This document shows positions 1-64,000 of a stretch of 64,000 nt of DNA, piece after piece. This DNA comes from an uncultured delta proteobacterium. GTDB lineage: Bacteria; Desulfobacterota; Desulfovibrionia; Desulfovibrionales; Desulfovibrionaceae. The stretch is from positions 1-64,000 of the forward strand of contig CAILNX010000047.1 in NCBI GenBank assembly GCA_903835685.1, given 5' to 3'. Each line of letters begins with the position of its first letter. Position 1 is the stretch's first letter. Made by a program: the position numbers and the translations under genes. The notes below the pieces were generated by a model. That model did not search any database. It had not been told where the DNA came from and worked only from the letters and a program-made list of their open reading frames with translations.

Positions 1-56
1 AAGCAACCATCGAAAAAATATATTTCTGAGCACAGCTCATTGTGTAGTGAACTACC

Positions 57-135
57 CCGCAGCAAGCTGCGGAGCATCAAAGGCATAAGGCCCAGAACAG
101 ACTCCTCAAACCAAGAGTAAACGAAGCGAGCTTCG
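57..135. repeat. paired-hairpin (REP/MITE-like) element
   Basis: Two perfect inverted repeats sit 49 bases apart. The first is CCGCAGC/GCTGCGG at 57-72, preceded by the tract GAACTACC. The second is CGAAGC/GCTTCG at 122-135, followed by a short GAGGAATCAACCCGCA tail. The paired short hairpins with conserved-looking flanks resemble REP/BIME-type or mobile miniature elements of proteobacteria. That family link is inference; the hairpins themselves are directly visible. The element adjoins the AT-rich ORF at 151, which supports a mobile or foreign origin for the left edge of the window. Confidence 0.4.
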
Positions 136-150
136 AGGAATCAACCCGCA

Positions 151-537
151 GTGATTGAAACAATTTTTAATGAATTTTATACAAGAGCATTATCCTTTAA
201 CGAAGCACTACTCGCAGAACTATTTACCAAAAATATCGACACAATTAATATGTATATATATTATGAAAATTATTTGCTATATATTGAGCTTGTACAAGGA
301 CTCCGCATTAGAAAACAAATCGAAGGTAAAAAAATGACATATCCCCCATTAACAAAAGAAGAAATAGACTCAATACTAGCCACTACAACTCTTGAATCTG
401 GCATAATTTCTCTTCGCAACACACTGGAAATAAAATACAAGATCAACCCAATTAAACTTATTTTTAGGGCATCTAATCTTCCGGCCATAACATTAAATAG
501 CTCCCCACTGTCAGCACAAACCTTTAACCCCCTGTGA
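151..537 (+). CDS. AT-rich orphan ORF, hypothetical protein
   Basis: An uninterrupted 128-codon frame with a GTG start lies in a segment that is strikingly AT-rich against the G+C-rich rest of the window. The product begins MIETIFNEFYTRALSFNEAL and is rich in Ile, Leu, Asn and Tyr. No family, signal peptide or membrane segment is recognised, and no Shine-Dalgarno sequence stands out before the GTG. In AT-rich DNA an open frame of this length is not expected to be common but is not compelling either. It may be a real gene from a horizontally acquired island whose remainder lies left of the window, or a remnant. A weak inverted repeat (CTCAAA/TTTGAG, 541-553) follows the stop. Confidence 0.35.
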   Translation: MIETIFNEFYTRALSFNEALLAELFTKNIDTINMYIYYENYLLYIELVQGLRIRKQIEGKKMTYPPLTKEEIDSILATTTLESGIISLRNTLEIKYKINPIKLIFRASNLPAITLNSSPLSAQTFNPL

Positions 538-587
538 CAACTCAAAATTTGAGAAAAAATGCAATTTATACGTCTCCCACTTTCTTC

Positions 588-616
588 TTGACGGCCATGG
601 CCCGGAAACTTATTAT
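588..616 (+). promoter_or_regulatory. sigma70 promoter of the ABC transporter operon
   Basis: TTGACG at 588-593 and TATTAT at 611-616 are separated by exactly 17 bases. Each hexamer differs from consensus at one position. The site lies about 85 bases upstream of the ATPase start at 702 and downstream of the foreign-looking segment. Confidence 0.6.
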
Positions 617-701
617 CCTCGGCCTCACGGCCTGGTAGCCCCCTTCACGGATTTTCGGCTGCCCGGTCCTCCCAAACGATCATCGCTGACGGAGCCAATA
701 C

Positions 702-1661
702 ATGCTGGAAGTTTCGGGGCTGAATCATCATTATGGCCCCACCCAGGTCCTTTTCGACTTGAGCTTTCAGGTCGCGCAGGGCGAGATCCTGGGCTTTCTG
801 GGACCCAACGGCGCGGGCAAGTCCACCGCCATGCGCATCCTGACCGGGTTCTTGAGCCCCTCGGCAGGCACGGTGGTCTTTGACGGCCAGGACATCCGTA
901 AGGACCCCCTGGCCCTGCGGCGGCACCTGGGCTATCTGCCCGAAAACGTGCCGGTCTACCCGGAACTCACGGTGGACGAGTACCTGCTCTGGGTGGCCGG
1001 GATCAAGCAGTCCCCCCGCCCCAAAGCCCAGGTGGACGAGGTGGCCGGACGCTGCGGCCTGTCCCAGGAGCGCGGCAGCCTGATCCGCCGCCTGTCCAAG
1101 GGCTTCCGCCAGCGTCTGGGCCTGGCCCAGGCCCTGCTCGGGGACACCAAACTGCTCATCCTGGACGAGCCCACCGTGGGCCTGGACCCCTCCCAGATCC
1201 GGGAGATCCGGGGACTCATCAAGGAACTGGGCCAGGACAAGACCATTCTCCTGAGCACCCACATCCTGCCCGAGGTCGAGCGCACCTGCGACCGGGTGCT
1301 CATCATCAATAGGGGCCGCATCGTGGCCGAGGACACCCCGGCCAACCTGACCCAGGGCGCCCTGGGCCGGGGCCGTCATCTGCTGCGCCTGGCCGTGAGC
1401 CGCAAGGACGCGCCCGAGGTACTGGCCGCCTTCCGGGACCTGCCGTTCGTGAGCGAGGCCGAGGAACCCGAGGCCGGGGCGGACATCCTGTCCCTGCGCC
1501 TGACCCTGGACACCACCCACGACCACCGGGCCGAGGCCACGGCCCTGGCCCAGGCCAAGGGCTGGCCCATCCTGGAGTTTCGGCCCGCGGACATCTCCCT
1601 GGAAGAGGCCTTTGTCTCCCTGGTTACCACGGAAAACACGGAGGGCGCTCATGCGAACTAG
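702..1661 (+). CDS. ABC transporter ATP-binding protein, GldA-like
   Basis: A 319-residue ABC ATPase. Walker A GPNGAGKST lies near residue 40, the signature is LSKGFRQRLGLAQA, Walker B is LLILDEPTVGLDP, and the H-loop is STHILPEVE. A C-terminal extension of about 100 residues follows the nucleotide-binding domain, as in GldA/NatA-type exporter ATPases. It should energise the permease encoded next, whose start overlaps this stop by 11 bases. Together with the GldG-like and DUF4340 proteins it forms a conserved four-gene ABC cluster found in many Gram-negative bacteria. The name comes from a gliding-motility system, but in non-gliding bacteria the substrate is unknown, and nothing here identifies it. 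Confidence 0.85.
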   Translation: MLEVSGLNHHYGPTQVLFDLSFQVAQGEILGFLGPNGAGKSTAMRILTGFLSPSAGTVVFDGQDIRKDPLALRRHLGYLPENVPVYPELTVDEYLLWVAGIKQSPRPKAQVDEVAGRCGLSQERGSLIRRLSKGFRQRLGLAQALLGDTKLLILDEPTVGLDPSQIREIRGLIKELGQDKTILLSTHILPEVERTCDRVLIINRGRIVAEDTPANLTQGALGRGRHLLRLAVSRKDAPEVLAAFRDLPFVSEAEEPEAGADILSLRLTLDTTHDHRAEATALAQAKGWPILEFRPADISLEEAFVSLVTTENTEGAHAN

Positions 1662-2421
1662 CCTGCTGGCCGCCCGCAAGGACCTGATCATCCTGTTCCG
1701 CTCGCCTCTGGCCTACATCCTCATGGCCTGCTACCTGTTCATCGCCGGGTATTTCTTCGCCTCGGGCGTGGGCTACCTGCAACTGGTGAGCATCCAGCTC
1801 ATGCAGATGCCCCAGACCGCCGGGGGATTCTCGCCCCAGGAGCTGGTGGTCGGCCCCTTTCTGCAGAACGCCGGGGTCATCCTGCTCTTCTTCCTGCCCA
1901 TGCTGACCATGCGCGGATTCAGCGAGGAGAAGCGCATGGGCACCTTTGAGCTGCTCATGAGCTACCCCTTGAGCGAGGCCACCCTGGTGGGCGGCAAGCT
2001 CCTGTCCCTGGCCCTGTTCCTGGCCGTGATGCTGCTGTTCTCGGCCCTGGGACCGGCTTTGTTGTATTTCTTCGTCGCGCCTGAGACCGCGCCGCTCCTG
2101 GCCGGATATCTGGGCCTCTTTCTCATGGCCGTAAGCTTCGGCAGCCTGGGCCTCTTTCTGTCCACCCTGACCGAGAACCAGGTGGTCTCGGCGGTCCTGA
2201 GCTTCGCCTCCCTGCTGGTGCTCTGGCTCCTGGCCTGGATCAAGGACATCGTTCCGGCCGCGCTCCAGCCTCTGGTGGAAGGACTCTCCCTGCTCAGCCA
2301 TTTCGAGCCCTTCACCAAGGGCGTGCTGGCCGTGGCCGACCTGACCTATTATCTGGCCTTCACCGCCGCCTTCTTCTGGCTCTCGGTGCTCAGTCTGGAA
2401 AACCAGCGGTGGAGGGCGTAA
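1651..2421 (+). CDS. ABC-2 type permease, GldF-like
   Basis: A 256-residue integral membrane protein with about six hydrophobic segments (for example near residues 20-42, 75-95, 115-140, 148-170, 180-200 and 235-250), typical of ABC-2 transporter permeases. The internal motif GFSEEKRMGTFELLMSYPLS is the characteristic cytoplasmic coupling region of this family. I chose the ATG at 1651, preceded by GGAGGGCG, over an in-frame start at 1612, which would overlap the ATPase gene much further. It presumably forms the membrane channel for the ATPase encoded just upstream. Translational coupling through the 11-base overlap is likely. Confidence 0.85.
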   Translation: MRTSLLAARKDLIILFRSPLAYILMACYLFIAGYFFASGVGYLQLVSIQLMQMPQTAGGFSPQELVVGPFLQNAGVILLFFLPMLTMRGFSEEKRMGTFELLMSYPLSEATLVGGKLLSLALFLAVMLLFSALGPALLYFFVAPETAPLLAGYLGLFLMAVSFGSLGLFLSTLTENQVVSAVLSFASLLVLWLLAWIKDIVPAALQPLVEGLSLLSHFEPFTKGVLAVADLTYYLAFTAAFFWLSVLSLENQRWRA

Positions 2422-2426
2422 GAACC

Positions 2427-3800
2427 ATGCGCAACCTGAAACGCTCCTCCAACGCCGCCCTTTTGGGCCTGCTGGGCATCGTCTTTTTGGCCGGGCTCTA
2501 CGCCCTGGCCGCCCGAGCAGGCTGGCGAGCGGATTTGACCGAGAACAAACGCTTCTCCTTGAATCCCCAGACCCTGAAAGTCCTGGAGGACCTGAAGACC
2601 CCGGTCAAGGCCGTGGCCTTTTTCCTGCCCCAGGAGCCCGGACGGGACAAGCTCAAGGACCTGCTGGACCTCTACGCCCGGACCTCCCGACAGTTCTCCT
2701 ATGAATTCGTGGACCCGGACCGGGACCCCTTCCGAGCCAAGGAGATGAAAGTCACCCAGAACGGCGAGGTGATTCTTCTTTCCGGGAACAAGCAGGAGAA
2801 AGTGGGCCTGGCCGAGGAAGAGAAGCTGACCAACGCCCTGATCCGGGTCACGGACGCCTCCCGGCCCAAGGTCTACATGGTCCAGGGCCACGGCGAACTG
2901 GGCCTGGAAAAGAAGGAGCAGGCCAGCGCGGCCGTGCTCAAGGAAGAGCTGGAGAAGCAGGGCGCGACCGTGGACAAGCTCTCCCTGGTCCAGGACAGGG
3001 ACGTGCCCAAGGACGCGGCCCTGGTGCTCGTCCTGGGCGCGACCAAGGACTTCTTCCCGGCCGAACTCGAGGCCCTGAGCCGCTACCTGGCCTCTGGCGG
3101 CCGCCTGTTCGTGGGCCTGGACGCCCAGTCCTCCACCAACCTGGACGCCTGGCTCAAGGACAAAACCAACATCAAGCGCCTCTCCGGCCTGATCCTGGAC
3201 CCGGTCAGCCGGGTCATCACCGGCAACTACTTGAGCCCGGTGATGCAGGACTATCTCTTTGCTCCCATTGTCAAGGATTTCAACCTGCTGTCCGTGTTTC
3301 CCACGGCCACGGGCCTGGAGGCGGCCGGAAACCCGAGGCTGCCCAAGCCCCAGCCCATCGGGACCACCTCCGAGCGGTCCTGGCTGGAGACGGACTTAAA
3401 AAGCCTGGAGGGCGGCAAGGCCAAGTTCGACCAGGGCGTGGACACGCCCGGGCCTTTGTGGCTGGCCGCGGTGTTCGAGGCCAAGGCCAAGGACGAGCCG
3501 AAACCCGGGGACAAGGCCCCTGCGCGGCCCGGACGGGTGGTGGTTTTCGGGGACCAGGACTTTCTTTCGGACAAATACATCGGGCTGGCGGGCAACATCG
3601 ACCTGACCCGCAACTGCATGAACTGGCTCATGGCCCGGGAAAACCTCATCACCATCGCCAAGACCAAGTCCGTCCAGGCCCTGCTCTTTCCCTCGGCCCT
3701 GCAGAACCTGGTCCTGGTCTGGCTCCCCCTGCTGCTCATGCCCGGCCTGACCCTGGGCATGGCCGTGCTGGTGATGGCCAAACGCGGACGGAACAAATAG
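2427..3800 (+). CDS. GldG-like ABC auxiliary protein
   Basis: A 457-residue protein anchored by an N-terminal hydrophobic segment (about residues 12-32) and a C-terminal one (about 428-452), with a large extracytoplasmic domain between. The stretch RADLTENKRFSLNPQT after the first membrane segment and the downstream domain match the GldG/ABC-type uncharacterised transport family (PF09822-like). The ATG at 2427 is preceded by GGAGG at 2411. It follows the permease gene with almost no gap and belongs to the same transcript. It probably acts as a periplasmic or membrane partner of the transporter; no enzyme motif is recognised. Confidence 0.8.
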   Translation: MRNLKRSSNAALLGLLGIVFLAGLYALAARAGWRADLTENKRFSLNPQTLKVLEDLKTPVKAVAFFLPQEPGRDKLKDLLDLYARTSRQFSYEFVDPDRDPFRAKEMKVTQNGEVILLSGNKQEKVGLAEEEKLTNALIRVTDASRPKVYMVQGHGELGLEKKEQASAAVLKEELEKQGATVDKLSLVQDRDVPKDAALVLVLGATKDFFPAELEALSRYLASGGRLFVGLDAQSSTNLDAWLKDKTNIKRLSGLILDPVSRVITGNYLSPVMQDYLFAPIVKDFNLLSVFPTATGLEAAGNPRLPKPQPIGTTSERSWLETDLKSLEGGKAKFDQGVDTPGPLWLAAVFEAKAKDEPKPGDKAPARPGRVVVFGDQDFLSDKYIGLAGNIDLTRNCMNWLMARENLITIAKTKSVQALLFPSALQNLVLVWLPLLLMPGLTLGMAVLVMAKRGRNK

Positions 3801-3882
3801 GACCGGCGCGGGTCCGCCTGGGACATGGCCTCGCGGCCGCCCCAGACTGCGCCTGGACCGCACCGGACAAGGATAGCCTTAC

Positions 3883-5253
3883 GTGAACAAACGACTTCTG
3901 GTCATAGTGGGTCTAGCCGCCATGGTCTGGACCGGGGCCATGCTCATGAGGCCCGGGACCAAGGGCCAGGACCAGGCTGCGGCCATCGCCTGGCCCGCCA
4001 GCCTGGACAAGGCCTTGCCCCTGGTGCTCACGGCCCGGGGCCAGGACACGGTCCTGACCCGCACGAACGGGGCTCTGCGCGTGGCCCGGCCCGGGACCAA
4101 CGCCACCCGCCGGGCCGACGAGGCCAAGGTCCAGGCTCTGCTGGATTTCATCACCAGCCACAAGCCCAAGCGCGATCTGGGGGCCTATACCCCGGACCAG
4201 GCCGAGACCTACGGCCTGAAAGCGCCCCGGATCAGACTCACGGCCGGGCTCACGGCCGGGCTCACGGCTGGAGACACGACCGGGGACGCGGGCTTCGACC
4301 TGACCCTGGGCGGGACCAATCCGGCCGGGGACGGGGTCTACGCCGTGAGCTCCCAGGCCAAGGACACCCTGCTGCTCCTGGACGCCGGATACAAGACCCA
4401 GTTGGACCACGGCCCGGACTATTTCCTGGACCTGCGCCTCTTTGACTTCAAGGAGGAGGCGGTCACGGCCGTGCGCCTGGCCCCGGGCAAGGAGCCCCTG
4501 CCGGGAATGGATGCGGCCGGGTTCGTCCTGGAGCGCACCAAGGAGGCCGTGGCCTTTGCCGCGCCGGAGGCCGCAAAGTCCCTCAAAGTCTCCTCCCAGG
4601 CGGTCAAGGCCTGGCTGCGCGGCCTGGCCGGGGCCAAGGCCTCGGCTGTGGAGCCCGTGGCCCTGCCGGTCAGCGGCCCGGTCCTGACCCTGGAGCTTGC
4701 GGTCAAGGACCAGCCCGCCCAGACCCTGACCGTGTACAAGGATTTGAAGCGGCCCCGGACCTGGGTGGCCAACTCCACCTTTCAGCCCGGACGCCTGCGG
4801 CTGGAAGAGGAAGGCCTGCGCCAACTGGCCCCCCGGGTGTTCGAATTGCGCGACCGCGGCATCATCACCCTGGAGACAGCCAAGGTGGACGGGTTCGCCA
4901 TCCTTCAGTCCGACCGAAGCCTTGCGGCCAAGAAGACCGAGACCGGCTGGAAGGACGCCCAGACCGGCAAGGACATCACCGGCATTGACATGACCCTGTG
5001 GCGTCTTATTGACTTGAAATTCGAGACCGACCCGACAGGGGACTTGCCCAAAACCGCTGAATCGGACATGGTCTGGCGGCTGACGGACAAGGGCGGGAAG
5101 GATCTGGCCGAGATCACCTTCTTCTCGGACCCGGCCCTGCCCCCTGGCCGTTGCTGGGTCAAAACCGGAAATCAGGACCTGTATTTCCAGGTCTCGGACC
5201 AGATTTTAAAAGACCTGCAAGGTCTCCTGCCCGCCCAGGGCAGCGCCAAATAA
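3883..5253 (+). CDS. DUF4340 domain protein
   Basis: A 456-residue protein starting at a GTG (AAGGA upstream), with an N-terminal membrane anchor or signal (about residues 4-24) and an otherwise soluble extracytoplasmic body. The pattern of a short anchor followed by repeated beta-rich segments with [17 protein letters not shown] matches DUF4340, a family regularly encoded after GldG-like genes. The gene holds three in-frame copies of a 12-base unit giving [12 protein letters not shown]. It is the last gene of the ABC cluster; a hairpin and T-run follow. Its biochemical role is unknown. Confidence 0.75.
4237..4272 (+). repeat. three tandem 12-bp units within the DUF4340 gene
   Basis: CTCACGGCCGGG occurs twice in perfect copy (4237-4248, 4249-4260), followed by a third copy with two changes (4261-4272). 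It encodes [12 protein letters not shown] in frame. This looks like recent slippage; unit loss or gain would keep the reading frame. Confidence 0.85.
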
Positions 5254-5266
5254 GGCAACCCCAACC

Positions 5267-5293
5267 CGGCGGTCTGTCCGCCGCAGATTTTTT
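5267..5293 (+). terminator. rho-independent terminator after the ABC cluster
   Basis: A perfect CGGCGG/CCGCCG stem with a five-base loop (5267-5283) is followed by CAGA and six T residues (5288-5293). It separates the ABC operon from rpoZ, whose ribosome-binding site starts only a few bases later. Confidence 0.7.
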
Positions 5294-5312
5294 GATTTTA
5301 CAAGGAGTGCTC

Positions 5313-5537
5313 ATGGCCAGAATCACTGTCGAAGACTGCATGCAGAAGGTCAGCAACCGGTTCCTCATCGTGCAGATGGCCATCAAACGGGTCAAGCAGT
5401 ACCGCGAAGGGTACACCCCGCTGGTGGACAGCAAGAACAAGGAAGTGGTCACCGCCCTGCGCGAGATCGCGGCTGGCAAGGTTCTGCCCCAGGGTTACAT
5501 CCCCGAGGCCCTCCTGAACGCCGACGACGCCAAGTAA
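5313..5537 (+). CDS. rpoZ: DNA-directed RNA polymerase subunit omega
   Basis: A 74-residue protein starting [17 protein letters not shown], which matches the conserved N-terminus of omega; [15 protein letters not shown] is the conserved central helix region. I chose the ATG at 5313 because AAGGAG precedes it at 5302; a longer in-frame start at 5151 would lie inside the DUF4340 gene. Omega assists folding and assembly of the beta' subunit. It is followed within two bases by dnaJ. As a terminator immediately precedes it, transcription probably depends on a promoter inside the upstream gene or on read-through. Confidence 0.92.
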
Positions 5538-5539
5538 GC

Positions 5540-6655
5540 ATGACCCAACGGGACTATTACGAAATTCTCGGGGTCGGCAAGACGGCCTCCGAGGAGGAGA
5601 TCAAGAAGGCCTACCGCAAACTGGCCTTCGAGCATCACCCGGATCGCAACCCGGACAACGCCGAGTCCGAGGCCAAGTTCAAGGAAGCGGCCGAGGCTTA
5701 CGAGATCCTGCGCGACTCGGAAAAACGGGCCCGCTATGACCGCTTCGGCCATGCCGGGGTGAGCGGGAATGGGTTCCAGGGATTTTCCTCGGCCGACGAC
5801 ATCTTCAGCGCCTTCGGGGACATCTTCGGGGAGTTCTTCGGGTTCTCCCAGGCCCGCCGGGGCGGACCCAGGCCCCAGGCCGGGGCGGACCTGCGCTACA
5901 ACCTGACCATCTCCTTTCGGGACGCGGCCAAGGGCTCGGAAGTGGACCTGCAACTGCCCGTGCAGGCGCTCTGCCCCGAGTGCGGCGGATCAGGGGCCGA
6001 GGCCGGAACCAAGCCCGAGACCTGCCGCCAGTGCCAGGGCACCGGCCAGATCCAGCAGACCCAAGGGTTCTTCCGCATCGCCGTGACCTGTCCCATGTGC
6101 CGGGGCGAGGGCCGGATCATCACCAAGAAATGCGCCGAATGCCGGGGCCAGGGCCTGGTGCGCCAGACCAAGGAGCTCAAGGTGCGCATCCCGGCCGGGG
6201 TGGACACGGGCTCCCGGCTGCGCCTGCGCGGCGAGGGTGAACCCGGGCTGCACGGCGGCCCTCCCGGCGACCTCTACGTGGTCCTGCACGTGGAGGAGGA
6301 CAAGGTCTTCCACCGCCACGGCCAGGACCTGGTCCTGGAAAAGGAACTCACCGTGGTCCAGGCCGCCCTGGGGGACAAGATCGAGGTGCCCACCCTGGAC
6401 GAGCCCGTGACCATGGACGTGCCCAAGGGCACCCAGAGCGGCGAGGTGTTCAAACTCAAAGGCCTGGGCCTGCCCCACCCCAACTCCTCGGCCAGGGGCG
6501 ATCTCCTGATCCAGGCCAAGGTGCGCACCCCCACCGGCCTGTCCAAGAAGCAGGAAGAAATCCTGCGTGAATTCGCCCGCATCGAGGCCGACAAGCCCAT
6601 CAACAAGGTCAAGGACATGTTCAAAAAGGCCAAGGACGCGGTGCTGGGAGAATGA
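5540..6655 (+). CDS. dnaJ: chaperone protein DnaJ
   Basis: A 371-residue type I J-domain protein. The J-domain occupies about residues 4-68 with the HPD triad at 33-35. A Gly/Phe-rich linker ([25 protein letters not shown]) follows. Four zinc-binding repeats lie at about 147-210 ([32 protein letters not shown]), then the C-terminal substrate-binding domains. It stimulates DnaK ATPase and delivers unfolded clients. Its stop overlaps the moaC start by four bases (ATGA). Linkage to rpoZ rather than dnaK is notable but has no obvious functional meaning. The domain set is complete. Confidence 0.95.
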
Positions 6656-7134
6656 GCAGGTCCGAACTCAGCCATCTGGACGCCGAGGGCAAGGCCCGCA
6701 TGGTGGACGTGACCGGCAAGCCGGATACCGACCGCTTGGCCCGGGTCAAGGCCGAGGTCCAGCTCTCGGCCCGGACCATGCGGCTTCTGCTGGACAAGGC
6801 CATCCCCAAGGGCGACGTGCTGGCCACGGCTCGCCTGGCCGGAATCATGGCCGCCAAGCGCACCCCAGAACTCATCCCCCTGTGCCATCCCCTGCCCCTG
6901 CGCCACGTGGACCTGCGCTTCACCCTGGACGAGGAGCATTCCAAAGTCCTCATCGAGGCCGAGGCCCGGGCCACGGCCCCCACGGGCGTGGAGATGGAGG
7001 CCCTGATCGCGGCCATGGTCGCGGCGGCCACCATCTACGACATGTGCAAGGCCGTGCAGAAGGACATCCGCATCACGGACGTACGCCTGGTGTACAAGTC
7101 CGGGGGCAAAAGCGGGGTCTTTACGGGCCAGTAG
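6652..7134 (+). CDS. moaC: cyclic pyranopterin monophosphate synthase MoaC
   Basis: A 160-residue protein of normal MoaC length. Family motifs include [10 protein letters not shown] near the N-terminus, the active-site segment [19 protein letters not shown], and the C-terminal KSGGKSG. MoaC converts the product of the radical enzyme MoaA into cyclic pyranopterin monophosphate in molybdenum/tungsten cofactor synthesis. Sulfate reducers use that cofactor in formate dehydrogenases. Other moa genes are not in the window. The start overlaps the dnaJ stop. Confidence 0.95.
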
Positions 7135-7175
7135 GTTCTGTCGCATCGGCCGGGCGGCCTCCGCCCACATACCCC

Positions 7176-7202
7176 TTGACACCCGCTTCCCGAGCATATA
7201 AG
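7176..7202 (+). promoter_or_regulatory. candidate sigma70 promoter of the rpsF operon
   Basis: A perfect -35 hexamer TTGACA (7176-7181) is followed after 15 bases by TATAAG (7197-7202). The spacer is shorter than ideal, so the exact -10 is uncertain. It lies about 60 bases upstream of rpsF, in the gap after moaC. Confidence 0.5.
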
Positions 7203-7215
7203 AGCACCCCTTCAC

Positions 7216-7247
7216 CTTGCTCTTTCCAATGCGGAAGGGGCCGCAAG
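7216..7247 (+). promoter_or_regulatory. candidate S6:S18-binding leader RNA of rpsF
   Basis: The rpsF leader can fold into an outer stem CTTGC/GCAAG (7216-7220 with 7243-7247) and an inner stem CTTTCC/GGAAGG (7222-7227 with 7233-7238) capped by AATGC. A one-sided bulge GGCC precedes the 3' outer strand, so CCG falls at 7241-7243. A hairpin with a CCG-containing bulge ahead of rpsF is, as I recall, the published autoregulatory motif bound by the S6-S18 complex. The fold is drawn by eye. Confidence 0.5.
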
Positions 7248-7263
7248 TCCATAAGGAGATTCC

Positions 7264-7572
7264 ATGCGTAAGTACGAGACCCTTCTTTTGTTCAGCCCGG
7301 AACTCACGGCTGAGAACCTCAAGGAAATGTTGGACAACCTCACCGGTGTCGTGGCCAAGGGCAACGGCCAGATGCTGACGGTTGACGATTGGGGCATGCG
7401 CGACCTGGCCTACCCGGTCAAGAAGCAGATGCGCGGACATTACGTCCGGTTGGAGTACCTCGGCCCTGGCCCGCTGGTGGCCGAGCTGGAGCGCCTCATC
7501 CGCATCGCCGACGGCATCTTCAAGTTCGTCACCGTGAACCTGGGCGAAAACGCCGAGACCGTGGAGGGATAA
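7264..7572 (+). CDS. rpsF: 30S ribosomal protein S6
   Basis: A 102-residue protein beginning [15 protein letters not shown], matching S6. [20 protein letters not shown] is the conserved S6 core, and [10 protein letters not shown] lies near the end. The start has AAGGAG at 7253-7258. S6 forms a heterodimer with S18 on the platform of the small subunit, and the S18 gene follows after one base, as in most bacteria. Confidence 0.96.
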
Positions 7573-7573
7573 C

Positions 7574-7834
7574 ATGGCTTTCAAGAAAAAGTTCACCCCC
7601 CGCAAGAAGTTCTGCCGGTTCTGCGCCAACAAGGAACTGCCCCTGGACTTCAAGCGCAACGACATTCTGCGTGACTTCATCACCGAGCGCGGCAAGATCA
7701 TCGCCCGCCGGATCACCGGGACCTGCGCCAAGCACCAGCGCCGCCTGACCGTCGAGATCAAGCGCGCCCGGCAGATGGCCCTTCTGTATTACACCTCCGT
7801 GCATTCCGCGGACGTGAAGCGTAAGATCTCCTAA
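7574..7834 (+). CDS. rpsR: 30S ribosomal protein S18
   Basis: An 86-residue basic protein with the S18 core [22 protein letters not shown] and [26 protein letters not shown]. The N-terminal CRFC and the later TCAKHQ retain cysteines of the kind found in the zinc-binding variant of S18. GGAGGG precedes the ATG. It is part of the rpsF-rpsR-rplI-dnaB operon. Confidence 0.96.
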
Positions 7835-7846
7835 GGAGGCGGTTCA

Positions 7847-8332
7847 ATGGCTTCGATGAAACTCATTCTGCGTGCCGACGTCGATTCCCTGGGCCGCCTG
7901 GGCGAGATCGTCACGGTCAAGGTCGGGTTCGGCCGCAACTATCTGCTGCCCCAAGGCCTGGCCATGTCCGCCACGGGCGCCAACCTGAAGCAGTTCGAAC
8001 TGGAGCGCAAGAAGCTCCAGGGCAAGATGGACGGCTTCCGCGCCGCTGCCCAGGAAATCGCCGACAAGCTGGCCAAGGCCACGGTGACCATCACGGCCCG
8101 CGTGGGCGAGGGCGACAAGCTCTACGGCTCCATCACCAGCTCCAACATCGCCGACGCTCTGGCCGCCCAGGGCGTCGAGATCGATCGTCGCAAAATCGTG
8201 CTTCTCGACCCCTTAAGGGCCCTGGGTGAATACACCCTGGAAGTGAAGCTGCACCCTGACGTTGAGGCGAAGGTCAAGGTCGCCGTCATCCGCCATGGAC
8301 AGCCCGCGGAAGCGCCCAAGCAAGAAGAATAG
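7847..8332 (+). CDS. rplI: 50S ribosomal protein L9
   Basis: A 161-residue protein with the L9 N-terminal domain (LILRADVDSLGRLGEIVTVKVGFGRNYLLPQGLA), the long connecting helix and the C-terminal domain (KLYGSITSSNIADAL). AAGGAGG lies eight bases before the ATG at 7847. An ATG three codons later would give the more usual short L9 N-terminus but is further from the ribosome-binding site. The 3' end overlaps the dnaB start by 38 bases. Confidence 0.95.
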   Translation: MASMKLILRADVDSLGRLGEIVTVKVGFGRNYLLPQGLAMSATGANLKQFELERKKLQGKMDGFRAAAQEIADKLAKATVTITARVGEGDKLYGSITSSNIADALAAQGVEIDRRKIVLLDPLRALGEYTLEVKLHPDVEAKVKVAVIRHGQPAEAPKQEE

Positions 8333-9746
8333 CGAGGGCCGAGACGCCCCGCGTTCGGCGGAGACCCTGGACCGGGCCTCCGCCGAGTTGTTGCGCAAAG
8401 TCCCCCCCCATAACCTGGAAGCCGAACAGGCGGTTATCGGGGGGGTTTTTGTCCACAACGCCATCTTTCATGAACTGGTGGACCTGATCAGTTCCGAGGA
8501 TTTCTATTCCCCGGTCCACCAGTTGATCTACGCCTCTTTCGAGGAGCTTTACCGCAAGACCCAGCCCATCGACATGATCACCTCGGCCGAAGAGCTGGCC
8601 CATTTGGGCCGCCTGGAGTCCGTGGGCGGCCCGGTCTATCTCTCGGAGCTGGCCTCTTCCGTGGTCAGCGCGGGCAACGCCCTGCACCACGCCAAGATCG
8701 TCAAGGAAAAATCCGCCCGCCGCCGCCTCATCCAGGCTGCGGGCGAGATCATCGGCGAGGCCTTTGAGACCGACAGCGTGGAGACCCTGCTGGACGAAGC
8801 CGAACAAAAGATCTTCCAGATCGCCGACTCCCGCACCTCCACGGTCTTCACCCCCAGCAAGGACGCCGTAGACCGAATCTTCAACATCCTGACCAAGCGG
8901 GTGGAGAACCACTCCCTGATCACGGGCGTTCCTTCGGGGTATGAAAAGCTGGACGAGATGACCGCCGGTCTCCAGCCCTCGGATCTGATCATCATCGCCG
9001 GACGCCCGAGCATGGGCAAGACCGCCTTTGCCTTGAACGTGGCCCTGCGCGCCAGCATCCGGGCCGAGAAGTCCGTGGCCGTGTTTTCCCTGGAGATGTC
9101 CACGGACCAGCTCATCCAGCGCCTGCTCTGCGTCCAGGGCAAGGTGGAGTTGTCTCGGGTGCGCACGGGCTTCCACTTGACCGACGACGACTGGTCCAAG
9201 CTCTACGACGCGGCCCACCACCTTTCCAACGCCCGCATGTTCATCGACGACACCCCGGCCCTGTCCACCATGGAGCTGCGCGCCCGCTGCCGCCGTTTAA
9301 AGGCCGAGAAGGGCCTGGACCTGGTTGTGGTGGACTACCTCCAGCTCATGCGCTCAAGCATGCGCACGGACTCCCGCGAGCAGGAGATTTCGGACATCTC
9401 CCGCAATCTGAAGGCCCTGGCCAAGGAAATGAACATCCCGGTCATCGCCCTGTCCCAGCTCAACCGCAAGGTGGAGGAGCGCACGGACAAGCGGCCCATG
9501 CTCTCGGATTTGCGCGAATCCGGGGCCATCGAGCAGGATGCGGACGTGATCATGTTCCTGTTCCGCGAGGATTTCTACAAGCGCAAGGAAGGCGACGGTC
9601 CCCGGCCCCTGTCCGAAAAGGCCGAGGTCATCCTGGGCAAGCAGCGCAACGGCCCCATCGGCACCGTGGAGCTGGCCTTCCTCAGCCGCTACACGGCCTT
9701 CGAGGCCCTGACCGAGACCCCGTATCCTTCGGAGTACGGGGGGTAG
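8295..9746 (+). CDS. dnaB: replicative DNA helicase DnaB
   Basis: A 483-residue hexameric helicase. The N-terminal domain starts PPHNLEAEQAVIGGVFVHNAIF, a linker follows, and the RecA-like domain carries Walker A GRPSMGKTAFAL, VVVDYLQLM as Walker B, and SREQEISDISRNLKALAKE. No intein interrupts it. The in-frame ATG at 8295 lies inside rplI, so the two genes overlap by 38 bases and are probably translationally coupled. DnaB unwinds the replication fork. Coupling to the ribosomal protein genes is a widespread arrangement. Confidence 0.95.
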   Translation: MDSPRKRPSKKNSEGRDAPRSAETLDRASAELLRKVPPHNLEAEQAVIGGVFVHNAIFHELVDLISSEDFYSPVHQLIYASFEELYRKTQPIDMITSAEELAHLGRLESVGGPVYLSELASSVVSAGNALHHAKIVKEKSARRRLIQAAGEIIGEAFETDSVETLLDEAEQKIFQIADSRTSTVFTPSKDAVDRIFNILTKRVENHSLITGVPSGYEKLDEMTAGLQPSDLIIIAGRPSMGKTAFALNVALRASIRAEKSVAVFSLEMSTDQLIQRLLCVQGKVELSRVRTGFHLTDDDWSKLYDAAHHLSNARMFIDDTPALSTMELRARCRRLKAEKGLDLVVVDYLQLMRSSMRTDSREQEISDISRNLKALAKEMNIPVIALSQLNRKVEERTDKRPMLSDLRESGAIEQDADVIMFLFREDFYKRKEGDGPRPLSEKAEVILGKQRNGPIGTVELAFLSRYTAFEALTETPYPSEYGG

Positions 9747-9769
9747 GGCGAAAAAACCCCTCCAGCCGA

Positions 9770-9798
9770 TTGAAAATTCGGCCGAACCTGCATACAGT
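9770..9798 (+). promoter_or_regulatory. candidate sigma70 promoter of the phenylacetate-CoA ligase gene
   Basis: TTGAAA (9770-9775) and TACAGT (9793-9798) have 17 bases between them. An imperfect inverted repeat (GCCGA/TCGGC, around 9765-9782) overlaps the -35 region and could be the end of the dnaB transcript or an operator. Confidence 0.45.
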
Positions 9799-9861
9799 CC
9801 GTTGCCCGACGAAAAACAGGACGCCCGGCCCAGGCTCGGCGTCCAGGCATACGGAGCCCCC

Positions 9862-11163
9862 ATGTCCCAGTACTTCGACCCGGCCGAGGCCCTGGCCCGC
9901 CCAGAACTCGCGAAACTCCAGGCCGCGCGCCTGAAAACCACGGTGGAGCGCTGCCTGGCCGCCCCCTTCTATAAGAAGGCCCTGGCCCAGGCCAAGATCG
10001 GGCCGGGTGACATCCACACTGTGGACGACATCCGCCGCCTGCCCTTCACCACCAAGGACGACCTGCGGGCCAACTATCCCTACGGCTTCCTGGCCCTGCC
10101 CAAGGAGAAATTCGTGCGCCTGCACGCCTCCTCGGGCACCACGGGCACGCCCACGGCCGTGTTCTACACCAAGAACGACCTGGACGCCTGGGCCGACCTC
10201 ATGGCCCGGAGCATGTTCGCCGTGGGCGTCCGGCCCTCGGACGTGCTCCAGAACATGTCCGGGTACGGGCTCTTTACCGGGGGTCTGGGCATCCACTACG
10301 GGTCCGAGCGCCTGGGCTGCCTGACCATCCCGGCCGGAGCGGGCAACACCAAGCGCCAGATCAAGCTCATCCGGGACTTCGGGGTCACGGTGGTGCACAT
10401 CATCCCCTCCTACGCCCTGTATTTCGCCACCAAGCTCGCGGCCGAGGGCATCAAGGCCACGGACATGCCCTGGCGCATCGCCCTCATCGGGGCCGAGCCG
10501 CACACCGAGGAGGTTCGGCGGCGCATCGAGGAGCTTTTGCACCTCAAGGCCTACAACTCCTTCGGCCTGTCCGAGATGAACGGCCCGGGCGTGGCCTTTG
10601 AGTGCGAATACCAGAACGGCATGCACCTCTGGGAGGACGCGTACGTCGCGGAGATCATCGATCCCAACACCCTTGAGCCCGTGGCCGAAGGCGAGATCGG
10701 GGAGCTGGTCATGACCACCCTCACCCGCGAAGGCATGCCGCTGATCCGCTACCGCACCCGGGACCTGACCCGCTTTCTGCCCGGGGACTGCCCCTGCGGC
10801 CGGACCAGCCGCCGCATCGACCGCATCGCGGGCCGGGCCGACGACATGATCATCATCAAGGGTGTGAACATCTACCCCATGCAGATCGAACAGGTGCTCA
10901 TGTCCATGCCCGAGGTGGGCCAGAACTACGTCATCGAGCTGTTCACCGACGGGGTCATGGACAACCTGCGGGTCAAGGTGGAGATCAAGGACGAGTACTT
11001 CGAGGAGGACATGCGCGCCCTGACCGGCCTGCAAAAACGTGTGTCCGCCCGGTTGCGCGACGAAATCCTGATCACCCCCAAGGTCGAACTCATCCAGCAC
11101 GGCTCCATTCCCAAGGCCGAGGGCAAGGCCCAGCGGGTGGTGGACTTGCGCGGGGCCGAGTGA
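9862..11163 (+). CDS. paaK: phenylacetate-CoA ligase family enzyme
   Basis: A 433-residue adenylate-forming enzyme. The ATP/AMP-binding motif SSGTTGTPTAVFYTKND is present, with YNSFGLSEMNGPGVAFE and the C-terminal RAGRADDMIIIKGVNIYPMQIE region typical of PaaK. Such enzymes activate phenylacetate or related aryl acids to CoA thioesters. In anaerobes, paralogues often serve indolepyruvate-derived aryl acids. The length matches the family. The ATG at 9862 follows GGAG; an in-frame start 60 bases earlier has no support. It overlaps the next gene by four bases (GTGA). The exact acyl substrate cannot be read from sequence. Confidence 0.85.
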   Translation: MSQYFDPAEALARPELAKLQAARLKTTVERCLAAPFYKKALAQAKIGPGDIHTVDDIRRLPFTTKDDLRANYPYGFLALPKEKFVRLHASSGTTGTPTAVFYTKNDLDAWADLMARSMFAVGVRPSDVLQNMSGYGLFTGGLGIHYGSERLGCLTIPAGAGNTKRQIKLIRDFGVTVVHIIPSYALYFATKLAAEGIKATDMPWRIALIGAEPHTEEVRRRIEELLHLKAYNSFGLSEMNGPGVAFECEYQNGMHLWEDAYVAEIIDPNTLEPVAEGEIGELVMTTLTREGMPLIRYRTRDLTRFLPGDCPCGRTSRRIDRIAGRADDMIIIKGVNIYPMQIEQVLMSMPEVGQNYVIELFTDGVMDNLRVKVEIKDEYFEEDMRALTGLQKRVSARLRDEILITPKVELIQHGSIPKAEGKAQRVVDLRGAE

Positions 11164-11666
11164 GTTATCTCTGGGCCTGCCTGACCATCGGGCTCATGGC
11201 TCTGACCCAGGTTTTGCATCTGGTCAGCCTGCCTGCCAACTGGCTTTTGACCGGCCTGGCCGCCCTGTGGGCCTGGACCCATCCGGACGGGGGCCTGACC
11301 TGGGCCTTCGTGTCCCTTCTGGCCGGTCTGTGCCTTCTGGGCGAGGTCCTGGAATACTGGCTCCAGGCCAGGCTAGGCAAGCGTTCCGGGGCCAGCGGGA
11401 GGGGCACTGCGGCCGGGCTCGTCGGAGCCGTGGCCGGGGCCATTCTCTGCGCCCCGCTCTTTTTCGGCCTGGGGGCCATCCTGGGGGCCATGGCCGGGGC
11501 CTACGGCGGCTGCCTGCTCATGGAGCGTCTGGGCGGCCGGGCCTGGTCCGAGGCAGCCCGAGCCGCTGCCGGGGCCTTTCAGGGCCGCATGCTCGGGCTC
11601 ATGGCCAAGACGGCTCTGGGCGCGGGCATGTTCGTGATGACCGTGCCCCGGATCTGGCCAGGATAA
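11160..11666 (+). CDS. DUF456 family membrane protein
   Basis: A 168-residue hydrophobic protein with about four or five membrane segments and a Gly/Ala-rich centre (GLVGAVAGAILCAPLFFGLG), the hallmark of DUF456. The start is a GTG overlapping the paaK stop, so the two are likely co-translated. The function of the family is unknown. A bidirectional terminator follows. Confidence 0.75.
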   Translation: MSYLWACLTIGLMALTQVLHLVSLPANWLLTGLAALWAWTHPDGGLTWAFVSLLAGLCLLGEVLEYWLQARLGKRSGASGRGTAAGLVGAVAGAILCAPLFFGLGAILGAMAGAYGGCLLMERLGGRAWSEAARAAAGAFQGRMLGLMAKTALGAGMFVMTVPRIWPG

Positions 11667-11689
11667 AACCGGGCCGCAGGACAATGAAA

Positions 11690-11726
11690 AACCGCCGCCA
11701 GCCTTAAAGGCCAGCGGCGGTTCGCC
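11690..11726. terminator. bidirectional terminator between convergent operons
   Basis: AACCGCCGC (11690-11698) pairs perfectly with GCGGCGGTT (11714-11722), with a further inner GCC/GGC pair around TTAAA. On the minus strand the stem is followed by a run of T residues, so it is a strong end for the chemotaxis operon. On the plus strand the downstream tract is only moderately T-rich. Confidence 0.8.
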
Positions 11727-11746
11727 ATTCTCTTCTGCAACGAGCC

Positions 11747-12286
11747 TTATAGATCGTTGATCTTCTCTTTCAGCATGCCCTCGATCTTCTTCTTCTCTTC
11801 ATCCTTGATCTTGGTGTTGCGGTAGACCAGGGTGTTCATCATCTTGTTGATGGTGATCTCCAGGTCCGGCCACTTCCACACGCACATGGTGGTGCAGGCC
11901 CCGCCGCCGTCTCCGGCCGTGCCCGCGCCGTACTTGTAATCCAGGATTTCCTTCATCTCCTCGTAGCTGGAGGCCGGGAACATGATGAAGACGCTGGTGA
12001 ACTTGTTGTTGGTGGCGCAATAGGTGACCTGGGACAATTCGGACTTGCCCGCGCTCATCTTGTCCCCGTCCCGGGTGTAGCACAACTCGTAGCGGTTGCA
12101 GCAATCGAGCTGAGTGCTGGGCATGTTGGCCTTTTTCTCGAAACGGGTCATGCCCTTGGAGCCTTCCAACTCCGTGCCCCAACTCAGTTTGCGAAACTCC
12201 TCCGGGGCGGCCTTCTGTTCGGCCAGGGCTGATCCGGCCACGCACAACATCAAAACCAGGCAAAGCGGCAGAAAACGGGTGCTCAT
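11747..12286 (-). CDS. secreted cysteine-containing protein of unknown function
   Basis: A 179-residue protein with a clear Sec signal peptide (MSTRFLPLCLVLMLCVAGSA followed by LA, cleavage expected before EQ). The mature part holds several cysteines (a CC pair followed by CY, a later CAT, and CTTMC) suited to disulfides in the periplasm. No family is recognised. I chose the ATG at 12286, which has AAGGAG upstream; the longer TTG start falls within that ribosome-binding site. It begins 35 bases after the cheA stop and is probably the last gene of the chemotaxis operon. A link to signalling is possible but unsupported by motifs. Confidence 0.7.
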   Translation of the reverse strand: MSTRFLPLCLVLMLCVAGSALAEQKAAPEEFRKLSWGTELEGSKGMTRFEKKANMPSTQLDCCNRYELCYTRDGDKMSAGKSELSQVTYCATNNKFTSVFIMFPASSYEEMKEILDYKYGAGTAGDGGGACTTMCVWKWPDLEITINKMMNTLVYRNTKIKDEEKKKIEGMLKEKINDL

Positions 12287-12321
12287 GATCGCTTGGTGCT
12301 CCTTCAATCGATTTTCAGTCC

Positions 12322-15258
12322 TCAGGCTTTTTGCGGATTGGTGGCCATGCTGTGAACTTCGTGGGGGTCCAGGATGAGGACCACGCTGCCGTCGCCCATG
12401 ATGGTGGCCCCGGACACGCCCCGAAGCTCGAACTGGTTCAGGTAGTGTCCCAGGGGTTTGATAACGATTTCCTGGCGTTCCAGCAAGCGGTCGACCACCA
12501 GCCCCAGGCGGCGGTCGTTGTCGTGGATGACCACCACGGGCAGGATGTCCCGCTCCTCGGTGTTCATGGGCTGGTCCAGAAGCTCGGCCAGCTCCACAAT
12601 GCCCAGGACCTCGCCGCGCAGGGTCACGGCCTTGCGGCTGTTCACGTCGGTCAGGCGCTCGGTCTCGATCTTGGTGGTCTCGGACACGGCGTCCAGGGGG
12701 ATGGCGAACATCATGCCGTTGACCTGGACCATGAGGGCGTCGATGATGGCCAGGGTCAGCGGCAGGGTCAGGGTGAACTTGCTGCCCTTGCCCACCTCGG
12801 TGGAGATGTTCACGTTCCCCTTCAAATTCTTGATGTTGTTGCGCACCACGTCCATGCCCACGCCCCGGCCGGAGATGTCCGTGACCTTTTCCGCCGAGGA
12901 GAAGCCCGGGGCGAAAATGAGGTCCACGGCCTCCCGGTCGTCCAGGTTGCGAGCCTCCTCGGGCGTGACCAGGCCCTTTTTCACGCCCACGGCGCGCATC
13001 TTTTCCGGATCGATGCCCCTCCCGTCGTCCTCCACCTCGATGGCCACGGAATTGCCCTTGTGGTAGGCCCGCAGCCAGACGTGGCCGCGCGGGCTCTTGC
13101 CCACGGCCAGGCGGTCCTCTTCGGGCTCGACCCCGTGGTCCATGGAGTTCCGGATCAGGTGGACCAACGGGTCGCCGATCTCCTCCACCACGCTCTTGTC
13201 CAGTTCCGTCTCTTCGCCTTCCATGATCAGGTCCACTTCCTTGCCGCTTTTGCGGGAAAGGTCCCGGACCAGGCGGGGGAAGCGGGAAAAAACCGTGGAC
13301 ACGGGCACCATGCGCACGTTCATGATGGTGTCCTGGAGGTCGTCGGAAATGCGGGCCATGGCGTAGGTGGTCTCGGTCAATTGCTGGGCCACGCTCTGCA
13401 CGTCCTGCTGCCCTTCTTCCAGGGCCCGGGCGATCATGGAGTAGCGGTTGCGGTTGATTATCAGCTCGCCGATCAGGTTCATGAGGTGGTCGAGTTTCTG
13501 GTGGTCCACCCGGATGGTGGTGGAGACCTTGGCCCCGGCCTTGGGGTCAACGGCCGCAGCGGCAGCCGGAGCGGCCGGAGCAACAGGGGCTGGGGGCGCG
13601 GCCGGGGCTGCGGGCCGAGGCGCGGCCACAGGCGCAGGCTTGGGCTCGGGCTTGGATTCGGCCTTGGGCTCGGGCTTAGGCGCTGGCTTGGATTCTGGTT
13701 TTGGCTCGGCCTTGGTGGCGGGCTTGGCCTCGGCCTTGGGGGCCGGTTTGGGTTCGGGCTTGGGCGCGGGCTTGGGGGCCGGAGCAGGCGCGGCCGGGGC
13801 CGCCCCGCTGCCTTTCAACTTCTCCAAGCCAGCCAGGAGCATGTCCCGGACGATGGCCGTCTCCTGGTCCAACAGATCGAGCATGAGATCGAAACCCATG
13901 TCCGAACTGCGGGCCATGTCCACCAGCCCGGCCGTTGCCGTGGCGTAGGTCTTGATGTCGTCCAGGCCCATGTAGCCCGTGGAGTTCTGGATGGTCACCA
14001 GGCTGCGGTACAGCCCGTCGATGTAGTCCTTCTGGGTGGCGTCCTTGCGCAGGGTCTCCATGGCCAGGGCGATGTTGTCCAACTGCTGCTGCACGGTCTG
14101 CTCGAAAATGGCCATGTCCTCGGGGTCGATCTCCCCGGCGGATGCGGCCGGAGCGGCTGGAGCAGGGGCCGCAGAGGCCGGAGCCTTCGCCGCCGCGGGG
14201 ATATTCTCCTGGGGCTCGTCCGCTGGCGCATCCTGGGCGGAATCAGGGGTGTCGCGCCCCTCGATCTCCACCGGGCCGAAAACCCCGCCCTCTTCCACGG
14301 CCCGTTGCAAGACCTCCACCATGCTGGCGATGTCCAGGGGCACGACCCGGCCCAGGGAGGCCTCCACATTGCCGATCAGGGCCTCGATCATGTCCACCAC
14401 AGCCAGGAGCAGGTCGATCAGGGCGTGATTGCAGGGAATCTCGTCCTTGCGCACCTTGTTCAGCAGGGTCTCGGCCTCATGGGTCAGGGCGTTCAGCTCC
14501 CGGTATCCGATGATCCCGCTGTTGCCCTTCAAGTTATGGAAATAGCGGAAAATGTCATTGATCAGTTCCCCGCCCTGACTGGGCTGCTTTTCCAGTTCCA
14601 GCAGGGAGCTGTTCAGATTCTCGATGATCTCGTGGGCCTCTTCCAGGAAATCGGCCAGATGCCCTTCGCCCACAGCCGTCAGCAGATAGGGTTCGGCCCT
14701 GAAATCCGGGTTGATGGTGATCCGGAAGGCTGTTTTCTTTTCCGCGGTATCAGGTTCCGGGGCCGGGGCCTGGTCCTGAATCTCCTCCTCGGGCAGGACG
14801 GCCTCTTCGGCTACAGGCTCGGGCTCAGGGGCTGCGGCCGGGGCCAAGGCAGGCTCCAGGGTCTCGCCCGCCAGCACGGCTTCCAGGCGGGTCAGGATGG
14901 GGGAGGTGTCCAAATCGCCCTCAACCCCGCTGACTTCCAGGCTTTCGATCATGGTGCGCAAGGCGTCGGTGGCGGACAGGATCACGTCCATGACCCCGGC
15001 ATTGACCGCCATGCTGCCCTTGCGCAGCTCGTCCATGACGCTTTCGGCCTTATGGGCCAGGGCATTGATGGTGTTCAGCCCCAGAAATCCGGAGGCACCC
15101 TTCAAGGAGTGCATGGGCCGAAAAATATCATTGAGCAGGCTCAAGTTTTCCGGGTTTTTCTCCAGTTCGAGCAGGTTGGGCTCAATCGTCTCCAAGTGTT
15201 CCTTGGCCTCGACGATAAAGTCCGAAAATATTTCAGGATCCATGAACTCCTGGCTCAT
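12322..15258 (-). CDS. cheA: chemotaxis histidine kinase CheA with multiple Hpt domains
   Basis: A 978-residue CheA. The first Hpt domain has phosphoacceptor His50 (PMHSLKGASG). A second has His241 (YFHNLKGNSG). A third Hpt-like domain at about 380-480 reads SLVTIQNSTG, where the histidine position is Val421, so it should not accept phosphate. A Pro/Ala/Lys/Glu-rich linker of about 90 residues (about 485-575) follows. Next come the dimerisation domain, the ATP-binding domain (HLIRNSMDHGVEPEEDR, DDGRGID, GRGVGMDVV) and the CheW-like domain at the end. No recognisable P2 domain is seen. It autophosphorylates in response to receptor signals and passes phosphate to CheY and CheB. GAGG lies nine bases before the ATG. 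Confidence 0.93.
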   Translation of the reverse strand: MSQEFMDPEIFSDFIVEAKEHLETIEPNLLELEKNPENLSLLNDIFRPMHSLKGASGFLGLNTINALAHKAESVMDELRKGSMAVNAGVMDVILSATDALRTMIESLEVSGVEGDLDTSPILTRLEAVLAGETLEPALAPAAAPEPEPVAEEAVLPEEEIQDQAPAPEPDTAEKKTAFRITINPDFRAEPYLLTAVGEGHLADFLEEAHEIIENLNSSLLELEKQPSQGGELINDIFRYFHNLKGNSGIIGYRELNALTHEAETLLNKVRKDEIPCNHALIDLLLAVVDMIEALIGNVEASLGRVVPLDIASMVEVLQRAVEEGGVFGPVEIEGRDTPDSAQDAPADEPQENIPAAAKAPASAAPAPAAPAASAGEIDPEDMAIFEQTVQQQLDNIALAMETLRKDATQKDYIDGLYRSLVTIQNSTGYMGLDDIKTYATATAGLVDMARSSDMGFDLMLDLLDQETAIVRDMLLAGLEKLKGSGAAPAAPAPAPKPAPKPEPKPAPKAEAKPATKAEPKPESKPAPKPEPKAESKPEPKPAPVAAPRPAAPAAPPAPVAPAAPAAAAAVDPKAGAKVSTTIRVDHQKLDHLMNLIGELIINRNRYSMIARALEEGQQDVQSVAQQLTETTYAMARISDDLQDTIMNVRMVPVSTVFSRFPRLVRDLSRKSGKEVDLIMEGEETELDKSVVEEIGDPLVHLIRNSMDHGVEPEEDRLAVGKSPRGHVWLRAYHKGNSVAIEVEDDGRGIDPEKMRAVGVKKGLVTPEEARNLDDREAVDLIFAPGFSSAEKVTDISGRGVGMDVVRNNIKNLKGNVNISTEVGKGSKFTLTLPLTLAIIDALMVQVNGMMFAIPLDAVSETTKIETERLTDVNSRKAVTLRGEVLGIVELAELLDQPMNTEERDILPVVVIHDNDRRLGLVVDRLLERQEIVIKPLGHYLNQFELRGVSGATIMGDGSVVLILDPHEVHSMATNPQKA

Positions 15259-15348
15259 CAGGATACCTCGGAATGTCTATGCGTTCTCGCGGAAGGCCCA
15301 AGCGCCTTTCTGCGGCCTTCCTGCCCGGGTCTGTGCTCTTTTAAGCGC

Positions 15349-15720
15349 TCATCCCAGCAGCATTTTCACGTTGCGAACCATCTTTTCCGGCTGGGCGGGC
15401 TTGATCATATACAGATTGGCCCCCAGGCCAAGCCCGGTCTGGATATCTTTTTCCTGTCCTTCGGTGGACAGGACGATAATGGGGATGTCCCGGTAGTCGG
15501 CCTGCTCCCGTACGCTTTTGATGTAGGTGAAACCGTCCATGCGGGGCATGTTCACGTCCGATATGATCAGGTCCACCTTGGTGTCCGCATTGTAGAGCTT
15601 CTCCAGACCGTCCAGGCCGTCCTCGGCCGTGCTCACCTTGAAACCTTCTTTTTTCATGATGAAGGCCACCAGGTTTCTTACGGTCTTGGAGTCGTCCACA
15701 ATCAGAATATGTTTGGCCAT
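15349..15720 (-). CDS. cheY: chemotaxis response regulator CheY
   Basis: A 123-residue stand-alone receiver. The acidic pocket is Asp9/Asp10, the phosphoacceptor Asp55 lies in ISDVNMPRMDG, the conserved Ser/Thr is in IIVLSTEG, and the Lys is in MIKPAQ. AGGAGGGG precedes the ATG at 15720. Phospho-CheY normally binds the flagellar switch, but in Desulfovibrio-type systems with several che clusters this one could serve another output. It lies between cheW and cheA in the operon. A GGAAGGCC/GGCCTTCC hairpin occupies the gap to cheA (15291-15321). Confidence 0.92.
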   Translation of the reverse strand: MAKHILIVDDSKTVRNLVAFIMKKEGFKVSTAEDGLDGLEKLYNADTKVDLIISDVNMPRMDGFTYIKSVREQADYRDIPIIVLSTEGQEKDIQTGLGLGANLYMIKPAQPEKMVRNVKMLLG

Positions 15721-15730
15721 AACCCCTCCT

Positions 15731-16417
15731 TCAATCCGCGGCAACGCCTTCCACGAGGCTGTCGATGGACAGTATGCCGATGAGCCGTTCTCCGGCCGCC
15801 TTGATGAGCCCCATGACGAAGTCCTCGGTGCCGCCCACCCGGGTGTCGACACCCAGTTCGATGTTCTGGCGGGCCACCTTGTACATGGTGGCCACGGCGT
15901 CAACTAAAAGCCCCACCTGGAGCCCCTTGTGGCGGCAGACCACGATGAAGCGATCCTGCTGCTTGGGCGGGACATGGTGGTTGATCATCTTGCGCAAGCT
16001 CAAAAGCAGGGTGACCCGGCCTCGCAGATTGATCACCCCGGCCACAAAGGGCGGGGCCTTGGGCAGTTTGGTCCAGGGCACCAGGCGGATCACTTCCTGG
16101 ATGATGGTGATGGGCAGGGAATACTCCACTTTTTCCACAAAAAAACTGACCAGTTGCACCTCTTCATGGGTCCTTAGGTACTCGTCCAAGTCAAAGGCGG
16201 GCTCGACCCGGCTCAAGGGGGGGCGGGGCTTGCCCATGGGCAGCCCGGGCTCGGCTACCGGGTCCACCCGGCGCACCCCGGCCAAAAGATCCTTCTGGCC
16301 AACTCCGACGTATTTTTCCAGAAAGGCCTTTTCCGTGGGGCTCAAGTCGCCCACCCCAGGGCCATCGCCCGGGGGGTTCACGTTTTCCATGAAATATTGC
16401 TCAGGCGTTTTCATCAC
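15731..16417 (-). CDS. cheW: CheW-like chemotaxis coupling protein with N-terminal extension
   Basis: A 228-residue protein. The C-terminal CheW domain (about residues 85-225) contains FFVEKVEYSLPITIIQEVIR and PPFVAGVINLRGRVTLLLSL, with the usual INLRG coupling motif. The first 85 residues form a Pro/Gly-rich extension not present in the minimal CheW. It should link CheA to receptors. The GTG at 16417 has GGAG nine bases upstream; an ATG follows directly as the next codon. The start overlaps the parA stop, so coupling of translation is likely. Confidence 0.85.
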   Translation of the reverse strand: MMKTPEQYFMENVNPPGDGPGVGDLSPTEKAFLEKYVGVGQKDLLAGVRRVDPVAEPGLPMGKPRPPLSRVEPAFDLDEYLRTHEEVQLVSFFVEKVEYSLPITIIQEVIRLVPWTKLPKAPPFVAGVINLRGRVTLLLSLRKMINHHVPPKQQDRFIVVCRHKGLQVGLLVDAVATMYKVARQNIELGVDTRVGGTEDFVMGLIKAAGERLIGILSIDSLVEGVAAD

Positions 16418-17180
16418 GGATCACTTCTCCGGCTAACTGCATGTATTCAAGCGCCCCACGGCTGTCCGGAGCGATGTCGTAAATGACTCGGCCCCTGACG
16501 CAAGCATCGCGAAATTTGGTGTCCAGGTGGATCACGGTCTCAAAGGTCTTGTCCTCCAGCTTGCGACGAATGAGATTCAGCACCCGGCGGCAGGCGCCGG
16601 CCCGCTGGTCGAACATGGTCGGCAGGGCCTTGTAACGCACGGCCCGGGGCAAAACCCGGTTGAGCATTCGTATGGTGTCAAAGAGCAGCCGGATGCCGTA
16701 CAGGGCCAAAAAATCGGTCTGGATGGGAATGACCACCAGATCCGAAGCCACCAGGGCGTTGACCAGCAATATCCCCACATGGGGCGGGCAGTCGATGAGA
16801 ATATAATCGTACCGACTGCGCACGGCCGATAGGGCCTCCCGCAAAATAAGTCCCTTGTTCGGCCTCTCCTTCAAATCCACTTCCAGTTCCGAGAGCCGGA
16901 TGTGGCCCGGCACGAAATCGAAACCGAAATCCACGCGGGTCTGGATGATCCGCTCCCAGACCCCGGTCTCTCCGGCCTCCTGGTGAATCAAATCATAGGC
17001 CGTGGCCTCCAGGTTCTCCGGGAAGAAGGAGAGATGCACCGAGGCGTTGGCATGGGGGTCCAAATCCATGACCAGCACCTTTTTGCCATGCCGTACGAGG
17101 GCTGCCCCCAGGGTCAGCGCCGTGGTGGTTTTTCCCACCCCGCCCTTCTGATTGGCGACGGACAAGACCCTGGCGTTCAT
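16401..17180 (-). CDS. ParA-family ATPase of the chemotaxis operon
   Basis: A 259-residue P-loop ATPase with the deviant Walker A KGGVGKTTTALTLG near residue 12, the A' motif VMDLDPHANAS and Walker B ILIDCPPH. No ParB partner is present. Instead it is embedded between cheR and cheW. In other bacteria ParA-like proteins (ParC, PpfA) position chemotaxis arrays at cell poles or along the nucleoid, and this location suggests the same job. That role is inference from context. No strong ribosome-binding site is seen before the ATG. Confidence 0.85.
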   Translation of the reverse strand: MNARVLSVANQKGGVGKTTTALTLGAALVRHGKKVLVMDLDPHANASVHLSFFPENLEATAYDLIHQEAGETGVWERIIQTRVDFGFDFVPGHIRLSELEVDLKERPNKGLILREALSAVRSRYDYILIDCPPHVGILLVNALVASDLVVIPIQTDFLALYGIRLLFDTIRMLNRVLPRAVRYKALPTMFDQRAGACRRVLNLIRRKLEDKTFETVIHLDTKFRDACVRGRVIYDIAPDSRGALEYMQLAGEVIRDENA

Positions 17181-17220
17181 GATTGCGCCGAACAGCCGCT
17201 TTCTCCTTCAAGCGATCCGG

Positions 17221-18102
17221 CTACTCCTCCTTCCGGTACACAATGGCCCCGGGATAATGCATGGGCCGAAAGGCCCGGCTGATGTTGTGCAGGGATTCCG
17301 AGTGCCCGATGAGCAGGTAGCCGCTGGCAAAAAGATTGTCGTAAAAGGCGCTGATCACCCGCTGCTTCATCTCGTCGTCGAAGTAGATGATGACATTGCG
17401 GCAGAACACGATGTTGGATCGCTCCACCCGCTTGATCTGGACCTTGTCGCTCAAATTGAGCTGGCCGAAGGTCACCAGGCTCTTCACCTCGGCGCTGACC
17501 CGGAAATTGCCCTCGCTGTCCCGCTCGAAATAGCGCTCCACAAGGTGTTTGGGCGTGGTCCGCAGGGTGTACTCGTTGTACACCCCCCGCCGGGCGGACA
17601 TGAGCACCCGCTCGGACAGGTCGTTGGCCGTGATTTTCACGTCCCAGGAGGGCAGTTCGGTCTTCAAAATTTCGTGCAGGATGATGGACAGGGTGTACGG
17701 CTCCTCGCCGGTGGAGCACCCGGCGGACCAGATGCGCAGCTTGCGGGTGCCGGCCTGGCGCAGGGACTTGAGCAACTCGGCCAGGACATTGTCCTGAAAG
17801 ACCGTGAGCTGGGGCGGATTGCGGTAGAAGCTGGTCTCGTTGGTGGTGACCACCTCAAAGAGGCGGTTCAACTCTTCCTTGCGGCCTGAATCGTACTGGA
17901 GATAGTAGTAGTACTCATTGAAGCTCTTCAGGTTGAGCTGCTTGAGCCGGTTGGACAGCCGATTCTCCAGCAGGTATTTGCGGTTGTCGGCAATGTAGAT
18001 GCCGCACTGGGTATAGATGAAATCCCGGAGCTGAGCGAACTCCTGGTCGCTGATCTTCAGTTCCTTTTTCAGGGAGAGCGGCTGGGAGAAAAGGGAGGGC
18101 AT
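17221..18102 (-). CDS. cheR: chemotaxis methyltransferase CheR
   Basis: A 293-residue protein with the CheR N-terminal helical domain and SAM-binding domain: TTNETSFYRNP, RIWSAGCSTGEEPYTLS (motif I), ITANDLSERVL, FCRNVIIYFD and IGHSESL. It methylates glutamates of chemoreceptors using S-adenosylmethionine, opposing the methylesterase CheB encoded in the same operon. The start is immediately adjacent to the stop of the HEAT-repeat gene (no gap). No receptor gene is in the window, so its substrates are encoded elsewhere. Confidence 0.94.
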   Translation of the reverse strand: MPSLFSQPLSLKKELKISDQEFAQLRDFIYTQCGIYIADNRKYLLENRLSNRLKQLNLKSFNEYYYYLQYDSGRKEELNRLFEVVTTNETSFYRNPPQLTVFQDNVLAELLKSLRQAGTRKLRIWSAGCSTGEEPYTLSIILHEILKTELPSWDVKITANDLSERVLMSARRGVYNEYTLRTTPKHLVERYFERDSEGNFRVSAEVKSLVTFGQLNLSDKVQIKRVERSNIVFCRNVIIYFDDEMKQRVISAFYDNLFASGYLLIGHSESLHNISRAFRPMHYPGAIVYRKEE

Positions 18103-20055
18103 CTACAGTTCCTCTCCTTGATTTTCCTGAATCTGGGCAATGGCCGCCTCGGCCGCCTGGCCCAGATCAGCATCCTCGCTGTTGGATATCTCCAGCAAGG
18201 CCCGGAAGGCGGAGGTCCCTCCGATCTCGCCCAAGGACTCGATGACCTTAATGACCAGAAGCTTGTTGGGACTCTCCAAAAGCGGCACCAGATTGGGGAT
18301 GGCGCTGGCCTCCCGGTGAGCGCCCAGGGCCTCCACGGCCCGGATGCGCACCCAGTCGTCGTCGTCGTCGAGGATCTGCACCAGATTGGGGGCGGTGAGC
18401 TTGTCGTAGCGCTTGCCCATGAGTTCGGCCAGGGCCAGGCGCACCTCCCGCGACTCGTCGTGCAGGCGGGAGATGACCACGGACAGCCATTCTTCGGTGT
18501 CCTCGGAGAGATGGGACACGGCCTCGATGGCCACCTTGCGGATGTCCGGGATCTCGTCCTCGAGGGCCCGCTTGAGCAGGGTCATGTTGGCCGGATCGCG
18601 CAATTCGCCCAAGGCGTACACGGCCATGAGCCGCTGGATGGGGTCGTCGCTCCCGGCCATGCCCTGGAATTTCTCGTTCAACCCCGCGCCGCCGATGGTC
18701 ACGCAGGCGCCCAGGGCCGCCTCCTTCACATCGTTGTACGGGTGGTTCAGCAGGGCGAAAATGCGCATCCCCACCTCGGGGATGCGCACCTTCTCACCCA
18801 GAAAGGCCAAGGCCCCGCGCAGGACCGTGCCGTCCTGGTGGCGGTCCAGCACGTCCAGGAAAAAGTCCTTGACCTCGGCCCCGGCCACCTGATGCAGGGA
18901 GGCGATGATGTCCCGTTGCAGGTCCCGGTCGCTGTTCCAGAAAATCTTGATCAGGGCCTTGCTCACGGCCGGGTCGCTGATGAGCCCCAGGGCGGCCACA
19001 GCCACCCTGGCCACAGCCGGGTCCTTGCTCACCAGGCCGTATTCCAGGGACTTGGTCATCCCGATGTTGGCCAGGTATTTGAGGGTCTTCTCCAGCCGTT
19101 CGTGGTCGTGGTCCGGGTCCATGGCCGCCGCCAGCCCGAGGATCTTCTCCGAGGCCTCTTCGTCGCCCACGTAGGCCAAGCCGTGAATGGCCGCGTCCTG
19201 GATGTCCACGTCCTCGTCGTCGAGGGCGATGATGAGGTACTGGCGGAAATTGATCCGCTCGTCCCTGGACAGGAGGTTCAGGGACTTCCCTCCCAGGATG
19301 TTCACGATGGCCTTGGCGATCTTGTTGCGCAGCACCCCGGGGGACTGGTCCATGCGCTTGAGCAGGAGGCTCACGGCCTGGATGTTGCCCATCTCGCCGA
19401 GAGCGTCGATGATCATGGAAGCCACCAGGTCCGAGGCGTGATTCAAGGCCTTGGCCAGGGCCACCACCGAGCTGATGTGCCTGATTTTGGACAAGGACTC
19501 GATGACCGCGTACTGCACCCACTCCTCGTCTTCCATGGCCTTGTTCAGGCACTTGGCCGCCTCGGGCTTGGCCAGTTCGCCCAGGCTGACCGCGGCCTGG
19601 TAACGGACGTTCACCTCCGGGTCCTTGAGCAGGGCGTCGCACAAAGGCGTCACGGCCAGGACATTGTTGGTCATGCCCAGGATATCCGCGCCGAAGATGC
19701 GGATGTCCGTATCCTCGTCGTGCATGAGCTCCACCAGGGACGGGAAGTCTTGGTCTCCAACCTGGCGCAGGATGTCCATGGACAGGTTGCGGGCCGGGGC
19801 GTCGTCAGAGCGTAGCAAGGGAATGACCGCCTGCACCACTTCCCGGCCGCCTATCTTGCGCAGGGCCACGTCCGCGGCCTCCTGGATGCCCAGGTGGCGG
19901 GACTTGAGCAGTGCGGCCAAAGAGGGGACAGCCATCTCGCAGCGCAGGTCGGCGGCGGTGAACGCCGCCTCGCGCACCACGGACGGGTCATCGCTTTGCA
20001 ACTGTTCAAGCAGTCCTTTGATTTGATCTATGACCTCTCCCTTCACCACAATCAT
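18103..20055 (-). CDS. HEAT-repeat protein of the chemotaxis operon
   Basis: A 650-residue protein made almost entirely of HEAT/PBS-lyase-type helical repeats of about 31 residues (for example SDDPSVVREAAFTAADLRCE, KDPEVNVRYQAAVSLGELAK, DDDDWVRIRAVEALGAH). No enzymatic motif is visible. I chose the ATG at 20055, which has GGAGAG eight bases upstream; an upstream in-frame extension overlaps cheB. Its place between cheB and cheR suggests a scaffold for signalling complexes, but no partner can be named from sequence. The gene is in the same conserved order I recall for a Desulfovibrio vulgaris che cluster. Confidence 0.85.
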   Translation of the reverse strand: MIVVKGEVIDQIKGLLEQLQSDDPSVVREAAFTAADLRCEMAVPSLAALLKSRHLGIQEAADVALRKIGGREVVQAVIPLLRSDDAPARNLSMDILRQVGDQDFPSLVELMHDEDTDIRIFGADILGMTNNVLAVTPLCDALLKDPEVNVRYQAAVSLGELAKPEAAKCLNKAMEDEEWVQYAVIESLSKIRHISSVVALAKALNHASDLVASMIIDALGEMGNIQAVSLLLKRMDQSPGVLRNKIAKAIVNILGGKSLNLLSRDERINFRQYLIIALDDEDVDIQDAAIHGLAYVGDEEASEKILGLAAAMDPDHDHERLEKTLKYLANIGMTKSLEYGLVSKDPAVARVAVAALGLISDPAVSKALIKIFWNSDRDLQRDIIASLHQVAGAEVKDFFLDVLDRHQDGTVLRGALAFLGEKVRIPEVGMRIFALLNHPYNDVKEAALGACVTIGGAGLNEKFQGMAGSDDPIQRLMAVYALGELRDPANMTLLKRALEDEIPDIRKVAIEAVSHLSEDTEEWLSVVISRLHDESREVRLALAELMGKRYDKLTAPNLVQILDDDDDWVRIRAVEALGAHREASAIPNLVPLLESPNKLLVIKVIESLGEIGGTSAFRALLEISNSEDADLGQAAEAAIAQIQENQGEEL

Positions 20056-20092
20056 CCGGCGCTCTCCGGTTGAAGGAGCACCTGCCGGTCGT

Positions 20093-21175
20093 TCATTTGT
20101 ACAAATTTCCGAGAATGGCCGCAGCCATGTCCCCCACGTCCACGATCTCGTCGGCCAGCCCGGCGTCCACGATGGCCTTGGGCATGCCGTAGACCACGCA
20201 GGTGGCGTCGCTCTGGGCCAGGGCCCGGCCGCCCTTCTGCTTGAGGAGGCGTATGCCCTCCATGCCGTCGTTGCCCATGCCCGTGAGCACCACCCCCAGG
20301 GCGCGCCGCCCCAGGTGTTCGCCCACGGACCCGATGAGCACGTTGGCCGAGGGTTTGTACAGGGCCTCCTTGGGATCACCGGTGACCACCAGGTCGATGC
20401 GGCTGGCCTTGGGGTCCACGATCACGTGCTTGCCGCCCGGGGCCACGAAGGCGTGACCGGGACGGAGCTGGTCCCCGGTCTCTGCTTCCTTTACATGAAT
20501 CTTGCAAACTCCGTCCAGACGTTTGGCAAAAGGTCCGGTAAAAGCCGCAGGCATGTGCTGGGCGATGAGGATGCCGGCCGGGAAATCCTCGGGCAGGGCC
20601 GAGAGGATGCGCTGCACGGCCGGGGGGCCACCCGTGGACACCCCGATGGCCACCACGTCGCGTATCAGGCGTCCCTGGGGGCGGACCAGGGGGCCTTCGT
20701 ACTTTGCGGTCAGGCCGTGTCCGGCCTCGCCCGGGCGCTCCAGGGTAGGCATGGGCCGGGGGCGTCCCAGGGGATGGACCTTGCGCTTGGCCATGGTCTT
20801 GACCTTGAGCAGAAGGTCCTGTTCGATCTTGATGATGTCCAGGGACACCTTGGAAAGCTGTTTGGGAATGAAATCCACGGCCCCCAGATCCAGGGCCTTC
20901 AAGGTGGCCTCGGCCCCCTCGGTGGTGAGCGAACTGACCATGAGCACCGGCCGGGGCATCTCCATCATGATGTGGCGCAGGGCCGTGAGTCCGTCCATGC
21001 GCGGCATCTCGATGTCCAGGGTGACCACGTCGGGGTTGAACTTGCGCACCAGCTCAAGCCCTTCCTCGCCGTCCCGGCCCGTGGCCACGACCCGTATCTC
21101 CGGGTCCTTCTCCAGCATGGTGCTGATGGCCTTGCGCATGAAGGCCGAATCATCGACAACAACGACACTGATCAC
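20093..21175 (-). CDS. cheB: chemotaxis methylesterase/glutamine deamidase CheB
   Basis: A 360-residue protein with an N-terminal receiver (MISVVVVDDSAFMRK, phosphoacceptor Asp54 in TLDIEMPRMDG) and a C-terminal methylesterase domain with the catalytic triad in GVSTGGPPA (Ser), AQHMP (His) and TGMGNDGMEG (Asp). I chose the GTG at 21175 because AAGGAG lies six bases upstream and the protein then starts at the receiver's first strand. An in-frame start at 21232 would add a non-conserved tail. It is the first gene of the minus-strand che operon, so the operon promoter should lie within 21176-21464. Confidence 0.93.
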   Translation of the reverse strand: MISVVVVDDSAFMRKAISTMLEKDPEIRVVATGRDGEEGLELVRKFNPDVVTLDIEMPRMDGLTALRHIMMEMPRPVLMVSSLTTEGAEATLKALDLGAVDFIPKQLSKVSLDIIKIEQDLLLKVKTMAKRKVHPLGRPRPMPTLERPGEAGHGLTAKYEGPLVRPQGRLIRDVVAIGVSTGGPPAVQRILSALPEDFPAGILIAQHMPAAFTGPFAKRLDGVCKIHVKEAETGDQLRPGHAFVAPGGKHVIVDPKASRIDLVVTGDPKEALYKPSANVLIGSVGEHLGRRALGVVLTGMGNDGMEGIRLLKQKGGRALAQSDATCVVYGMPKAIVDAGLADEIVDVGDMAAAILGNLYK

Positions 21176-21464
21176 GCCGGTCTCCTTGGCTCGTGTCCGG
21201 GTCAGGCGACAGGCCCGCCACCCGAAGCTCACAACTGGTTATATTTGACATATTCGCCCCCGGTTGTCCAATGTCCAAAGCTCCAGGACAAGGGCTTTCT
21301 CCCGGGAAAACCGCCGGAGTGAAAATAATCATCCCCCCGGCCGGACCAAAGGCCACTTAAGCCCCGCCTCGGTTTACAACATGCCGGTTTCAGCCTAAAG
21401 AAAGGCCTTCCAGCCACGCCCCGGGCCGCGCCCGGAATACTTACGCCCGCACAAAGGAATCGCC

Positions 21465-22919
21465 ATGGCCGACACAGACCTTTTCCCCGCCTATCGGGGC
21501 CACATGGAATACTTCTGCCTGGGGTGCTCAGCCCGCTTCGACATCTCCGAACTGCACTACACCTGCCCCACCTGCTCGGGCGTGTTCCTGCTGCGCGACC
21601 TGGACTTCGAGACCCTGAAAAAGACCCCGGGCCAGGAGTGGCGGCGCATCTTCGATGCTCGGGCGGCCTCCAAAAACACCGCCCTGCGCGGCATCTTCCG
21701 CTTCTACGAACTCATGGCCCCGGTCATGGAGGAGGAGGACATCGTATTTCTGGGCGAGGGCAACACCCCGGAAGTGGCCTCGTCCCCCACCCTGCGCGGC
21801 CTGACCGGCCTGAAAACCGTGTACAAGAACGACGGCCAGAACCCCAGCGCCTCGTTCAAGGATCGGGGCATGGCCTGCGCCTTCAGCTACTTGAAAGCCC
21901 TGGTGCGCAAGCACGGCTGGGACCAGGTGCTCACGGTCTGCGCCTCCACCGGGGACACCTCGGCCTCGGCCGCGCTGTATGCCTCGTACGTGGGCGGCCC
22001 GGTCAAGTCCGTGGTCATCCTGCCCCAGGGCAAGGTCACGCCCCAGCAACTGGCCCAGCCGCTCGGCAGCGGGGCCGTGGTCCTGGAGGTTCCCGGGGTC
22101 TTCGACGACTGCATGAAGGTGGTGGAGCACCTGGCCGACAACTACCGGGTGGCCCTGCTCAATTCCAAGAACGCCTGGCGCATCCTGGGCCAGGAGTCCT
22201 ACGCCTTTGAGGTGGCCCAGTGGCACGACTGGGACGTGTCCGGGCTTTGCCTCTTCGTGCCCATCGGCAATGCGGGCAATGTCACGGCCATCATGGCCGG
22301 ATTCCTCAAGCTCTACGACTTAGGGATCATCACCGCCCTGCCCCGCCTGTTCGGGGTCCAGTCCCACCACGCCGACCCGGTCTTTCGCTATTACAGCGTG
22401 GACGATCCCAAGGAGCGCCACTACGAGCCCGTGGCCGTGACCCCCAGCGTGGCCCAGGCGGCCATGATCGGCAACCCGGTGTCCTTCCCCCGGGTACGGC
22501 ATTTCGCCGAGCGCTTCGAGGCCGTGGGCGGGAAAGGGGCCTTTCAGGTGGTCCAGGTCACGGAGCAGGCCATCATGGAGGGCATGATCCTGGCCAACCG
22601 GCACGGGCACATCGCCTGCACCCAGGGAGGGGAATGCCTGGCCGGAGCCTTGAGGGCCAAGGAGCTGGGCCTCGTCTCGGCCGAGGAGACCATCATCCTG
22701 GACGCCACGGCCCACCAGCTCAAGTTCGTGGACTTCCAGAACATGTACTTCACCAACAGCTTCCCGCCCGAGTTCGGGGTCACCCCCCGGCCCGAGCTGG
22801 CCAATGCCCCGGAACTGGTCATCGATCCGGCGGAGAAGGCCGCTCTGTCCCCCGAGGCCTACACCCTGAAGGCCGCCGAGAACGTGGTGAAGCGGCTGGG
22901 GCTTGCGGCCAAAAGGTGA
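21465..22919 (+). CDS. thrC: threonine synthase
   Basis: A 484-residue PLP enzyme. An N-terminal zinc-ribbon-like segment (Cys18, Cys21, Cys34, Cys37) precedes the fold-type II core. The PLP lysine is Lys132 in NPSASFKDRGM, and the phosphate loop resembles VPIGNAGNVTA. It converts O-phosphohomoserine to threonine. The start is preceded by AAAGGAATCGCC. A short hairpin (GGGGAGA/TCTCTCC) follows the stop without a T-run. It is divergent from cheB; the 289-base gap between them has a perfect TTGACA at 21245-21250 but no convincing -10. Confidence 0.9.
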   Translation: MADTDLFPAYRGHMEYFCLGCSARFDISELHYTCPTCSGVFLLRDLDFETLKKTPGQEWRRIFDARAASKNTALRGIFRFYELMAPVMEEEDIVFLGEGNTPEVASSPTLRGLTGLKTVYKNDGQNPSASFKDRGMACAFSYLKALVRKHGWDQVLTVCASTGDTSASAALYASYVGGPVKSVVILPQGKVTPQQLAQPLGSGAVVLEVPGVFDDCMKVVEHLADNYRVALLNSKNAWRILGQESYAFEVAQWHDWDVSGLCLFVPIGNAGNVTAIMAGFLKLYDLGIITALPRLFGVQSHHADPVFRYYSVDDPKERHYEPVAVTPSVAQAAMIGNPVSFPRVRHFAERFEAVGGKGAFQVVQVTEQAIMEGMILANRHGHIACTQGGECLAGALRAKELGLVSAEETIILDATAHQLKFVDFQNMYFTNSFPPEFGVTPRPELANAPELVIDPAEKAALSPEAYTLKAAENVVKRLGLAAKR

Positions 22920-23061
22920 GGTCGGGGAGACTCATTCTCTCCCTTGCCACGGCGAGGCGACGCATGAAGAAAATATATATTTGTTTTTTCTCTTGGATTT
23001 CGCCCTGGCCCGGGTGTGAAATGCCGGAGGCATCCTTCCGGTTCGTCCGGAGGGCCTGACC

Positions 23062-23820
23062 ATGCCCCCCAAAATCCGCGCCGACCAGCTCCTGTTCGAC
23101 CAGGGCCTGGCCGAGAGCCGGGAAAAGGCCAAGCGCCTGATCATGGCCGGCCAGGTCTTTGTGCTGGAGGGCGGCCCAAAGGGTCAGAAGCGTCCCGTGG
23201 GCAAGCCCGGCCAGGGTCTGGCCCCGGAGACCGAACTGACCCTTTCGGGCGAGGACCGCTTCGTGAGCCGGGGCGGGTACAAGCTGCTCACGGCCATCGA
23301 ACATTTCGGCCTGGACGTCACGGGCAAGGTCTGCCTGGACGCCGGGGCCTCCACGGGCGGGTTCACCGACTGCCTGCTCCAGCATGGCGCGGCCCGGGTC
23401 TATGCGGCGGACGTGGGCTACGGGCAGTTGCACTGGAAACTGCGCACAGACCCCCGGGTCATCTGCCTGGAGCGCATCAACCTACGCGAAGCCCCGGCCG
23501 ACCTTTTGCCCGAGAAGGTGGACCTGATCACGGCCGACCTGTCCTTCATCTCCCTGACCAAGGTCCTGCCCGCCTGCCTGGGCTTTCTCAAGCGGCCCGG
23601 CCAGGTGGTGGCTCTGATCAAGCCCCAGTTCGAACTCGGCCCGGGCCGCACGGACAAGGGCGTGGTGCACGACGAGGCGGACCGGATGGAGGCCGTGGAC
23701 GCGGTCACGGCCTTCTGCCGGGACGAACTGGGGCTGGCGCCCAAAGGCCTGGTTCCATCGCGCATCCTTGGCCCCAAGGGCAACCAGGAGTACCTGGCCT
23801 GGTTCCAAACCAGGGACTGA
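23062..23820 (+). CDS. tlyA: TlyA-family rRNA 2'-O-methyltransferase / hemolysin-like protein
   Basis: A 252-residue protein with an N-terminal S4 RNA-binding domain (RADQLLFDQGLAESREKAKR) and an FtsJ-type Rossmann methyltransferase domain (VCLDAGASTGGFTDCLLQHG as the SAM motif, TADLSFISL, ALIKPQFELGP). Family members methylate 16S/23S rRNA ribose in actinobacteria; in other bacteria the target is often unproven. The 142-base gap upstream contains an AT-rich tract (about 22972-22995) but no clear promoter. The ATG at 23062 follows GGAGGGCC. Confidence 0.88.
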   Translation: MPPKIRADQLLFDQGLAESREKAKRLIMAGQVFVLEGGPKGQKRPVGKPGQGLAPETELTLSGEDRFVSRGGYKLLTAIEHFGLDVTGKVCLDAGASTGGFTDCLLQHGAARVYAADVGYGQLHWKLRTDPRVICLERINLREAPADLLPEKVDLITADLSFISLTKVLPACLGFLKRPGQVVALIKPQFELGPGRTDKGVVHDEADRMEAVDAVTAFCRDELGLAPKGLVPSRILGPKGNQEYLAWFQTRD

Positions 23821-23873
23821 GCGCCCACCCCGGGCTTGTCCCAGGCTGCCGGAAGGCGTAGGGACCTTGCCCT

Positions 23874-24794
23874 ATGACCGGCACGACCTCCAAAGGCCTC
23901 TTGAGCGGCCTGATCTATTCGGTGGTGTCTGCCGTGTGCTTCGGCATGATGGCCATCATCGCCAAGCTGGGGTTCGCGGCCGGGCTCTCGGGAGCGCACA
24001 TGCTCCAGTACCGCTTCACCTTTGCCTCGGCCATGCTGGCCCTGGTGCTGGCGGCCAAGGACCCGAGGCTGTTCCGCATCAGCCGCAGCTCCCTGCTCAA
24101 ATGCCTGGGCCTGGGGTCCGTGGGCTACGCCTCCCAGAGCATGCTCTTCATGCAGACCCTGGGCTATCTTCCGGCCTCCACCACCGAACTCATTCTCTAT
24201 TCCTACCCGGTGGTGGTCACCCTGCTCTCGGTGCTCATCTTCCGGCTGCCCCTGACCCGGTCCATTGGCGCGGCCCTGGTCCTGGTCAGCCTGGGCGCGG
24301 CCCTGGTCTTTCACGACGCCTTCAGCAAGCATCTGGACCCGGTGGGCCTCATCTACGCCGTGGCCGTGGTGGCCGTGTTCTCGGCCTATCTGCTCTGCGT
24401 CCAGGCCGTGCTCAAGGGCGAAAAGCCCTTGCGCATGACTTTCTACGTGGTGCTTTCGGCCGCCCTGACCTACAATCTGGTCAACGGCCCAGCGGCCTTC
24501 CTGGACATGACCCCCACCCGGCTGGGCCTGGGGCTCATTCTGGGCCTGGTGCCCACCACCGTGGCCGCCTCCTGCCTGTACCTGGCCATCGAGCGCATCG
24601 GCAGCGCCTACACCTCCATCTTCTGCTCGCTGGAGCCCGTGGCCACCCTGGTGGCCGCGCACCTGCTCCTGGGCGAGGAGGTGGCCGCCCTGCAACTGGC
24701 GGGCGTGGTCCTTATCGTGGCCGGGATTGTGCTCCCGAATCTGCGGCTCCTGTTCCAGCGCCATCTCGCAGCACCCGCACCAGAAAGGCCTTGA
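23874..24794 (+). CDS. EamA/DMT-family transporter
   Basis: A 306-residue integral membrane protein with ten predicted helices arranged as two EamA repeats. The first has AAGLSGAHMLQYRFTFASAML and LPASTTELILYSYPVVVTLLS; the second has GLVPTTVAASCLYLAIERIG and YTSIFCSLEPVATLVAAHLL. DMT proteins export amino acids, metabolites or nucleotide sugars; the substrate is not readable. The last 83 bases overlap the 3' end of the convergent methyltransferase gene, so both C-termini share DNA. Confidence 0.85.
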   Translation: MTGTTSKGLLSGLIYSVVSAVCFGMMAIIAKLGFAAGLSGAHMLQYRFTFASAMLALVLAAKDPRLFRISRSSLLKCLGLGSVGYASQSMLFMQTLGYLPASTTELILYSYPVVVTLLSVLIFRLPLTRSIGAALVLVSLGAALVFHDAFSKHLDPVGLIYAVAVVAVFSAYLLCVQAVLKGEKPLRMTFYVVLSAALTYNLVNGPAAFLDMTPTRLGLGLILGLVPTTVAASCLYLAIERIGSAYTSIFCSLEPVATLVAAHLLLGEEVAALQLAGVVLIVAGIVLPNLRLLFQRHLAAPAPERP

Positions 24795-25944
24795 GGTAGT
24801 CGGTCTCGGGCATGGCCGGATGGACCGGATGGTCGGCGGCCTGGTGCCCCTGGGCCAGGATCTGGACCCTGGCCCGGCTCTCGGACGCGGCCCGGGCCAG
24901 GACCTTGCGCAGTTCCTCCCGGGGCAAATGCTGGGAGCAGGAGCAGGTCAGCATGATCCCGCCATCCCGCACCAGGTCCAGGGCCAGGCGGTTGATGCGC
25001 TGGTAGGCGGCCAGCCCGTTCTTGGCGTCCTTCTTGCGCTTGATGAAGGCCGGTGGGTCCACGCTGACCACATCGAAGCTCTGGCCCTGACTGCGCAGAT
25101 TCTCCAAAATCTCGAAGGCGTCCCCGCGCAAGGCCGCCTCCAGGTCCGCGCCCTGGGCCTGGGCGTTCCTGCGGGCCAGAGCCAGGGCCGGTTCAGAGCT
25201 GTCCAGGCAGGTCACGGCCCCGCCCCGGGCCGCAGCGGCCGCGCCCAGGCCGCCCACGTAGCTGAAGGCGTCCAGCACGCGCATCCCCGGCCGCACGAAT
25301 GAGGCCAGGGCCAGGCGGTTGTCGCGCATGTCGTGGAACCAGCCGGTCTTCTGGCCGCCCGAGGCGGCAAAGGAGAAGGTCCGGCCGCCCTCCTCGGCCT
25401 GCCCTTCCTCGGGAATCTGGCCCAGCAAGGGGCGGACCTCTTTGGCCAGGCCTTCCAGGTCCCGGGACGAGGCGTCGTTTTTGAGCAGAATGGCCGAGGG
25501 ATGCAGCAGATCGTCCAGGATCTGGGCCAGGACGCCCACCTGGCGGTCCATGGCCGCCGTGGTGGTCTGCAGGACCAGGAAATCGCCGAAACGGTCCACC
25601 ATAAGCCCGGGCAGAAAATCCCCCTCGCTGAAGACCAGGCGGTAGGAGGGCCGCTCAAAGAGCCGCTCGCGCAGGCCCAGGGCCTGGACCAGGCGCTGGC
25701 GCAAAAGGTCCCCGTCCAGACGGGCCGAGGGGTCCTGGCTGTACACCCGGGCGCAGATGAGCGCGGCCGGGTTCACGTACACCGCGCCCATGGGACGGCC
25801 GCCCTGGGACACCAGCCGGGCCGTCTCCCCGGGCGTAAAATCCTTGAGCGGGCTGCGGGCCTGGTCCACCTCGTTGCTGAACACCCACAGATGCCCGGCC
25901 CGTACGCGGCGTTCCTCGTCCTTTTTCAGATACAGGGTGCGCAT
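24712..25944 (-). CDS. class I SAM-dependent rRNA methyltransferase, RlmI-type
   Basis: A 410-residue protein with an N-terminal PUA-like domain (RRVRAGHLWVFSNEVDQ), an EEHEED-like middle and a Rossmann methyltransferase domain (VLDAFSYVGGLGAAAAARG, then VVSVDPPAFIKRKKDAKNG carrying the catalytic DPPAF). RlmI methylates C5 of a 23S rRNA cytosine. Cysteines in LTCSCSQH match the family motif. AAGGAGG precedes the ATG at 25944. The C-terminal tail of about 25 residues overlaps the convergent transporter gene, which suggests a recently extended or shifted stop codon. Confidence 0.88.
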   Translation of the reverse strand: MRTLYLKKDEERRVRAGHLWVFSNEVDQARSPLKDFTPGETARLVSQGGRPMGAVYVNPAALICARVYSQDPSARLDGDLLRQRLVQALGLRERLFERPSYRLVFSEGDFLPGLMVDRFGDFLVLQTTTAAMDRQVGVLAQILDDLLHPSAILLKNDASSRDLEGLAKEVRPLLGQIPEEGQAEEGGRTFSFAASGGQKTGWFHDMRDNRLALASFVRPGMRVLDAFSYVGGLGAAAAARGGAVTCLDSSEPALALARRNAQAQGADLEAALRGDAFEILENLRSQGQSFDVVSVDPPAFIKRKKDAKNGLAAYQRINRLALDLVRDGGIMLTCSCSQHLPREELRKVLARAASESRARVQILAQGHQAADHPVHPAMPETDYLKAFLVRVLRDGAGTGAADSGAQSRPR

Positions 25945-25965
25945 GGCCCCTCCTTCACTGGCTGG

Positions 25966-26008
25966 AATAAAAAACAGGCAACCCCTCGACCAGGTCGCGG
26001 GATTGCCT
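25966..26008 (-). terminator. terminator of the receiver gene
   Basis: Reading on the minus strand, AGGCAA and TTGCCT (26003-26008 with 25976-25981) close an imperfect GC-rich stem. It is followed by a run of T residues (the A-run at 25969-25974 on the plus strand). It separates the receiver gene from the methyltransferase gene. Confidence 0.7.
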
Positions 26009-26051
26009 GCCTCACGTCTTTTTGAAATCGTCCGCTCGGCCGAGGCCGAAC

Positions 26052-26462
26052 CTAGTCCTTGGTCCGGATGGAGAATCCCAGGTTGCGCAGTTCGGCCAAA
26101 AGCTTGTCTTCGGTAATGGGCTTGACCAGATAGGAGGCCGCTCCGCCCAGGAAAAAGGCGTCGTGGGTCTCCTTGCGGTCGTCGAGCATGGAGGTGACGA
26201 TGACCTTGGTCTCCAGCGGGGGCTGCCGGACCAGCTCCTTTTCGATGCTGCGGATCTCTTGCAGGGTCTGCTGCCCGTCCATGTCCGGCATGACCAGGTC
26301 CAGGCAAACCAGGTCGTAAGGTTTCTTGGCTTCCGCAGCGCGACGGAAGGCGTCCACGGCCTCTTCGCCGTTGGCGGCCATGTCGCAATAGGCATAGGGG
26401 TGCAGAATTTCGTGGATCATGCTCCGGCAGTAGAAATCATCGTCAACGATCAACACTCTCAT
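26052..26462 (-). CDS. stand-alone receiver-domain response regulator
   Basis: A 136-residue protein consisting only of a CheY-like receiver: acidic pocket Asp7-Asp9, phosphoacceptor Asp55 in CLDLVMPDMDG, Thr in VIVTSML and Lys in YLVKPI. There is no output domain and no adjacent kinase. It could relay phosphate to an unknown partner or signal by direct binding. An MBL-fold hydrolase gene follows upstream in the same direction (gap about 105 bases). Its own promoter may be at 26517-26545. Confidence 0.88.
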   Translation of the reverse strand: MRVLIVDDDFYCRSMIHEILHPYAYCDMAANGEEAVDAFRRAAEAKKPYDLVCLDLVMPDMDGQQTLQEIRSIEKELVRQPPLETKVIVTSMLDDRKETHDAFFLGGAASYLVKPITEDKLLAELRNLGFSIRTKD

Positions 26463-26516
26463 GCCGTTCCACTCCTTGAAACAGGATCATCCACCAAGGT
26501 CAGCCCGAGGACGAGA

Positions 26517-26545
26517 TTTATGGCATCATTTCCCGGGGAATGCAA
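26517..26545 (-). promoter_or_regulatory. possible sigma70 promoter of the receiver gene
   Basis: On the minus strand TTGCAT (26545-26540) is followed after 17 bases by CATAAA (26522-26517), with TGC just before the -10 as in extended -10 promoters. The hexamers are only moderate matches. Confidence 0.35.
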
Positions 26546-26566
26546 GCAGACACAGGGTTTCCCGGC

Positions 26567-27406
26567 CTAGAGGGTGAATTCCGAATCCTGGGTTACCCCG
26601 AACACCTCCAGATCCGAACCGGCCTCCTGGGCCAGGCGCTGGCAGTCCGCGACCATGGCGTCCACCCCGGCGTCGTCCCGGTCCTGGTTGTGGTGGTAAA
26701 GCCCGAACCGCTTGACCCCGGCGGCCAGGGCCAGGCGCAGGGCGTCCGGATAGCAGGAATGCCCCCAGCTTTTGGTCTTCCGGTAATCCGCAGGGGTGTA
26801 CTCGGCGTCGTGGATGAAGATGTCCGCGCCCCGGGAGAAATTGGTGTACTCCTCGAAGGTCTTGCCGCCCCGGTGGTGGTGCCCCAGTTCGTTGTCCGTC
26901 AGAAAGACCAGGGAACGGCCGTCCTCGTCAAAACGGAAGCCCGCGCCCAGGTTGGGATGGGACAGGGGGATGGAACTGATGGACACCGAGTCGATGAGCA
27001 GGGACTCGGCGCAGACCCCCTGGTAGTGCACCGCAGCCTCGATCTCCCCGTAGGGCACGGGAAAGTGCGGGGGTTTCATGACCCCGGCCAGGAGCTGCAC
27101 CATATTTCCGGTGGTCATGGGGCAGCCGAAGAGTTCGATGCGGGTGGCGGGGTCGTAGATGGGCTTGAAAAAGGGGAACCCGAGGATATGGTCCCAGTGG
27201 GAATGGGTGAAGAACATGGTGAAGGTGGAGCGCCGCTCCTTTCGGAGCCGGTTGCCCAAGCGGCGGATGCCGCTTCCCGCATCCACGATGATGATCTGAT
27301 CGTTCTTGGTGCGCACCTCAAGGCAGGCCGTATCCCCGCCGTACTTGTCATACTGCGGCCCGGACACGGCTATGGAACCTCTGGCGCCCCAACTACGGAT
27401 GATCAT
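26567..27406 (-). CDS. MBL-fold metallo-hydrolase
   Basis: A 279-residue metallo-beta-lactamase-fold protein. The metal-binding motif HSHWDH (His68, His70, Asp72, His73) follows IIVDAGSGIRRLG; IPLSHPN and DIFIHDAEY supply further ligands. The overall form resembles the phosphodiesterase/beta-lactamase-like hydrolases found beside signalling genes, some of which act on cyclic nucleotides or as PqsE-like thioesterases. The substrate cannot be told from sequence. It lies just upstream of the receiver gene. Confidence 0.82.
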   Translation of the reverse strand: MIIRSWGARGSIAVSGPQYDKYGGDTACLEVRTKNDQIIIVDAGSGIRRLGNRLRKERRSTFTMFFTHSHWDHILGFPFFKPIYDPATRIELFGCPMTTGNMVQLLAGVMKPPHFPVPYGEIEAAVHYQGVCAESLLIDSVSISSIPLSHPNLGAGFRFDEDGRSLVFLTDNELGHHHRGGKTFEEYTNFSRGADIFIHDAEYTPADYRKTKSWGHSCYPDALRLALAAGVKRFGLYHHNQDRDDAGVDAMVADCQRLAQEAGSDLEVFGVTQDSEFTL

Positions 27407-27606
27407 ATCCAGCCCTTGACTTCAGGAGCTTTCCCACCGAGTCAATATCTCCATTCTCCTGGCCCACATATATGTTCCGTAAGGCAAAGGCAACAGATTT
27501 TCGCCCCAGCCCTGGCCCTGCGGGCCGCGCCAGGCCGTCCCAGGCCCCCCTTGCCTTGCCCGGCGAACCTGTGTACCCGGCCGAAAAACCCCAAGGAGCC
27601 GTCAGC

Positions 27607-28398
27607 ATGCATGTCCTGGCCTTGAATTCCTCGCCGCGCGGAAAAAAGGGGGCCACGGGCCGGATGCTTACGGCCCTGACCACGGGCATGGCCAGGGCCG
27701 GAGCCCGGGCCGATGTCCAAGTGGAAACCGTGGACCTGGCCGGGCTGTCCATCGCCCCCTGCCGGGCCTGCTACGCCTGCTGGACCCGGACCCCGGGGGT
27801 CTGCGCCGTCACCGACGACATGGCCCGGGTGCTCGCGTTGTACGCAGAGGCGGACCTGGTGGTCTTCGGCACCCCGCTCTATCACTACACAATGAACGCG
27901 ACCATGAAGCTCTTCCTGGACCGCACCCTGCCCCTGGTGGAGCCCTGGCTCTGCGAGAACCCCCACGCGCCCGGGGTCAGCGGCCATCCCCAGCGCCGGG
28001 AGAAGCCCTTCGCGGCCCTGCTCCTTTCGCCCTGCGGCCTGCCGGAATTCTCCCATTTCGAGTCCCTGGTCCACTATTTCCGGTTCTACGCCGGGCGCAA
28101 CGGCTGGAACTGGCTGGGCGAAATCCTGCGGCATTCGGCCGAGGTCTTGAGCCGCCCGGATACCGCCGCCCGATTCGGGTGGTATTTCGCGCTGCTGGAA
28201 CAGGCCGGGGCCGAGATCATCGCGCACGGCGGCCTTCTCCCGGACACGGCCCAGACCCTGGCCCAGGACCTTTTCCCGGACGGCCCGGCGGCCTTCCGGG
28301 AGCGGGCCAACCACTACTGGGCGGTCACGCGCAAGCGGCACGGCATCGTGGACCCCATTGTGGAGCCCATGGAGCCTGGCCCTGGCGTTGACTTTTGA
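27607..28398 (+). CDS. NADPH-dependent FMN reductase / flavodoxin-family oxidoreductase
   Basis: A 263-residue protein. The N-terminal flavodoxin-like fold shows the FMN phosphate-binding loop LNSSPRGKKGATGRML and FGTPLYHYTMNATMKLFLDR. The motif CRACYACW (about residues 54-61) is the cysteine pair typical of iron-sulfur flavoproteins and related multimeric flavodoxin reductases of anaerobes. The ATG at 27607 follows AAGGAG; a longer frame upstream lacks a ribosome-binding site. Its role is probably redox or detoxification; the substrate is unknown. The following gene starts 25 bases downstream. Confidence 0.82.
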   Translation: MHVLALNSSPRGKKGATGRMLTALTTGMARAGARADVQVETVDLAGLSIAPCRACYACWTRTPGVCAVTDDMARVLALYAEADLVVFGTPLYHYTMNATMKLFLDRTLPLVEPWLCENPHAPGVSGHPQRREKPFAALLLSPCGLPEFSHFESLVHYFRFYAGRNGWNWLGEILRHSAEVLSRPDTAARFGWYFALLEQAGAEIIAHGGLLPDTAQTLAQDLFPDGPAAFRERANHYWAVTRKRHGIVDPIVEPMEPGPGVDF

Positions 28399-28423
28399 GC
28401 CCCTTGGGATAAAGCACAGGGCC

Positions 28424-29185
28424 ATGAGCACTGTCACCGGCCTGGTCCTGACCTTCAACGGCGCGCGCCTTCTGGACAAGTGCCTGGCCTCCCTGTCCTT
28501 TTGCGACACCCTGCTGGTGGTGGACTCCCAGAGCACGGACGAGACCCGGGCCATTGCCGAGGCCCACGGGGCCACGGTCCTGGTGCGACCCTGGGAAGGC
28601 CCCGGCCCCCAGTTCCGCTTCGCCCTGGACCAGGTCGCCACGGACTGGGTGGTCAGCCTGGACCAGGACGAATACCTGACCGACGAACTGCGGGAGAACA
28701 TCATTCGAGCCGTGGGTCAGGACACCGGCCAGGCCGGGTACTACGTGCCCCGCCGCTCCTTCTACTACGACCGCTTCCTCAAGCATTCCGGATGGTATCC
28801 CGACTACCTCCTGCGCCTGTTCCGGGCCGGGAGGATGGACGTGCAGGTGAGCGGCGCGCACTACAGCTTCCACCCCCTGGGTCCCACCGGGCGGCTGGCC
28901 GGGGACATCGTGCACCACCCCTACCGCGACCTGCGCGAGCACCTGGACAAGATCAACGCCTATGCCCAGGCTGCGGCCGACGAGATGCGGGCCAAGGGCA
29001 AAAAGGGCGGACTGACCCGGGCCGTGGCCCACGGGCTGGGGCGCTTCGCCAAGCTCTACCTGCTGAAGCTGGGAATCCTGGACGGCCGGGCCGGGTTCAT
29101 CAATGCCGTGTGCGGGGCCTTCTACGCCTTCCAGAAGTACATCCGGGTGTCCGAGAAGGAAGGGACGGGCGTCGAGCAGGGTTAA
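28424..29185 (+). CDS. family 2 glycosyltransferase, WaaE/KdtX-like
   Basis: A 253-residue GT-A glycosyltransferase: nucleotide-sugar binding at MSTVTGLVLTFNGARLLDKC, VVDSQSTDET, and the DxD-like SLDQDEYLTDEL. The later GWYPDYLLRLFRAG and HPYRDLREHLDKIN are typical of the lipopolysaccharide-core beta-glucosyltransferase family (WaaE/KdtX). It probably adds a sugar to lipopolysaccharide or another envelope glycan. The 3' end overlaps the convergent aminopeptidase gene by four bases. No acceptor can be named. Confidence 0.82.
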   Translation: MSTVTGLVLTFNGARLLDKCLASLSFCDTLLVVDSQSTDETRAIAEAHGATVLVRPWEGPGPQFRFALDQVATDWVVSLDQDEYLTDELRENIIRAVGQDTGQAGYYVPRRSFYYDRFLKHSGWYPDYLLRLFRAGRMDVQVSGAHYSFHPLGPTGRLAGDIVHHPYRDLREHLDKINAYAQAAADEMRAKGKKGGLTRAVAHGLGRFAKLYLLKLGILDGRAGFINAVCGAFYAFQKYIRVSEKEGTGVEQG

Positions 29186-30387
29186 TACTTGAACTCCCCG
29201 TCCTCATACACGCAGACCCGGCTGCCGTCGGCCAGGGTGGCTGTCACCCGCCGGGGCTCGGTGCTGATCATGTCCCAGTGGATGGGCGAGACGTTGAAGC
29301 CCAGTTCGTCGGCCAGCTCCGGGGTCAGTTCGTAGACCGGCCCGGCATAGGTCTCGGGATAGGCCGCGCCCAGGGCCAGATGGCAGTTGCCGAACTCCCC
29401 GCCGTGGTTCTCGTCCAAAAGGGTGTGGGCCATGAACCGGCTGACCTGGGAATGGCGTCGGTCGGTCAGGGAGAACTCCCCCACCTTGCCCGCATTGCGC
29501 ACCGAAGCCACCTGGCGGTTCAAGAAAACCTGGCCGCTCTCGGTCCTGACCCCCACCAGCAGCCCGCCCGCGAACTCCAGCCTGGCCCCCCGGACCACGT
29601 GCCCGTGGCGGATGGAGGGCATGTCCGCGCAAAACACCCCGTGCACCCCCCGCCAGTCCGGGGAGAAATACAGCTCGCAGCCCGGGACATTGTGGCCGTT
29701 CGCCCCCACCCAGCGGCGCTGAAGGCCGGGCTGTACGTGCAGGTCCGCGCCCTCGGACTCCAGGTGAAAGTCCATGGCCTTCAGGCTGTTCAGCCATTTG
29801 GCCACCTCGCCCAACTCCTGGCGGGCCTGCTTCCACTGGCGCACCGGATCGGGTCCGGTGAGATAGCAGGCCCGCAGGACCTGCCGGGCGTACTCGCCGA
29901 AGTCCATGCCTGCGGCCTGGGCCAGGGCCGGGGTGGGATACACGCACACGGTCCAGCCCGCCTCGCCCTTCTGCTTACGCCGCTCAAAAATGCCGCGCGT
30001 GGGCTGGGCGGCCTCGGCGGCCGTGGCCAGGATGCGCGGGTCCACCCGGCTCAAATGGCCCAGGGAGTCCGGGGCCAGGATGGTGATCATGCCGGAAATG
30101 GAGGCGAACAGCTCGGCCTGGCCCGGCCATTGGGACACGAGCTGGCCGAAGCTGCCCTGGTACAACTGGGTCTCCATGGCGCTGGTCATGCGGGCCAGGG
30201 GCACCGGATGCAGATGGGCGGCCAGGAGCCGGGCGTACACGGCCTCGGCCAGGGGCGCGGCGGCCAGATCGAAATGGATGGCCACGGTCTCGGCGTTCTT
30301 GAAGGGCACGGCCCGGGAAGTGGTCAAGGCCCAGAACAGCACGTCGGCGTAATTTTCCAGCTCGTATTCGGAATAGGGGCAATCCAT
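29182..30387 (-). CDS. M29-family aminopeptidase (paralogue 1)
   Basis: A 401-residue M29 (thermophilic aminopeptidase) protein. The dinuclear-metal ligands expected in the family are visible: Glu in CELYFSPD, Glu in GEFSLTD, His in GNCHLALG, and HWD near the C-terminus. The ATG at 30387 has AGGA six bases upstream; a further in-frame start at 30438 would include the leader region of the opposite gene. M29 enzymes remove N-terminal residues from peptides in the cytoplasm. A clear paralogue lies at 35068-36270. Confidence 0.85.
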   Translation of the reverse strand: MDCPYSEYELENYADVLFWALTTSRAVPFKNAETVAIHFDLAAAPLAEAVYARLLAAHLHPVPLARMTSAMETQLYQGSFGQLVSQWPGQAELFASISGMITILAPDSLGHLSRVDPRILATAAEAAQPTRGIFERRKQKGEAGWTVCVYPTPALAQAAGMDFGEYARQVLRACYLTGPDPVRQWKQARQELGEVAKWLNSLKAMDFHLESEGADLHVQPGLQRRWVGANGHNVPGCELYFSPDWRGVHGVFCADMPSIRHGHVVRGARLEFAGGLLVGVRTESGQVFLNRQVASVRNAGKVGEFSLTDRRHSQVSRFMAHTLLDENHGGEFGNCHLALGAAYPETYAGPVYELTPELADELGFNVSPIHWDMISTEPRRVTATLADGSRVCVYEDGEFKY

Positions 30388-30493
30388 GGAGTTCCTGGCC
30401 TTGAAGGCCACAGGCCGCGTGAAGGTGCGCGGGGCCAAAAAACGGCCCCATCCTCATGGACATGTAAGGACCGCCCCGGGCCGGGTCAAGTCC

Positions 30494-30507
30494 GGCACGG
30501 AACTTGC
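30494..30507 (+). promoter_or_regulatory. sigma54 promoter of the cysteine-free protein gene
   Basis: GGCACG (30494-30499) and TTGC (30504-30507) have the exact -24/-12 spacing (GG to GC 11 bases). This predicts transcription from about 30519, 65 bases before the ATG of the gene at 30584. No obvious palindromic activator site like those of the lactate locus was seen just upstream. Confidence 0.7.
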
Positions 30508-30583
30508 CTTTACCAGGGAGAAAATACGCTCACGCGGCAATTCTTTCCGCGTTGAAGCCCAATTTTGAAGCGAGGATACCCGC

Positions 30584-31618
30584 ATGATGGTCCAATCCAC
30601 CTCCGTCTCCATCAGCATCGAGCAGCAATGGCAGGCCCTGGCCGCCCGTCCCCAGGAGGCCACGGACAAGACCGCCTCCACCGACCCGGCCAGCGGGACC
30701 GATATCGCCGCTTCGACCAGCGGGGTCACGGTGCAGCGGGGCTGGGAAAGCGGTTCGGGCGCGGTGAAGAACCTGACCGGCACCTTTGCCGACGAGATGA
30801 CCAAGGCCCTGGCCGGGGTCACCGGCCCGGACGGCAAAACACAGGACCCCACGGACCTGGTGGATTCCCTGACCAAGGCCGTGGACTCCATCCGGGACAT
30901 CGCCGGGGACGGCGCGGCCTCGGCGGCCATGGGCATCCTGCTGAAAAAAGCCAAGTCCGGGACCCTCACCGAGGACTCCATGCGCGACGGCATGCTGGAG
31001 GCCATGAATTTCGTGGACCAGAACGTGGGCGTGGACGCAGGTGACAAGGTCATGAACGTGTTCAACGGCACGGTGAACGACAAGCTCAACGCCTTTTTCA
31101 ACAACGGCAAGGATGAGCATTTCGCCGTGCTGCTCAAAGACGGGACCAACGAGGCCACCTTTGACTCGGCCCGCAGCGCGGCCCAGGCCCTATCCCAGTA
31201 CGCCCAGGCCAACATGAGCGCCGAGGACGCGGCCGCCCTGCCCTCGGCCGACGGGGACCTGTCCACCTTTTTCAAGAATTTCCCGGGCCAGACCTTCAGC
31301 GACTTCCTCAAGTCCGTGAAGGACAAGTCCTCGGCCCAAGCGGCCGATTCGACGAATGCGACGGGCGATACTGCCGCCGCCGACCCCACTGATCCGGCCC
31401 AGGCCGCCACCCTGACGACCACCAGCCTGACCATCCAGATCGAGCGGCTGACCCTGTTCACGGACAGCGGCGAAATCTCGGGCCAGACCGATCCCACCCA
31501 GGCCGGGACCCCGGGCGCGGCCCAGGCCCAGGGCGCATACCCCAAGACCCCCTACGACCTGCTGGCCGCACCGGCCTCCCTGTCCTCCACGGGCCTGGCC
31601 CTGAACATCCCGGTCTAG
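30584..31618 (+). CDS. cysteine-free acidic protein of unknown function, sigma54-driven
   Basis: A 344-residue protein with no cysteine, rich in Ala, Thr, Ser and Asp, and without signal peptide or membrane segment. Low-complexity ends (TDKTASTDPASGTDIAASTS; NATGDTAAADPTDPAQAAT) flank a helical middle (about 60-240). No family is recognised. Absence of cysteine, acidic Thr/Ser-rich flexible ends and a sigma54 promoter resemble proteins exported by the flagellar apparatus, but this is inference only. GAGGA lies eight bases before the ATG, and a strong terminator follows, so it is monocistronic. Confidence 0.75.
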   Translation: MMVQSTSVSISIEQQWQALAARPQEATDKTASTDPASGTDIAASTSGVTVQRGWESGSGAVKNLTGTFADEMTKALAGVTGPDGKTQDPTDLVDSLTKAVDSIRDIAGDGAASAAMGILLKKAKSGTLTEDSMRDGMLEAMNFVDQNVGVDAGDKVMNVFNGTVNDKLNAFFNNGKDEHFAVLLKDGTNEATFDSARSAAQALSQYAQANMSAEDAAALPSADGDLSTFFKNFPGQTFSDFLKSVKDKSSAQAADSTNATGDTAAADPTDPAQAATLTTTSLTIQIERLTLFTDSGEISGQTDPTQAGTPGAAQAQGAYPKTPYDLLAAPASLSSTGLALNIPV

Positions 31619-31644
31619 TTCCGCGAACCGCAACGAATCTTCCG

Positions 31645-31677
31645 GGCCGGTCGCCATACAAGCGGCCGGCCTTTTTC
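31645..31677 (+). terminator. rho-independent terminator after the cysteine-free protein gene
   Basis: GGCCGGTCGC (31645-31654) pairs with GCGGCCGGCC (31662-31671) with one wobble, loop of seven, then five T residues and CATTT. A clear intrinsic terminator. Confidence 0.85.
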
Positions 31678-31738
31678 ATTTCTCCCTCCCCCCAGCCCGG
31701 CCTTTGCCTTCGCGGCCAAGGCCGTGTAGGTTGTCACG

Positions 31739-33409
31739 ATGAAACCCGACGCTTCTTCTTTCCCCGCCTCTCCCGATCCAGACCTGGGCCAAGGCGGAGA
31801 CCGCCGCTGGAACCGCACGGCCCAGGCCGCTGACGCAGGCCTGCGCCTGGACCGCTTCTGGAGCCGGGAACTGGCTGAGGAGAGCGTCTCACGCGAAAAG
31901 ATCAAGGACTGGATCAAGTCCGGGCTGGCCCTGGTGAACAACGAGAAGGTCCTCAAGCCCAACGCCACCTTGGCGGGCGACGAGCAGCTTTCCCTGTGCG
32001 GCGAGGCCCTGGAGAGCGAACTCATCCCCCTGGACCGCGACCTGGACATTCGTTACCAGGACCGGGACCTGGCCATCGTGGCCAAGCCGCCGGGGCTCAC
32101 CGTGCATCCGGCCCCCAGCGTGGGCGAGCCCACCCTGGTGCATACCCTGCTCCATCACTTCCCCCAGATCGCGGGCCTGGACCCGGCCCGGCCGGGCATC
32201 GTGCACCGCCTGGACAAGGACACCTCGGGCCTCATGGCCGTGGCCCTGACCGAGGCCGCCCGCCTGACCCTGGCCGAGGATTTCGCCGAGCGCCGCACGG
32301 TCAAGGCCTACCTAGCCCTGGTCACGGGCCGCCCGCCCGCCCAGGGCATCATCGACGCCCCCTTGGGCCGCCACCCCCGGATCAAGGTGCGCATGGCCGT
32401 GCGCCCCAAGGACGGCCGCGAGGCCCGCTCCACCTTCCGCACCCTGTGGACCACGCCCAAGGGCAAGGCCTCCCTGGTCCTGGTGCGCATCCACACCGGC
32501 CGCACCCACCAGATCCGCGTGCATTTAAGCCACATCGGCCACCCCCTCCTGGGCGACGCCACCTACGGATACAAGCCCGAGGCCCTGCCCGGACTTACCG
32601 TGCCCCGGGTCATGCTCCACTCCTTTTTCCTGGGCCTGACCCACCCCAGAAAACAGACCCCCCTGTCCTTCAGCCTGCCCCCGCCCGGGGATTTCCTGGA
32701 GGTCCTGGCCGCCCTGGCCCGCCGTCCCCTGCGCCTGGGTCTCACGGGTGCGGCCGGAAGCGGCAAGTCCGCCCTTTTGCGCGCCCTGACCGACCTGGGC
32801 CTGCCCTGCTTCAGCGCGGACGCAGCCGTGGCCCGGCTCTACGCCCGGGACGGGGAGGCTTTTGTCCTGCTCACCGGCCGGTTCGGCCCGGACCTGGCCG
32901 CGAAGGACGGCTCGGGCCTGGACCGGGCGCGGCTTCTGAGCCTCATGCGTGGCTCCGAATCGGTTCGGCGGGAGGTCATGGACCTGATCCACCCCCTGGT
33001 GGCCCGCGAGATGGAGCGGTTTTTCCTATCCCAGGCGCGCACCGGGATTATGGCTGCGGAAATTCCCCTGCTCCTGGAGGCGGACCCGTCCTTCAGGCGC
33101 ATGGTGGACCTGGCCGTGGGCGTGTTCTGCCCGGACGAGATGCGCCACGCCCGCCTGCTGGCCCGGGGATCGGCCCCGGACATCCCGGCCCTGCTCGATT
33201 CCTGGCAATGGCCCCAGGCGGACAAGATGCGCGCCTGCCAACTGGTGGTGGACAACTCCGGCCCGCCCGAGGCCCTGCCGGGCAAGGCCCAGGCCCTGGT
33301 CCAGGCCGCCCGGGACCTGATGGCCCACCGGGAGGAACGCTTTCAGGCCTGGCAGGCCGGACTGTGGCCGGAGTTGGCGGCAGAGTTGGAACAGGAGCTT
33401 ATTTCATGA
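31739..33409 (+). CDS. fusion of RluA-family pseudouridine synthase and dephospho-CoA kinase
   Basis: A 556-residue two-enzyme protein. Residues about 35-95 form an S4-like RNA-binding domain. Residues 95-320 are an RluA/RluD-type pseudouridine synthase with the catalytic motif HRLDKDTSG (Asp161), RTVKAYLALV and HTGRTHQIRVHLSHIGHPLL. Residues about 330-530 form a dephospho-CoA kinase (CoaE): Walker A GAAGSGKS at 337-344, FSADAAVARLY, HPLVAREM, EIPLLLEA and VDNSG. One half modifies 23S rRNA uridines; the other makes CoA from dephospho-CoA. No stop or frameshift lies between them. The racemase start overlaps the stop (ATGA). Confidence 0.88.
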   Translation: MKPDASSFPASPDPDLGQGGDRRWNRTAQAADAGLRLDRFWSRELAEESVSREKIKDWIKSGLALVNNEKVLKPNATLAGDEQLSLCGEALESELIPLDRDLDIRYQDRDLAIVAKPPGLTVHPAPSVGEPTLVHTLLHHFPQIAGLDPARPGIVHRLDKDTSGLMAVALTEAARLTLAEDFAERRTVKAYLALVTGRPPAQGIIDAPLGRHPRIKVRMAVRPKDGREARSTFRTLWTTPKGKASLVLVRIHTGRTHQIRVHLSHIGHPLLGDATYGYKPEALPGLTVPRVMLHSFFLGLTHPRKQTPLSFSLPPPGDFLEVLAALARRPLRLGLTGAAGSGKSALLRALTDLGLPCFSADAAVARLYARDGEAFVLLTGRFGPDLAAKDGSGLDRARLLSLMRGSESVRREVMDLIHPLVAREMERFFLSQARTGIMAAEIPLLLEADPSFRRMVDLAVGVFCPDEMRHARLLARGSAPDIPALLDSWQWPQADKMRACQLVVDNSGPPEALPGKAQALVQAARDLMAHREERFQAWQAGLWPELAAELEQELIS

Positions 33410-34107
33410 AAACCATCGGTCTCATCGGGGGCATGAGTTGGGAGTCCTCCCTGCTCTACTACCGGATCATGAACGAGCTGGTGAAGGAGCGCTTGGGGCC
33501 GGTCCACTCCTGCCAGAACCTCATGTACAGCGTGGATTTCGCCGAGGTGGAGGCCCGCCAGACCCAAGGGGACTGGGCCGGGCTCACGGACATGATGATC
33601 TCAGCCGCGCGGCGGCTTCAGCAGGGCGGGGCCGACTGCCTGCTCATTTGCGCCAACACCATGCACAAGACCGCCGAGGCCGTGGAGCGGCACCTGTCCA
33701 TCCCCCTCCTCCACATCGCCGACGCCACGGGCGCGCGTCTGGCCGCCGCAGGCCTGACCCGGGTGGGGCTTTTGGGCACCCGCTACACCATGGAGATGGA
33801 TTTCTACACCGGCCGACTGGCCAAGAAATTCGGCATCCAGACCCTCATTCCCAGCCCCGAGGAACGCGAGACCGTGCACAAGATCATCTACGCCGAACTC
33901 ATTCGGGGGATCGTCCGGCCGCAGTCCCGGCAAGCCTATGCCCGGGTCATGGCCAGCCTGGCCGAACAGGGCGCGCAGGCCATCATCCTGGGCTGCACGG
34001 AAATCCCCCTGCTGGTCCAGGCCGCGGACAGCCCCCTGCCCCTGTACGACACCACCCGCATCCACGCCGAAGCGGCCGTGGACTTTGCCTTGGCCGCAAA
34101 GGCCTGA
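33406..34107 (+). CDS. aspartate/glutamate racemase family protein
   Basis: A 233-residue racemase: MKTIGLIGGMSWESSLLYYR at the N-terminus, first catalytic cysteine Cys82 in ICANTMHK and second Cys197 in LGCTEIPLL. Both acid-base cysteines of the PLP-independent mechanism are therefore present. The type with GGMSWESSLLYYR is close to YgeA/broad-specificity amino-acid racemases. It is translationally coupled to the upstream fusion gene by an ATGA overlap. Confidence 0.9.
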   Translation: MKTIGLIGGMSWESSLLYYRIMNELVKERLGPVHSCQNLMYSVDFAEVEARQTQGDWAGLTDMMISAARRLQQGGADCLLICANTMHKTAEAVERHLSIPLLHIADATGARLAAAGLTRVGLLGTRYTMEMDFYTGRLAKKFGIQTLIPSPEERETVHKIIYAELIRGIVRPQSRQAYARVMASLAEQGAQAIILGCTEIPLLVQAADSPLPLYDTTRIHAEAAVDFALAAKA

Positions 34108-34152
34108 CCAATTTCCGAGGGAGAGACAGGGAAAAGGGACCAGGAAGGGGAT

Positions 34153-34911
34153 CTAGACCTGGACAAGTTCCTGGGGCTGGGCCGGAACTTCGGGAACCAT
34201 GGGCTCCAGACCGGACTGCTCGACGAGCCGGTCCTTTTCGCGCAGGCGCAGGTCCAGGAGCCGGGCCTGGCGGTTGCTGAACCCGCCCAGGTCCAGGCCC
34301 CGGCCGCCGTCGTACACGCCCACGGTGTCCGTGACCAGCTCCACGCTGGCCGCCCGACGGTGGTAGTGGCGAATGTTCAGGAAATCCGACTCGTAACGGC
34401 CCCGAAATCCCCACCCGCCGCAACGCACCACCACCAGTTCCCGGGCCAGACACAGGCACAGCGGATCGATGTTGCACTGCCGGACCACGTCCCGTCCGGG
34501 CTCGACCTCGGGCAGATAGGGCTTTTCATGGGCCAGTTGGGTGTCGATGCGGCCGATGACCATTTCCGGGGCCGGATGGTCCAAGTAGACGTTCAGGGCA
34601 TTGGATTTCAAAATGTTGTCGTCGTCCAGAAAGATGATCCGGTCGCCCTGGGAAATTTTCAGCAGCAGATCCCGGATGCCGTTGCCCCAGTCATTGTCCG
34701 GCCGGAAATCGAAGAAGCGCACGAAGGACGGATGCTCGGGCCGCCTGCCCTTGACCCCGTCAAAGCCCACCAGCATCTCCACCTGATCCGGAGCCAGACG
34801 CGGGGTGGCCCGCAGAACGGCCTCGGCCACGGACTCGACGGCCCGGGCCAAAGCCTTGGGCCTCTTGCCGCAACTCGGCGTGATGATGGAAAATACAATC
34901 TTGGACGTCAT
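34153..34911 (-). CDS. glycosyltransferase family 2 protein
   Basis: A 252-residue GT-A-like protein: VFSIITPSCGKRPKALARAVES at the N-terminus, metal-binding motif IIFLDDDNIL, and an acceptor region with GGWGFRGRYESDF. The short length and lack of a membrane anchor fit soluble transferases of envelope polysaccharides. It is convergent with the racemase gene and lies among further transferases. The donor and acceptor are unknown. Confidence 0.75.
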   Translation of the reverse strand: MTSKIVFSIITPSCGKRPKALARAVESVAEAVLRATPRLAPDQVEMLVGFDGVKGRRPEHPSFVRFFDFRPDNDWGNGIRDLLLKISQGDRIIFLDDDNILKSNALNVYLDHPAPEMVIGRIDTQLAHEKPYLPEVEPGRDVVRQCNIDPLCLCLARELVVVRCGGWGFRGRYESDFLNIRHYHRRAASVELVTDTVGVYDGGRGLDLGGFSNRQARLLDLRLREKDRLVEQSGLEPMVPEVPAQPQELVQV

Positions 34912-35022
34912 GTCCGCGCGCTCCCGTCCCTGGGATCAAAGAAATGAAAGGCTCCGCGCACCTTATCGGTATTTTCCCCTCCCATCTTTACCCATGGGGT
35001 CTAACACCTGGACAGAAAAAGA

Positions 35023-35046
35023 AAAAAGGGGCCGTGGCCCCTTTTT
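35023..35046. terminator. bidirectional terminator downstream of the second M29 aminopeptidase
   Basis: A perfect palindrome AAAAAGGGGCC-GT-GGCCCCTTTTT. On the minus strand the stem is followed by T-rich sequence, which ends the aminopeptidase transcript. Located 22 bases after its stop. Confidence 0.88.
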
Positions 35047-35067
35047 GATAGCGAGAAAAAGAGCGGT

Positions 35068-36270
35068 TCAGGTGGTCTGAAACTCTCCGTGGGCATAGAT
35101 GCGCACGGTTCCTCCACCCTTCAGATGGGCCGTGACCTCCTTGTCCTCGGTGTTCACCAGGTCCCAATGCAGGGCCGAGTCGTTGAAGCCCAGCTCGTCC
35201 TTGCGCTCCCGGGTCAGTTCCGAGGGTTCGCCCGCAAAGGTGTCCGAATAGGACGCGCCCACGGCCACGTGGCAATTGCCGAACTCGCCCCCGTAGTTCT
35301 CGTCGAACAGGGTGTTGGCCATGAACCGGTCGATGCGCGAGAACCGGCGGTCGGTCAGGGAGAACTCGCCCAGACGGCAGGCCCCCTCGTCCATTTCCAA
35401 CTGCTTGCGCACGAATTCCTGGCCCTCCAGGGCCGTGGCCTTGACCACCCGCCCGGCCGTAAACTCCAGGCGCACCCCGCGCACGAAATTGCCGGAGCGG
35501 AACGAAGGCTGGTCCGCGAAATACACCCCCCGGGTGCCCCGCCAGTCCGGGGACAGGAAAAGCTCGAAGCTCGGGATGTTGTGTCCGGAAATGCCCAGCC
35601 AGTGCCGCCGCTCCCCAGGCGTCACCCGCAGGTCGCACCCGGCCGACTGCACGTGGAAATGATCCACGGCAAGCCCGTTCAGCCAGTCCTTGACTGCCTG
35701 GGCCTCGCGCCAGACCCGGTCCCACTCGGCCATGGGGTCGGCCTGGTCCAGATAGCAGGCCTTGACGATCTGCTCCTGGTAGGCCTCCATGCTGATCCCG
35801 GCGCTCTCGGCCTGGGCCTTGGTGGGACAGGCGCACAGGGTCCAGCCGAAGCTCCCGGCCTCCTCCCGCTTCTCCAGGATGTCCCGCAGAAATTTGCGGG
35901 CCACCAGCATGGTCCCGATGCGCTTGGGGTCGATTCCGGCCAGATGGGTCAGGGAGGCCGGGGCGATGAGGGAGATGAGCCCGTTCAGGTTCGTGAAAAG
36001 CTCCTCGTCCCCGGGCGGGATGAACACGAGCTGGTCGTCGTCAGCCCGCTCGAAAAAGCCCAACTCCATGCCCCAGGTGGGATTCATGCGCTGCACCGGA
36101 CTGAAACCCCGCTCGAGCAGCAGGCCCCACAAAGCCTCGGCCAGGGGCAGGGCGTCCTTGTCGTAGCGCACGAGCACGATGTCGCCCTTGGCAAAGGGCT
36201 CCTTGCGGGCCTTGTTCAGGCCCCAGAGCAGGGTCTTGGCGTAGCGGTCAAGCTGGATGGCGTCGAACAT
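35068..36270 (-). CDS. M29-family aminopeptidase (paralogue 2)
   Basis: A 400-residue M29 metallopeptidase, clearly paralogous to that at 29182-30387 (shared stretches such as GEFSLTDRR, DEN.GGEFGNCH and the C-terminal HWD). Metal ligands are Glu in FELFLSPD, Glu in GEFSLTD, His in GNCHVAVG, and His/Asp in LHWD. The ATG at 36270 follows GGAG with a six-base gap; an in-frame start at 36300 is less supported. A strong terminator follows. Two copies in 7 kb suggest duplication with later separation by unrelated genes. Confidence 0.86.
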   Translation of the reverse strand: MFDAIQLDRYAKTLLWGLNKARKEPFAKGDIVLVRYDKDALPLAEALWGLLLERGFSPVQRMNPTWGMELGFFERADDDQLVFIPPGDEELFTNLNGLISLIAPASLTHLAGIDPKRIGTMLVARKFLRDILEKREEAGSFGWTLCACPTKAQAESAGISMEAYQEQIVKACYLDQADPMAEWDRVWREAQAVKDWLNGLAVDHFHVQSAGCDLRVTPGERRHWLGISGHNIPSFELFLSPDWRGTRGVYFADQPSFRSGNFVRGVRLEFTAGRVVKATALEGQEFVRKQLEMDEGACRLGEFSLTDRRFSRIDRFMANTLFDENYGGEFGNCHVAVGASYSDTFAGEPSELTRERKDELGFNDSALHWDLVNTEDKEVTAHLKGGGTVRIYAHGEFQTT

Positions 36271-36341
36271 GGGCTGCTCCCTCAAGTAGGTCACGGGCAA
36301 AAGCGCCCGGTTTTTCGTTCCTCAAACAGGACGGCCCGGCC

Positions 36342-37298
36342 TCAAGGACCGACCCCGGCCAGACAGCGGTCCCGGATTTCCCGCAAACGGGCCAGGCATT
36401 CGGGCTGGGCCGTGTATTCCTGGCGGCGGTCCAGGGGCACGGACTCGATGAAGGTCGCGCTCTGCTCCAGAAAGGCGCGCAAGGCCGGGGTTGCCGGGGC
36501 CTCGGCAAAGGTCACGGCCCCGCCCGCCTCGATCCGGGGCAAAAGGCGGCGCGTAACGTACAGCTCCCGCAGGCCGAAGCCGAACAAATAGGCGTTCAGG
36601 GGGAAAGGCTTGATGCGCTCCAACTGGTCCTGATCCTGACGCAGGGCGGACTTGAAATCGCAGTAGGGATCGCCGTCCCGGTACGCCCCCAAATGACGCA
36701 TGATCCCCTCGGTGTCAAAGGCCAGAAGCCGGTACCCGGCCAGCTTGGCCCGGTGGGAGTAGTCCGCGTCCTCGTGCCCGTAGAGCCCATAGTCCTCGTT
36801 GAAAAAGCCCAGCTCCACGTGGGCCTCCCGGGGCACGAACAGGGCTGCGCCGCTTAAGCTGCTCAAGGCCAGCAGGGAGGTCTCCCCGCCGGGCAGCACG
36901 GTATGCTCAAAGGGATGGGAGGTGCCCGGGATTTTCGGCCCGACCAGGGCGGCCACCCCGGCCCGGAGCATAGGGCCGAGCGCCACGGCCAGCCAGTCCC
37001 GGCTCAGAATCTCCATGTCGTTGTCCAGCTTGAGGAAAAACGGCGTGTCCGCACTGGTCCAGGCCAGGTTGGCCGCGCAGGACACGCCCATGTTCTCCGA
37101 GAGCAGGAAGAGATGGTCGATGAGGCCGTCGGCCTTGAGCCGGGTCAGGAACTCCCGGGTTCCGTCCGTGCTTCCGTTGTCCACCACGGTCAGGACATAG
37201 GGCCAGGCCGTGTACTTCTTGAGGGAAGCGAGGCACTTGCGGGTCAGGGCCAGGCGATTGTAGGTGGTCACGCCGATATTGATCTTGGGGAGTTCCAC
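36342..37298 (-). CDS. glycosyltransferase family 2 protein
   Basis: A 318-residue GT2 protein: INIGVTTYNRLALTRKCLAS, VVDNGSTDGTREFL and the DxD-type KLDNDMEIL, then a cytoplasmic C-terminal part with GFFNEDYGLYGHEDADYSHRAK. The start is a GTG with no strong ribosome-binding site. It probably transfers a sugar to an envelope glycan. The 111 bases upstream contain five 13-base tandem repeats. Confidence 0.78.
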   Translation of the reverse strand: MELPKINIGVTTYNRLALTRKCLASLKKYTAWPYVLTVVDNGSTDGTREFLTRLKADGLIDHLFLLSENMGVSCAANLAWTSADTPFFLKLDNDMEILSRDWLAVALGPMLRAGVAALVGPKIPGTSHPFEHTVLPGGETSLLALSSLSGAALFVPREAHVELGFFNEDYGLYGHEDADYSHRAKLAGYRLLAFDTEGIMRHLGAYRDGDPYCDFKSALRQDQDQLERIKPFPLNAYLFGFGLRELYVTRRLLPRIEAGGAVTFAEAPATPALRAFLEQSATFIESVPLDRRQEYTAQPECLARLREIRDRCLAGVGP

Positions 37299-37336
37299 GG
37301 ACGGATATGTAAGCCCAATCCCCCGGGTTGTCGAGG

Positions 37337-37401
37337 GCCGGGCCTGTTTGCCGGGCCTATTCGCCTGGCCAGTCCGCCGGGCCTGTCCGCCGGGCCTGTC
37401 C
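37337..37401. repeat. five tandem 13-bp repeats
   Basis: Units start at 37337, 37350, 37363, 37376 and 37389. The consensus is GCCGGGCCTGTCC; the last two are identical and the others differ at one to three bases. The array lies between the stop of the dehydrogenase gene (37410) and the start of the glycosyltransferase gene (37298). The 13-base unit is not a multiple of three, and it is outside coding sequence. Confidence 0.85.
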
Positions 37402-37409
37402 GTCAGTCC

Positions 37410-38309
37410 CTACTCCCCGCCCTGGCTCATGGCCGCCAGCACCGTCTTCACCGCCGCCAAATCCGCCTCGCCCAGGCCCTTCCCCGCCGCCTGGCGATAG
37501 AGCTGAAAGGCCGTGTGCGTGGCCGGGATGGCCGCCCCGGCCGCATCGGCCGCCGAAAGGATGTAACGCAAATCTTTCAGCATATGCTTCAAGGCGAACT
37601 GGGCCGGGAACTGGTCCGTGACCATCATGTCCGTCTTGGTGCCAAAGATGATGTTGGCCATGGGTCCAGCCCCGACCACCTCCATGATGGCCGCCGGGTC
37701 CAGGCCGCTGGCTGCGCCGAAATTCACGGCCTCGGCCAGGCCCAGGACCATGGCCGACACCAGGAGGTTGGCCGTGAGCTTCATGGCCGAGCCAGCCCCG
37801 GCCGGGCCGCAGCGCACCACCTTCTTGCCCATAGCCAGGAGCACGGGCTCGAACCGGGCGATCTCGGGCTCCGCGCCCCCGGCCAGGATGACCAGGGTGC
37901 CGTCCTCGGCCGGCTTCTTGGACCCGGACACCGGCGCGTCGATGAAACCCACCCGGCAGGAGGCCAGGCGGGCGGCCAGCTCCCGGCTGTAGTCCGGGGG
38001 CACGGTGCTCATGTTGATGAGGGTTTTGCCCGGTTTTTGGCCCTCGGGCTTCAAGCCCGGAAGCAGCCCGCCCTCGCCAAAGACCACGGCGTCAATGGCC
38101 TCAGGCCCGGTGAGCATGAGCACCACGACCTCGGTGTCCCGGGCCAGGACCTCCAGGTTGGACGCGACCTTGGCCCCGGCCTTGGTCACGGCCTCGGCCC
38201 GGCCCGGGGTACGGTTGTACACCGACACTTGGAACCCGGCCTTAAGCAGATTCAAGGTCATGGGCACGCCCATGACCCCCAGGCCAACGAAACCAATATG
38301 CTGCGACAT
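37410..38309 (-). CDS. beta-hydroxyacid dehydrogenase (3-hydroxyisobutyrate/glyoxylate reductase family)
   Basis: A 299-residue NAD(P)-dependent enzyme. The Rossmann motif is GFVGLGVMGVPM. The substrate-binding APVSGSKKPAEDGTL and the catalytic lysine Lys177 in GAGSAMKLTANLL match the beta-hydroxyacid dehydrogenase family. Likely activities include reduction of glyoxylate, succinic or tartronate semialdehyde. GGGAGG precedes the ATG closely. A CGTCAG/CTGACG inverted repeat lies in the 129-base upstream gap (38361-38389). Confidence 0.85.
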   Translation of the reverse strand: MSQHIGFVGLGVMGVPMTLNLLKAGFQVSVYNRTPGRAEAVTKAGAKVASNLEVLARDTEVVVLMLTGPEAIDAVVFGEGGLLPGLKPEGQKPGKTLINMSTVPPDYSRELAARLASCRVGFIDAPVSGSKKPAEDGTLVILAGGAEPEIARFEPVLLAMGKKVVRCGPAGAGSAMKLTANLLVSAMVLGLAEAVNFGAASGLDPAAIMEVVGAGPMANIIFGTKTDMMVTDQFPAQFALKHMLKDLRYILSAADAAGAAIPATHTAFQLYRQAAGKGLGEADLAAVKTVLAAMSQGGE

Positions 38310-38438
38310 ATATCCTCCCGGCCCCTTGCAGGGCTTTTCATGTGTTCAAACAGCTTCAGGCGTCAGGCTTTATCCGCCATGGTCTGACGGCATGAGCATC
38401 AAGTAAAACTTTAACTTTATTTTTCCCGCTCCAGACCC

Positions 38439-39458
38439 TTATCCGGCGAACAAAACGCCCGGGTCCACGGCCTTGACATCGGCCGTGCCGGTCAGGAGCA
38501 TGGCCTGGACCAGTTCGCCGCGCATCTTGTTCAGGAGCAGGGCCACGCCCTCGGCCCCGTTGCCATACGCACCCACGGCCAGGGGGCGTCCCACCAGCAC
38601 GGCATGCGCGCCCAGGGCCAGGAGTTTGAGCACGTCATAGCCCGAACGCACCCCGCCGTCGGCCAGGACGATCATCCGTCCGGCCACCTGGCGGGCGATG
38701 GCGGGCAGGACCTCGGCCGCGCCCGGGGTGTGGTCCAGGATGCGGCCGCCGTGGTTGGAGACCACGATGGCCGAGGCCCCGGCCTGCACGGCCAGTTCGG
38801 CCTCGTCCGGGGTCATGATCCCTTTGAGGATGAAGGGCAGGCCGGTGGCGGAAATGATGTCCCGGATGTCCTGGGGGGACTTGGGTCCCACAGGCTGGCC
38901 TTTGAGGGCCATGGTCACCAGGCCCGCGCCGTCGATGTCCATGCCCACGGCCCGGGCCTTGGCCTCTTCGGCCTGGCGCAAGCGGGCCTTGACCTCGTCG
39001 TTGGCCCGGGGCTTGATGAAGGGCACGCCCCGTCCGGCGCAGGCGGCAATGGCCGCAAGCCCGCTTAGGTACATGCTGGGGTCGGCCCCGTCCCCGCTCA
39101 TGCCCAGGGTCCCGGCCTGCTTGGCCCCGTCCATGATGGCCGAGATGAAGGCGTCCTCGGTCATGGCCGTGCCCATGTTGTAGGGCGTGCCGGTCATGGG
39201 CGCGGCCATAATGGGCATGGACAGGGTCTCGCCCCACAGGGTCAGGGTGGTGTCCACCGACTTCACCCCGTGCATGGTGCGCAGGTTCAGGCGCACGGCC
39301 TTCAAGGCCTCCAGGTTGGCGAAAAAGGCGCTGCCCGTGCCCACCCCGCCCATGCCCGGGACCTCCCCGGCGCAGGCCCGGCCGTCGCACACCGGGCAGA
39401 CCCGGCAATAGCCTTTCAGTTTCTCCTTGGCCGTCTTGCGCATGCTCTGGATATCCAT
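38439..39458 (-). CDS. FMN-dependent alpha-hydroxy-acid dehydrogenase with N-terminal cysteine cluster
   Basis: A 339-residue TIM-barrel flavoenzyme of the lactate/glycolate oxidase family. The catalytic His is in SNHGGRILD, FMN contacts are in VLADGGVRSGYDVLKLLALGA, and the barrel start is MPIMAAPMTGT. The N-terminus has four cysteines (Cys18, Cys21, Cys24, Cys29), unusual for classical lactate oxidases and suggesting a metal or Fe-S site. Such proteins are known in anaerobes without clear function. Given its position next to the lactate locus it may oxidise a 2-hydroxyacid. The ATG at 39458 has GGAGA six bases upstream. The divergent gap has a palindrome ATTCATGAAT at 39489-39498. Confidence 0.82.
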   Translation of the reverse strand: MDIQSMRKTAKEKLKGYCRVCPVCDGRACAGEVPGMGGVGTGSAFFANLEALKAVRLNLRTMHGVKSVDTTLTLWGETLSMPIMAAPMTGTPYNMGTAMTEDAFISAIMDGAKQAGTLGMSGDGADPSMYLSGLAAIAACAGRGVPFIKPRANDEVKARLRQAEEAKARAVGMDIDGAGLVTMALKGQPVGPKSPQDIRDIISATGLPFILKGIMTPDEAELAVQAGASAIVVSNHGGRILDHTPGAAEVLPAIARQVAGRMIVLADGGVRSGYDVLKLLALGAHAVLVGRPLAVGAYGNGAEGVALLLNKMRGELVQAMLLTGTADVKAVDPGVLFAG

Positions 39459-39638
39459 ACTGCTCTCCCTGAAAAAAGAAATATAATTATTCATGAATGT
39501 TATATACACAGAGAGGCCGAATTCGATCTCTGGCCCCAACTCTAGAGCGAACCCGAAAAGATGGCAAGGGCCTCGGCCCTGTTCCTCATGGTTGACTTCC
39601 GGGCCGTCAGAGACCAAAAATGCCCCACGGGAAAATCC

Positions 39639-41168
39639 ATGGCTCAAGCAAACGACGCCCCCCTCATCGAACTGATTCGCGCCCGGGTCTCCCGCCCGGG
39701 CCGCACCCTGCTGCGCGACGTCACCTGGTCCCTGGCCCCTGGCCAGCACTGGGCCGTGCTGGGCGAGAACGGCGCGGGCAAGACCACCTTCCTGCGCCTG
39801 GTGCGCGGGGACATCTGGCCCGACGCTCCGGCCCCGGGCGGCCCGGCCCCCCGGGTCTACCGCCTGGAGGACGAAGCCCTGGAAAGCCCCATCGGCGCGC
39901 GGGAACGCCTGGGCCTGGTCAATCCCGAGTTGCGCGAACTCTACCGGCAGCGGGAATGGGATCTGCCGGTCCAGGAAGTGGTGGGGTCAGGCCTGACGGA
40001 CTCCCCTCGGGTTTACAGCCCCTTGGGTCCCGAAGGGTGCGAGGCCGTGGACGAGGCCCTGGAGCGGGCCAGGGCCTCCCATCTCAAAGGCCGAACCTTC
40101 CTGACCCTGTCCCAGGGCGAGGCCCTGCGGGTGCTCTTGGCCCGGGCCTTGGTCAACGCCCCCCGGGTCCTGTTCCTGGACGAGGCCTTTGACGGATTGG
40201 ACCGCACGGCCCGTCTGGGCCTGAACGCCCTGTGGGACGAACTGGCCGAATCCGGGGTATCCCTGGTGGCCGCCGCCCACCGGGCCGAGGACCTGCCCCT
40301 GGCCCTGACCCATGCCCTGTGGCTGCACGAAGGTCGGGTGGCCGCCCAGGGGCCGCGCCAGGACATCGTGCCCCCGTATTTCTCCCGGACGGACCAGATC
40401 GCGGCCCCTGGCCTCGTTCCGGCCCCTGCCCCAATCCCGGCGCCCATCCCAGCGCCGATCCCCCTGATCCAGGTGCGCCAGGCCAGCGTGGTCCTGGCCG
40501 GGCACACGGCCCTGCACGAGGTGGACTTCACCCTGTTGCCCGGCCAGCACTGGGCCATCCTGGGGGCCAACGGCGCGGGCAAGTCCACCCTGCTCAAGCT
40601 CCTGGCCCGGGATTTGCGGCCCGTGGCCGGGGAGGGCCGGGTGGAGTTCCGCCTGGCTGGCCGCGTCCTGCGCACCCTGTGGGAGGTCCGCCGGGTGGTG
40701 GGCCTGGTGTCCTGGGACCTCCAGGCTGATTTCGCCCCCGAAATCACGGCCCAGGAGGCGGTGGCCACGGGCATCACCGGCGCGCGCGCCCTGTTCGGCC
40801 CCCTGCCCGGCCCGCTCCTGTCCCGGGCCGCACGGACCATGGAGGCCATGGGGCTCTCCGCCCTGGCCCCCCGCCCCCTGGCCGAACTGTCCTACGGCCA
40901 GCGCCGGGCGGTGTTCATCTGCCGGGCCCTGGTGCGCGGCCCCAGGGTCCTGCTGCTGGACGAACCCCTGGGCGGTCTGGACGCCCGCGCCCGCCTGGCC
41001 ATGACCGCCCTGCTGCTCAAGGCCGTGGACCAGGGCACCCAGTTGGTAACCGTCACCCACCACCCAGAGGACATCCCTCCGGTAACCACCCATGTGCTGA
41101 CGCTCGAACAGGGCCGGGTGGTCCGGTCCCAGTCCCTGGCCATGGCCCCGGGAGGACTCCATGCGTAG
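39639..41168 (+). CDS. tandem-NBD ABC ATPase, ModF-like
   Basis: A 509-residue protein with two ABC ATPase domains in one chain and no membrane segment. First Walker A is GENGAGKTT and signature LSQGEALRVLLARA. Second is GANGAGKST with LSYGQRRAVFICRA and LLLDEPLGGLDA. A Pro/Ala/Ile linker (APAPIPAPIPAPIP) joins them. This architecture matches ModF/PhrA-type proteins, linked in part to molybdate handling, but no permease is nearby. The start is uncertain: the ATG at 39639 was preferred over 39561 on similarity to the family start. The end overlaps the histidine kinase start by eight bases. Confidence 0.75.
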   Translation: MAQANDAPLIELIRARVSRPGRTLLRDVTWSLAPGQHWAVLGENGAGKTTFLRLVRGDIWPDAPAPGGPAPRVYRLEDEALESPIGARERLGLVNPELRELYRQREWDLPVQEVVGSGLTDSPRVYSPLGPEGCEAVDEALERARASHLKGRTFLTLSQGEALRVLLARALVNAPRVLFLDEAFDGLDRTARLGLNALWDELAESGVSLVAAAHRAEDLPLALTHALWLHEGRVAAQGPRQDIVPPYFSRTDQIAAPGLVPAPAPIPAPIPAPIPLIQVRQASVVLAGHTALHEVDFTLLPGQHWAILGANGAGKSTLLKLLARDLRPVAGEGRVEFRLAGRVLRTLWEVRRVVGLVSWDLQADFAPEITAQEAVATGITGARALFGPLPGPLLSRAARTMEAMGLSALAPRPLAELSYGQRRAVFICRALVRGPRVLLLDEPLGGLDARARLAMTALLLKAVDQGTQLVTVTHHPEDIPPVTTHVLTLEQGRVVRSQSLAMAPGGLHA

Positions 41169-43830
41169 GCTTCCGGGTCTGGCCGCCGGAGTGCTCCTGG
41201 CCCTCGTTCTGACCCTCCACTTGGCCGCACCGGACCAGGCCCAGGCCGGGGAGAAGAAAAACATCTTCTACCTCAATTCCTACCACAACGGATATCTGTG
41301 GTCCGACCACATCTTAAAGGGCATCCAGGACCTGTTCAAAGAGCGCGACGACTACCTCATTGATCTGCAAGTCGAATACATGGACTCCAAGAAGTACTCG
41401 GGCGAGCCCATGATCGCCATGCTCCTGGAGCACTACCGCCAAAAATTCTCCCATACCCGCTTTGACGCCATCATCGTGTCCGACGACAACGCCTACAACT
41501 TCATGCTCCGCTACCAGTCCCAGCTCTTCCCGGGCGTGCCCCTGGTCTTCTGCGGGGTGAACGACTTTAGGCGCGGGCAGATCGCCGACCGCCCGAACAT
41601 CACCGGAGTGGTGGAGAACCCCAATTTCATCGAGACCATCCAGGTGGCCTTAAGCCTGCACCCGGACAAGACCAAGATGCTCATCATCGGCGACAAGTCC
41701 CTCACCGGCCGGGCCATCCAGAACCAGCTCCGGGCCGTGGCCCCGGCCTTTGCCGGACGCCTGGAGTTCGAATTCCAGGAGGACATGGGCCTGGACGAAC
41801 TCCTGGCCTGGCTGCCCACCCTGCCCGACGACCGCTTCCTGTTCATGGTCCCCATCTATTTGGACGCCCACCAGCAGTTCTACTCGGCCGACGAGGTCCT
41901 CTCCCTCATCCACCGCACCGTGAACATCCCCATCTACAGCGCCTGGGCCTTTCTGCTCGGCCACGGCATCGTGGGCGGCAAGCTGCACGACGGGGTCATG
42001 GAGGGACGCCTGGCGGCCCAGATGGCCCTGCGCATCCTGGGCGGGGAGCCCCCCACCACCATTCCGGTGAAAGAGATCTTCGACGATCCCTACATGTTCG
42101 ACTACAATGTCCTGGAGCAGTTCAAGATCAAGGAAAGCCAACTCCCGTCGGGGAGCATCCTGATCAACGAACCCTATAATTTCTACACCATCAACAAACA
42201 GATCTTCTGGATCATCATCACCAGTTTCGCGGTGTTGCTGTTCGTTGTGCTCCTGCTGGTCACCAACCATCTGCAAAAGAGAACAGTGGAAAAGGAGCTG
42301 CAGCAGTCCCAGCGCATGCTGCGCCTGGTTCTGGACACCATTCCCCTGCTGGTCTACTGGAAGGATCGGGAATTGCGCTACATGGGCGTGAACCGGGCCT
42401 TCCTGGACTTTTTCGGTTTCGCCACCGAGGAAGAGGTCTTGAGCAAGCCCGACGCGGTCATCCTGGAGCGGCCGGACTACGCCCGGCGCGCGGCCCAGGC
42501 CGACCAGATGGTCATGAACACCAACCGCCCCCTGTTGCGCGTGGAATGGGAATTCGAGAACATCCGGGGCTTGAGCCGGGTGCTGGAGATCGCCAAGGTC
42601 CCCTTGCACGACCGCGAAGGCCAGGTGGTGGGCATCTTGAGCACGGCCGAGGACGTGACCCAACGGGCCAGCCTGGAGCGCCAACTCCTGCAATCCCAGA
42701 AGATGGAGGCCATCGGTACCCTGGCCGGGGGCATCGCCCATGATTTCAACAACATTCTCACCTCCATCATCAATTCCATCGAACTGGCCCTCATGGACGG
42801 ACCCGAGGATGCGCTCATCACTGCGGACCTCACCCGGGCGCTCAAGGCCGGGCAGCGCGGCAGCCGCCTGGTCAAGCAGATCCTGGCTTTCAGCCGCCCC
42901 AGCCAGGCCGAGTTCCAGATCATCCGGCCGGCCGAGGCCGTGCACGAGGCCCTGGGGCTGATCAAGGCCTCCCTGCCCAAATACATTGAGGTCAAGGAAC
43001 ACATCGAGGCCGAGACCGCCTTTTGCCAGGCCGACCCCACCCAGTTGAACCAGATCGTCATGAATCTGTGCACCAACGCCTTCCAGGCCATGCGCGACCA
43101 GGGCGGGGAACTGGAAGTCACCCTGGTGGAGGAGGACCTGGACGCGGCCGGGGCCAAGCCCCTGAACTTAAGTCCCGGGCCGTACCTGCGCCTGTCCATC
43201 GCCGACACCGGCCCAGGCATCGCCCCGGAGATTCTGGACAAGATTTTCGATCCTTTTTTCACCACCAAGGGCAAGGCCGAGGGCACGGGCCTGGGCCTGG
43301 CCGTGGTCCTGGGCATCGTGCGCAACCACGGGGGCGGCATCCGCCTGGAAAGCGCGCCCTTTGAGCGCACGGCCTTTGACATCTTTCTGCCGCGCATCAC
43401 CCAGCCCCAGCCCGAGGGCGTGGCCGACCAGAACCAAGCCACCATGGGCCGGGGGAGCATCCTGTTCGTGGAGGACGACGAGGACCAGTTGGCCACTGCC
43501 CCCCGGATGCTCAGCCGCCTGGGCTACCAGGTCACGCCCTGCCGAAGCGCGCTCATGGCCATCGAGGCCCTGGAACGCGCGCCCGAGGCCTTTGACCTAG
43601 TGCTCACGGACTACGACATGCCCGAGATGGACGGCATCGAACTGGCCCACCGCCTGGAGACCCTGGTCCCGGGCCTGCCGGTCGTCCTGGTTTCCGGACG
43701 CCTGGGCGCGGTCCAGAACTGGCCGTCCGGAGGCAATATCCGCAAGCTGGTGCACAAGCCCTATGACCAGGCCGCCATGGCCCAAGCCATCCGCGAGGCG
43801 CTCGGCCCCGCCCGCCCGGAGGACGCATGA
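41161..43830 (+). CDS. hybrid sensor histidine kinase with periplasmic ABC-substrate-binding-like domain
   Basis: An 889-residue membrane kinase. A signal sequence (about 1-29) is followed by a periplasmic domain of about 300 residues resembling ABC substrate-binding proteins (IFYLNSYHNGYLWSDHILKG, DRPNITGVVENPNF). Then come a membrane helix (about 348-368), a PAS domain (about 385-500), a phosphoacceptor domain with His527 (GGIAHDFNN), an ATPase domain (DTGPGIAPEI, GTGLGLA) and a C-terminal receiver (DYDMPEMDG). The ATG follows GGGAGGACTCC and overlaps the upstream gene by eight bases. It sits directly before the NtrC-type regulator and should be its cognate kinase. The periplasmic domain may sense lactate or another organic acid. 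Confidence 0.88.
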   Translation: MRRLPGLAAGVLLALVLTLHLAAPDQAQAGEKKNIFYLNSYHNGYLWSDHILKGIQDLFKERDDYLIDLQVEYMDSKKYSGEPMIAMLLEHYRQKFSHTRFDAIIVSDDNAYNFMLRYQSQLFPGVPLVFCGVNDFRRGQIADRPNITGVVENPNFIETIQVALSLHPDKTKMLIIGDKSLTGRAIQNQLRAVAPAFAGRLEFEFQEDMGLDELLAWLPTLPDDRFLFMVPIYLDAHQQFYSADEVLSLIHRTVNIPIYSAWAFLLGHGIVGGKLHDGVMEGRLAAQMALRILGGEPPTTIPVKEIFDDPYMFDYNVLEQFKIKESQLPSGSILINEPYNFYTINKQIFWIIITSFAVLLFVVLLLVTNHLQKRTVEKELQQSQRMLRLVLDTIPLLVYWKDRELRYMGVNRAFLDFFGFATEEEVLSKPDAVILERPDYARRAAQADQMVMNTNRPLLRVEWEFENIRGLSRVLEIAKVPLHDREGQVVGILSTAEDVTQRASLERQLLQSQKMEAIGTLAGGIAHDFNNILTSIINSIELALMDGPEDALITADLTRALKAGQRGSRLVKQILAFSRPSQAEFQIIRPAEAVHEALGLIKASLPKYIEVKEHIEAETAFCQADPTQLNQIVMNLCTNAFQAMRDQGGELEVTLVEEDLDAAGAKPLNLSPGPYLRLSIADTGPGIAPEILDKIFDPFFTTKGKAEGTGLGLAVVLGIVRNHGGGIRLESAPFERTAFDIFLPRITQPQPEGVADQNQATMGRGSILFVEDDEDQLATAPRMLSRLGYQVTPCRSALMAIEALERAPEAFDLVLTDYDMPEMDGIELAHRLETLVPGLPVVLVSGRLGAVQNWPSGGNIRKLVHKPYDQAAMAQAIREALGPARPEDA

Positions 43831-45260
43831 GCAAGGTTCTGATCGTTGATGACGATGTGGAAGTCTGCGCCACCATGTGCCGCATCATGGAGCGCATGGG
43901 CCACGAATGCGCCCTGGCCCACACCCTGGAGCGGGGCCTGGCCCATCTCAAGGCCGGGGACTTCGACCTGGTTCTCCTGGACGTACGCCTGCCCGACGGC
44001 AACGGCCTGGACGCCCTGCCGGAAATGAAGAGCCTGCCCGCCTCCCCGGAAATCATCATCCTCACTGGCGAGGGCGGACCCGACGGCGCGGAGCTGGCCA
44101 TCCAGCGCGGGGTCTGGGACTATCTGGTCAAGCCCTCGCCCATCAAGCAGACCATGCTCAGCGTGGAGCGGGCCTTGAAATACCGGGAGGACAAGCGCTG
44201 CGACCGGGGTCCGGTGGCCCTGTCCCTGGAGAACGTGGTGGGCCGCGACCCCAAGATGAAACCCATCTTCGACCAGGTGGCCCAGGCCGCCGGGGCCCCG
44301 GCCAACGTGCTCATCACCGGCGAGACCGGCACGGGCAAGGAGCTTTTCGCCCGCACCATCCACTCAAACAGCCCCCGGGCGGACAAGCCCTTCATCGTGG
44401 TGGACTGCGCCTCGCTCCCGGAAACCCTGGTGGAGAGCATCCTCTTCGGCCACCGCAAAGGGGCCTTCACCGGCGCGGACAGCGATCGGCCCGGCCTGGT
44501 CAAGCTGGCCAACAGCGGGACCCTGTTCTTGGACGAGGTGGGCGAACTGCCCCTGCCCATGCAACGCACCTTTTTGCGCGTGCTCCAGGAGAAGACCTTC
44601 CGGCCCGTGGGCGCGAGCCAGGAGGTCCAGAGCGATTTCAGGCTCATCGCAGCCACCAACCGCAACCTGGACACCCTGGCCGGGCGCGGCGAATTCCGCC
44701 AGGACCTGCTCTTTCGCCTGAAGACCATTACCGTGGAACTGCCGCCCCTGCGCGAACGCCCCCAAGACATCAAGCCCCTAGCCCTGTTCCACGTTCACCG
44801 CCTGTGCGAGGAGTACGGACTGCCGCCCAAGGGCTTCGAGGCCGACTTCTTCGAGGTCCTGGCCGATTACGACTGGCCAGGGAACGTGCGCGAGCTGTTC
44901 AACATCCTGGAACGGGCCTTTGTGGCCTCGGGTCGGGAAAAGACCCTGTACGCCATGCACCTCCCCCAGGACGTGCGCATCAAGGTCACCAAGGCCAACC
45001 TGGAAAAGGGCCGCCAGAACGCGGCCAAGCCCCCGGTCCCGACCCTGTCCTTCCCCCTGGTCCAGGCCGAGTCCACGCCTGCGGACAGCCTGGGCTCGCT
45101 CAAGGCCTCCAAGGAACGCGTGGAACGGGAGTACCTGGCCCTCCTGGTCCGGGAAACCCAGGGGAACGTCGTGAAAATGATGGAGATTTCCGAACTGTCC
45201 CGCTCCCATCTGTACGCCCTGCTGAAAAAATACGAACTCTCGGCCGAAGACCAGGCCTGA
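43827..45260 (+). CDS. NtrC-family sigma54-dependent response regulator
   Basis: A 477-residue activator. The receiver has Asp52 (LLDVRLPDGNG). The AAA+ domain carries Walker A GETGTGKE (165-172), the sigma54-contacting loop GAFTGA (212-217), Walker B GTLFLDEVGELP, and the sensor region RELFNILERA. A Fis-type helix-turn-helix is near the end (GNVVKMMEISELSRSHLYALLKKY). Its start overlaps the kinase stop by four bases (ATGA). The lactate-oxidation genes that follow have sigma54 promoters and a shared palindrome, so they are its expected targets. In D. vulgaris the organic-acid oxidation genes are likewise preceded by a sigma54 regulator. Confidence 0.92.
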   Translation: MSKVLIVDDDVEVCATMCRIMERMGHECALAHTLERGLAHLKAGDFDLVLLDVRLPDGNGLDALPEMKSLPASPEIIILTGEGGPDGAELAIQRGVWDYLVKPSPIKQTMLSVERALKYREDKRCDRGPVALSLENVVGRDPKMKPIFDQVAQAAGAPANVLITGETGTGKELFARTIHSNSPRADKPFIVVDCASLPETLVESILFGHRKGAFTGADSDRPGLVKLANSGTLFLDEVGELPLPMQRTFLRVLQEKTFRPVGASQEVQSDFRLIAATNRNLDTLAGRGEFRQDLLFRLKTITVELPPLRERPQDIKPLALFHVHRLCEEYGLPPKGFEADFFEVLADYDWPGNVRELFNILERAFVASGREKTLYAMHLPQDVRIKVTKANLEKGRQNAAKPPVPTLSFPLVQAESTPADSLGSLKASKERVEREYLALLVRETQGNVVKMMEISELSRSHLYALLKKYELSAEDQA

Positions 45261-45271
45261 CCCGCTCCCCC

Positions 45272-45287
45272 GTCCGATATTTCGGAC
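45272..45287. promoter_or_regulatory. candidate activator site A (palindrome)
   Basis: GTCCGATATTTCGGAC is a 6-4-6 inverted repeat with perfect arms. It lies about 229 bases upstream of the GG of the glcD sigma54 promoter. Confidence 0.6.
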
Positions 45288-45405
45288 TGTCTCTGGATCC
45301 GCCAACACGTTCTCTTTGCAGGACTTTTACCTCAGGCAGGCCGCACCGTCAGGCCAACACACTTGAATCCCAGTCTTTTTGAATGAAGGGCTCGGCCCGG
45401 GTCCT

Positions 45406-45421
45406 GTCCAGAATATCAGAC
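45406..45421. promoter_or_regulatory. candidate activator site B (palindrome)
   Basis: GTCCAGAATATCAGAC: imperfect form of GTCC-N8-GGAC. On the reverse strand it matches site A at 13 of 16 positions. Its centre is about 95 bases upstream of the -24 GG of the glcD promoter. Confidence 0.55.
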
Positions 45422-45506
45422 AAAAAGGCGGGGTTCCGCAGGGAAAACGTTCGGTGTTTCCGCCGATCCCACTGGAATACTGCATTTTTTATCATTATTA
45501 CTTTCC

Positions 45507-45522
45507 TGGCACGACCCTTGCC
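45507..45522 (+). promoter_or_regulatory. sigma54 promoter of the glcD-glcF-lctP operon
   Basis: TGGCACG (45507-45513), four bases, TTGCC (45518-45522): a perfect match to the sigma54 consensus with correct -24/-12 spacing. Transcription is expected to start near 45533, about 70 bases before glcD. Confidence 0.9.
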
Positions 45523-45604
45523 TATGGAGGGCAACCGCTCACGCGCCCGGCCCCGGGTTTGGTGTGCGCCACATCCATCAACGAGGAACGCAGGAGACCC
45601 GCCT

Positions 45605-46987
45605 ATGATCAGCGATGCGCTCGTCAAGGAATTTCAAATCCTGGTCGGCAAGGACAATGTCCTGGAAAGTGAAGTCGACAAATACGCCTATTCCTATGAT
45701 TCCGCCGTGCTTGACCCCGTGGCCCCTGGCCTGGTGGTCCGCCCCACCACCAGCGAGGCCTTGGGCCGCGTGGTCAAGCTGTGCAACGACAACGCCCTGC
45801 CGCTGACCGTGCGCGGGGCCGGAACCAATTTGAGCGGGGGAACCATCCCGCGCAAGGGCGGGGTGGTGGTGCTCACCAACGCCTTGAGCCAGATACTGGA
45901 GATCAACGAGGCGGACATGTACGCCATTGTCCAGCCCGGGGTGATCACCGCCAAGTTCGCGGCCGCCGTGGCCGCCAAGGGCCTGTTCTATCCCCCGGAC
46001 CCGGGCAGCCAGGCCGTGTCCACCCTGGGCGGCAACGTGGCCGAGAACGCCGGAGGCCTGCGGGGCTTAAAATACGGCGTGACCAAGGACTACGTCATGG
46101 GCGTGGAGTTCTTTGACGTGGACGGCAACCTGGTCAAGTCCGGGTCGCGCACGGTCAAGTGCGTCACGGGCCTGAACCTGGCCCAGCTCATGGTCGGCTC
46201 CGAGGGCACCCTGGGGGTGTTCAACTCCATCATCTTGAAGCTCGTACCCCCGCCAGTGGCCCAGAAGGCCATGATGGCCATCTTCGACGACGTGAACAAG
46301 GCCTCGGAGACCGTGGCCGCCATCATCGCCAACAAGATCGTGCCCGCCACCCTGGAGTTCATGGACAACTTCACCATCCGTACGGTGGAGGACTTCAGCA
46401 AGGCCGGACTCCCGGTGGAGGCCAAGGCCCTTCTGCTCATCGAGGTGGACGGTCACCCGGTTCAGGTGGAGGAGGACGCGGCCAAGGTGGAGGCCCTGTG
46501 CAAGGAGCACGGCGCCCAGAGAATCCAGGTGGCCAAGAGCGCCGAAGAGCGCAACAAGGTATGGGAAGCCCGCCGGGCGGCCCTCTCGGCCCTGGCCCGG
46601 GTCAGCCCGACCACGGTGCTCGAGGACGCCACCGTGCCCCGCAGCAAGATTCCGGCCATGATCTCGGCCCTGGAGGCCATCGCCAAGAAGTACCAACTGA
46701 CCATCGGAACCTTCGGGCATGCGGGCGACGGCAACCTGCACCCCACCATCCTGACCGACCGCCGCAACCTGGAGGAATGGCACCGGGTGGAGGCGGCCGT
46801 GGACGAGATCTTCGACGTGGCCCTGTCCCTGGGCGGCACCCTCTCGGGCGAGCACGGCATCGGCATGGCCAAGTCCCGCTACATGGAAAAGGAATGCGGT
46901 ACCGGGACCATCCTCTTCTCGCGCAAGCTGAAGAAGGCCCTGGACCCCAAGTCCATTCTGAACCCCGGCAAGATTCTAGGAGACTAG
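45605..46987 (+). CDS. glcD: FAD-binding D-lactate/glycolate dehydrogenase subunit, GlcD-like
   Basis: A 460-residue FAD-linked oxidase of the VAO/GlcD family. The FAD-binding PP-loop region reads VVRPTTSEALGRVVKLC and TVRGAGTNLSGG; YPPDPGSQAVSTLGGNVAENAGG is also characteristic, and the C-terminal cap ends with GTLSGEHGIGMAKSRYM. It oxidises D-lactate (or glycolate) to the oxoacid. It pairs with the Fe-S protein encoded next, which takes its electrons. The ATG at 45605 has AGGAGA upstream. As I recall, D. vulgaris DVU3027 is the equivalent. Confidence 0.9.
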   Translation: MISDALVKEFQILVGKDNVLESEVDKYAYSYDSAVLDPVAPGLVVRPTTSEALGRVVKLCNDNALPLTVRGAGTNLSGGTIPRKGGVVVLTNALSQILEINEADMYAIVQPGVITAKFAAAVAAKGLFYPPDPGSQAVSTLGGNVAENAGGLRGLKYGVTKDYVMGVEFFDVDGNLVKSGSRTVKCVTGLNLAQLMVGSEGTLGVFNSIILKLVPPPVAQKAMMAIFDDVNKASETVAAIIANKIVPATLEFMDNFTIRTVEDFSKAGLPVEAKALLLIEVDGHPVQVEEDAAKVEALCKEHGAQRIQVAKSAEERNKVWEARRAALSALARVSPTTVLEDATVPRSKIPAMISALEAIAKKYQLTIGTFGHAGDGNLHPTILTDRRNLEEWHRVEAAVDEIFDVALSLGGTLSGEHGIGMAKSRYMEKECGTGTILFSRKLKKALDPKSILNPGKILGD

Positions 46988-46988
46988 C

Positions 46989-48293
46989 ATGGCCGATCCC
47001 AAAGAACTTCTGCGGCTCATGCGCGAGCTGGACGACCAGCTCGTGAGCTGCATGCGGTGCGGCATGTGCCAGGCGGTCTGCCCGGTCTATGCCGAGACCG
47101 GCCGGGAGACCGACGTGGCCCGGGGCAAGATCGCCCTTTTGGAAGGCCTGGCCCGGGACATGGTCAAGGACGCGGCGGGGGTCAAGAACCGCCTGGACAA
47201 ATGCCTGCTCTGCGGCTCCTGCGCGGCCAACTGCCCCAGTGGGGTCAAGGTCCTGGACATCTTCCTCAAGGCCCGGACCATCCTGGCCGGATACCTGGGC
47301 CTGTCCCCGGTGAAGAAGGCCATCTTCCAGGGCATGCTGGCCCATCCCCGGCTTTTCAACTCCATCCTGGGCCTGGCCGCCAAATTCCAGGGCATTTTCA
47401 CCAAGCCGGTGAACGAGATGCTCGGCTCCTCCTGCTCCCGGGTCCTGTCCGGGGCCATCGGGAACCGGCACTTCGCCACCCTGGCGGACAAGCCCCTGCG
47501 CACCCTGGTGGGCGCACTGAACACCCCGGCGGGCAAGAGCGGCCTCAAGGTGGCCTTTTACCCGGGCTGCCTGGCGGACAAGATATTCCCCCGGGTGGGC
47601 CTGGCCGTGATCAAGGTCTTAAACCACCACGGCGTGGGCATCTATCTGCCGGAAGTCCAGGCCTGCTGCGGCATCCCGGCCCTGGCCTCGGGCGACATGC
47701 AGACCTTCGAGGACCTGGTGGCGGCCAACGTGGCCTTTTACGGGGGCGCGGACTACGACGTGCTGGTCACGCCCTGCGCCACCTGCACCTCCACCATCAA
47801 GAAGGTCTGGCCGACCATGTCCACCGGCCTGGCCCCGGCCACCCGGGAAAAGGCCCTGGCCATGGCGGAAAAGGCCATGGACATCAACGCCTTTCTGGTG
47901 GATAAGCTGGGCGTGGCCCCGGTGGCCCCGTCCCAGGAAAGGGCCAAGGGCGCGCTGAAGATCACCTACCACGACCCCTGCCACCTGAAGAAGTCCCTGG
48001 GCGTGTCCACCCAGCCCCGCACGGTCCTGTCCCAGAACCCGGACTACACCCTGGTGGAGATGGCCGGTTGCGACTCCTGCTGCGGATGCGGCGGCAGTTT
48101 CAACCTCCAGCATTACGAGATGTCCAAGCATATCGGCATGGTCAAGAGGGATAACATCGCGGCCACGGGCGCTTCCGTGGTGGCCACGGGCTGCCCGGCC
48201 TGCATGCTCCAGATCACGGACATGCTCTCCCAGGCAGGAGACGACATCCGGGTCAAGCACCCGGTTGAACTCTACGCCGAGGCCTTGCCATAA
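46989..48293 (+). CDS. glcF: Fe-S electron-transfer subunit of lactate dehydrogenase, GlcF-like
   Basis: A 434-residue protein with two [4Fe-4S] motifs (Cys21/24/27/31 and Cys72/75/78/82) followed by two CCG domains (CCGIPALASGDM; CCGCGGSFNLQHYE). This is the GlcF/heterodisulfide-reductase-like arrangement. It accepts electrons from the GlcD flavin and passes them toward the membrane quinone pool or other carriers. It starts one base after the glcD stop. A GCCGGAA/TTCCGGC hairpin lies in the gap before lctP (48298-48313). Confidence 0.9.
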   Translation: MADPKELLRLMRELDDQLVSCMRCGMCQAVCPVYAETGRETDVARGKIALLEGLARDMVKDAAGVKNRLDKCLLCGSCAANCPSGVKVLDIFLKARTILAGYLGLSPVKKAIFQGMLAHPRLFNSILGLAAKFQGIFTKPVNEMLGSSCSRVLSGAIGNRHFATLADKPLRTLVGALNTPAGKSGLKVAFYPGCLADKIFPRVGLAVIKVLNHHGVGIYLPEVQACCGIPALASGDMQTFEDLVAANVAFYGGADYDVLVTPCATCTSTIKKVWPTMSTGLAPATREKALAMAEKAMDINAFLVDKLGVAPVAPSQERAKGALKITYHDPCHLKKSLGVSTQPRTVLSQNPDYTLVEMAGCDSCCGCGGSFNLQHYEMSKHIGMVKRDNIAATGASVVATGCPACMLQITDMLSQAGDDIRVKHPVELYAEALP

Positions 48294-48361
48294 CAAAGCC
48301 GGAACTTTCCGGCGGACTTGAAAAAAATACCCCGACAACCCAAAACCCCAAGGAGGAAAAG

Positions 48362-49999
48362 ATGGCCTGGGAACAAGTGTACAAACCCCTATCGGACAGT
48401 TACTTCGTGTCCGCGCTCGTGGCGGGCGTGCCGCTGTATATCCTGTTCTACATGTTGGCGGTGAAACGCGCGGCCGGACACAAGGCCGCCGCCCTGGCCA
48501 CCGGGGCCGCCGTGCTCCTGGCCATCCTGGCCTGGGGCATGCCCACCGGCCTGGCGGTGAACGCCACGATCTACGGCGCGGCCTTCGGCCTCTTCCCCAT
48601 TGTCTGGATCGTCATCACGGCCATCTGGATCTACAACATGACCGTTGAGTCCGGGGAGTTCGAGATCATCAAGAACTCGCTGGCGGCCATCACCGATGAC
48701 CGGCGGCTCCAGGCCATCTTCATCGCCTTTGCCTTCGGCTCCTTCATCGAGGGCACGGCCGGATTCGGCACCCCGGTGGCCATCACCGCAGCCATGCTGG
48801 TGGGCCTGGGCTTCAACCCGCTCTACGCCGCAGGCATCTGCCTCATCGCCAATACCGCGCCCGTGGCCTTCGGGGCCATCGGCATTCCCATTGTGGTCGC
48901 GGCCAACGTCACCGGCCTGGACATGATGAAGATCAGCCAGATCTGCGGCCGCCAGTTGCCGCTTCTGTCCGTCATCGTGCCCCTGTGGCTGTCCGTGACC
49001 ATGAGCGGCTGGAAGCGCTCCATGGAGATCCTTCCGGCCATCATCGTGGCCGGCGTGTGCTTCGCCTCCACCCAGTTCATTTTCTCCAACTTTCACGGCC
49101 CCTACCTGCCGGACATCATGTCCTCCATCGTGACCATCATCGGCCTGGGCGGCTTCCTCAAGGTCTGGCACCCCAAGAACATCTGGAAGTTCCCGGACGA
49201 GGCCGCCTTCAACGGCGAACGGACCAAGTCCAGCTACAACGCGGGCCAGATCGTCCGGGCCTGGATGCCTTACATCATCCTGGCCTTCATGGTGCTCCTG
49301 TGGGGCCTGGACCCAGTCAAGAAGTTCCTGGACTCCATCCTGCTCATCAAGATCGAATGGCCCGGCCTGCACAATGTGGTCTCCAAGATGGCCCCGGTCG
49401 TGGCCAAGCCCACCCCCTACGCGGCCGGCTACAACCTGAACCTGCTCTCGGCCGCGGGCACCGCCCTGCTGTTCTCGGGCATCCTGTCCGTGTTCATCAT
49501 GCCGGGCTACAGTTTCGGCAAGGCCACCGCCTGCTTCACCCGTACGGTCTACCAGCTCCGCTACCCCATCCTGACCATCTCCATGATTCTGGGCTTGGCC
49601 TACATCATGAACTTCTCGGGCATGAGCTCGAGCATGGGTCTGGCCTTCACGGCCACCGGGGCCTTCTTCCCCTTCTTCGCCCCGATCCTCGGCTGGCTTG
49701 GCGTGTTCCTGACCGGTTCGGACACCTCCTCCAACGCCCTGTTCGGCTCCTTGCAGAAGACCACGGCCCAGCAAATCGGGGTCAGCCCGGAACTCTGCGT
49801 GGCAGCCAACTCGTCGGGCGGCGTCACCGGCAAGATGATCTCCCCCCAGTCCATCTCCGTGGCCACCGCAGCCTCGAACATGGTGGGCCAGGAAGGCGAC
49901 ATCTTCCGCTTCACCTTGAAGCACTCCATCGCCATGGTCCTGGTCATCAGTTGCCTGACCCTGGCCCAGGCCTACACCCTGAAGTGGATGCTGCCGTAA
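48362..49999 (+). CDS. lctP: L-lactate permease
   Basis: A 545-residue transporter of the LctP/LldP family with about 12-14 membrane segments. The motif FGSFIEGTAGFGTPVAITAAM and the C-terminal GVFLTGSDTSSNALFGSLQK and ANSSGGVTGKMISPQSISVA are diagnostic. It imports lactate with protons or cations. Ribosome-binding site AAGGAGG is well placed. It is third in the sigma54-dependent operon and is followed by a strong terminator. Confidence 0.93.
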   Translation: MAWEQVYKPLSDSYFVSALVAGVPLYILFYMLAVKRAAGHKAAALATGAAVLLAILAWGMPTGLAVNATIYGAAFGLFPIVWIVITAIWIYNMTVESGEFEIIKNSLAAITDDRRLQAIFIAFAFGSFIEGTAGFGTPVAITAAMLVGLGFNPLYAAGICLIANTAPVAFGAIGIPIVVAANVTGLDMMKISQICGRQLPLLSVIVPLWLSVTMSGWKRSMEILPAIIVAGVCFASTQFIFSNFHGPYLPDIMSSIVTIIGLGGFLKVWHPKNIWKFPDEAAFNGERTKSSYNAGQIVRAWMPYIILAFMVLLWGLDPVKKFLDSILLIKIEWPGLHNVVSKMAPVVAKPTPYAAGYNLNLLSAAGTALLFSGILSVFIMPGYSFGKATACFTRTVYQLRYPILTISMILGLAYIMNFSGMSSSMGLAFTATGAFFPFFAPILGWLGVFLTGSDTSSNALFGSLQKTTAQQIGVSPELCVAANSSGGVTGKMISPQSISVATAASNMVGQEGDIFRFTLKHSIAMVLVISCLTLAQAYTLKWMLP

Positions 50000-50023
50000 A
50001 CGCGGCCTGATCCCTCCCCCCCT

Positions 50024-50060
50024 GGGCCGGACTCCGTCAAGGGGTCCGGCCCTTCCTTTT
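50024..50060 (+). terminator. rho-independent terminator after lctP
   Basis: GGGCCGGAC (50024-50032) pairs with GTCCGGCCC (50044-50052), followed by TTCCTTTT. It splits the lactate locus into two transcription units. Confidence 0.88.
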
Positions 50061-50104
50061 GCCCCTGGCGACCCTGGGACCTACCCCACTTTCCGCCCCA
50101 CTGT

Positions 50105-50120
50105 TGTGGCATACGCCACA
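50105..50120. promoter_or_regulatory. perfect palindrome upstream of the internal sigma54 promoter
   Basis: TGTGGC-ATAC-GCCACA, perfect six-base arms. Its centre lies about 121 bases before the GG of the sigma54 promoter at 50233, the usual distance for an enhancer-type activator site. It is unlike the GTCC-N8-GGAC sites, so a different activator is possible. A second palindrome, TGATACGTATCA, lies at 50171-50182. Confidence 0.45.
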
Positions 50121-50230
50121 CATTTTCCGCCCCCTCAACACGCCATCCTTTGATCCAGAGACACGTGATCTGATACGTATCATACCGAAATAACAGTTTA
50201 TCTCCATAATACCCCCAAACCTTCCAGGTC

Positions 50231-50246
50231 TTGGCACAAACCTTGC
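50231..50246 (+). promoter_or_regulatory. internal sigma54 promoter in the lctP-por gap
   Basis: TTGGCAC (50231-50237), five bases, TTGC (50243-50246): consensus with correct spacing (GG 50233-50234, GC 50245-50246). Predicted start near 50258. Downstream lie a short ORF and, 500 bases on, por. Confidence 0.75.
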
Positions 50247-50379
50247 CTTCTTTGACTTGTCCGCCCTGGGTCGCCGGGCCAGTGCGACCGCTCCCCAACC
50301 GATGCCGATGAGAACCCGGGGGCTTGGTCCAGGCATGAATGCTCCGCTTCCCACGGAACCCCTCGGAGGAGGGAGGTCC

Positions 50380-50556
50380 ATGAGCACATCCATTGGATGC
50401 CGAATTCTTCCACTTCAAGATTTTAGAGAAAATGAATACGCATGTGACGGCAGGGCCTGTCCGATTTTTCGGAAAATGACTCTGTTGTCCATAAAACCGG
50501 ACGGAGGAGCAGCGAGGAGGAGAAAGGACAAATCCATACCTTTATATTTAATTTAA
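50380..50556 (+). CDS. possible small protein downstream of a sigma54 promoter
   Basis: A 58-codon frame starting ATG directly after GGAGGAGGGAGGTCC, among the strongest ribosome-binding sequences in the window. The product begins MSTSIGCRILPLQDFRENEY, has three cysteines and a basic C-terminal part (ARRRKDKS). It follows the sigma54 promoter at 50231 by about 120 bases. Against it: two GTCC-N8 palindromes fall inside the frame, and no homologue is recognised. The transcript could instead be a small RNA or a long por leader. Confidence 0.3.
   Translation: MSTSIGCRILPLQDFRENEYACDGRACPIFRKMTLLSIKPDGGAARRRKDKSIPLYLI
50459..50474. promoter_or_regulatory. candidate activator site C
   Basis: GTCCGATTTTTCGGAA matches site A (45272) at 14 of 16 positions. 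Centre about 213 bases upstream of the por -24 element. Confidence 0.55.
50487..50502. promoter_or_regulatory. candidate activator site D
   Basis: GTCCATAAAACCGGAC keeps the outer GTCC-N8-GGAC arms; the centre diverges. About 185 bases upstream of the por -24 element. Confidence 0.45.
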
Positions 50557-50579
50557 GTGTGTTACGCTTGAGCCCCTCT

Positions 50580-50595
50580 GTCCTTTTCATCGGAC
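50580..50595. promoter_or_regulatory. candidate activator site E
   Basis: GTCCTTTTCATCGGAC keeps the GTCC-N8-GGAC arms. Its centre lies about 92 bases before the por -24 GG, nearly the same as site B before the glcD promoter (95). Confidence 0.5.
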
Positions 50596-50677
50596 GCCTG
50601 AAGATCTCCTGCTTGAGAGATCCAGAACCACGCCTGCAACCACTGGACAAATTTATTCTTTTACCATTGCTGAAAAA

Positions 50678-50692
50678 TGGCATACAAGTTGC
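50678..50692 (+). promoter_or_regulatory. sigma54 promoter of the por operon
   Basis: TGGCAT (50678-50683), five bases, TTGC (50689-50692) with exact -24/-12 spacing. Predicted start near 50704, 60 bases before por. Confidence 0.8.
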
Positions 50693-50700
50693 GAAGGTGA

Positions 50701-54441
<3,741 letters not shown>

Positions 54442-54485
54442 ACCAAGGCCCCTGGCCGACACCTGTCGGCTGATTGCAAACCATT

Positions 54486-54520
54486 CGCGGCCGCCGGCCC
54501 AAAAACCGGCGGCCGCGTTT
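54486..54520 (+). terminator. strong hairpin between por and pta (partial terminator or processing site)
   Basis: A 12-bp perfect stem CGCGGCCGCCGG/CCGGCGGCCGCG (54486-54497 with 54506-54517) with loop CCCAAAAA, then only three T residues before an A-run. The stem is strong but the T-tract is short, so it may attenuate or protect mRNA rather than stop transcription fully. Confidence 0.6.
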
Positions 54521-54556
54521 AAAAAAACCCGAAACGCCTGACCAAGGAGCGCATAC

Positions 54557-56665
54557 GTGGCGAACCATCTCTACGTCACCGGAACCGAGCCCAGAAGCGG
54601 CAAATCAGCCATCATCCTCGGAATCATGCAATTGCTCCTGCGCGACGTTCAAGGCGTGGCCTTCTTCCGGCCCATCATCAACACCACGGCCGAAGGGGTC
54701 AGAGACCACGACATCAACCTGGTTCTCTCCCATTTCAACCTGGACATCTCCTACAAGGAAACCTACTCCTACACCATCCAGGAAGCCCGGGAGATGATCA
54801 ACTCCGGCCAGCACGAGGCCTTGCTGGAAAAGATCCTCAACGACTTCAACAGTCTGCATGCCAATTACGATTTCGTGCTCTGCGAGGGAACGGATTTTCT
54901 GGGCACGGACCCGGCTTTCGAGTTCGACATCAACATCGACATCGCCTCCAATCTGGGCTGCCCGGTGCTGCTCATCGCCAACGGCCAGAAGAAGAGCAAG
55001 GACGAAATCGTGGCCTCCACCCACCTGACCGTGGAGAGCTTCGAGGAAAAAGGCCTGGACATCGTGGCCTGCATCATCAACCGGGTCGAGGCCGGAGACC
55101 ACACCGACATCATCGAGGCGCTCAAGAAAGAGCTGCACTGCCCGGACTGCTTTCCCATCTACGTGATCCCCGAGGAGTTGAGCCTGGGCAAGCCCACGGT
55201 GGCCGACGTGGTCAAATGGCTCAAGGCCACAGTGATCTACGGCAAGGAGCGGGTGGACAACCTGGTGGACAACTACGTCATCGCGGCCATGCAGGTGGGC
55301 AATTTCCTGAACTACATCGAACCCGGAAGCCTGGTCATCACCCCGGGCGACCGTTCGGACATCATCCTGGGCAGCCTGGCCTCCCGGCTCTCCACCACCT
55401 TTCCGGACGTGGCCGGCATCCTGCTCACCGGCGGGCTTCGCCCCTCGGCCAGCGTGCGCAAGCTCCTGGAAGGCTGGGTGGGCGCCCCGGTGCCGATCTT
55501 GAGCGTGGACGGCCACACCTACAAGACCACCCGGGTCCTCTATGACCTTTACGGCCGCATCGAACCCGAGGACCAGCGCAAGATCGACACCTCGCTTCGG
55601 GTTTTTGAGTCCAGCGTGAACATCGACGAACTGGGCAAGCGGCTGGTGGCCGCCTGTCCCACGGTGGTCACGCCCAAGATGTTCGAGTTCGGTCTCATCT
55701 TAAAGGCCAAGGCCAAGAAGCAGCGCATCGTACTGCCCGAGGGCACCGGGGAGCGCATCCTCAAGGCTGCGGACATCCTCCTGCGCCGGGGCGTGGCCGA
55801 CATCATCCTCCTGGGCTCCGTGGATATCATCCGCCGCCAGATCATCGACCTGGGCCTGCAACTGGACGAAGCCACCATCATCGAACCAGCCAAGTCCCCG
55901 GATTACGGCGACTACGTCCAGACCTACTACGAGTTGCGCAAGCACAAGGGCATCCGCGAGGAGGACGCCCGGGACCGCATGAGCGACCCGACCTATTTCG
56001 GGACCATGATGGTATACAAGGACCACGCCGACGGCATGGTCTCGGGCTCCGAGACCACCACGGCCCAGACCATCCGCCCGGCGCTCGAGTTCATCAAGAC
56101 CAAGCCCGGCTGCTCCCTGGTCTCCAGCGTGTTCTTCATGTGCTTAAAGGACCGGGTCCTGGTCTACGGCGACTGCGCGGTGAACCCCAACCCCACGGCC
56201 CAGGAACTGGCCGAGATCGCGCTCAGTTCCGCGCACACGGCCCGGGTCTTCGGCATTGAGCCGCGCGTGGCCATGCTCTCCTACTCCACGGGCGCCTCGG
56301 GCAAGGGCCAGGAAGTGGAAAAGGTCGTGGAAGCCACCCGCATCGCCCATGAACGCGCCCCGGAACTCCTGCTCGAAGGCCCGCTCCAGTACGACGCGGC
56401 CGTGGACATCGAGGTGGCCCGAGCCAAGATGCCGGACAGCAAGGTGGCCGGACGGGCCACGGTCTTCATCTTCCCGGACCTAAACACCGGCAACAACACC
56501 TACAAGGCCGTACAGCGCTCGGCCCAGGCCGTGGCCGTGGGCCCGGTGCTCCAGGGCTTGAAGAAGCCGGTCAACGACCTCTCCCGAGGCTGCACTGTCC
56601 CTGACATCGTGAACACCGTGGCCATCACCGCCATTCAGGCCCAAGCCGACAAGGAAGCTCAATGA
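54557..56665 (+). CDS. pta: phosphate acetyltransferase, long form
   Basis: A 702-residue Pta of the long type. The N-terminal P-loop BioD-like domain has YVTGTEPRSGKSAIILG, the middle is a DRTGG domain, and the C-terminal catalytic PTA domain (about residues 375-700) has KKQRIVLPEGTGERIL, VSGSETTTAQTIRPAL and VFIFPDLNTGNNTYKAVQR. It converts acetyl-CoA and phosphate into acetyl phosphate. The GTG start at 54557 has AAGGAG seven bases upstream. It overlaps the ackA start by four bases. Confidence 0.94.
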   Translation: MANHLYVTGTEPRSGKSAIILGIMQLLLRDVQGVAFFRPIINTTAEGVRDHDINLVLSHFNLDISYKETYSYTIQEAREMINSGQHEALLEKILNDFNSLHANYDFVLCEGTDFLGTDPAFEFDINIDIASNLGCPVLLIANGQKKSKDEIVASTHLTVESFEEKGLDIVACIINRVEAGDHTDIIEALKKELHCPDCFPIYVIPEELSLGKPTVADVVKWLKATVIYGKERVDNLVDNYVIAAMQVGNFLNYIEPGSLVITPGDRSDIILGSLASRLSTTFPDVAGILLTGGLRPSASVRKLLEGWVGAPVPILSVDGHTYKTTRVLYDLYGRIEPEDQRKIDTSLRVFESSVNIDELGKRLVAACPTVVTPKMFEFGLILKAKAKKQRIVLPEGTGERILKAADILLRRGVADIILLGSVDIIRRQIIDLGLQLDEATIIEPAKSPDYGDYVQTYYELRKHKGIREEDARDRMSDPTYFGTMMVYKDHADGMVSGSETTTAQTIRPALEFIKTKPGCSLVSSVFFMCLKDRVLVYGDCAVNPNPTAQELAEIALSSAHTARVFGIEPRVAMLSYSTGASGKGQEVEKVVEATRIAHERAPELLLEGPLQYDAAVDIEVARAKMPDSKVAGRATVFIFPDLNTGNNTYKAVQRSAQAVAVGPVLQGLKKPVNDLSRGCTVPDIVNTVAITAIQAQADKEAQ

Positions 56666-57882
56666 AAATTCTGGTCATCAACACCGGCAGCTCCTCGCTG
56701 AAATATCAGCTCTTCGAGATGGGCGCGGCCAAGCCGTATCCCCTGGCCTCGGGCCTGGCCGAGCGCATCGGCGACAGCCTGGGCATCCTGACCCACAAGA
56801 AGGACCCGGGCGAGGCCACGGAAAAGAAGCTGGTCAAGGAAACGCCCCTGCCCGACCATGCCACGGCCCTGCGCCTGGCCATGGACCTCATGACCGGCTC
56901 CGAGGCCGGGGTCATCAAGGACGCCTCGGAGATCGCGGCCGTGGGCCACCGGGTGGTGCACGGCGGGGAGCATTTCCACGACTCCACACTCATCACCGAT
57001 TCGGTCATCGAGGCCATCAAGCATTGCGTGCCCCTGGCCCCCCTGCACAATCCGCCCAACCTGACGGGCATTCTCACGGCCAAGGCCATCTTCGAGTCCA
57101 CGCCCCAGGTGGCCGTGTTCGACACCGCCTTCCACCAGAGCATGGCCCCCGAGGTCTACCTCTACGCCCTGCCGTACGAGTGCTACGCGGACAAGGGCGT
57201 GCGGCGCTACGGCTTCCACGGCACCTCGCACTGGTACGTGGCCAAGGAGGCCGCCGCCTTTCTGGGCAAGCCCCTGGCCGAGGTCAACCTCATCACCCTG
57301 CACCTGGGCAACGGGTCGAGCATCACGGCCGTGAAGAACGGCAAAAGCATGGACACCTCCATGGGGCTGACCCCCCTGGCCGGGGTCATCATGGGCACCC
57401 GCTGCGGGGACATCGACCCGGCCATCATCTTCTACCTGGCCCGGGAAAGCGGCCTGAGCACCGACCAGCTCGACGACATGCTGAACAAGAAGTCCGGATT
57501 CAAGGGCATCTGCGGCTCAAACGACCTGCGCGACATCCACAAGCGGGCCGACGAGGGCGACGCACGGTCCAAACTGGCCCTGGACATGTTCGCCTACCGC
57601 AACAAGAAGTACATCGGGTCCTACATGGCCGCCCTGGGCCGGGTGGACGCCATCGTGTTCACGGCCGGGATCGGCGAGAACGACACCCAGGCCCGGGCCG
57701 CCACCTGCGCCGGTCTGGAGAATATGGGCGTGGTCATGGATCCGGCCCTGAACGCCTCGCCCGAAAGGGGAATCCGCAGGATCAGCGCGGAGAAGAGCCC
57801 GGTGGCCGTTCTGGTGGCGCCCACCAACGAGGAGCTGGAGATCGCCAACCAGACCCTGGCAGTGCTCAAGAAGAAAGGCTGA
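56662..57882 (+). CDS. ackA: acetate kinase
   Basis: A 406-residue enzyme with family signatures: MKILVINTGSSSLKYQLFE, VGHRVVHGG, YGFHGTSHWYV, HLGNGSSITAVKNG, GTRCGDIDP and TAGIGENDTQAR. It makes ATP and acetate from acetyl phosphate, the substrate-level phosphorylation step of lactate oxidation. The start is translationally coupled to pta through ATGA. Confidence 0.95.
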   Translation: MKILVINTGSSSLKYQLFEMGAAKPYPLASGLAERIGDSLGILTHKKDPGEATEKKLVKETPLPDHATALRLAMDLMTGSEAGVIKDASEIAAVGHRVVHGGEHFHDSTLITDSVIEAIKHCVPLAPLHNPPNLTGILTAKAIFESTPQVAVFDTAFHQSMAPEVYLYALPYECYADKGVRRYGFHGTSHWYVAKEAAAFLGKPLAEVNLITLHLGNGSSITAVKNGKSMDTSMGLTPLAGVIMGTRCGDIDPAIIFYLARESGLSTDQLDDMLNKKSGFKGICGSNDLRDIHKRADEGDARSKLALDMFAYRNKKYIGSYMAALGRVDAIVFTAGIGENDTQARAATCAGLENMGVVMDPALNASPERGIRRISAEKSPVAVLVAPTNEELEIANQTLAVLKKKG

Positions 57883-57953
57883 ACGTCCCTAGATCTGTCC
57901 CGAACACACCGGGGGTCCGGCTCTTTGAGCCCCGGCCTATCCAAGGAGCGCGT

Positions 57954-58583
57954 ATGAAAGACAAGGAACAGCTCGTGGAGCTTTTCAAGCTCAAGGCCGA
58001 GGCGGTTTCCGCCGTGGTCACGCCGGTGACCTCCCTGCACCAGGCCTTTGAGTACGTGGTGGACATCTGCGAAAAGAAGGAGGCCTGCCAGCTCCTGGCC
58101 TCGGGTTGCGAAGAGGGCCTCTCGGACCCGGCCCAGGCCCTGTGCGAGACCAAGCAGGACAAGGTCATCGCCGCGCCCGGCCTGACCAAGAAGCTGTTCA
58201 AGGAACTGGAGACCGCCGGCAAGGGCAAGGGGTTCAAGTTCATTCAGGACGGCCTGCGCAATCACCTGGGCGGCATCGACATCGGGTTCACCGTGGTGGA
58301 CTACGGCCTTGCCGAGACCGGGACCCTGGTGCTGGCCTCCAAGAGCGAAGAGACCCGGCTGGCCACCATGGTCTGCGAGATCCACGTGGCCGTGCTGCCC
58401 CTGTCCAAACTCAAGGCCACCAGCTCCGACCTGGAGGATTTCCTCCTGGCCTCCTTCACCGCCACCCCGGACTACACGGCCTTCATCACCGGGGCCAGCC
58501 GCACGGCCGATATCGAGCGGGTCCTGGCCCTGGGCGTGCACGGCCCCCTCGAACTGCACATTCTGCTCTGGGAGGACAAATAA
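57954..58583 (+). CDS. lutC: lactate utilization protein LutC
   Basis: A 209-residue LUD-domain protein: IGFTVVDYGLAETGTLVLAS is the conserved LutC motif, followed by VAVLPLSKL and FITGASRTADIERVLALGVHGP. With LutA and LutB it forms an iron-sulfur L-lactate oxidation complex in other bacteria. I chose the ATG at 57954 because AAGGAGC lies just before. The next gene starts directly after its stop. Confidence 0.9.
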   Translation: MKDKEQLVELFKLKAEAVSAVVTPVTSLHQAFEYVVDICEKKEACQLLASGCEEGLSDPAQALCETKQDKVIAAPGLTKKLFKELETAGKGKGFKFIQDGLRNHLGGIDIGFTVVDYGLAETGTLVLASKSEETRLATMVCEIHVAVLPLSKLKATSSDLEDFLLASFTATPDYTAFITGASRTADIERVLALGVHGPLELHILLWEDK

Positions 58584-60734
58584 ATGCAGGACGCCAAGGA
58601 CCTGAACCAATACAAGACCGAACTGCGGGAATCCCTGAACAACGAGTTCCTGCGCTCGGCCATGGACAAGTTCGCTGTGGCCTACCCGGCCGCGCGCGCC
58701 CGGGCCTTCGGGGACATGGACGTGGCCGCTCTGGTGGCGGACGTGGCTCGGGCCAAGGACGTGTCCGTGGGCCAGATGGACGCCCTCTACGCCCAGTTCA
58801 AGGCCAAGGCCGAAGCGGCCGGGGCCACGGTGCATCTGGCTCGCACCGCCCATGAGGCCAACGAGATCATCGCCTCCATCGCCCGGGAGAACGGGGTCAA
58901 GCACATCGTCAAATCCAAGTCCATGACCGCGGAAGAGACCCACTTAAACCCCCATCTGGAAGCGGCGGGCTTGAATGTCACCGAGACGGACCTGGGCGAG
59001 TGGATCATCCAGTTGCGCGGGGAAGGCCCCTCGCACATGGTCATGCCCGCCATCCACCTCTCCCGCTACCAGGTGTCCGACCTGTTTTCCGACGTGACCA
59101 AGCAGAAACAGGACTCGGACATCCAGAAGCTGGTCAAGGTGGCCCGACGCGAGCTTCGGCCCAAGTTCGTCCAGGCCGACATGGGCGTGAGCGGGGCCAA
59201 TTTCGCCCTGGCCCAGACCGGCACCATCGGCATCGTGACCAACGAGGGCAACGGCCGACTGACCACCACCCTGCCCCGGGTGCACGTGGCCCTGCTCGGC
59301 CTGGAAAAGCTCACCCCCACCCTGCACGAGGCCCTGGGGGTCTTAAAAGTCCTGCCGCGCAACGCCACGGGCCAGGCCCTGACCTCCTACGTGACCTGGA
59401 TCACAGGCAACAACCAATGCGCGCCCGGGCCTGACGGCAAGAAGGTCATGCACATCGTGTTCCTGGACAACGGCCGCCGGGCCATGGCCAAGGACCCGAT
59501 CTTCTCCCAGGTGCTGCGCTGCGTGCGTTGCGGGGCCTGCGCCAACGTCTGCCCGGTCTACCGCATGGTGGGCGGGCACAAGTACGGCCACGTGTACATC
59601 GGGGCCATCGGGCTCATCCTGACCTACTTCTTCCACGGCCGGGAAAAGGCCAAGAACCTGGTGCAGAACTGCATCAACTGCGGGGCCTGCAAGGCTGTGT
59701 GCGCGGCCGGCATCGACCTGCCCCGGCTGATCAAGGAAGTCCACGCCCGCATCCAGGACGAGGAGGGCCACCCCCTCCAGAGCCAGCTTCTGGGCCTGGC
59801 CATGAAGAACCGGACCCTGTTCCACGGACTTTTGCGCGCGGCCAAGTTCGCCCAGCGGCCGGTCACCGGCGGCACGCCCTATCTGCGGCACCTGCCCATG
59901 ATCTTTGCCAAGGGCCAGGATTTCCGCGCCCTTCCGGCCATCGCCGCCAAGCCCTTCCGGGACCAGTGGGCCAAATTAAAGCCCCTGGTGCCCTCGCCCA
60001 AGCTCAAGGTGGCCCTGTTCTCCGGCTGCGTGCTGGACTTCGTGTACCCCGAGCAGATGGCTGCGGCGGTCAAGGTCCTGGCCGATCGTGGAGTGGCCGT
60101 GGACTTCCCCATGGGCCAGTCCTGCTGCGGCCTGCCCGTGGAGATGATGGGCGAGCGTATCGCGGCCCGGGACGTGGCCGAACAGAACGTCACGGCCATC
60201 GACGCCTCGGCCTACGACTACATCCTGACCCTGTGCGCCTCCTGCGCCTCGCACTTGAAGCACGCCTATCCCCGGCTCCTGAAGGACACGCCCAGCGTGG
60301 CCTACAATGCCCAGCAGTTCTCGGATCGGGTCATCGACTTCAGCTCCTTTGTGCGCGACGTGCTCAAAGTCGAGGCCCAGGACTTCATGCCCGGCGGCCC
60401 CAAGACCGCCTACCACGCCCCCTGCCACCTGTGCCGGGGCCTGGACGTGCACGAAGCGCCCCGGGCCCTCATCGGGATCGGCGGCATGGACTACGTCCAG
60501 GCCGAGGAGGAAGAGGTCTGCTGCGGATTCGGCGGCACCTTCTCCATGAAGTTCCCGGAGGTCTCGGCCGAAATCCTGGGCAAGAAGCTCAGCAACGTGG
60601 AGGCCACCGGGGCCGAGCAACTGGTCACGGACTGCCCGGGCTGCGTCATGCAGCTGCGCGGCGGGGCCGAGACCCGGGGCATGCGTCTGGATGTCCTGCA
60701 CCTGGCCGAGGCCCTGGCCGCCCGGCTGAAGTAA
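58584..60734 (+). CDS. fused LutB-LutA L-lactate dehydrogenase iron-sulfur protein
   Basis: A 716-residue protein joining a LutB-type LUD domain (about 60-300; GVKHIVKSKSMTAEE, GANFALAQTGTIGIVTNEGNGR), two [4Fe-4S] motifs (Cys313/316/319/323 and Cys363/366/369/373) and a C-terminal LutA-like region with two CCG domains (SGCVLDFVYPE, CCGLPVE; CCGFGGTFSMKFPEVS). Separate lutA is not present, so both roles appear to reside in one chain. It should oxidise L-lactate, with LutC as partner. The same 700-residue arrangement is, as I recall, present in D. vulgaris (DVU3033). Confidence 0.88.
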   Translation: MQDAKDLNQYKTELRESLNNEFLRSAMDKFAVAYPAARARAFGDMDVAALVADVARAKDVSVGQMDALYAQFKAKAEAAGATVHLARTAHEANEIIASIARENGVKHIVKSKSMTAEETHLNPHLEAAGLNVTETDLGEWIIQLRGEGPSHMVMPAIHLSRYQVSDLFSDVTKQKQDSDIQKLVKVARRELRPKFVQADMGVSGANFALAQTGTIGIVTNEGNGRLTTTLPRVHVALLGLEKLTPTLHEALGVLKVLPRNATGQALTSYVTWITGNNQCAPGPDGKKVMHIVFLDNGRRAMAKDPIFSQVLRCVRCGACANVCPVYRMVGGHKYGHVYIGAIGLILTYFFHGREKAKNLVQNCINCGACKAVCAAGIDLPRLIKEVHARIQDEEGHPLQSQLLGLAMKNRTLFHGLLRAAKFAQRPVTGGTPYLRHLPMIFAKGQDFRALPAIAAKPFRDQWAKLKPLVPSPKLKVALFSGCVLDFVYPEQMAAAVKVLADRGVAVDFPMGQSCCGLPVEMMGERIAARDVAEQNVTAIDASAYDYILTLCASCASHLKHAYPRLLKDTPSVAYNAQQFSDRVIDFSSFVRDVLKVEAQDFMPGGPKTAYHAPCHLCRGLDVHEAPRALIGIGGMDYVQAEEEEVCCGFGGTFSMKFPEVSAEILGKKLSNVEATGAEQLVTDCPGCVMQLRGGAETRGMRLDVLHLAEALAARLK

Positions 60735-60752
60735 TCCCAAAGGAGATCAACC

Positions 60753-61055
60753 ATGATCCGTCATCTTGTCATGTGGACCCTGAAAGAGACCGCCGAAGGC
60801 GCGCCAGCCGTGGAGAACGCCAAGAAGATGAAGACCATGCTCGAAGGCCTGGCCGGAAAGATTCCTGGCCTGACCCATATCGAGGTCAGCCACGACATCG
60901 TGGGGGCCGACCCGGAATGCCACATCGCCCTGTGCTCCGAGCACGGGACCGAGGAGGATTTGCAGGTCTACCAGAAACACCCCCTGCACCTGGCCTGCGT
61001 GGACTTCGTGAAAAAGGTGGTGTCCGCCCGGCGGGGGCTGGACTACCGGGTTTAA
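60753..61055 (+). CDS. Dabb (stress-responsive alpha/beta barrel) domain protein
   Basis: A 100-residue protein starting MIRHLVMWTLKETAEG, with GLAGKIPGLTHIEVSHDIV and YQKHPLHLACVDFVKKV: a typical single Dabb domain. Its function in this family is unknown; some members bind heme or act on small molecules. AAAGGAG precedes the ATG. It is the last gene of the por operon, before a long hairpin. Confidence 0.85.
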   Translation: MIRHLVMWTLKETAEGAPAVENAKKMKTMLEGLAGKIPGLTHIEVSHDIVGADPECHIALCSEHGTEEDLQVYQKHPLHLACVDFVKKVVSARRGLDYRV

Positions 61056-61083
61056 GGACGCCTTTCAGAATACGTACCAATCG

Positions 61084-61113
61084 ACAGGCCGGGGCAACCC
61101 GGCCTGTTGCGTT
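61084..61113 (+). terminator. terminator-like hairpin after the por operon
   Basis: ACAGGCCGGG (61084-61093) pairs perfectly with CCCGGCCTGT (61098-61107) around a GCAA tetraloop. The tail TGCGTTC has few T residues, so termination may be partial. Confidence 0.6.
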
Positions 61114-61134
61114 CAAGGCCTTGAAATCAAGGGA

Positions 61135-61163
61135 TTGACCGAAATGGGCCGTTCGGATAAAAA
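61135..61163 (+). promoter_or_regulatory. sigma70 promoter of the HDOD gene
   Basis: TTGACC (61135-61140), 17-base spacer, TAAAAA (61158-61163), about 42 bases before the ATG at 61205. Confidence 0.5.
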
Positions 61164-61204
61164 GTGTATTGTTCAAGCCAACCTTTGAGGTCCACGGAGC
61201 GTCC

Positions 61205-62431
61205 ATGACTGAAAACAAATCCCCGGCTGCATCCTTCCTCCTGACCCGCCAGCCGATCTTCGACGCCAAAAAATTGTTGTGGGGCTACCAGTTGCTGACC
61301 AAGGAAGGCGGCGAATCCACGGCCGCCACCGTAGGCGACATCGCCTCGGCCCCTTTTTTGGGCCTGCAACACATCGTGGCCCGGAACAAGAAGATCATGG
61401 TCAGCTTTGACGGGAAAAGCATTCTGGAGGAGGCGCCCTACGCCCTGCCCCCGGCCCACACCGTGATCAAGGTAGACCAGAACCTGCTCGAAGTGGAGGT
61501 CCTGGCCGAAAAACTGACCAAGTTCCGGGAGGAGGGGTTCCGCATCTGCCTGCGCGTGCCTCCCGGGGAAGAACCTTCGGAGTTGGCCCAGACCTTCAAG
61601 CCTAACCTGTATTCCTACAGCACCTTGAGCACGGCCCTTGGTCCCAAGACCTCGGACCCGGCCGGGAAGCCGCGCCATCTGGTCAAGCACATCTCGGACA
61701 CCGGGCTCTTCGAGCAGGCCAAGACCCAGGGGTTCACCCTGTTCCAGGGGCCGTTCTTCAAAGAGGCCGAGATCATTCCGGATCGCAAGCTCACCTCCCA
61801 CCAGATCTCGCGCTTCAACCTGTTCAAGCTCATCGAGCAGGACGATCCAGACTTTAACGCCCTGGCCGACGCCATCAAGACCGACGTGTCCATCAGCTTC
61901 CGGCTGCTGGCCTACTTGAACACGGCCGCCTTCGGCTTCACCCAGAAGGTGCAGTCCATCAAGCAGGCCATCACCCTTTTGGGCTGGAAGAAGATCAAGA
62001 ACTGGCTGAGGGCCGTGCTTCTGTCGGACATGTCCACGGCCGACGAGGAGGTCTCGGAACTGCTCCTTTTATCGGTGCAGCGGGGCAAGTTCATGGAAGG
62101 GGTGGCCACGGACTATGATTTCTGGGGATTCGACCCGGGCAACCTGTTTCTGTTGGGCATGTTCTCCCTGCTGGACGCCATGCTGGGCATGCCCATGACC
62201 CAGATCGTGGACTACCTGCCCCTGGACGCCAAACTGCGCGCGGCCCTGTGCCGGGACCCCAACAACGAGTACATCCCTCTGTTCACCCTCATGGAGGCCC
62301 TGGAGGACGCGGACTGGCACAAGCTGGACGGGGTCATCCAGAATTTGAGCCTGGACCCGGAAAAGATCAAGATATCCCACGCGGCGGCCATGGACTGGGC
62401 CAACGCCTTCTTCACCATGCCCAAGGCCTGA
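61205..62431 (+). CDS. EAL-like/HDOD domain protein (YuxH-like)
   Basis: A 408-residue protein. The N-terminal part (LLTRQPIFDAKKLLWGYQLL) corresponds to an EAL-derived domain lacking the catalytic EAL motif (YQLL at that position), so cyclic-di-GMP hydrolysis is unlikely. The C-terminal HDOD domain has DAIKTDVSISFRLLAYLNTAAFG and QAITLLGWKKIKNWLRAVLL. Such proteins are common regulators of unknown mechanism. GGAG precedes the ATG. It has its own promoter and a shared terminator. Confidence 0.85.
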   Translation: MTENKSPAASFLLTRQPIFDAKKLLWGYQLLTKEGGESTAATVGDIASAPFLGLQHIVARNKKIMVSFDGKSILEEAPYALPPAHTVIKVDQNLLEVEVLAEKLTKFREEGFRICLRVPPGEEPSELAQTFKPNLYSYSTLSTALGPKTSDPAGKPRHLVKHISDTGLFEQAKTQGFTLFQGPFFKEAEIIPDRKLTSHQISRFNLFKLIEQDDPDFNALADAIKTDVSISFRLLAYLNTAAFGFTQKVQSIKQAITLLGWKKIKNWLRAVLLSDMSTADEEVSELLLLSVQRGKFMEGVATDYDFWGFDPGNLFLLGMFSLLDAMLGMPMTQIVDYLPLDAKLRAALCRDPNNEYIPLFTLMEALEDADWHKLDGVIQNLSLDPEKIKISHAAAMDWANAFFTMPKA

Positions 62432-62452
62432 TCAGGCCCCTCAGGACAAAAA

Positions 62453-62481
62453 AAGGCGGGCTTTCAGGCCCGCCTTCTTCT
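62453..62481. terminator. bidirectional terminator between the HDOD gene and glgP
   Basis: AAGGCGGGC (62453-62461) pairs with GCCCGCCTT (62468-62476), with an A-run on the 5' side and TCTTCTTTT on the 3' side. It serves both convergent genes. Confidence 0.88.
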
Positions 62482-62496
62482 TTTCCAGCATCAAGT

Positions 62497-64000
<1,504 letters not shown>

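Follow-up and report, generated by a model that had tools for sequence, protein, structure and literature searches.

Palindromic sites ahead of two sigma54 promoters in a Desulfovibrionaceae lactate locus as very probable binding sites of the adjacent regulator LurR

Five 16-bp palindromes ahead of two sigma54 promoters in the lactate locus of an uncultured delta proteobacterium (family Desulfovibrionaceae) are very probably binding sites of LurR, the NtrC-type regulator encoded directly upstream (Table 1; positions are those of the window, i.e., the whole 64,000-nucleotide stretch of DNA that was analyzed). LurR corresponds to DVU3023 of D. vulgaris Hildenborough, in which lurSR and the lactate genes share one locus (DVU3025-3033), and its 16-bp motif has been validated there by gel shift and is conserved upstream of Desulfovibrionales lactate operons (PMC3333781, PMC6456213). 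The regulator, the motif, the sigma54 promoter, and the conservation across the Desulfovibrionales were already published in 2011 and 2019, and this is not a new motif; since both locus and motif match the published LurR system, our finding is a correct rediscovery. Sites, promoters, orthology, conservation, and spacing were computed here, binding and activation are known from D. vulgaris, and we infer LurR binding and the response to lactate in this organism from orthology.

Table 1. Features of the lactate locus and of the chemoreceptor region (matrix ranks are within the window)
Feature	Position	Strand	Description
lurS orthologue	41161..43830	+	Hybrid sensor kinase; Pfam, D. vulgaris lurSR gene order (PMC6456213)
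lurR orthologue	43827..45260	+	Receiver, sigma54 AAA+ (GAFTGA), Fis-type HTH SELSRSHLYALLKK
LurR site A (distal, predicted)	45272..45287	.	GTCCGATATTTCGGAC; 228 bp to -24 GG; matrix 24.7, rank 1
LurR site B (proximal, predicted)	45406..45421	.	GTCCAGAATATCAGAC; 94 bp to -24 GG; matrix 18.8, rank 3
Sigma54 promoter of dld operon	45506..45522	+	CTGGCACGACCCTTGCC; best -24/-12 match on window + strand
dld/glcD	45605..46987	+	FAD-linked D-lactate dehydrogenase subunit; Pfam FAD_binding_4/FAD-oxidase_C
glcF-type gene	46989..48293	+	Fe-S (CCG) subunit; Pfam
llp	48362..49999	+	Lactate permease; Pfam Lactate_perm E=2.5e-176
Intrinsic terminator-like stem	50024..50052	+	After llp, 12 pairs; divides two units
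LurR site C (predicted)	50459..50474	.	GTCCGATTTTTCGGAA; 212 bp to -24 GG; matrix 19.1, rank 2
LurR site D (predicted)	50487..50502	.	GTCCATAAAACCGGAC; 184 bp to -24 GG; matrix 16.4, rank 4
LurR site E (proximal, predicted)	50580..50595	.	GTCCTTTTCATCGGAC; 91 bp to -24 GG; matrix 10.4, rank 6
Sigma54 promoter of por	50677..50693	+	ATGGCATACAAGTTGCG; fifth-best -24/-12 match on window + strand
por	50764..54441	+	Pyruvate:ferredoxin oxidoreductase; Pfam
pta	54557..56665	+	Phosphotransacetylase; Pfam
ack	56662..57882	+	Acetate kinase; Pfam
lldG	~57950-58583		Just before lldH
lldH	58584..60734	+	LUD-domain Fe-S L-lactate dehydrogenase subunit; Pfam LUD_dom
Chemoreceptor region	C53:67447-69390 (locus L190:2948-4891)		PAS + MCP-signal gene behind malic enzyme gene

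All five 16-mers of the original prediction were recovered at their coordinates, two before dld and three before por. The arms are perfect in three of them, and sites B and C carry one right-arm mismatch each, which in site C falls on the last base. Site E has the weakest core of the five and is weak by matrix score, yet its position is conserved. The terminator-like stem divides the pathway into two units, dld-glcF-llp and por-pta-ack-lldGH. Each is preceded by predicted LurR sites and a sigma54 promoter of its own, so that the genes for uptake and oxidation would be switched on together. The two-promoter arrangement is not unique to this genome, as four genomes of genus cluster g2 carry por apart from the lurSR-dld operon, with LurR sites of its own and the same type of promoter (TTTGGCACACAAGTTGC). 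No LurR sites were found at the other Lactate_perm gene of the genome (contig C30), and no second site-bearing lactate permease was detected. Close to the lactate locus there is also a gene of the FMN-dependent alpha-hydroxyacid dehydrogenase family (38439-39749, minus strand), which has no LurR sites.

The regulator pair adjoins the first gap, with the NtrC-type gene placed where it had been predicted. LurS, encoded directly upstream of LurR, comprises a periplasmic-like N-terminus, a transmembrane segment, and PAS, HisKA, HATPase, and receiver domains, with a single PAS region found here where the D. vulgaris protein is reported to have three. Its N-terminal half (41161-42200) gave a very weak match to PF04392 (E=0.089) and may resemble a periplasmic substrate-binding protein. 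LurR is 59-65% identical to thirteen aligned orthologues and contains GAFTGA and SRSHLYALLKK; Pfam detected the receiver and AAA+ domains and gave no HTH match, and the C-terminal HTH was read off the alignment.

We compared the gap that runs from lurR to the nearest downstream lactate gene in the window and 40 relatives (41 gaps). These orthologous gaps conserve the motif, with 35 exact GTCC-N8-GGAC arm pairs and 80 at no more than one mismatch, whereas exact pairs numbered 0-2 when the spacer was set to 4-7 or 9-13, and likewise 0-2 with seven alternative arm combinations. A symmetric matrix (94 sites, 20.4 bits), trained on the gaps of the 40 other genomes with the window left out, placed the five sites at ranks 1, 2, 3, 4, and 6 of the window and scored the published D. 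vulgaris sites (ATCCGCTTTTTCAGAC, GTCCGCTTTTCAAGAC, GTCCACTTTTTCAGAC, GTCTGCAATGTCGGAC, GTCCATTTTTTCAGAC; PMC3333781, PMC6456213) at 15.4-18.7. Both matrix and spacing derive from related genomes, and these observations are thus not fully independent. A stricter pattern, searched for in 21 complete genomes, occurred at 0-5 places per genome (control 0-2), and many of these places belong to the lurR locus. Another LurR-like match in the window (GTCCTGGTTTCCGGAC, 43684-43699, matrix 13.5) falls within the lurS coding region, at its 3' end, and we regard it as unproven. In G053 and G111, sites about 400 bp before lurR would fall within lurS, while in G106, G074, and G107 LurR-type sites (e.g., G106:C1:3571941) precede lurR by about 2.7-2.9 kb and would be just upstream of lurS, which suggests autoregulation in these genera; no comparable site was found ahead of lurS in the window.

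The published binding data bear directly on which protein occupies the sites. In D. vulgaris, sites bound in EMSA include GTCCACTTTTTCAGAC and GTCTGCAATGTCGGAC, and deletion of lurR lowers lactate-gene expression by RT-qPCR (PMC6456213), although the effect on por is modest (~2-fold), which counts against LurR as the main explanation. The nitrite-stress regulator NrfR (DVU0621) of the same species has a very similar 16-bp consensus and also binds LurR's sites in vitro (PMC6456213). LurR may therefore share its sites, and by analogy NrfR is a possible second occupant here. A further step would be to assign the sites mainly to another NtrC-type regulator, either NrfR-like or a LurR paralogue, given that the D. 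vulgaris por sites are bound by LurR and NrfR alike and that the genome encodes paralogues with 50% and 48% identity to LurR. We consider this very unlikely. The recognition helix common to LurR orthologues reads SRSH or SKSH, while the two closest LurR paralogues of this genome have SRPR or SPSR instead, and around their genes motif-like sites score no higher than 4.3. Moreover, the motif follows the lurR-operon gaps throughout the order, and genomes with both lurSR and nrfSR are few (Rajeev et al.). The attribution to the adjacent regulator made in the original prediction is therefore upheld by the published LurR motif, by its retention in orthologous gaps, and by the preserved promoter spacing.

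This spacing was measured from the site center to the first G of the -24 GG of the sigma54 promoters, which were identified by consensus downstream of the sites. For sites B and E it agreed within a base with the predicted 95 and 92. Across 51 promoter regions drawn from the family and the order, the proximal site lies 91-97 bp from the -24 GG in 33 and 80-85 bp in nine, a descriptive result because these regions share ancestry. The two clusters are about one turn apart. When all distances were put through a Rayleigh-type scan, no period near 10.5 bp stood out, so general helical phasing of the sites relative to the -24 element is unsupported. We found no such spacing figures in the text of the D. 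vulgaris LurR papers.

The same geometry bears on whether the palindromes act as RNA hairpins or terminators of the intergenic regions rather than as protein sites. Site A is indeed self-complementary and lies 12 bases past the lurR stop, but terminator prediction returned none of the five 16-mers; a single weak call at 50446-50461 does no more than overlap site C, and the strong stem after llp is a separate element. In addition, the sites stand at a set distance from the -24 element and precede the expected transcription start, and Rfam returned no credible match, only weak and implausible eukaryotic ones. A hairpin function is thus very improbable.

A third strong sigma54-like element (TTGGCACAAACCTTGCC, 50231-50247), which ranks second in the window, is located between llp and por and was omitted from the original prediction. 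No LurR site occurs at the usual distance from it, and the surrounding stretch showed no real conservation among 88 family genomes. Palindromes upstream of this element include TGTGGC-N4-GCCACA (~50106) and TGATACGTATCA (~50170). Downstream, a 58-aa ORF (50380-50556) with a plausible ribosome-binding sequence overlaps sites C and D; it had no Pfam match and is possibly a remnant gene or a leader.

The motif had been predicted to occur only in the two gaps, which is incorrect in that form. The window contains 11 exact copies of GTCC-N8-GGAC, eight of them outside the gaps and with GC-richer cores, and the whole genome has 362 versus 175 for the reversed control pattern. By contrast with these common arms, the AT-core pattern GTCYNNWWWWNNRGAC is rare, at eight places genome-wide (reversed control, 4) by pattern and sequence-model searches, and it clusters here: the eight places are sites A, B, and D, two on contig 53 before a chemoreceptor gene, and three single, background-like ones. 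Requiring the AT-rich core thus confers specificity and removes hundreds of false matches. Compared with 2000 dinucleotide shuffles, the two gaps contained three exact and six one-mismatch arm pairs (0.02 and 0.65 expected) and five matrix matches scoring ≥10 (0.02 in shuffles). We give practically no credence to the palindromes being chance products of a GC-rich genome, since, although the bare arms are about twice as common as the reversed control, the AT-core form is concentrated in these gaps, shuffled gaps fail to yield the sites, and arms and spacer are conserved over the 41 orthologous gaps, which we count as refuting chance.

We further examined the only other strong site pair in the genome, GTCCGAAATATCGGAC at 67447 and GTCTGATATTTTGGAC at 67566 on contig C53, of which the former equals the window sites in strength by a sequence-only model applied to the genome. 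The pair lies 94 bp before a sigma54-like promoter (TTGGCAACATTTGTGCA) of the chemoreceptor gene. Chemoreceptor homologues in G106, G074, and G107 (46-47% identity) are likewise preceded by a pair of LurR-type sites and a sigma54-like element (distances 109-117 bp). No LurR-type sites were found upstream of the closest homologues (G090 and G117, 56%), and the neighborhood showed no synteny among homologues. These patterns suggest that LurR control of the chemoreceptor gene is likely and that the gene is probably an unreported member of the LurR regulon, the comparison being with the text of the D. vulgaris LurR papers, which names no such target. On balance, we lean towards a model in which LurR would couple lactate metabolism to behavior by activating an MCP gene (with PAS in this genome) from paired sites and a sigma54-like promoter, in this genome and at least three relatives (genus clusters g5 and g16), together with a proximal site at 91-97 (or 80-85) bp from the -24 across the order.

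Taken together, lactate-dependent signaling by LurS would lead to phosphorylation of LurR, whose dimers would occupy 16-bp sites (GTCYG-AT-rich core-CRGAC), two or three of them, located some 80-260 bp ahead of a sigma54 promoter; the AAA+ (GAFTGA) domain of LurR would promote open-complex formation. Paired palindromes at this distance from a -24/-12 promoter are typical of NtrC-type sigma54 enhancers in general, whereas the motif sequence here is LurR-specific. The locus resembles the D. vulgaris LurR regulon in its adjacent lurSR, its 16-bp GTCY-AT core-RGAC motif in two or three copies, its sigma54 promoter, and its lactate operon genes (por/llp/dld/pta/ack/lldGH). Unlike in D. vulgaris, dld-glcF-llp comes first here and por opens a second unit with its own predicted LurR sites and promoter, and strong sites also occur at a chemoreceptor gene. 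As the motif was already published, our finding mainly confirms its conservation. Beyond this, the matrix and its AT-core rule can be applied genome-wide, the distance from activator site to promoter has been measured, there is evidence that the pathway may come as two co-regulated units, and lactate sensing is predicted to be linked to chemotaxis. These sulfate reducers have lactate oxidation as their central catabolic route, and its switch therefore matters for corrosion, bioremediation, and syntrophy.
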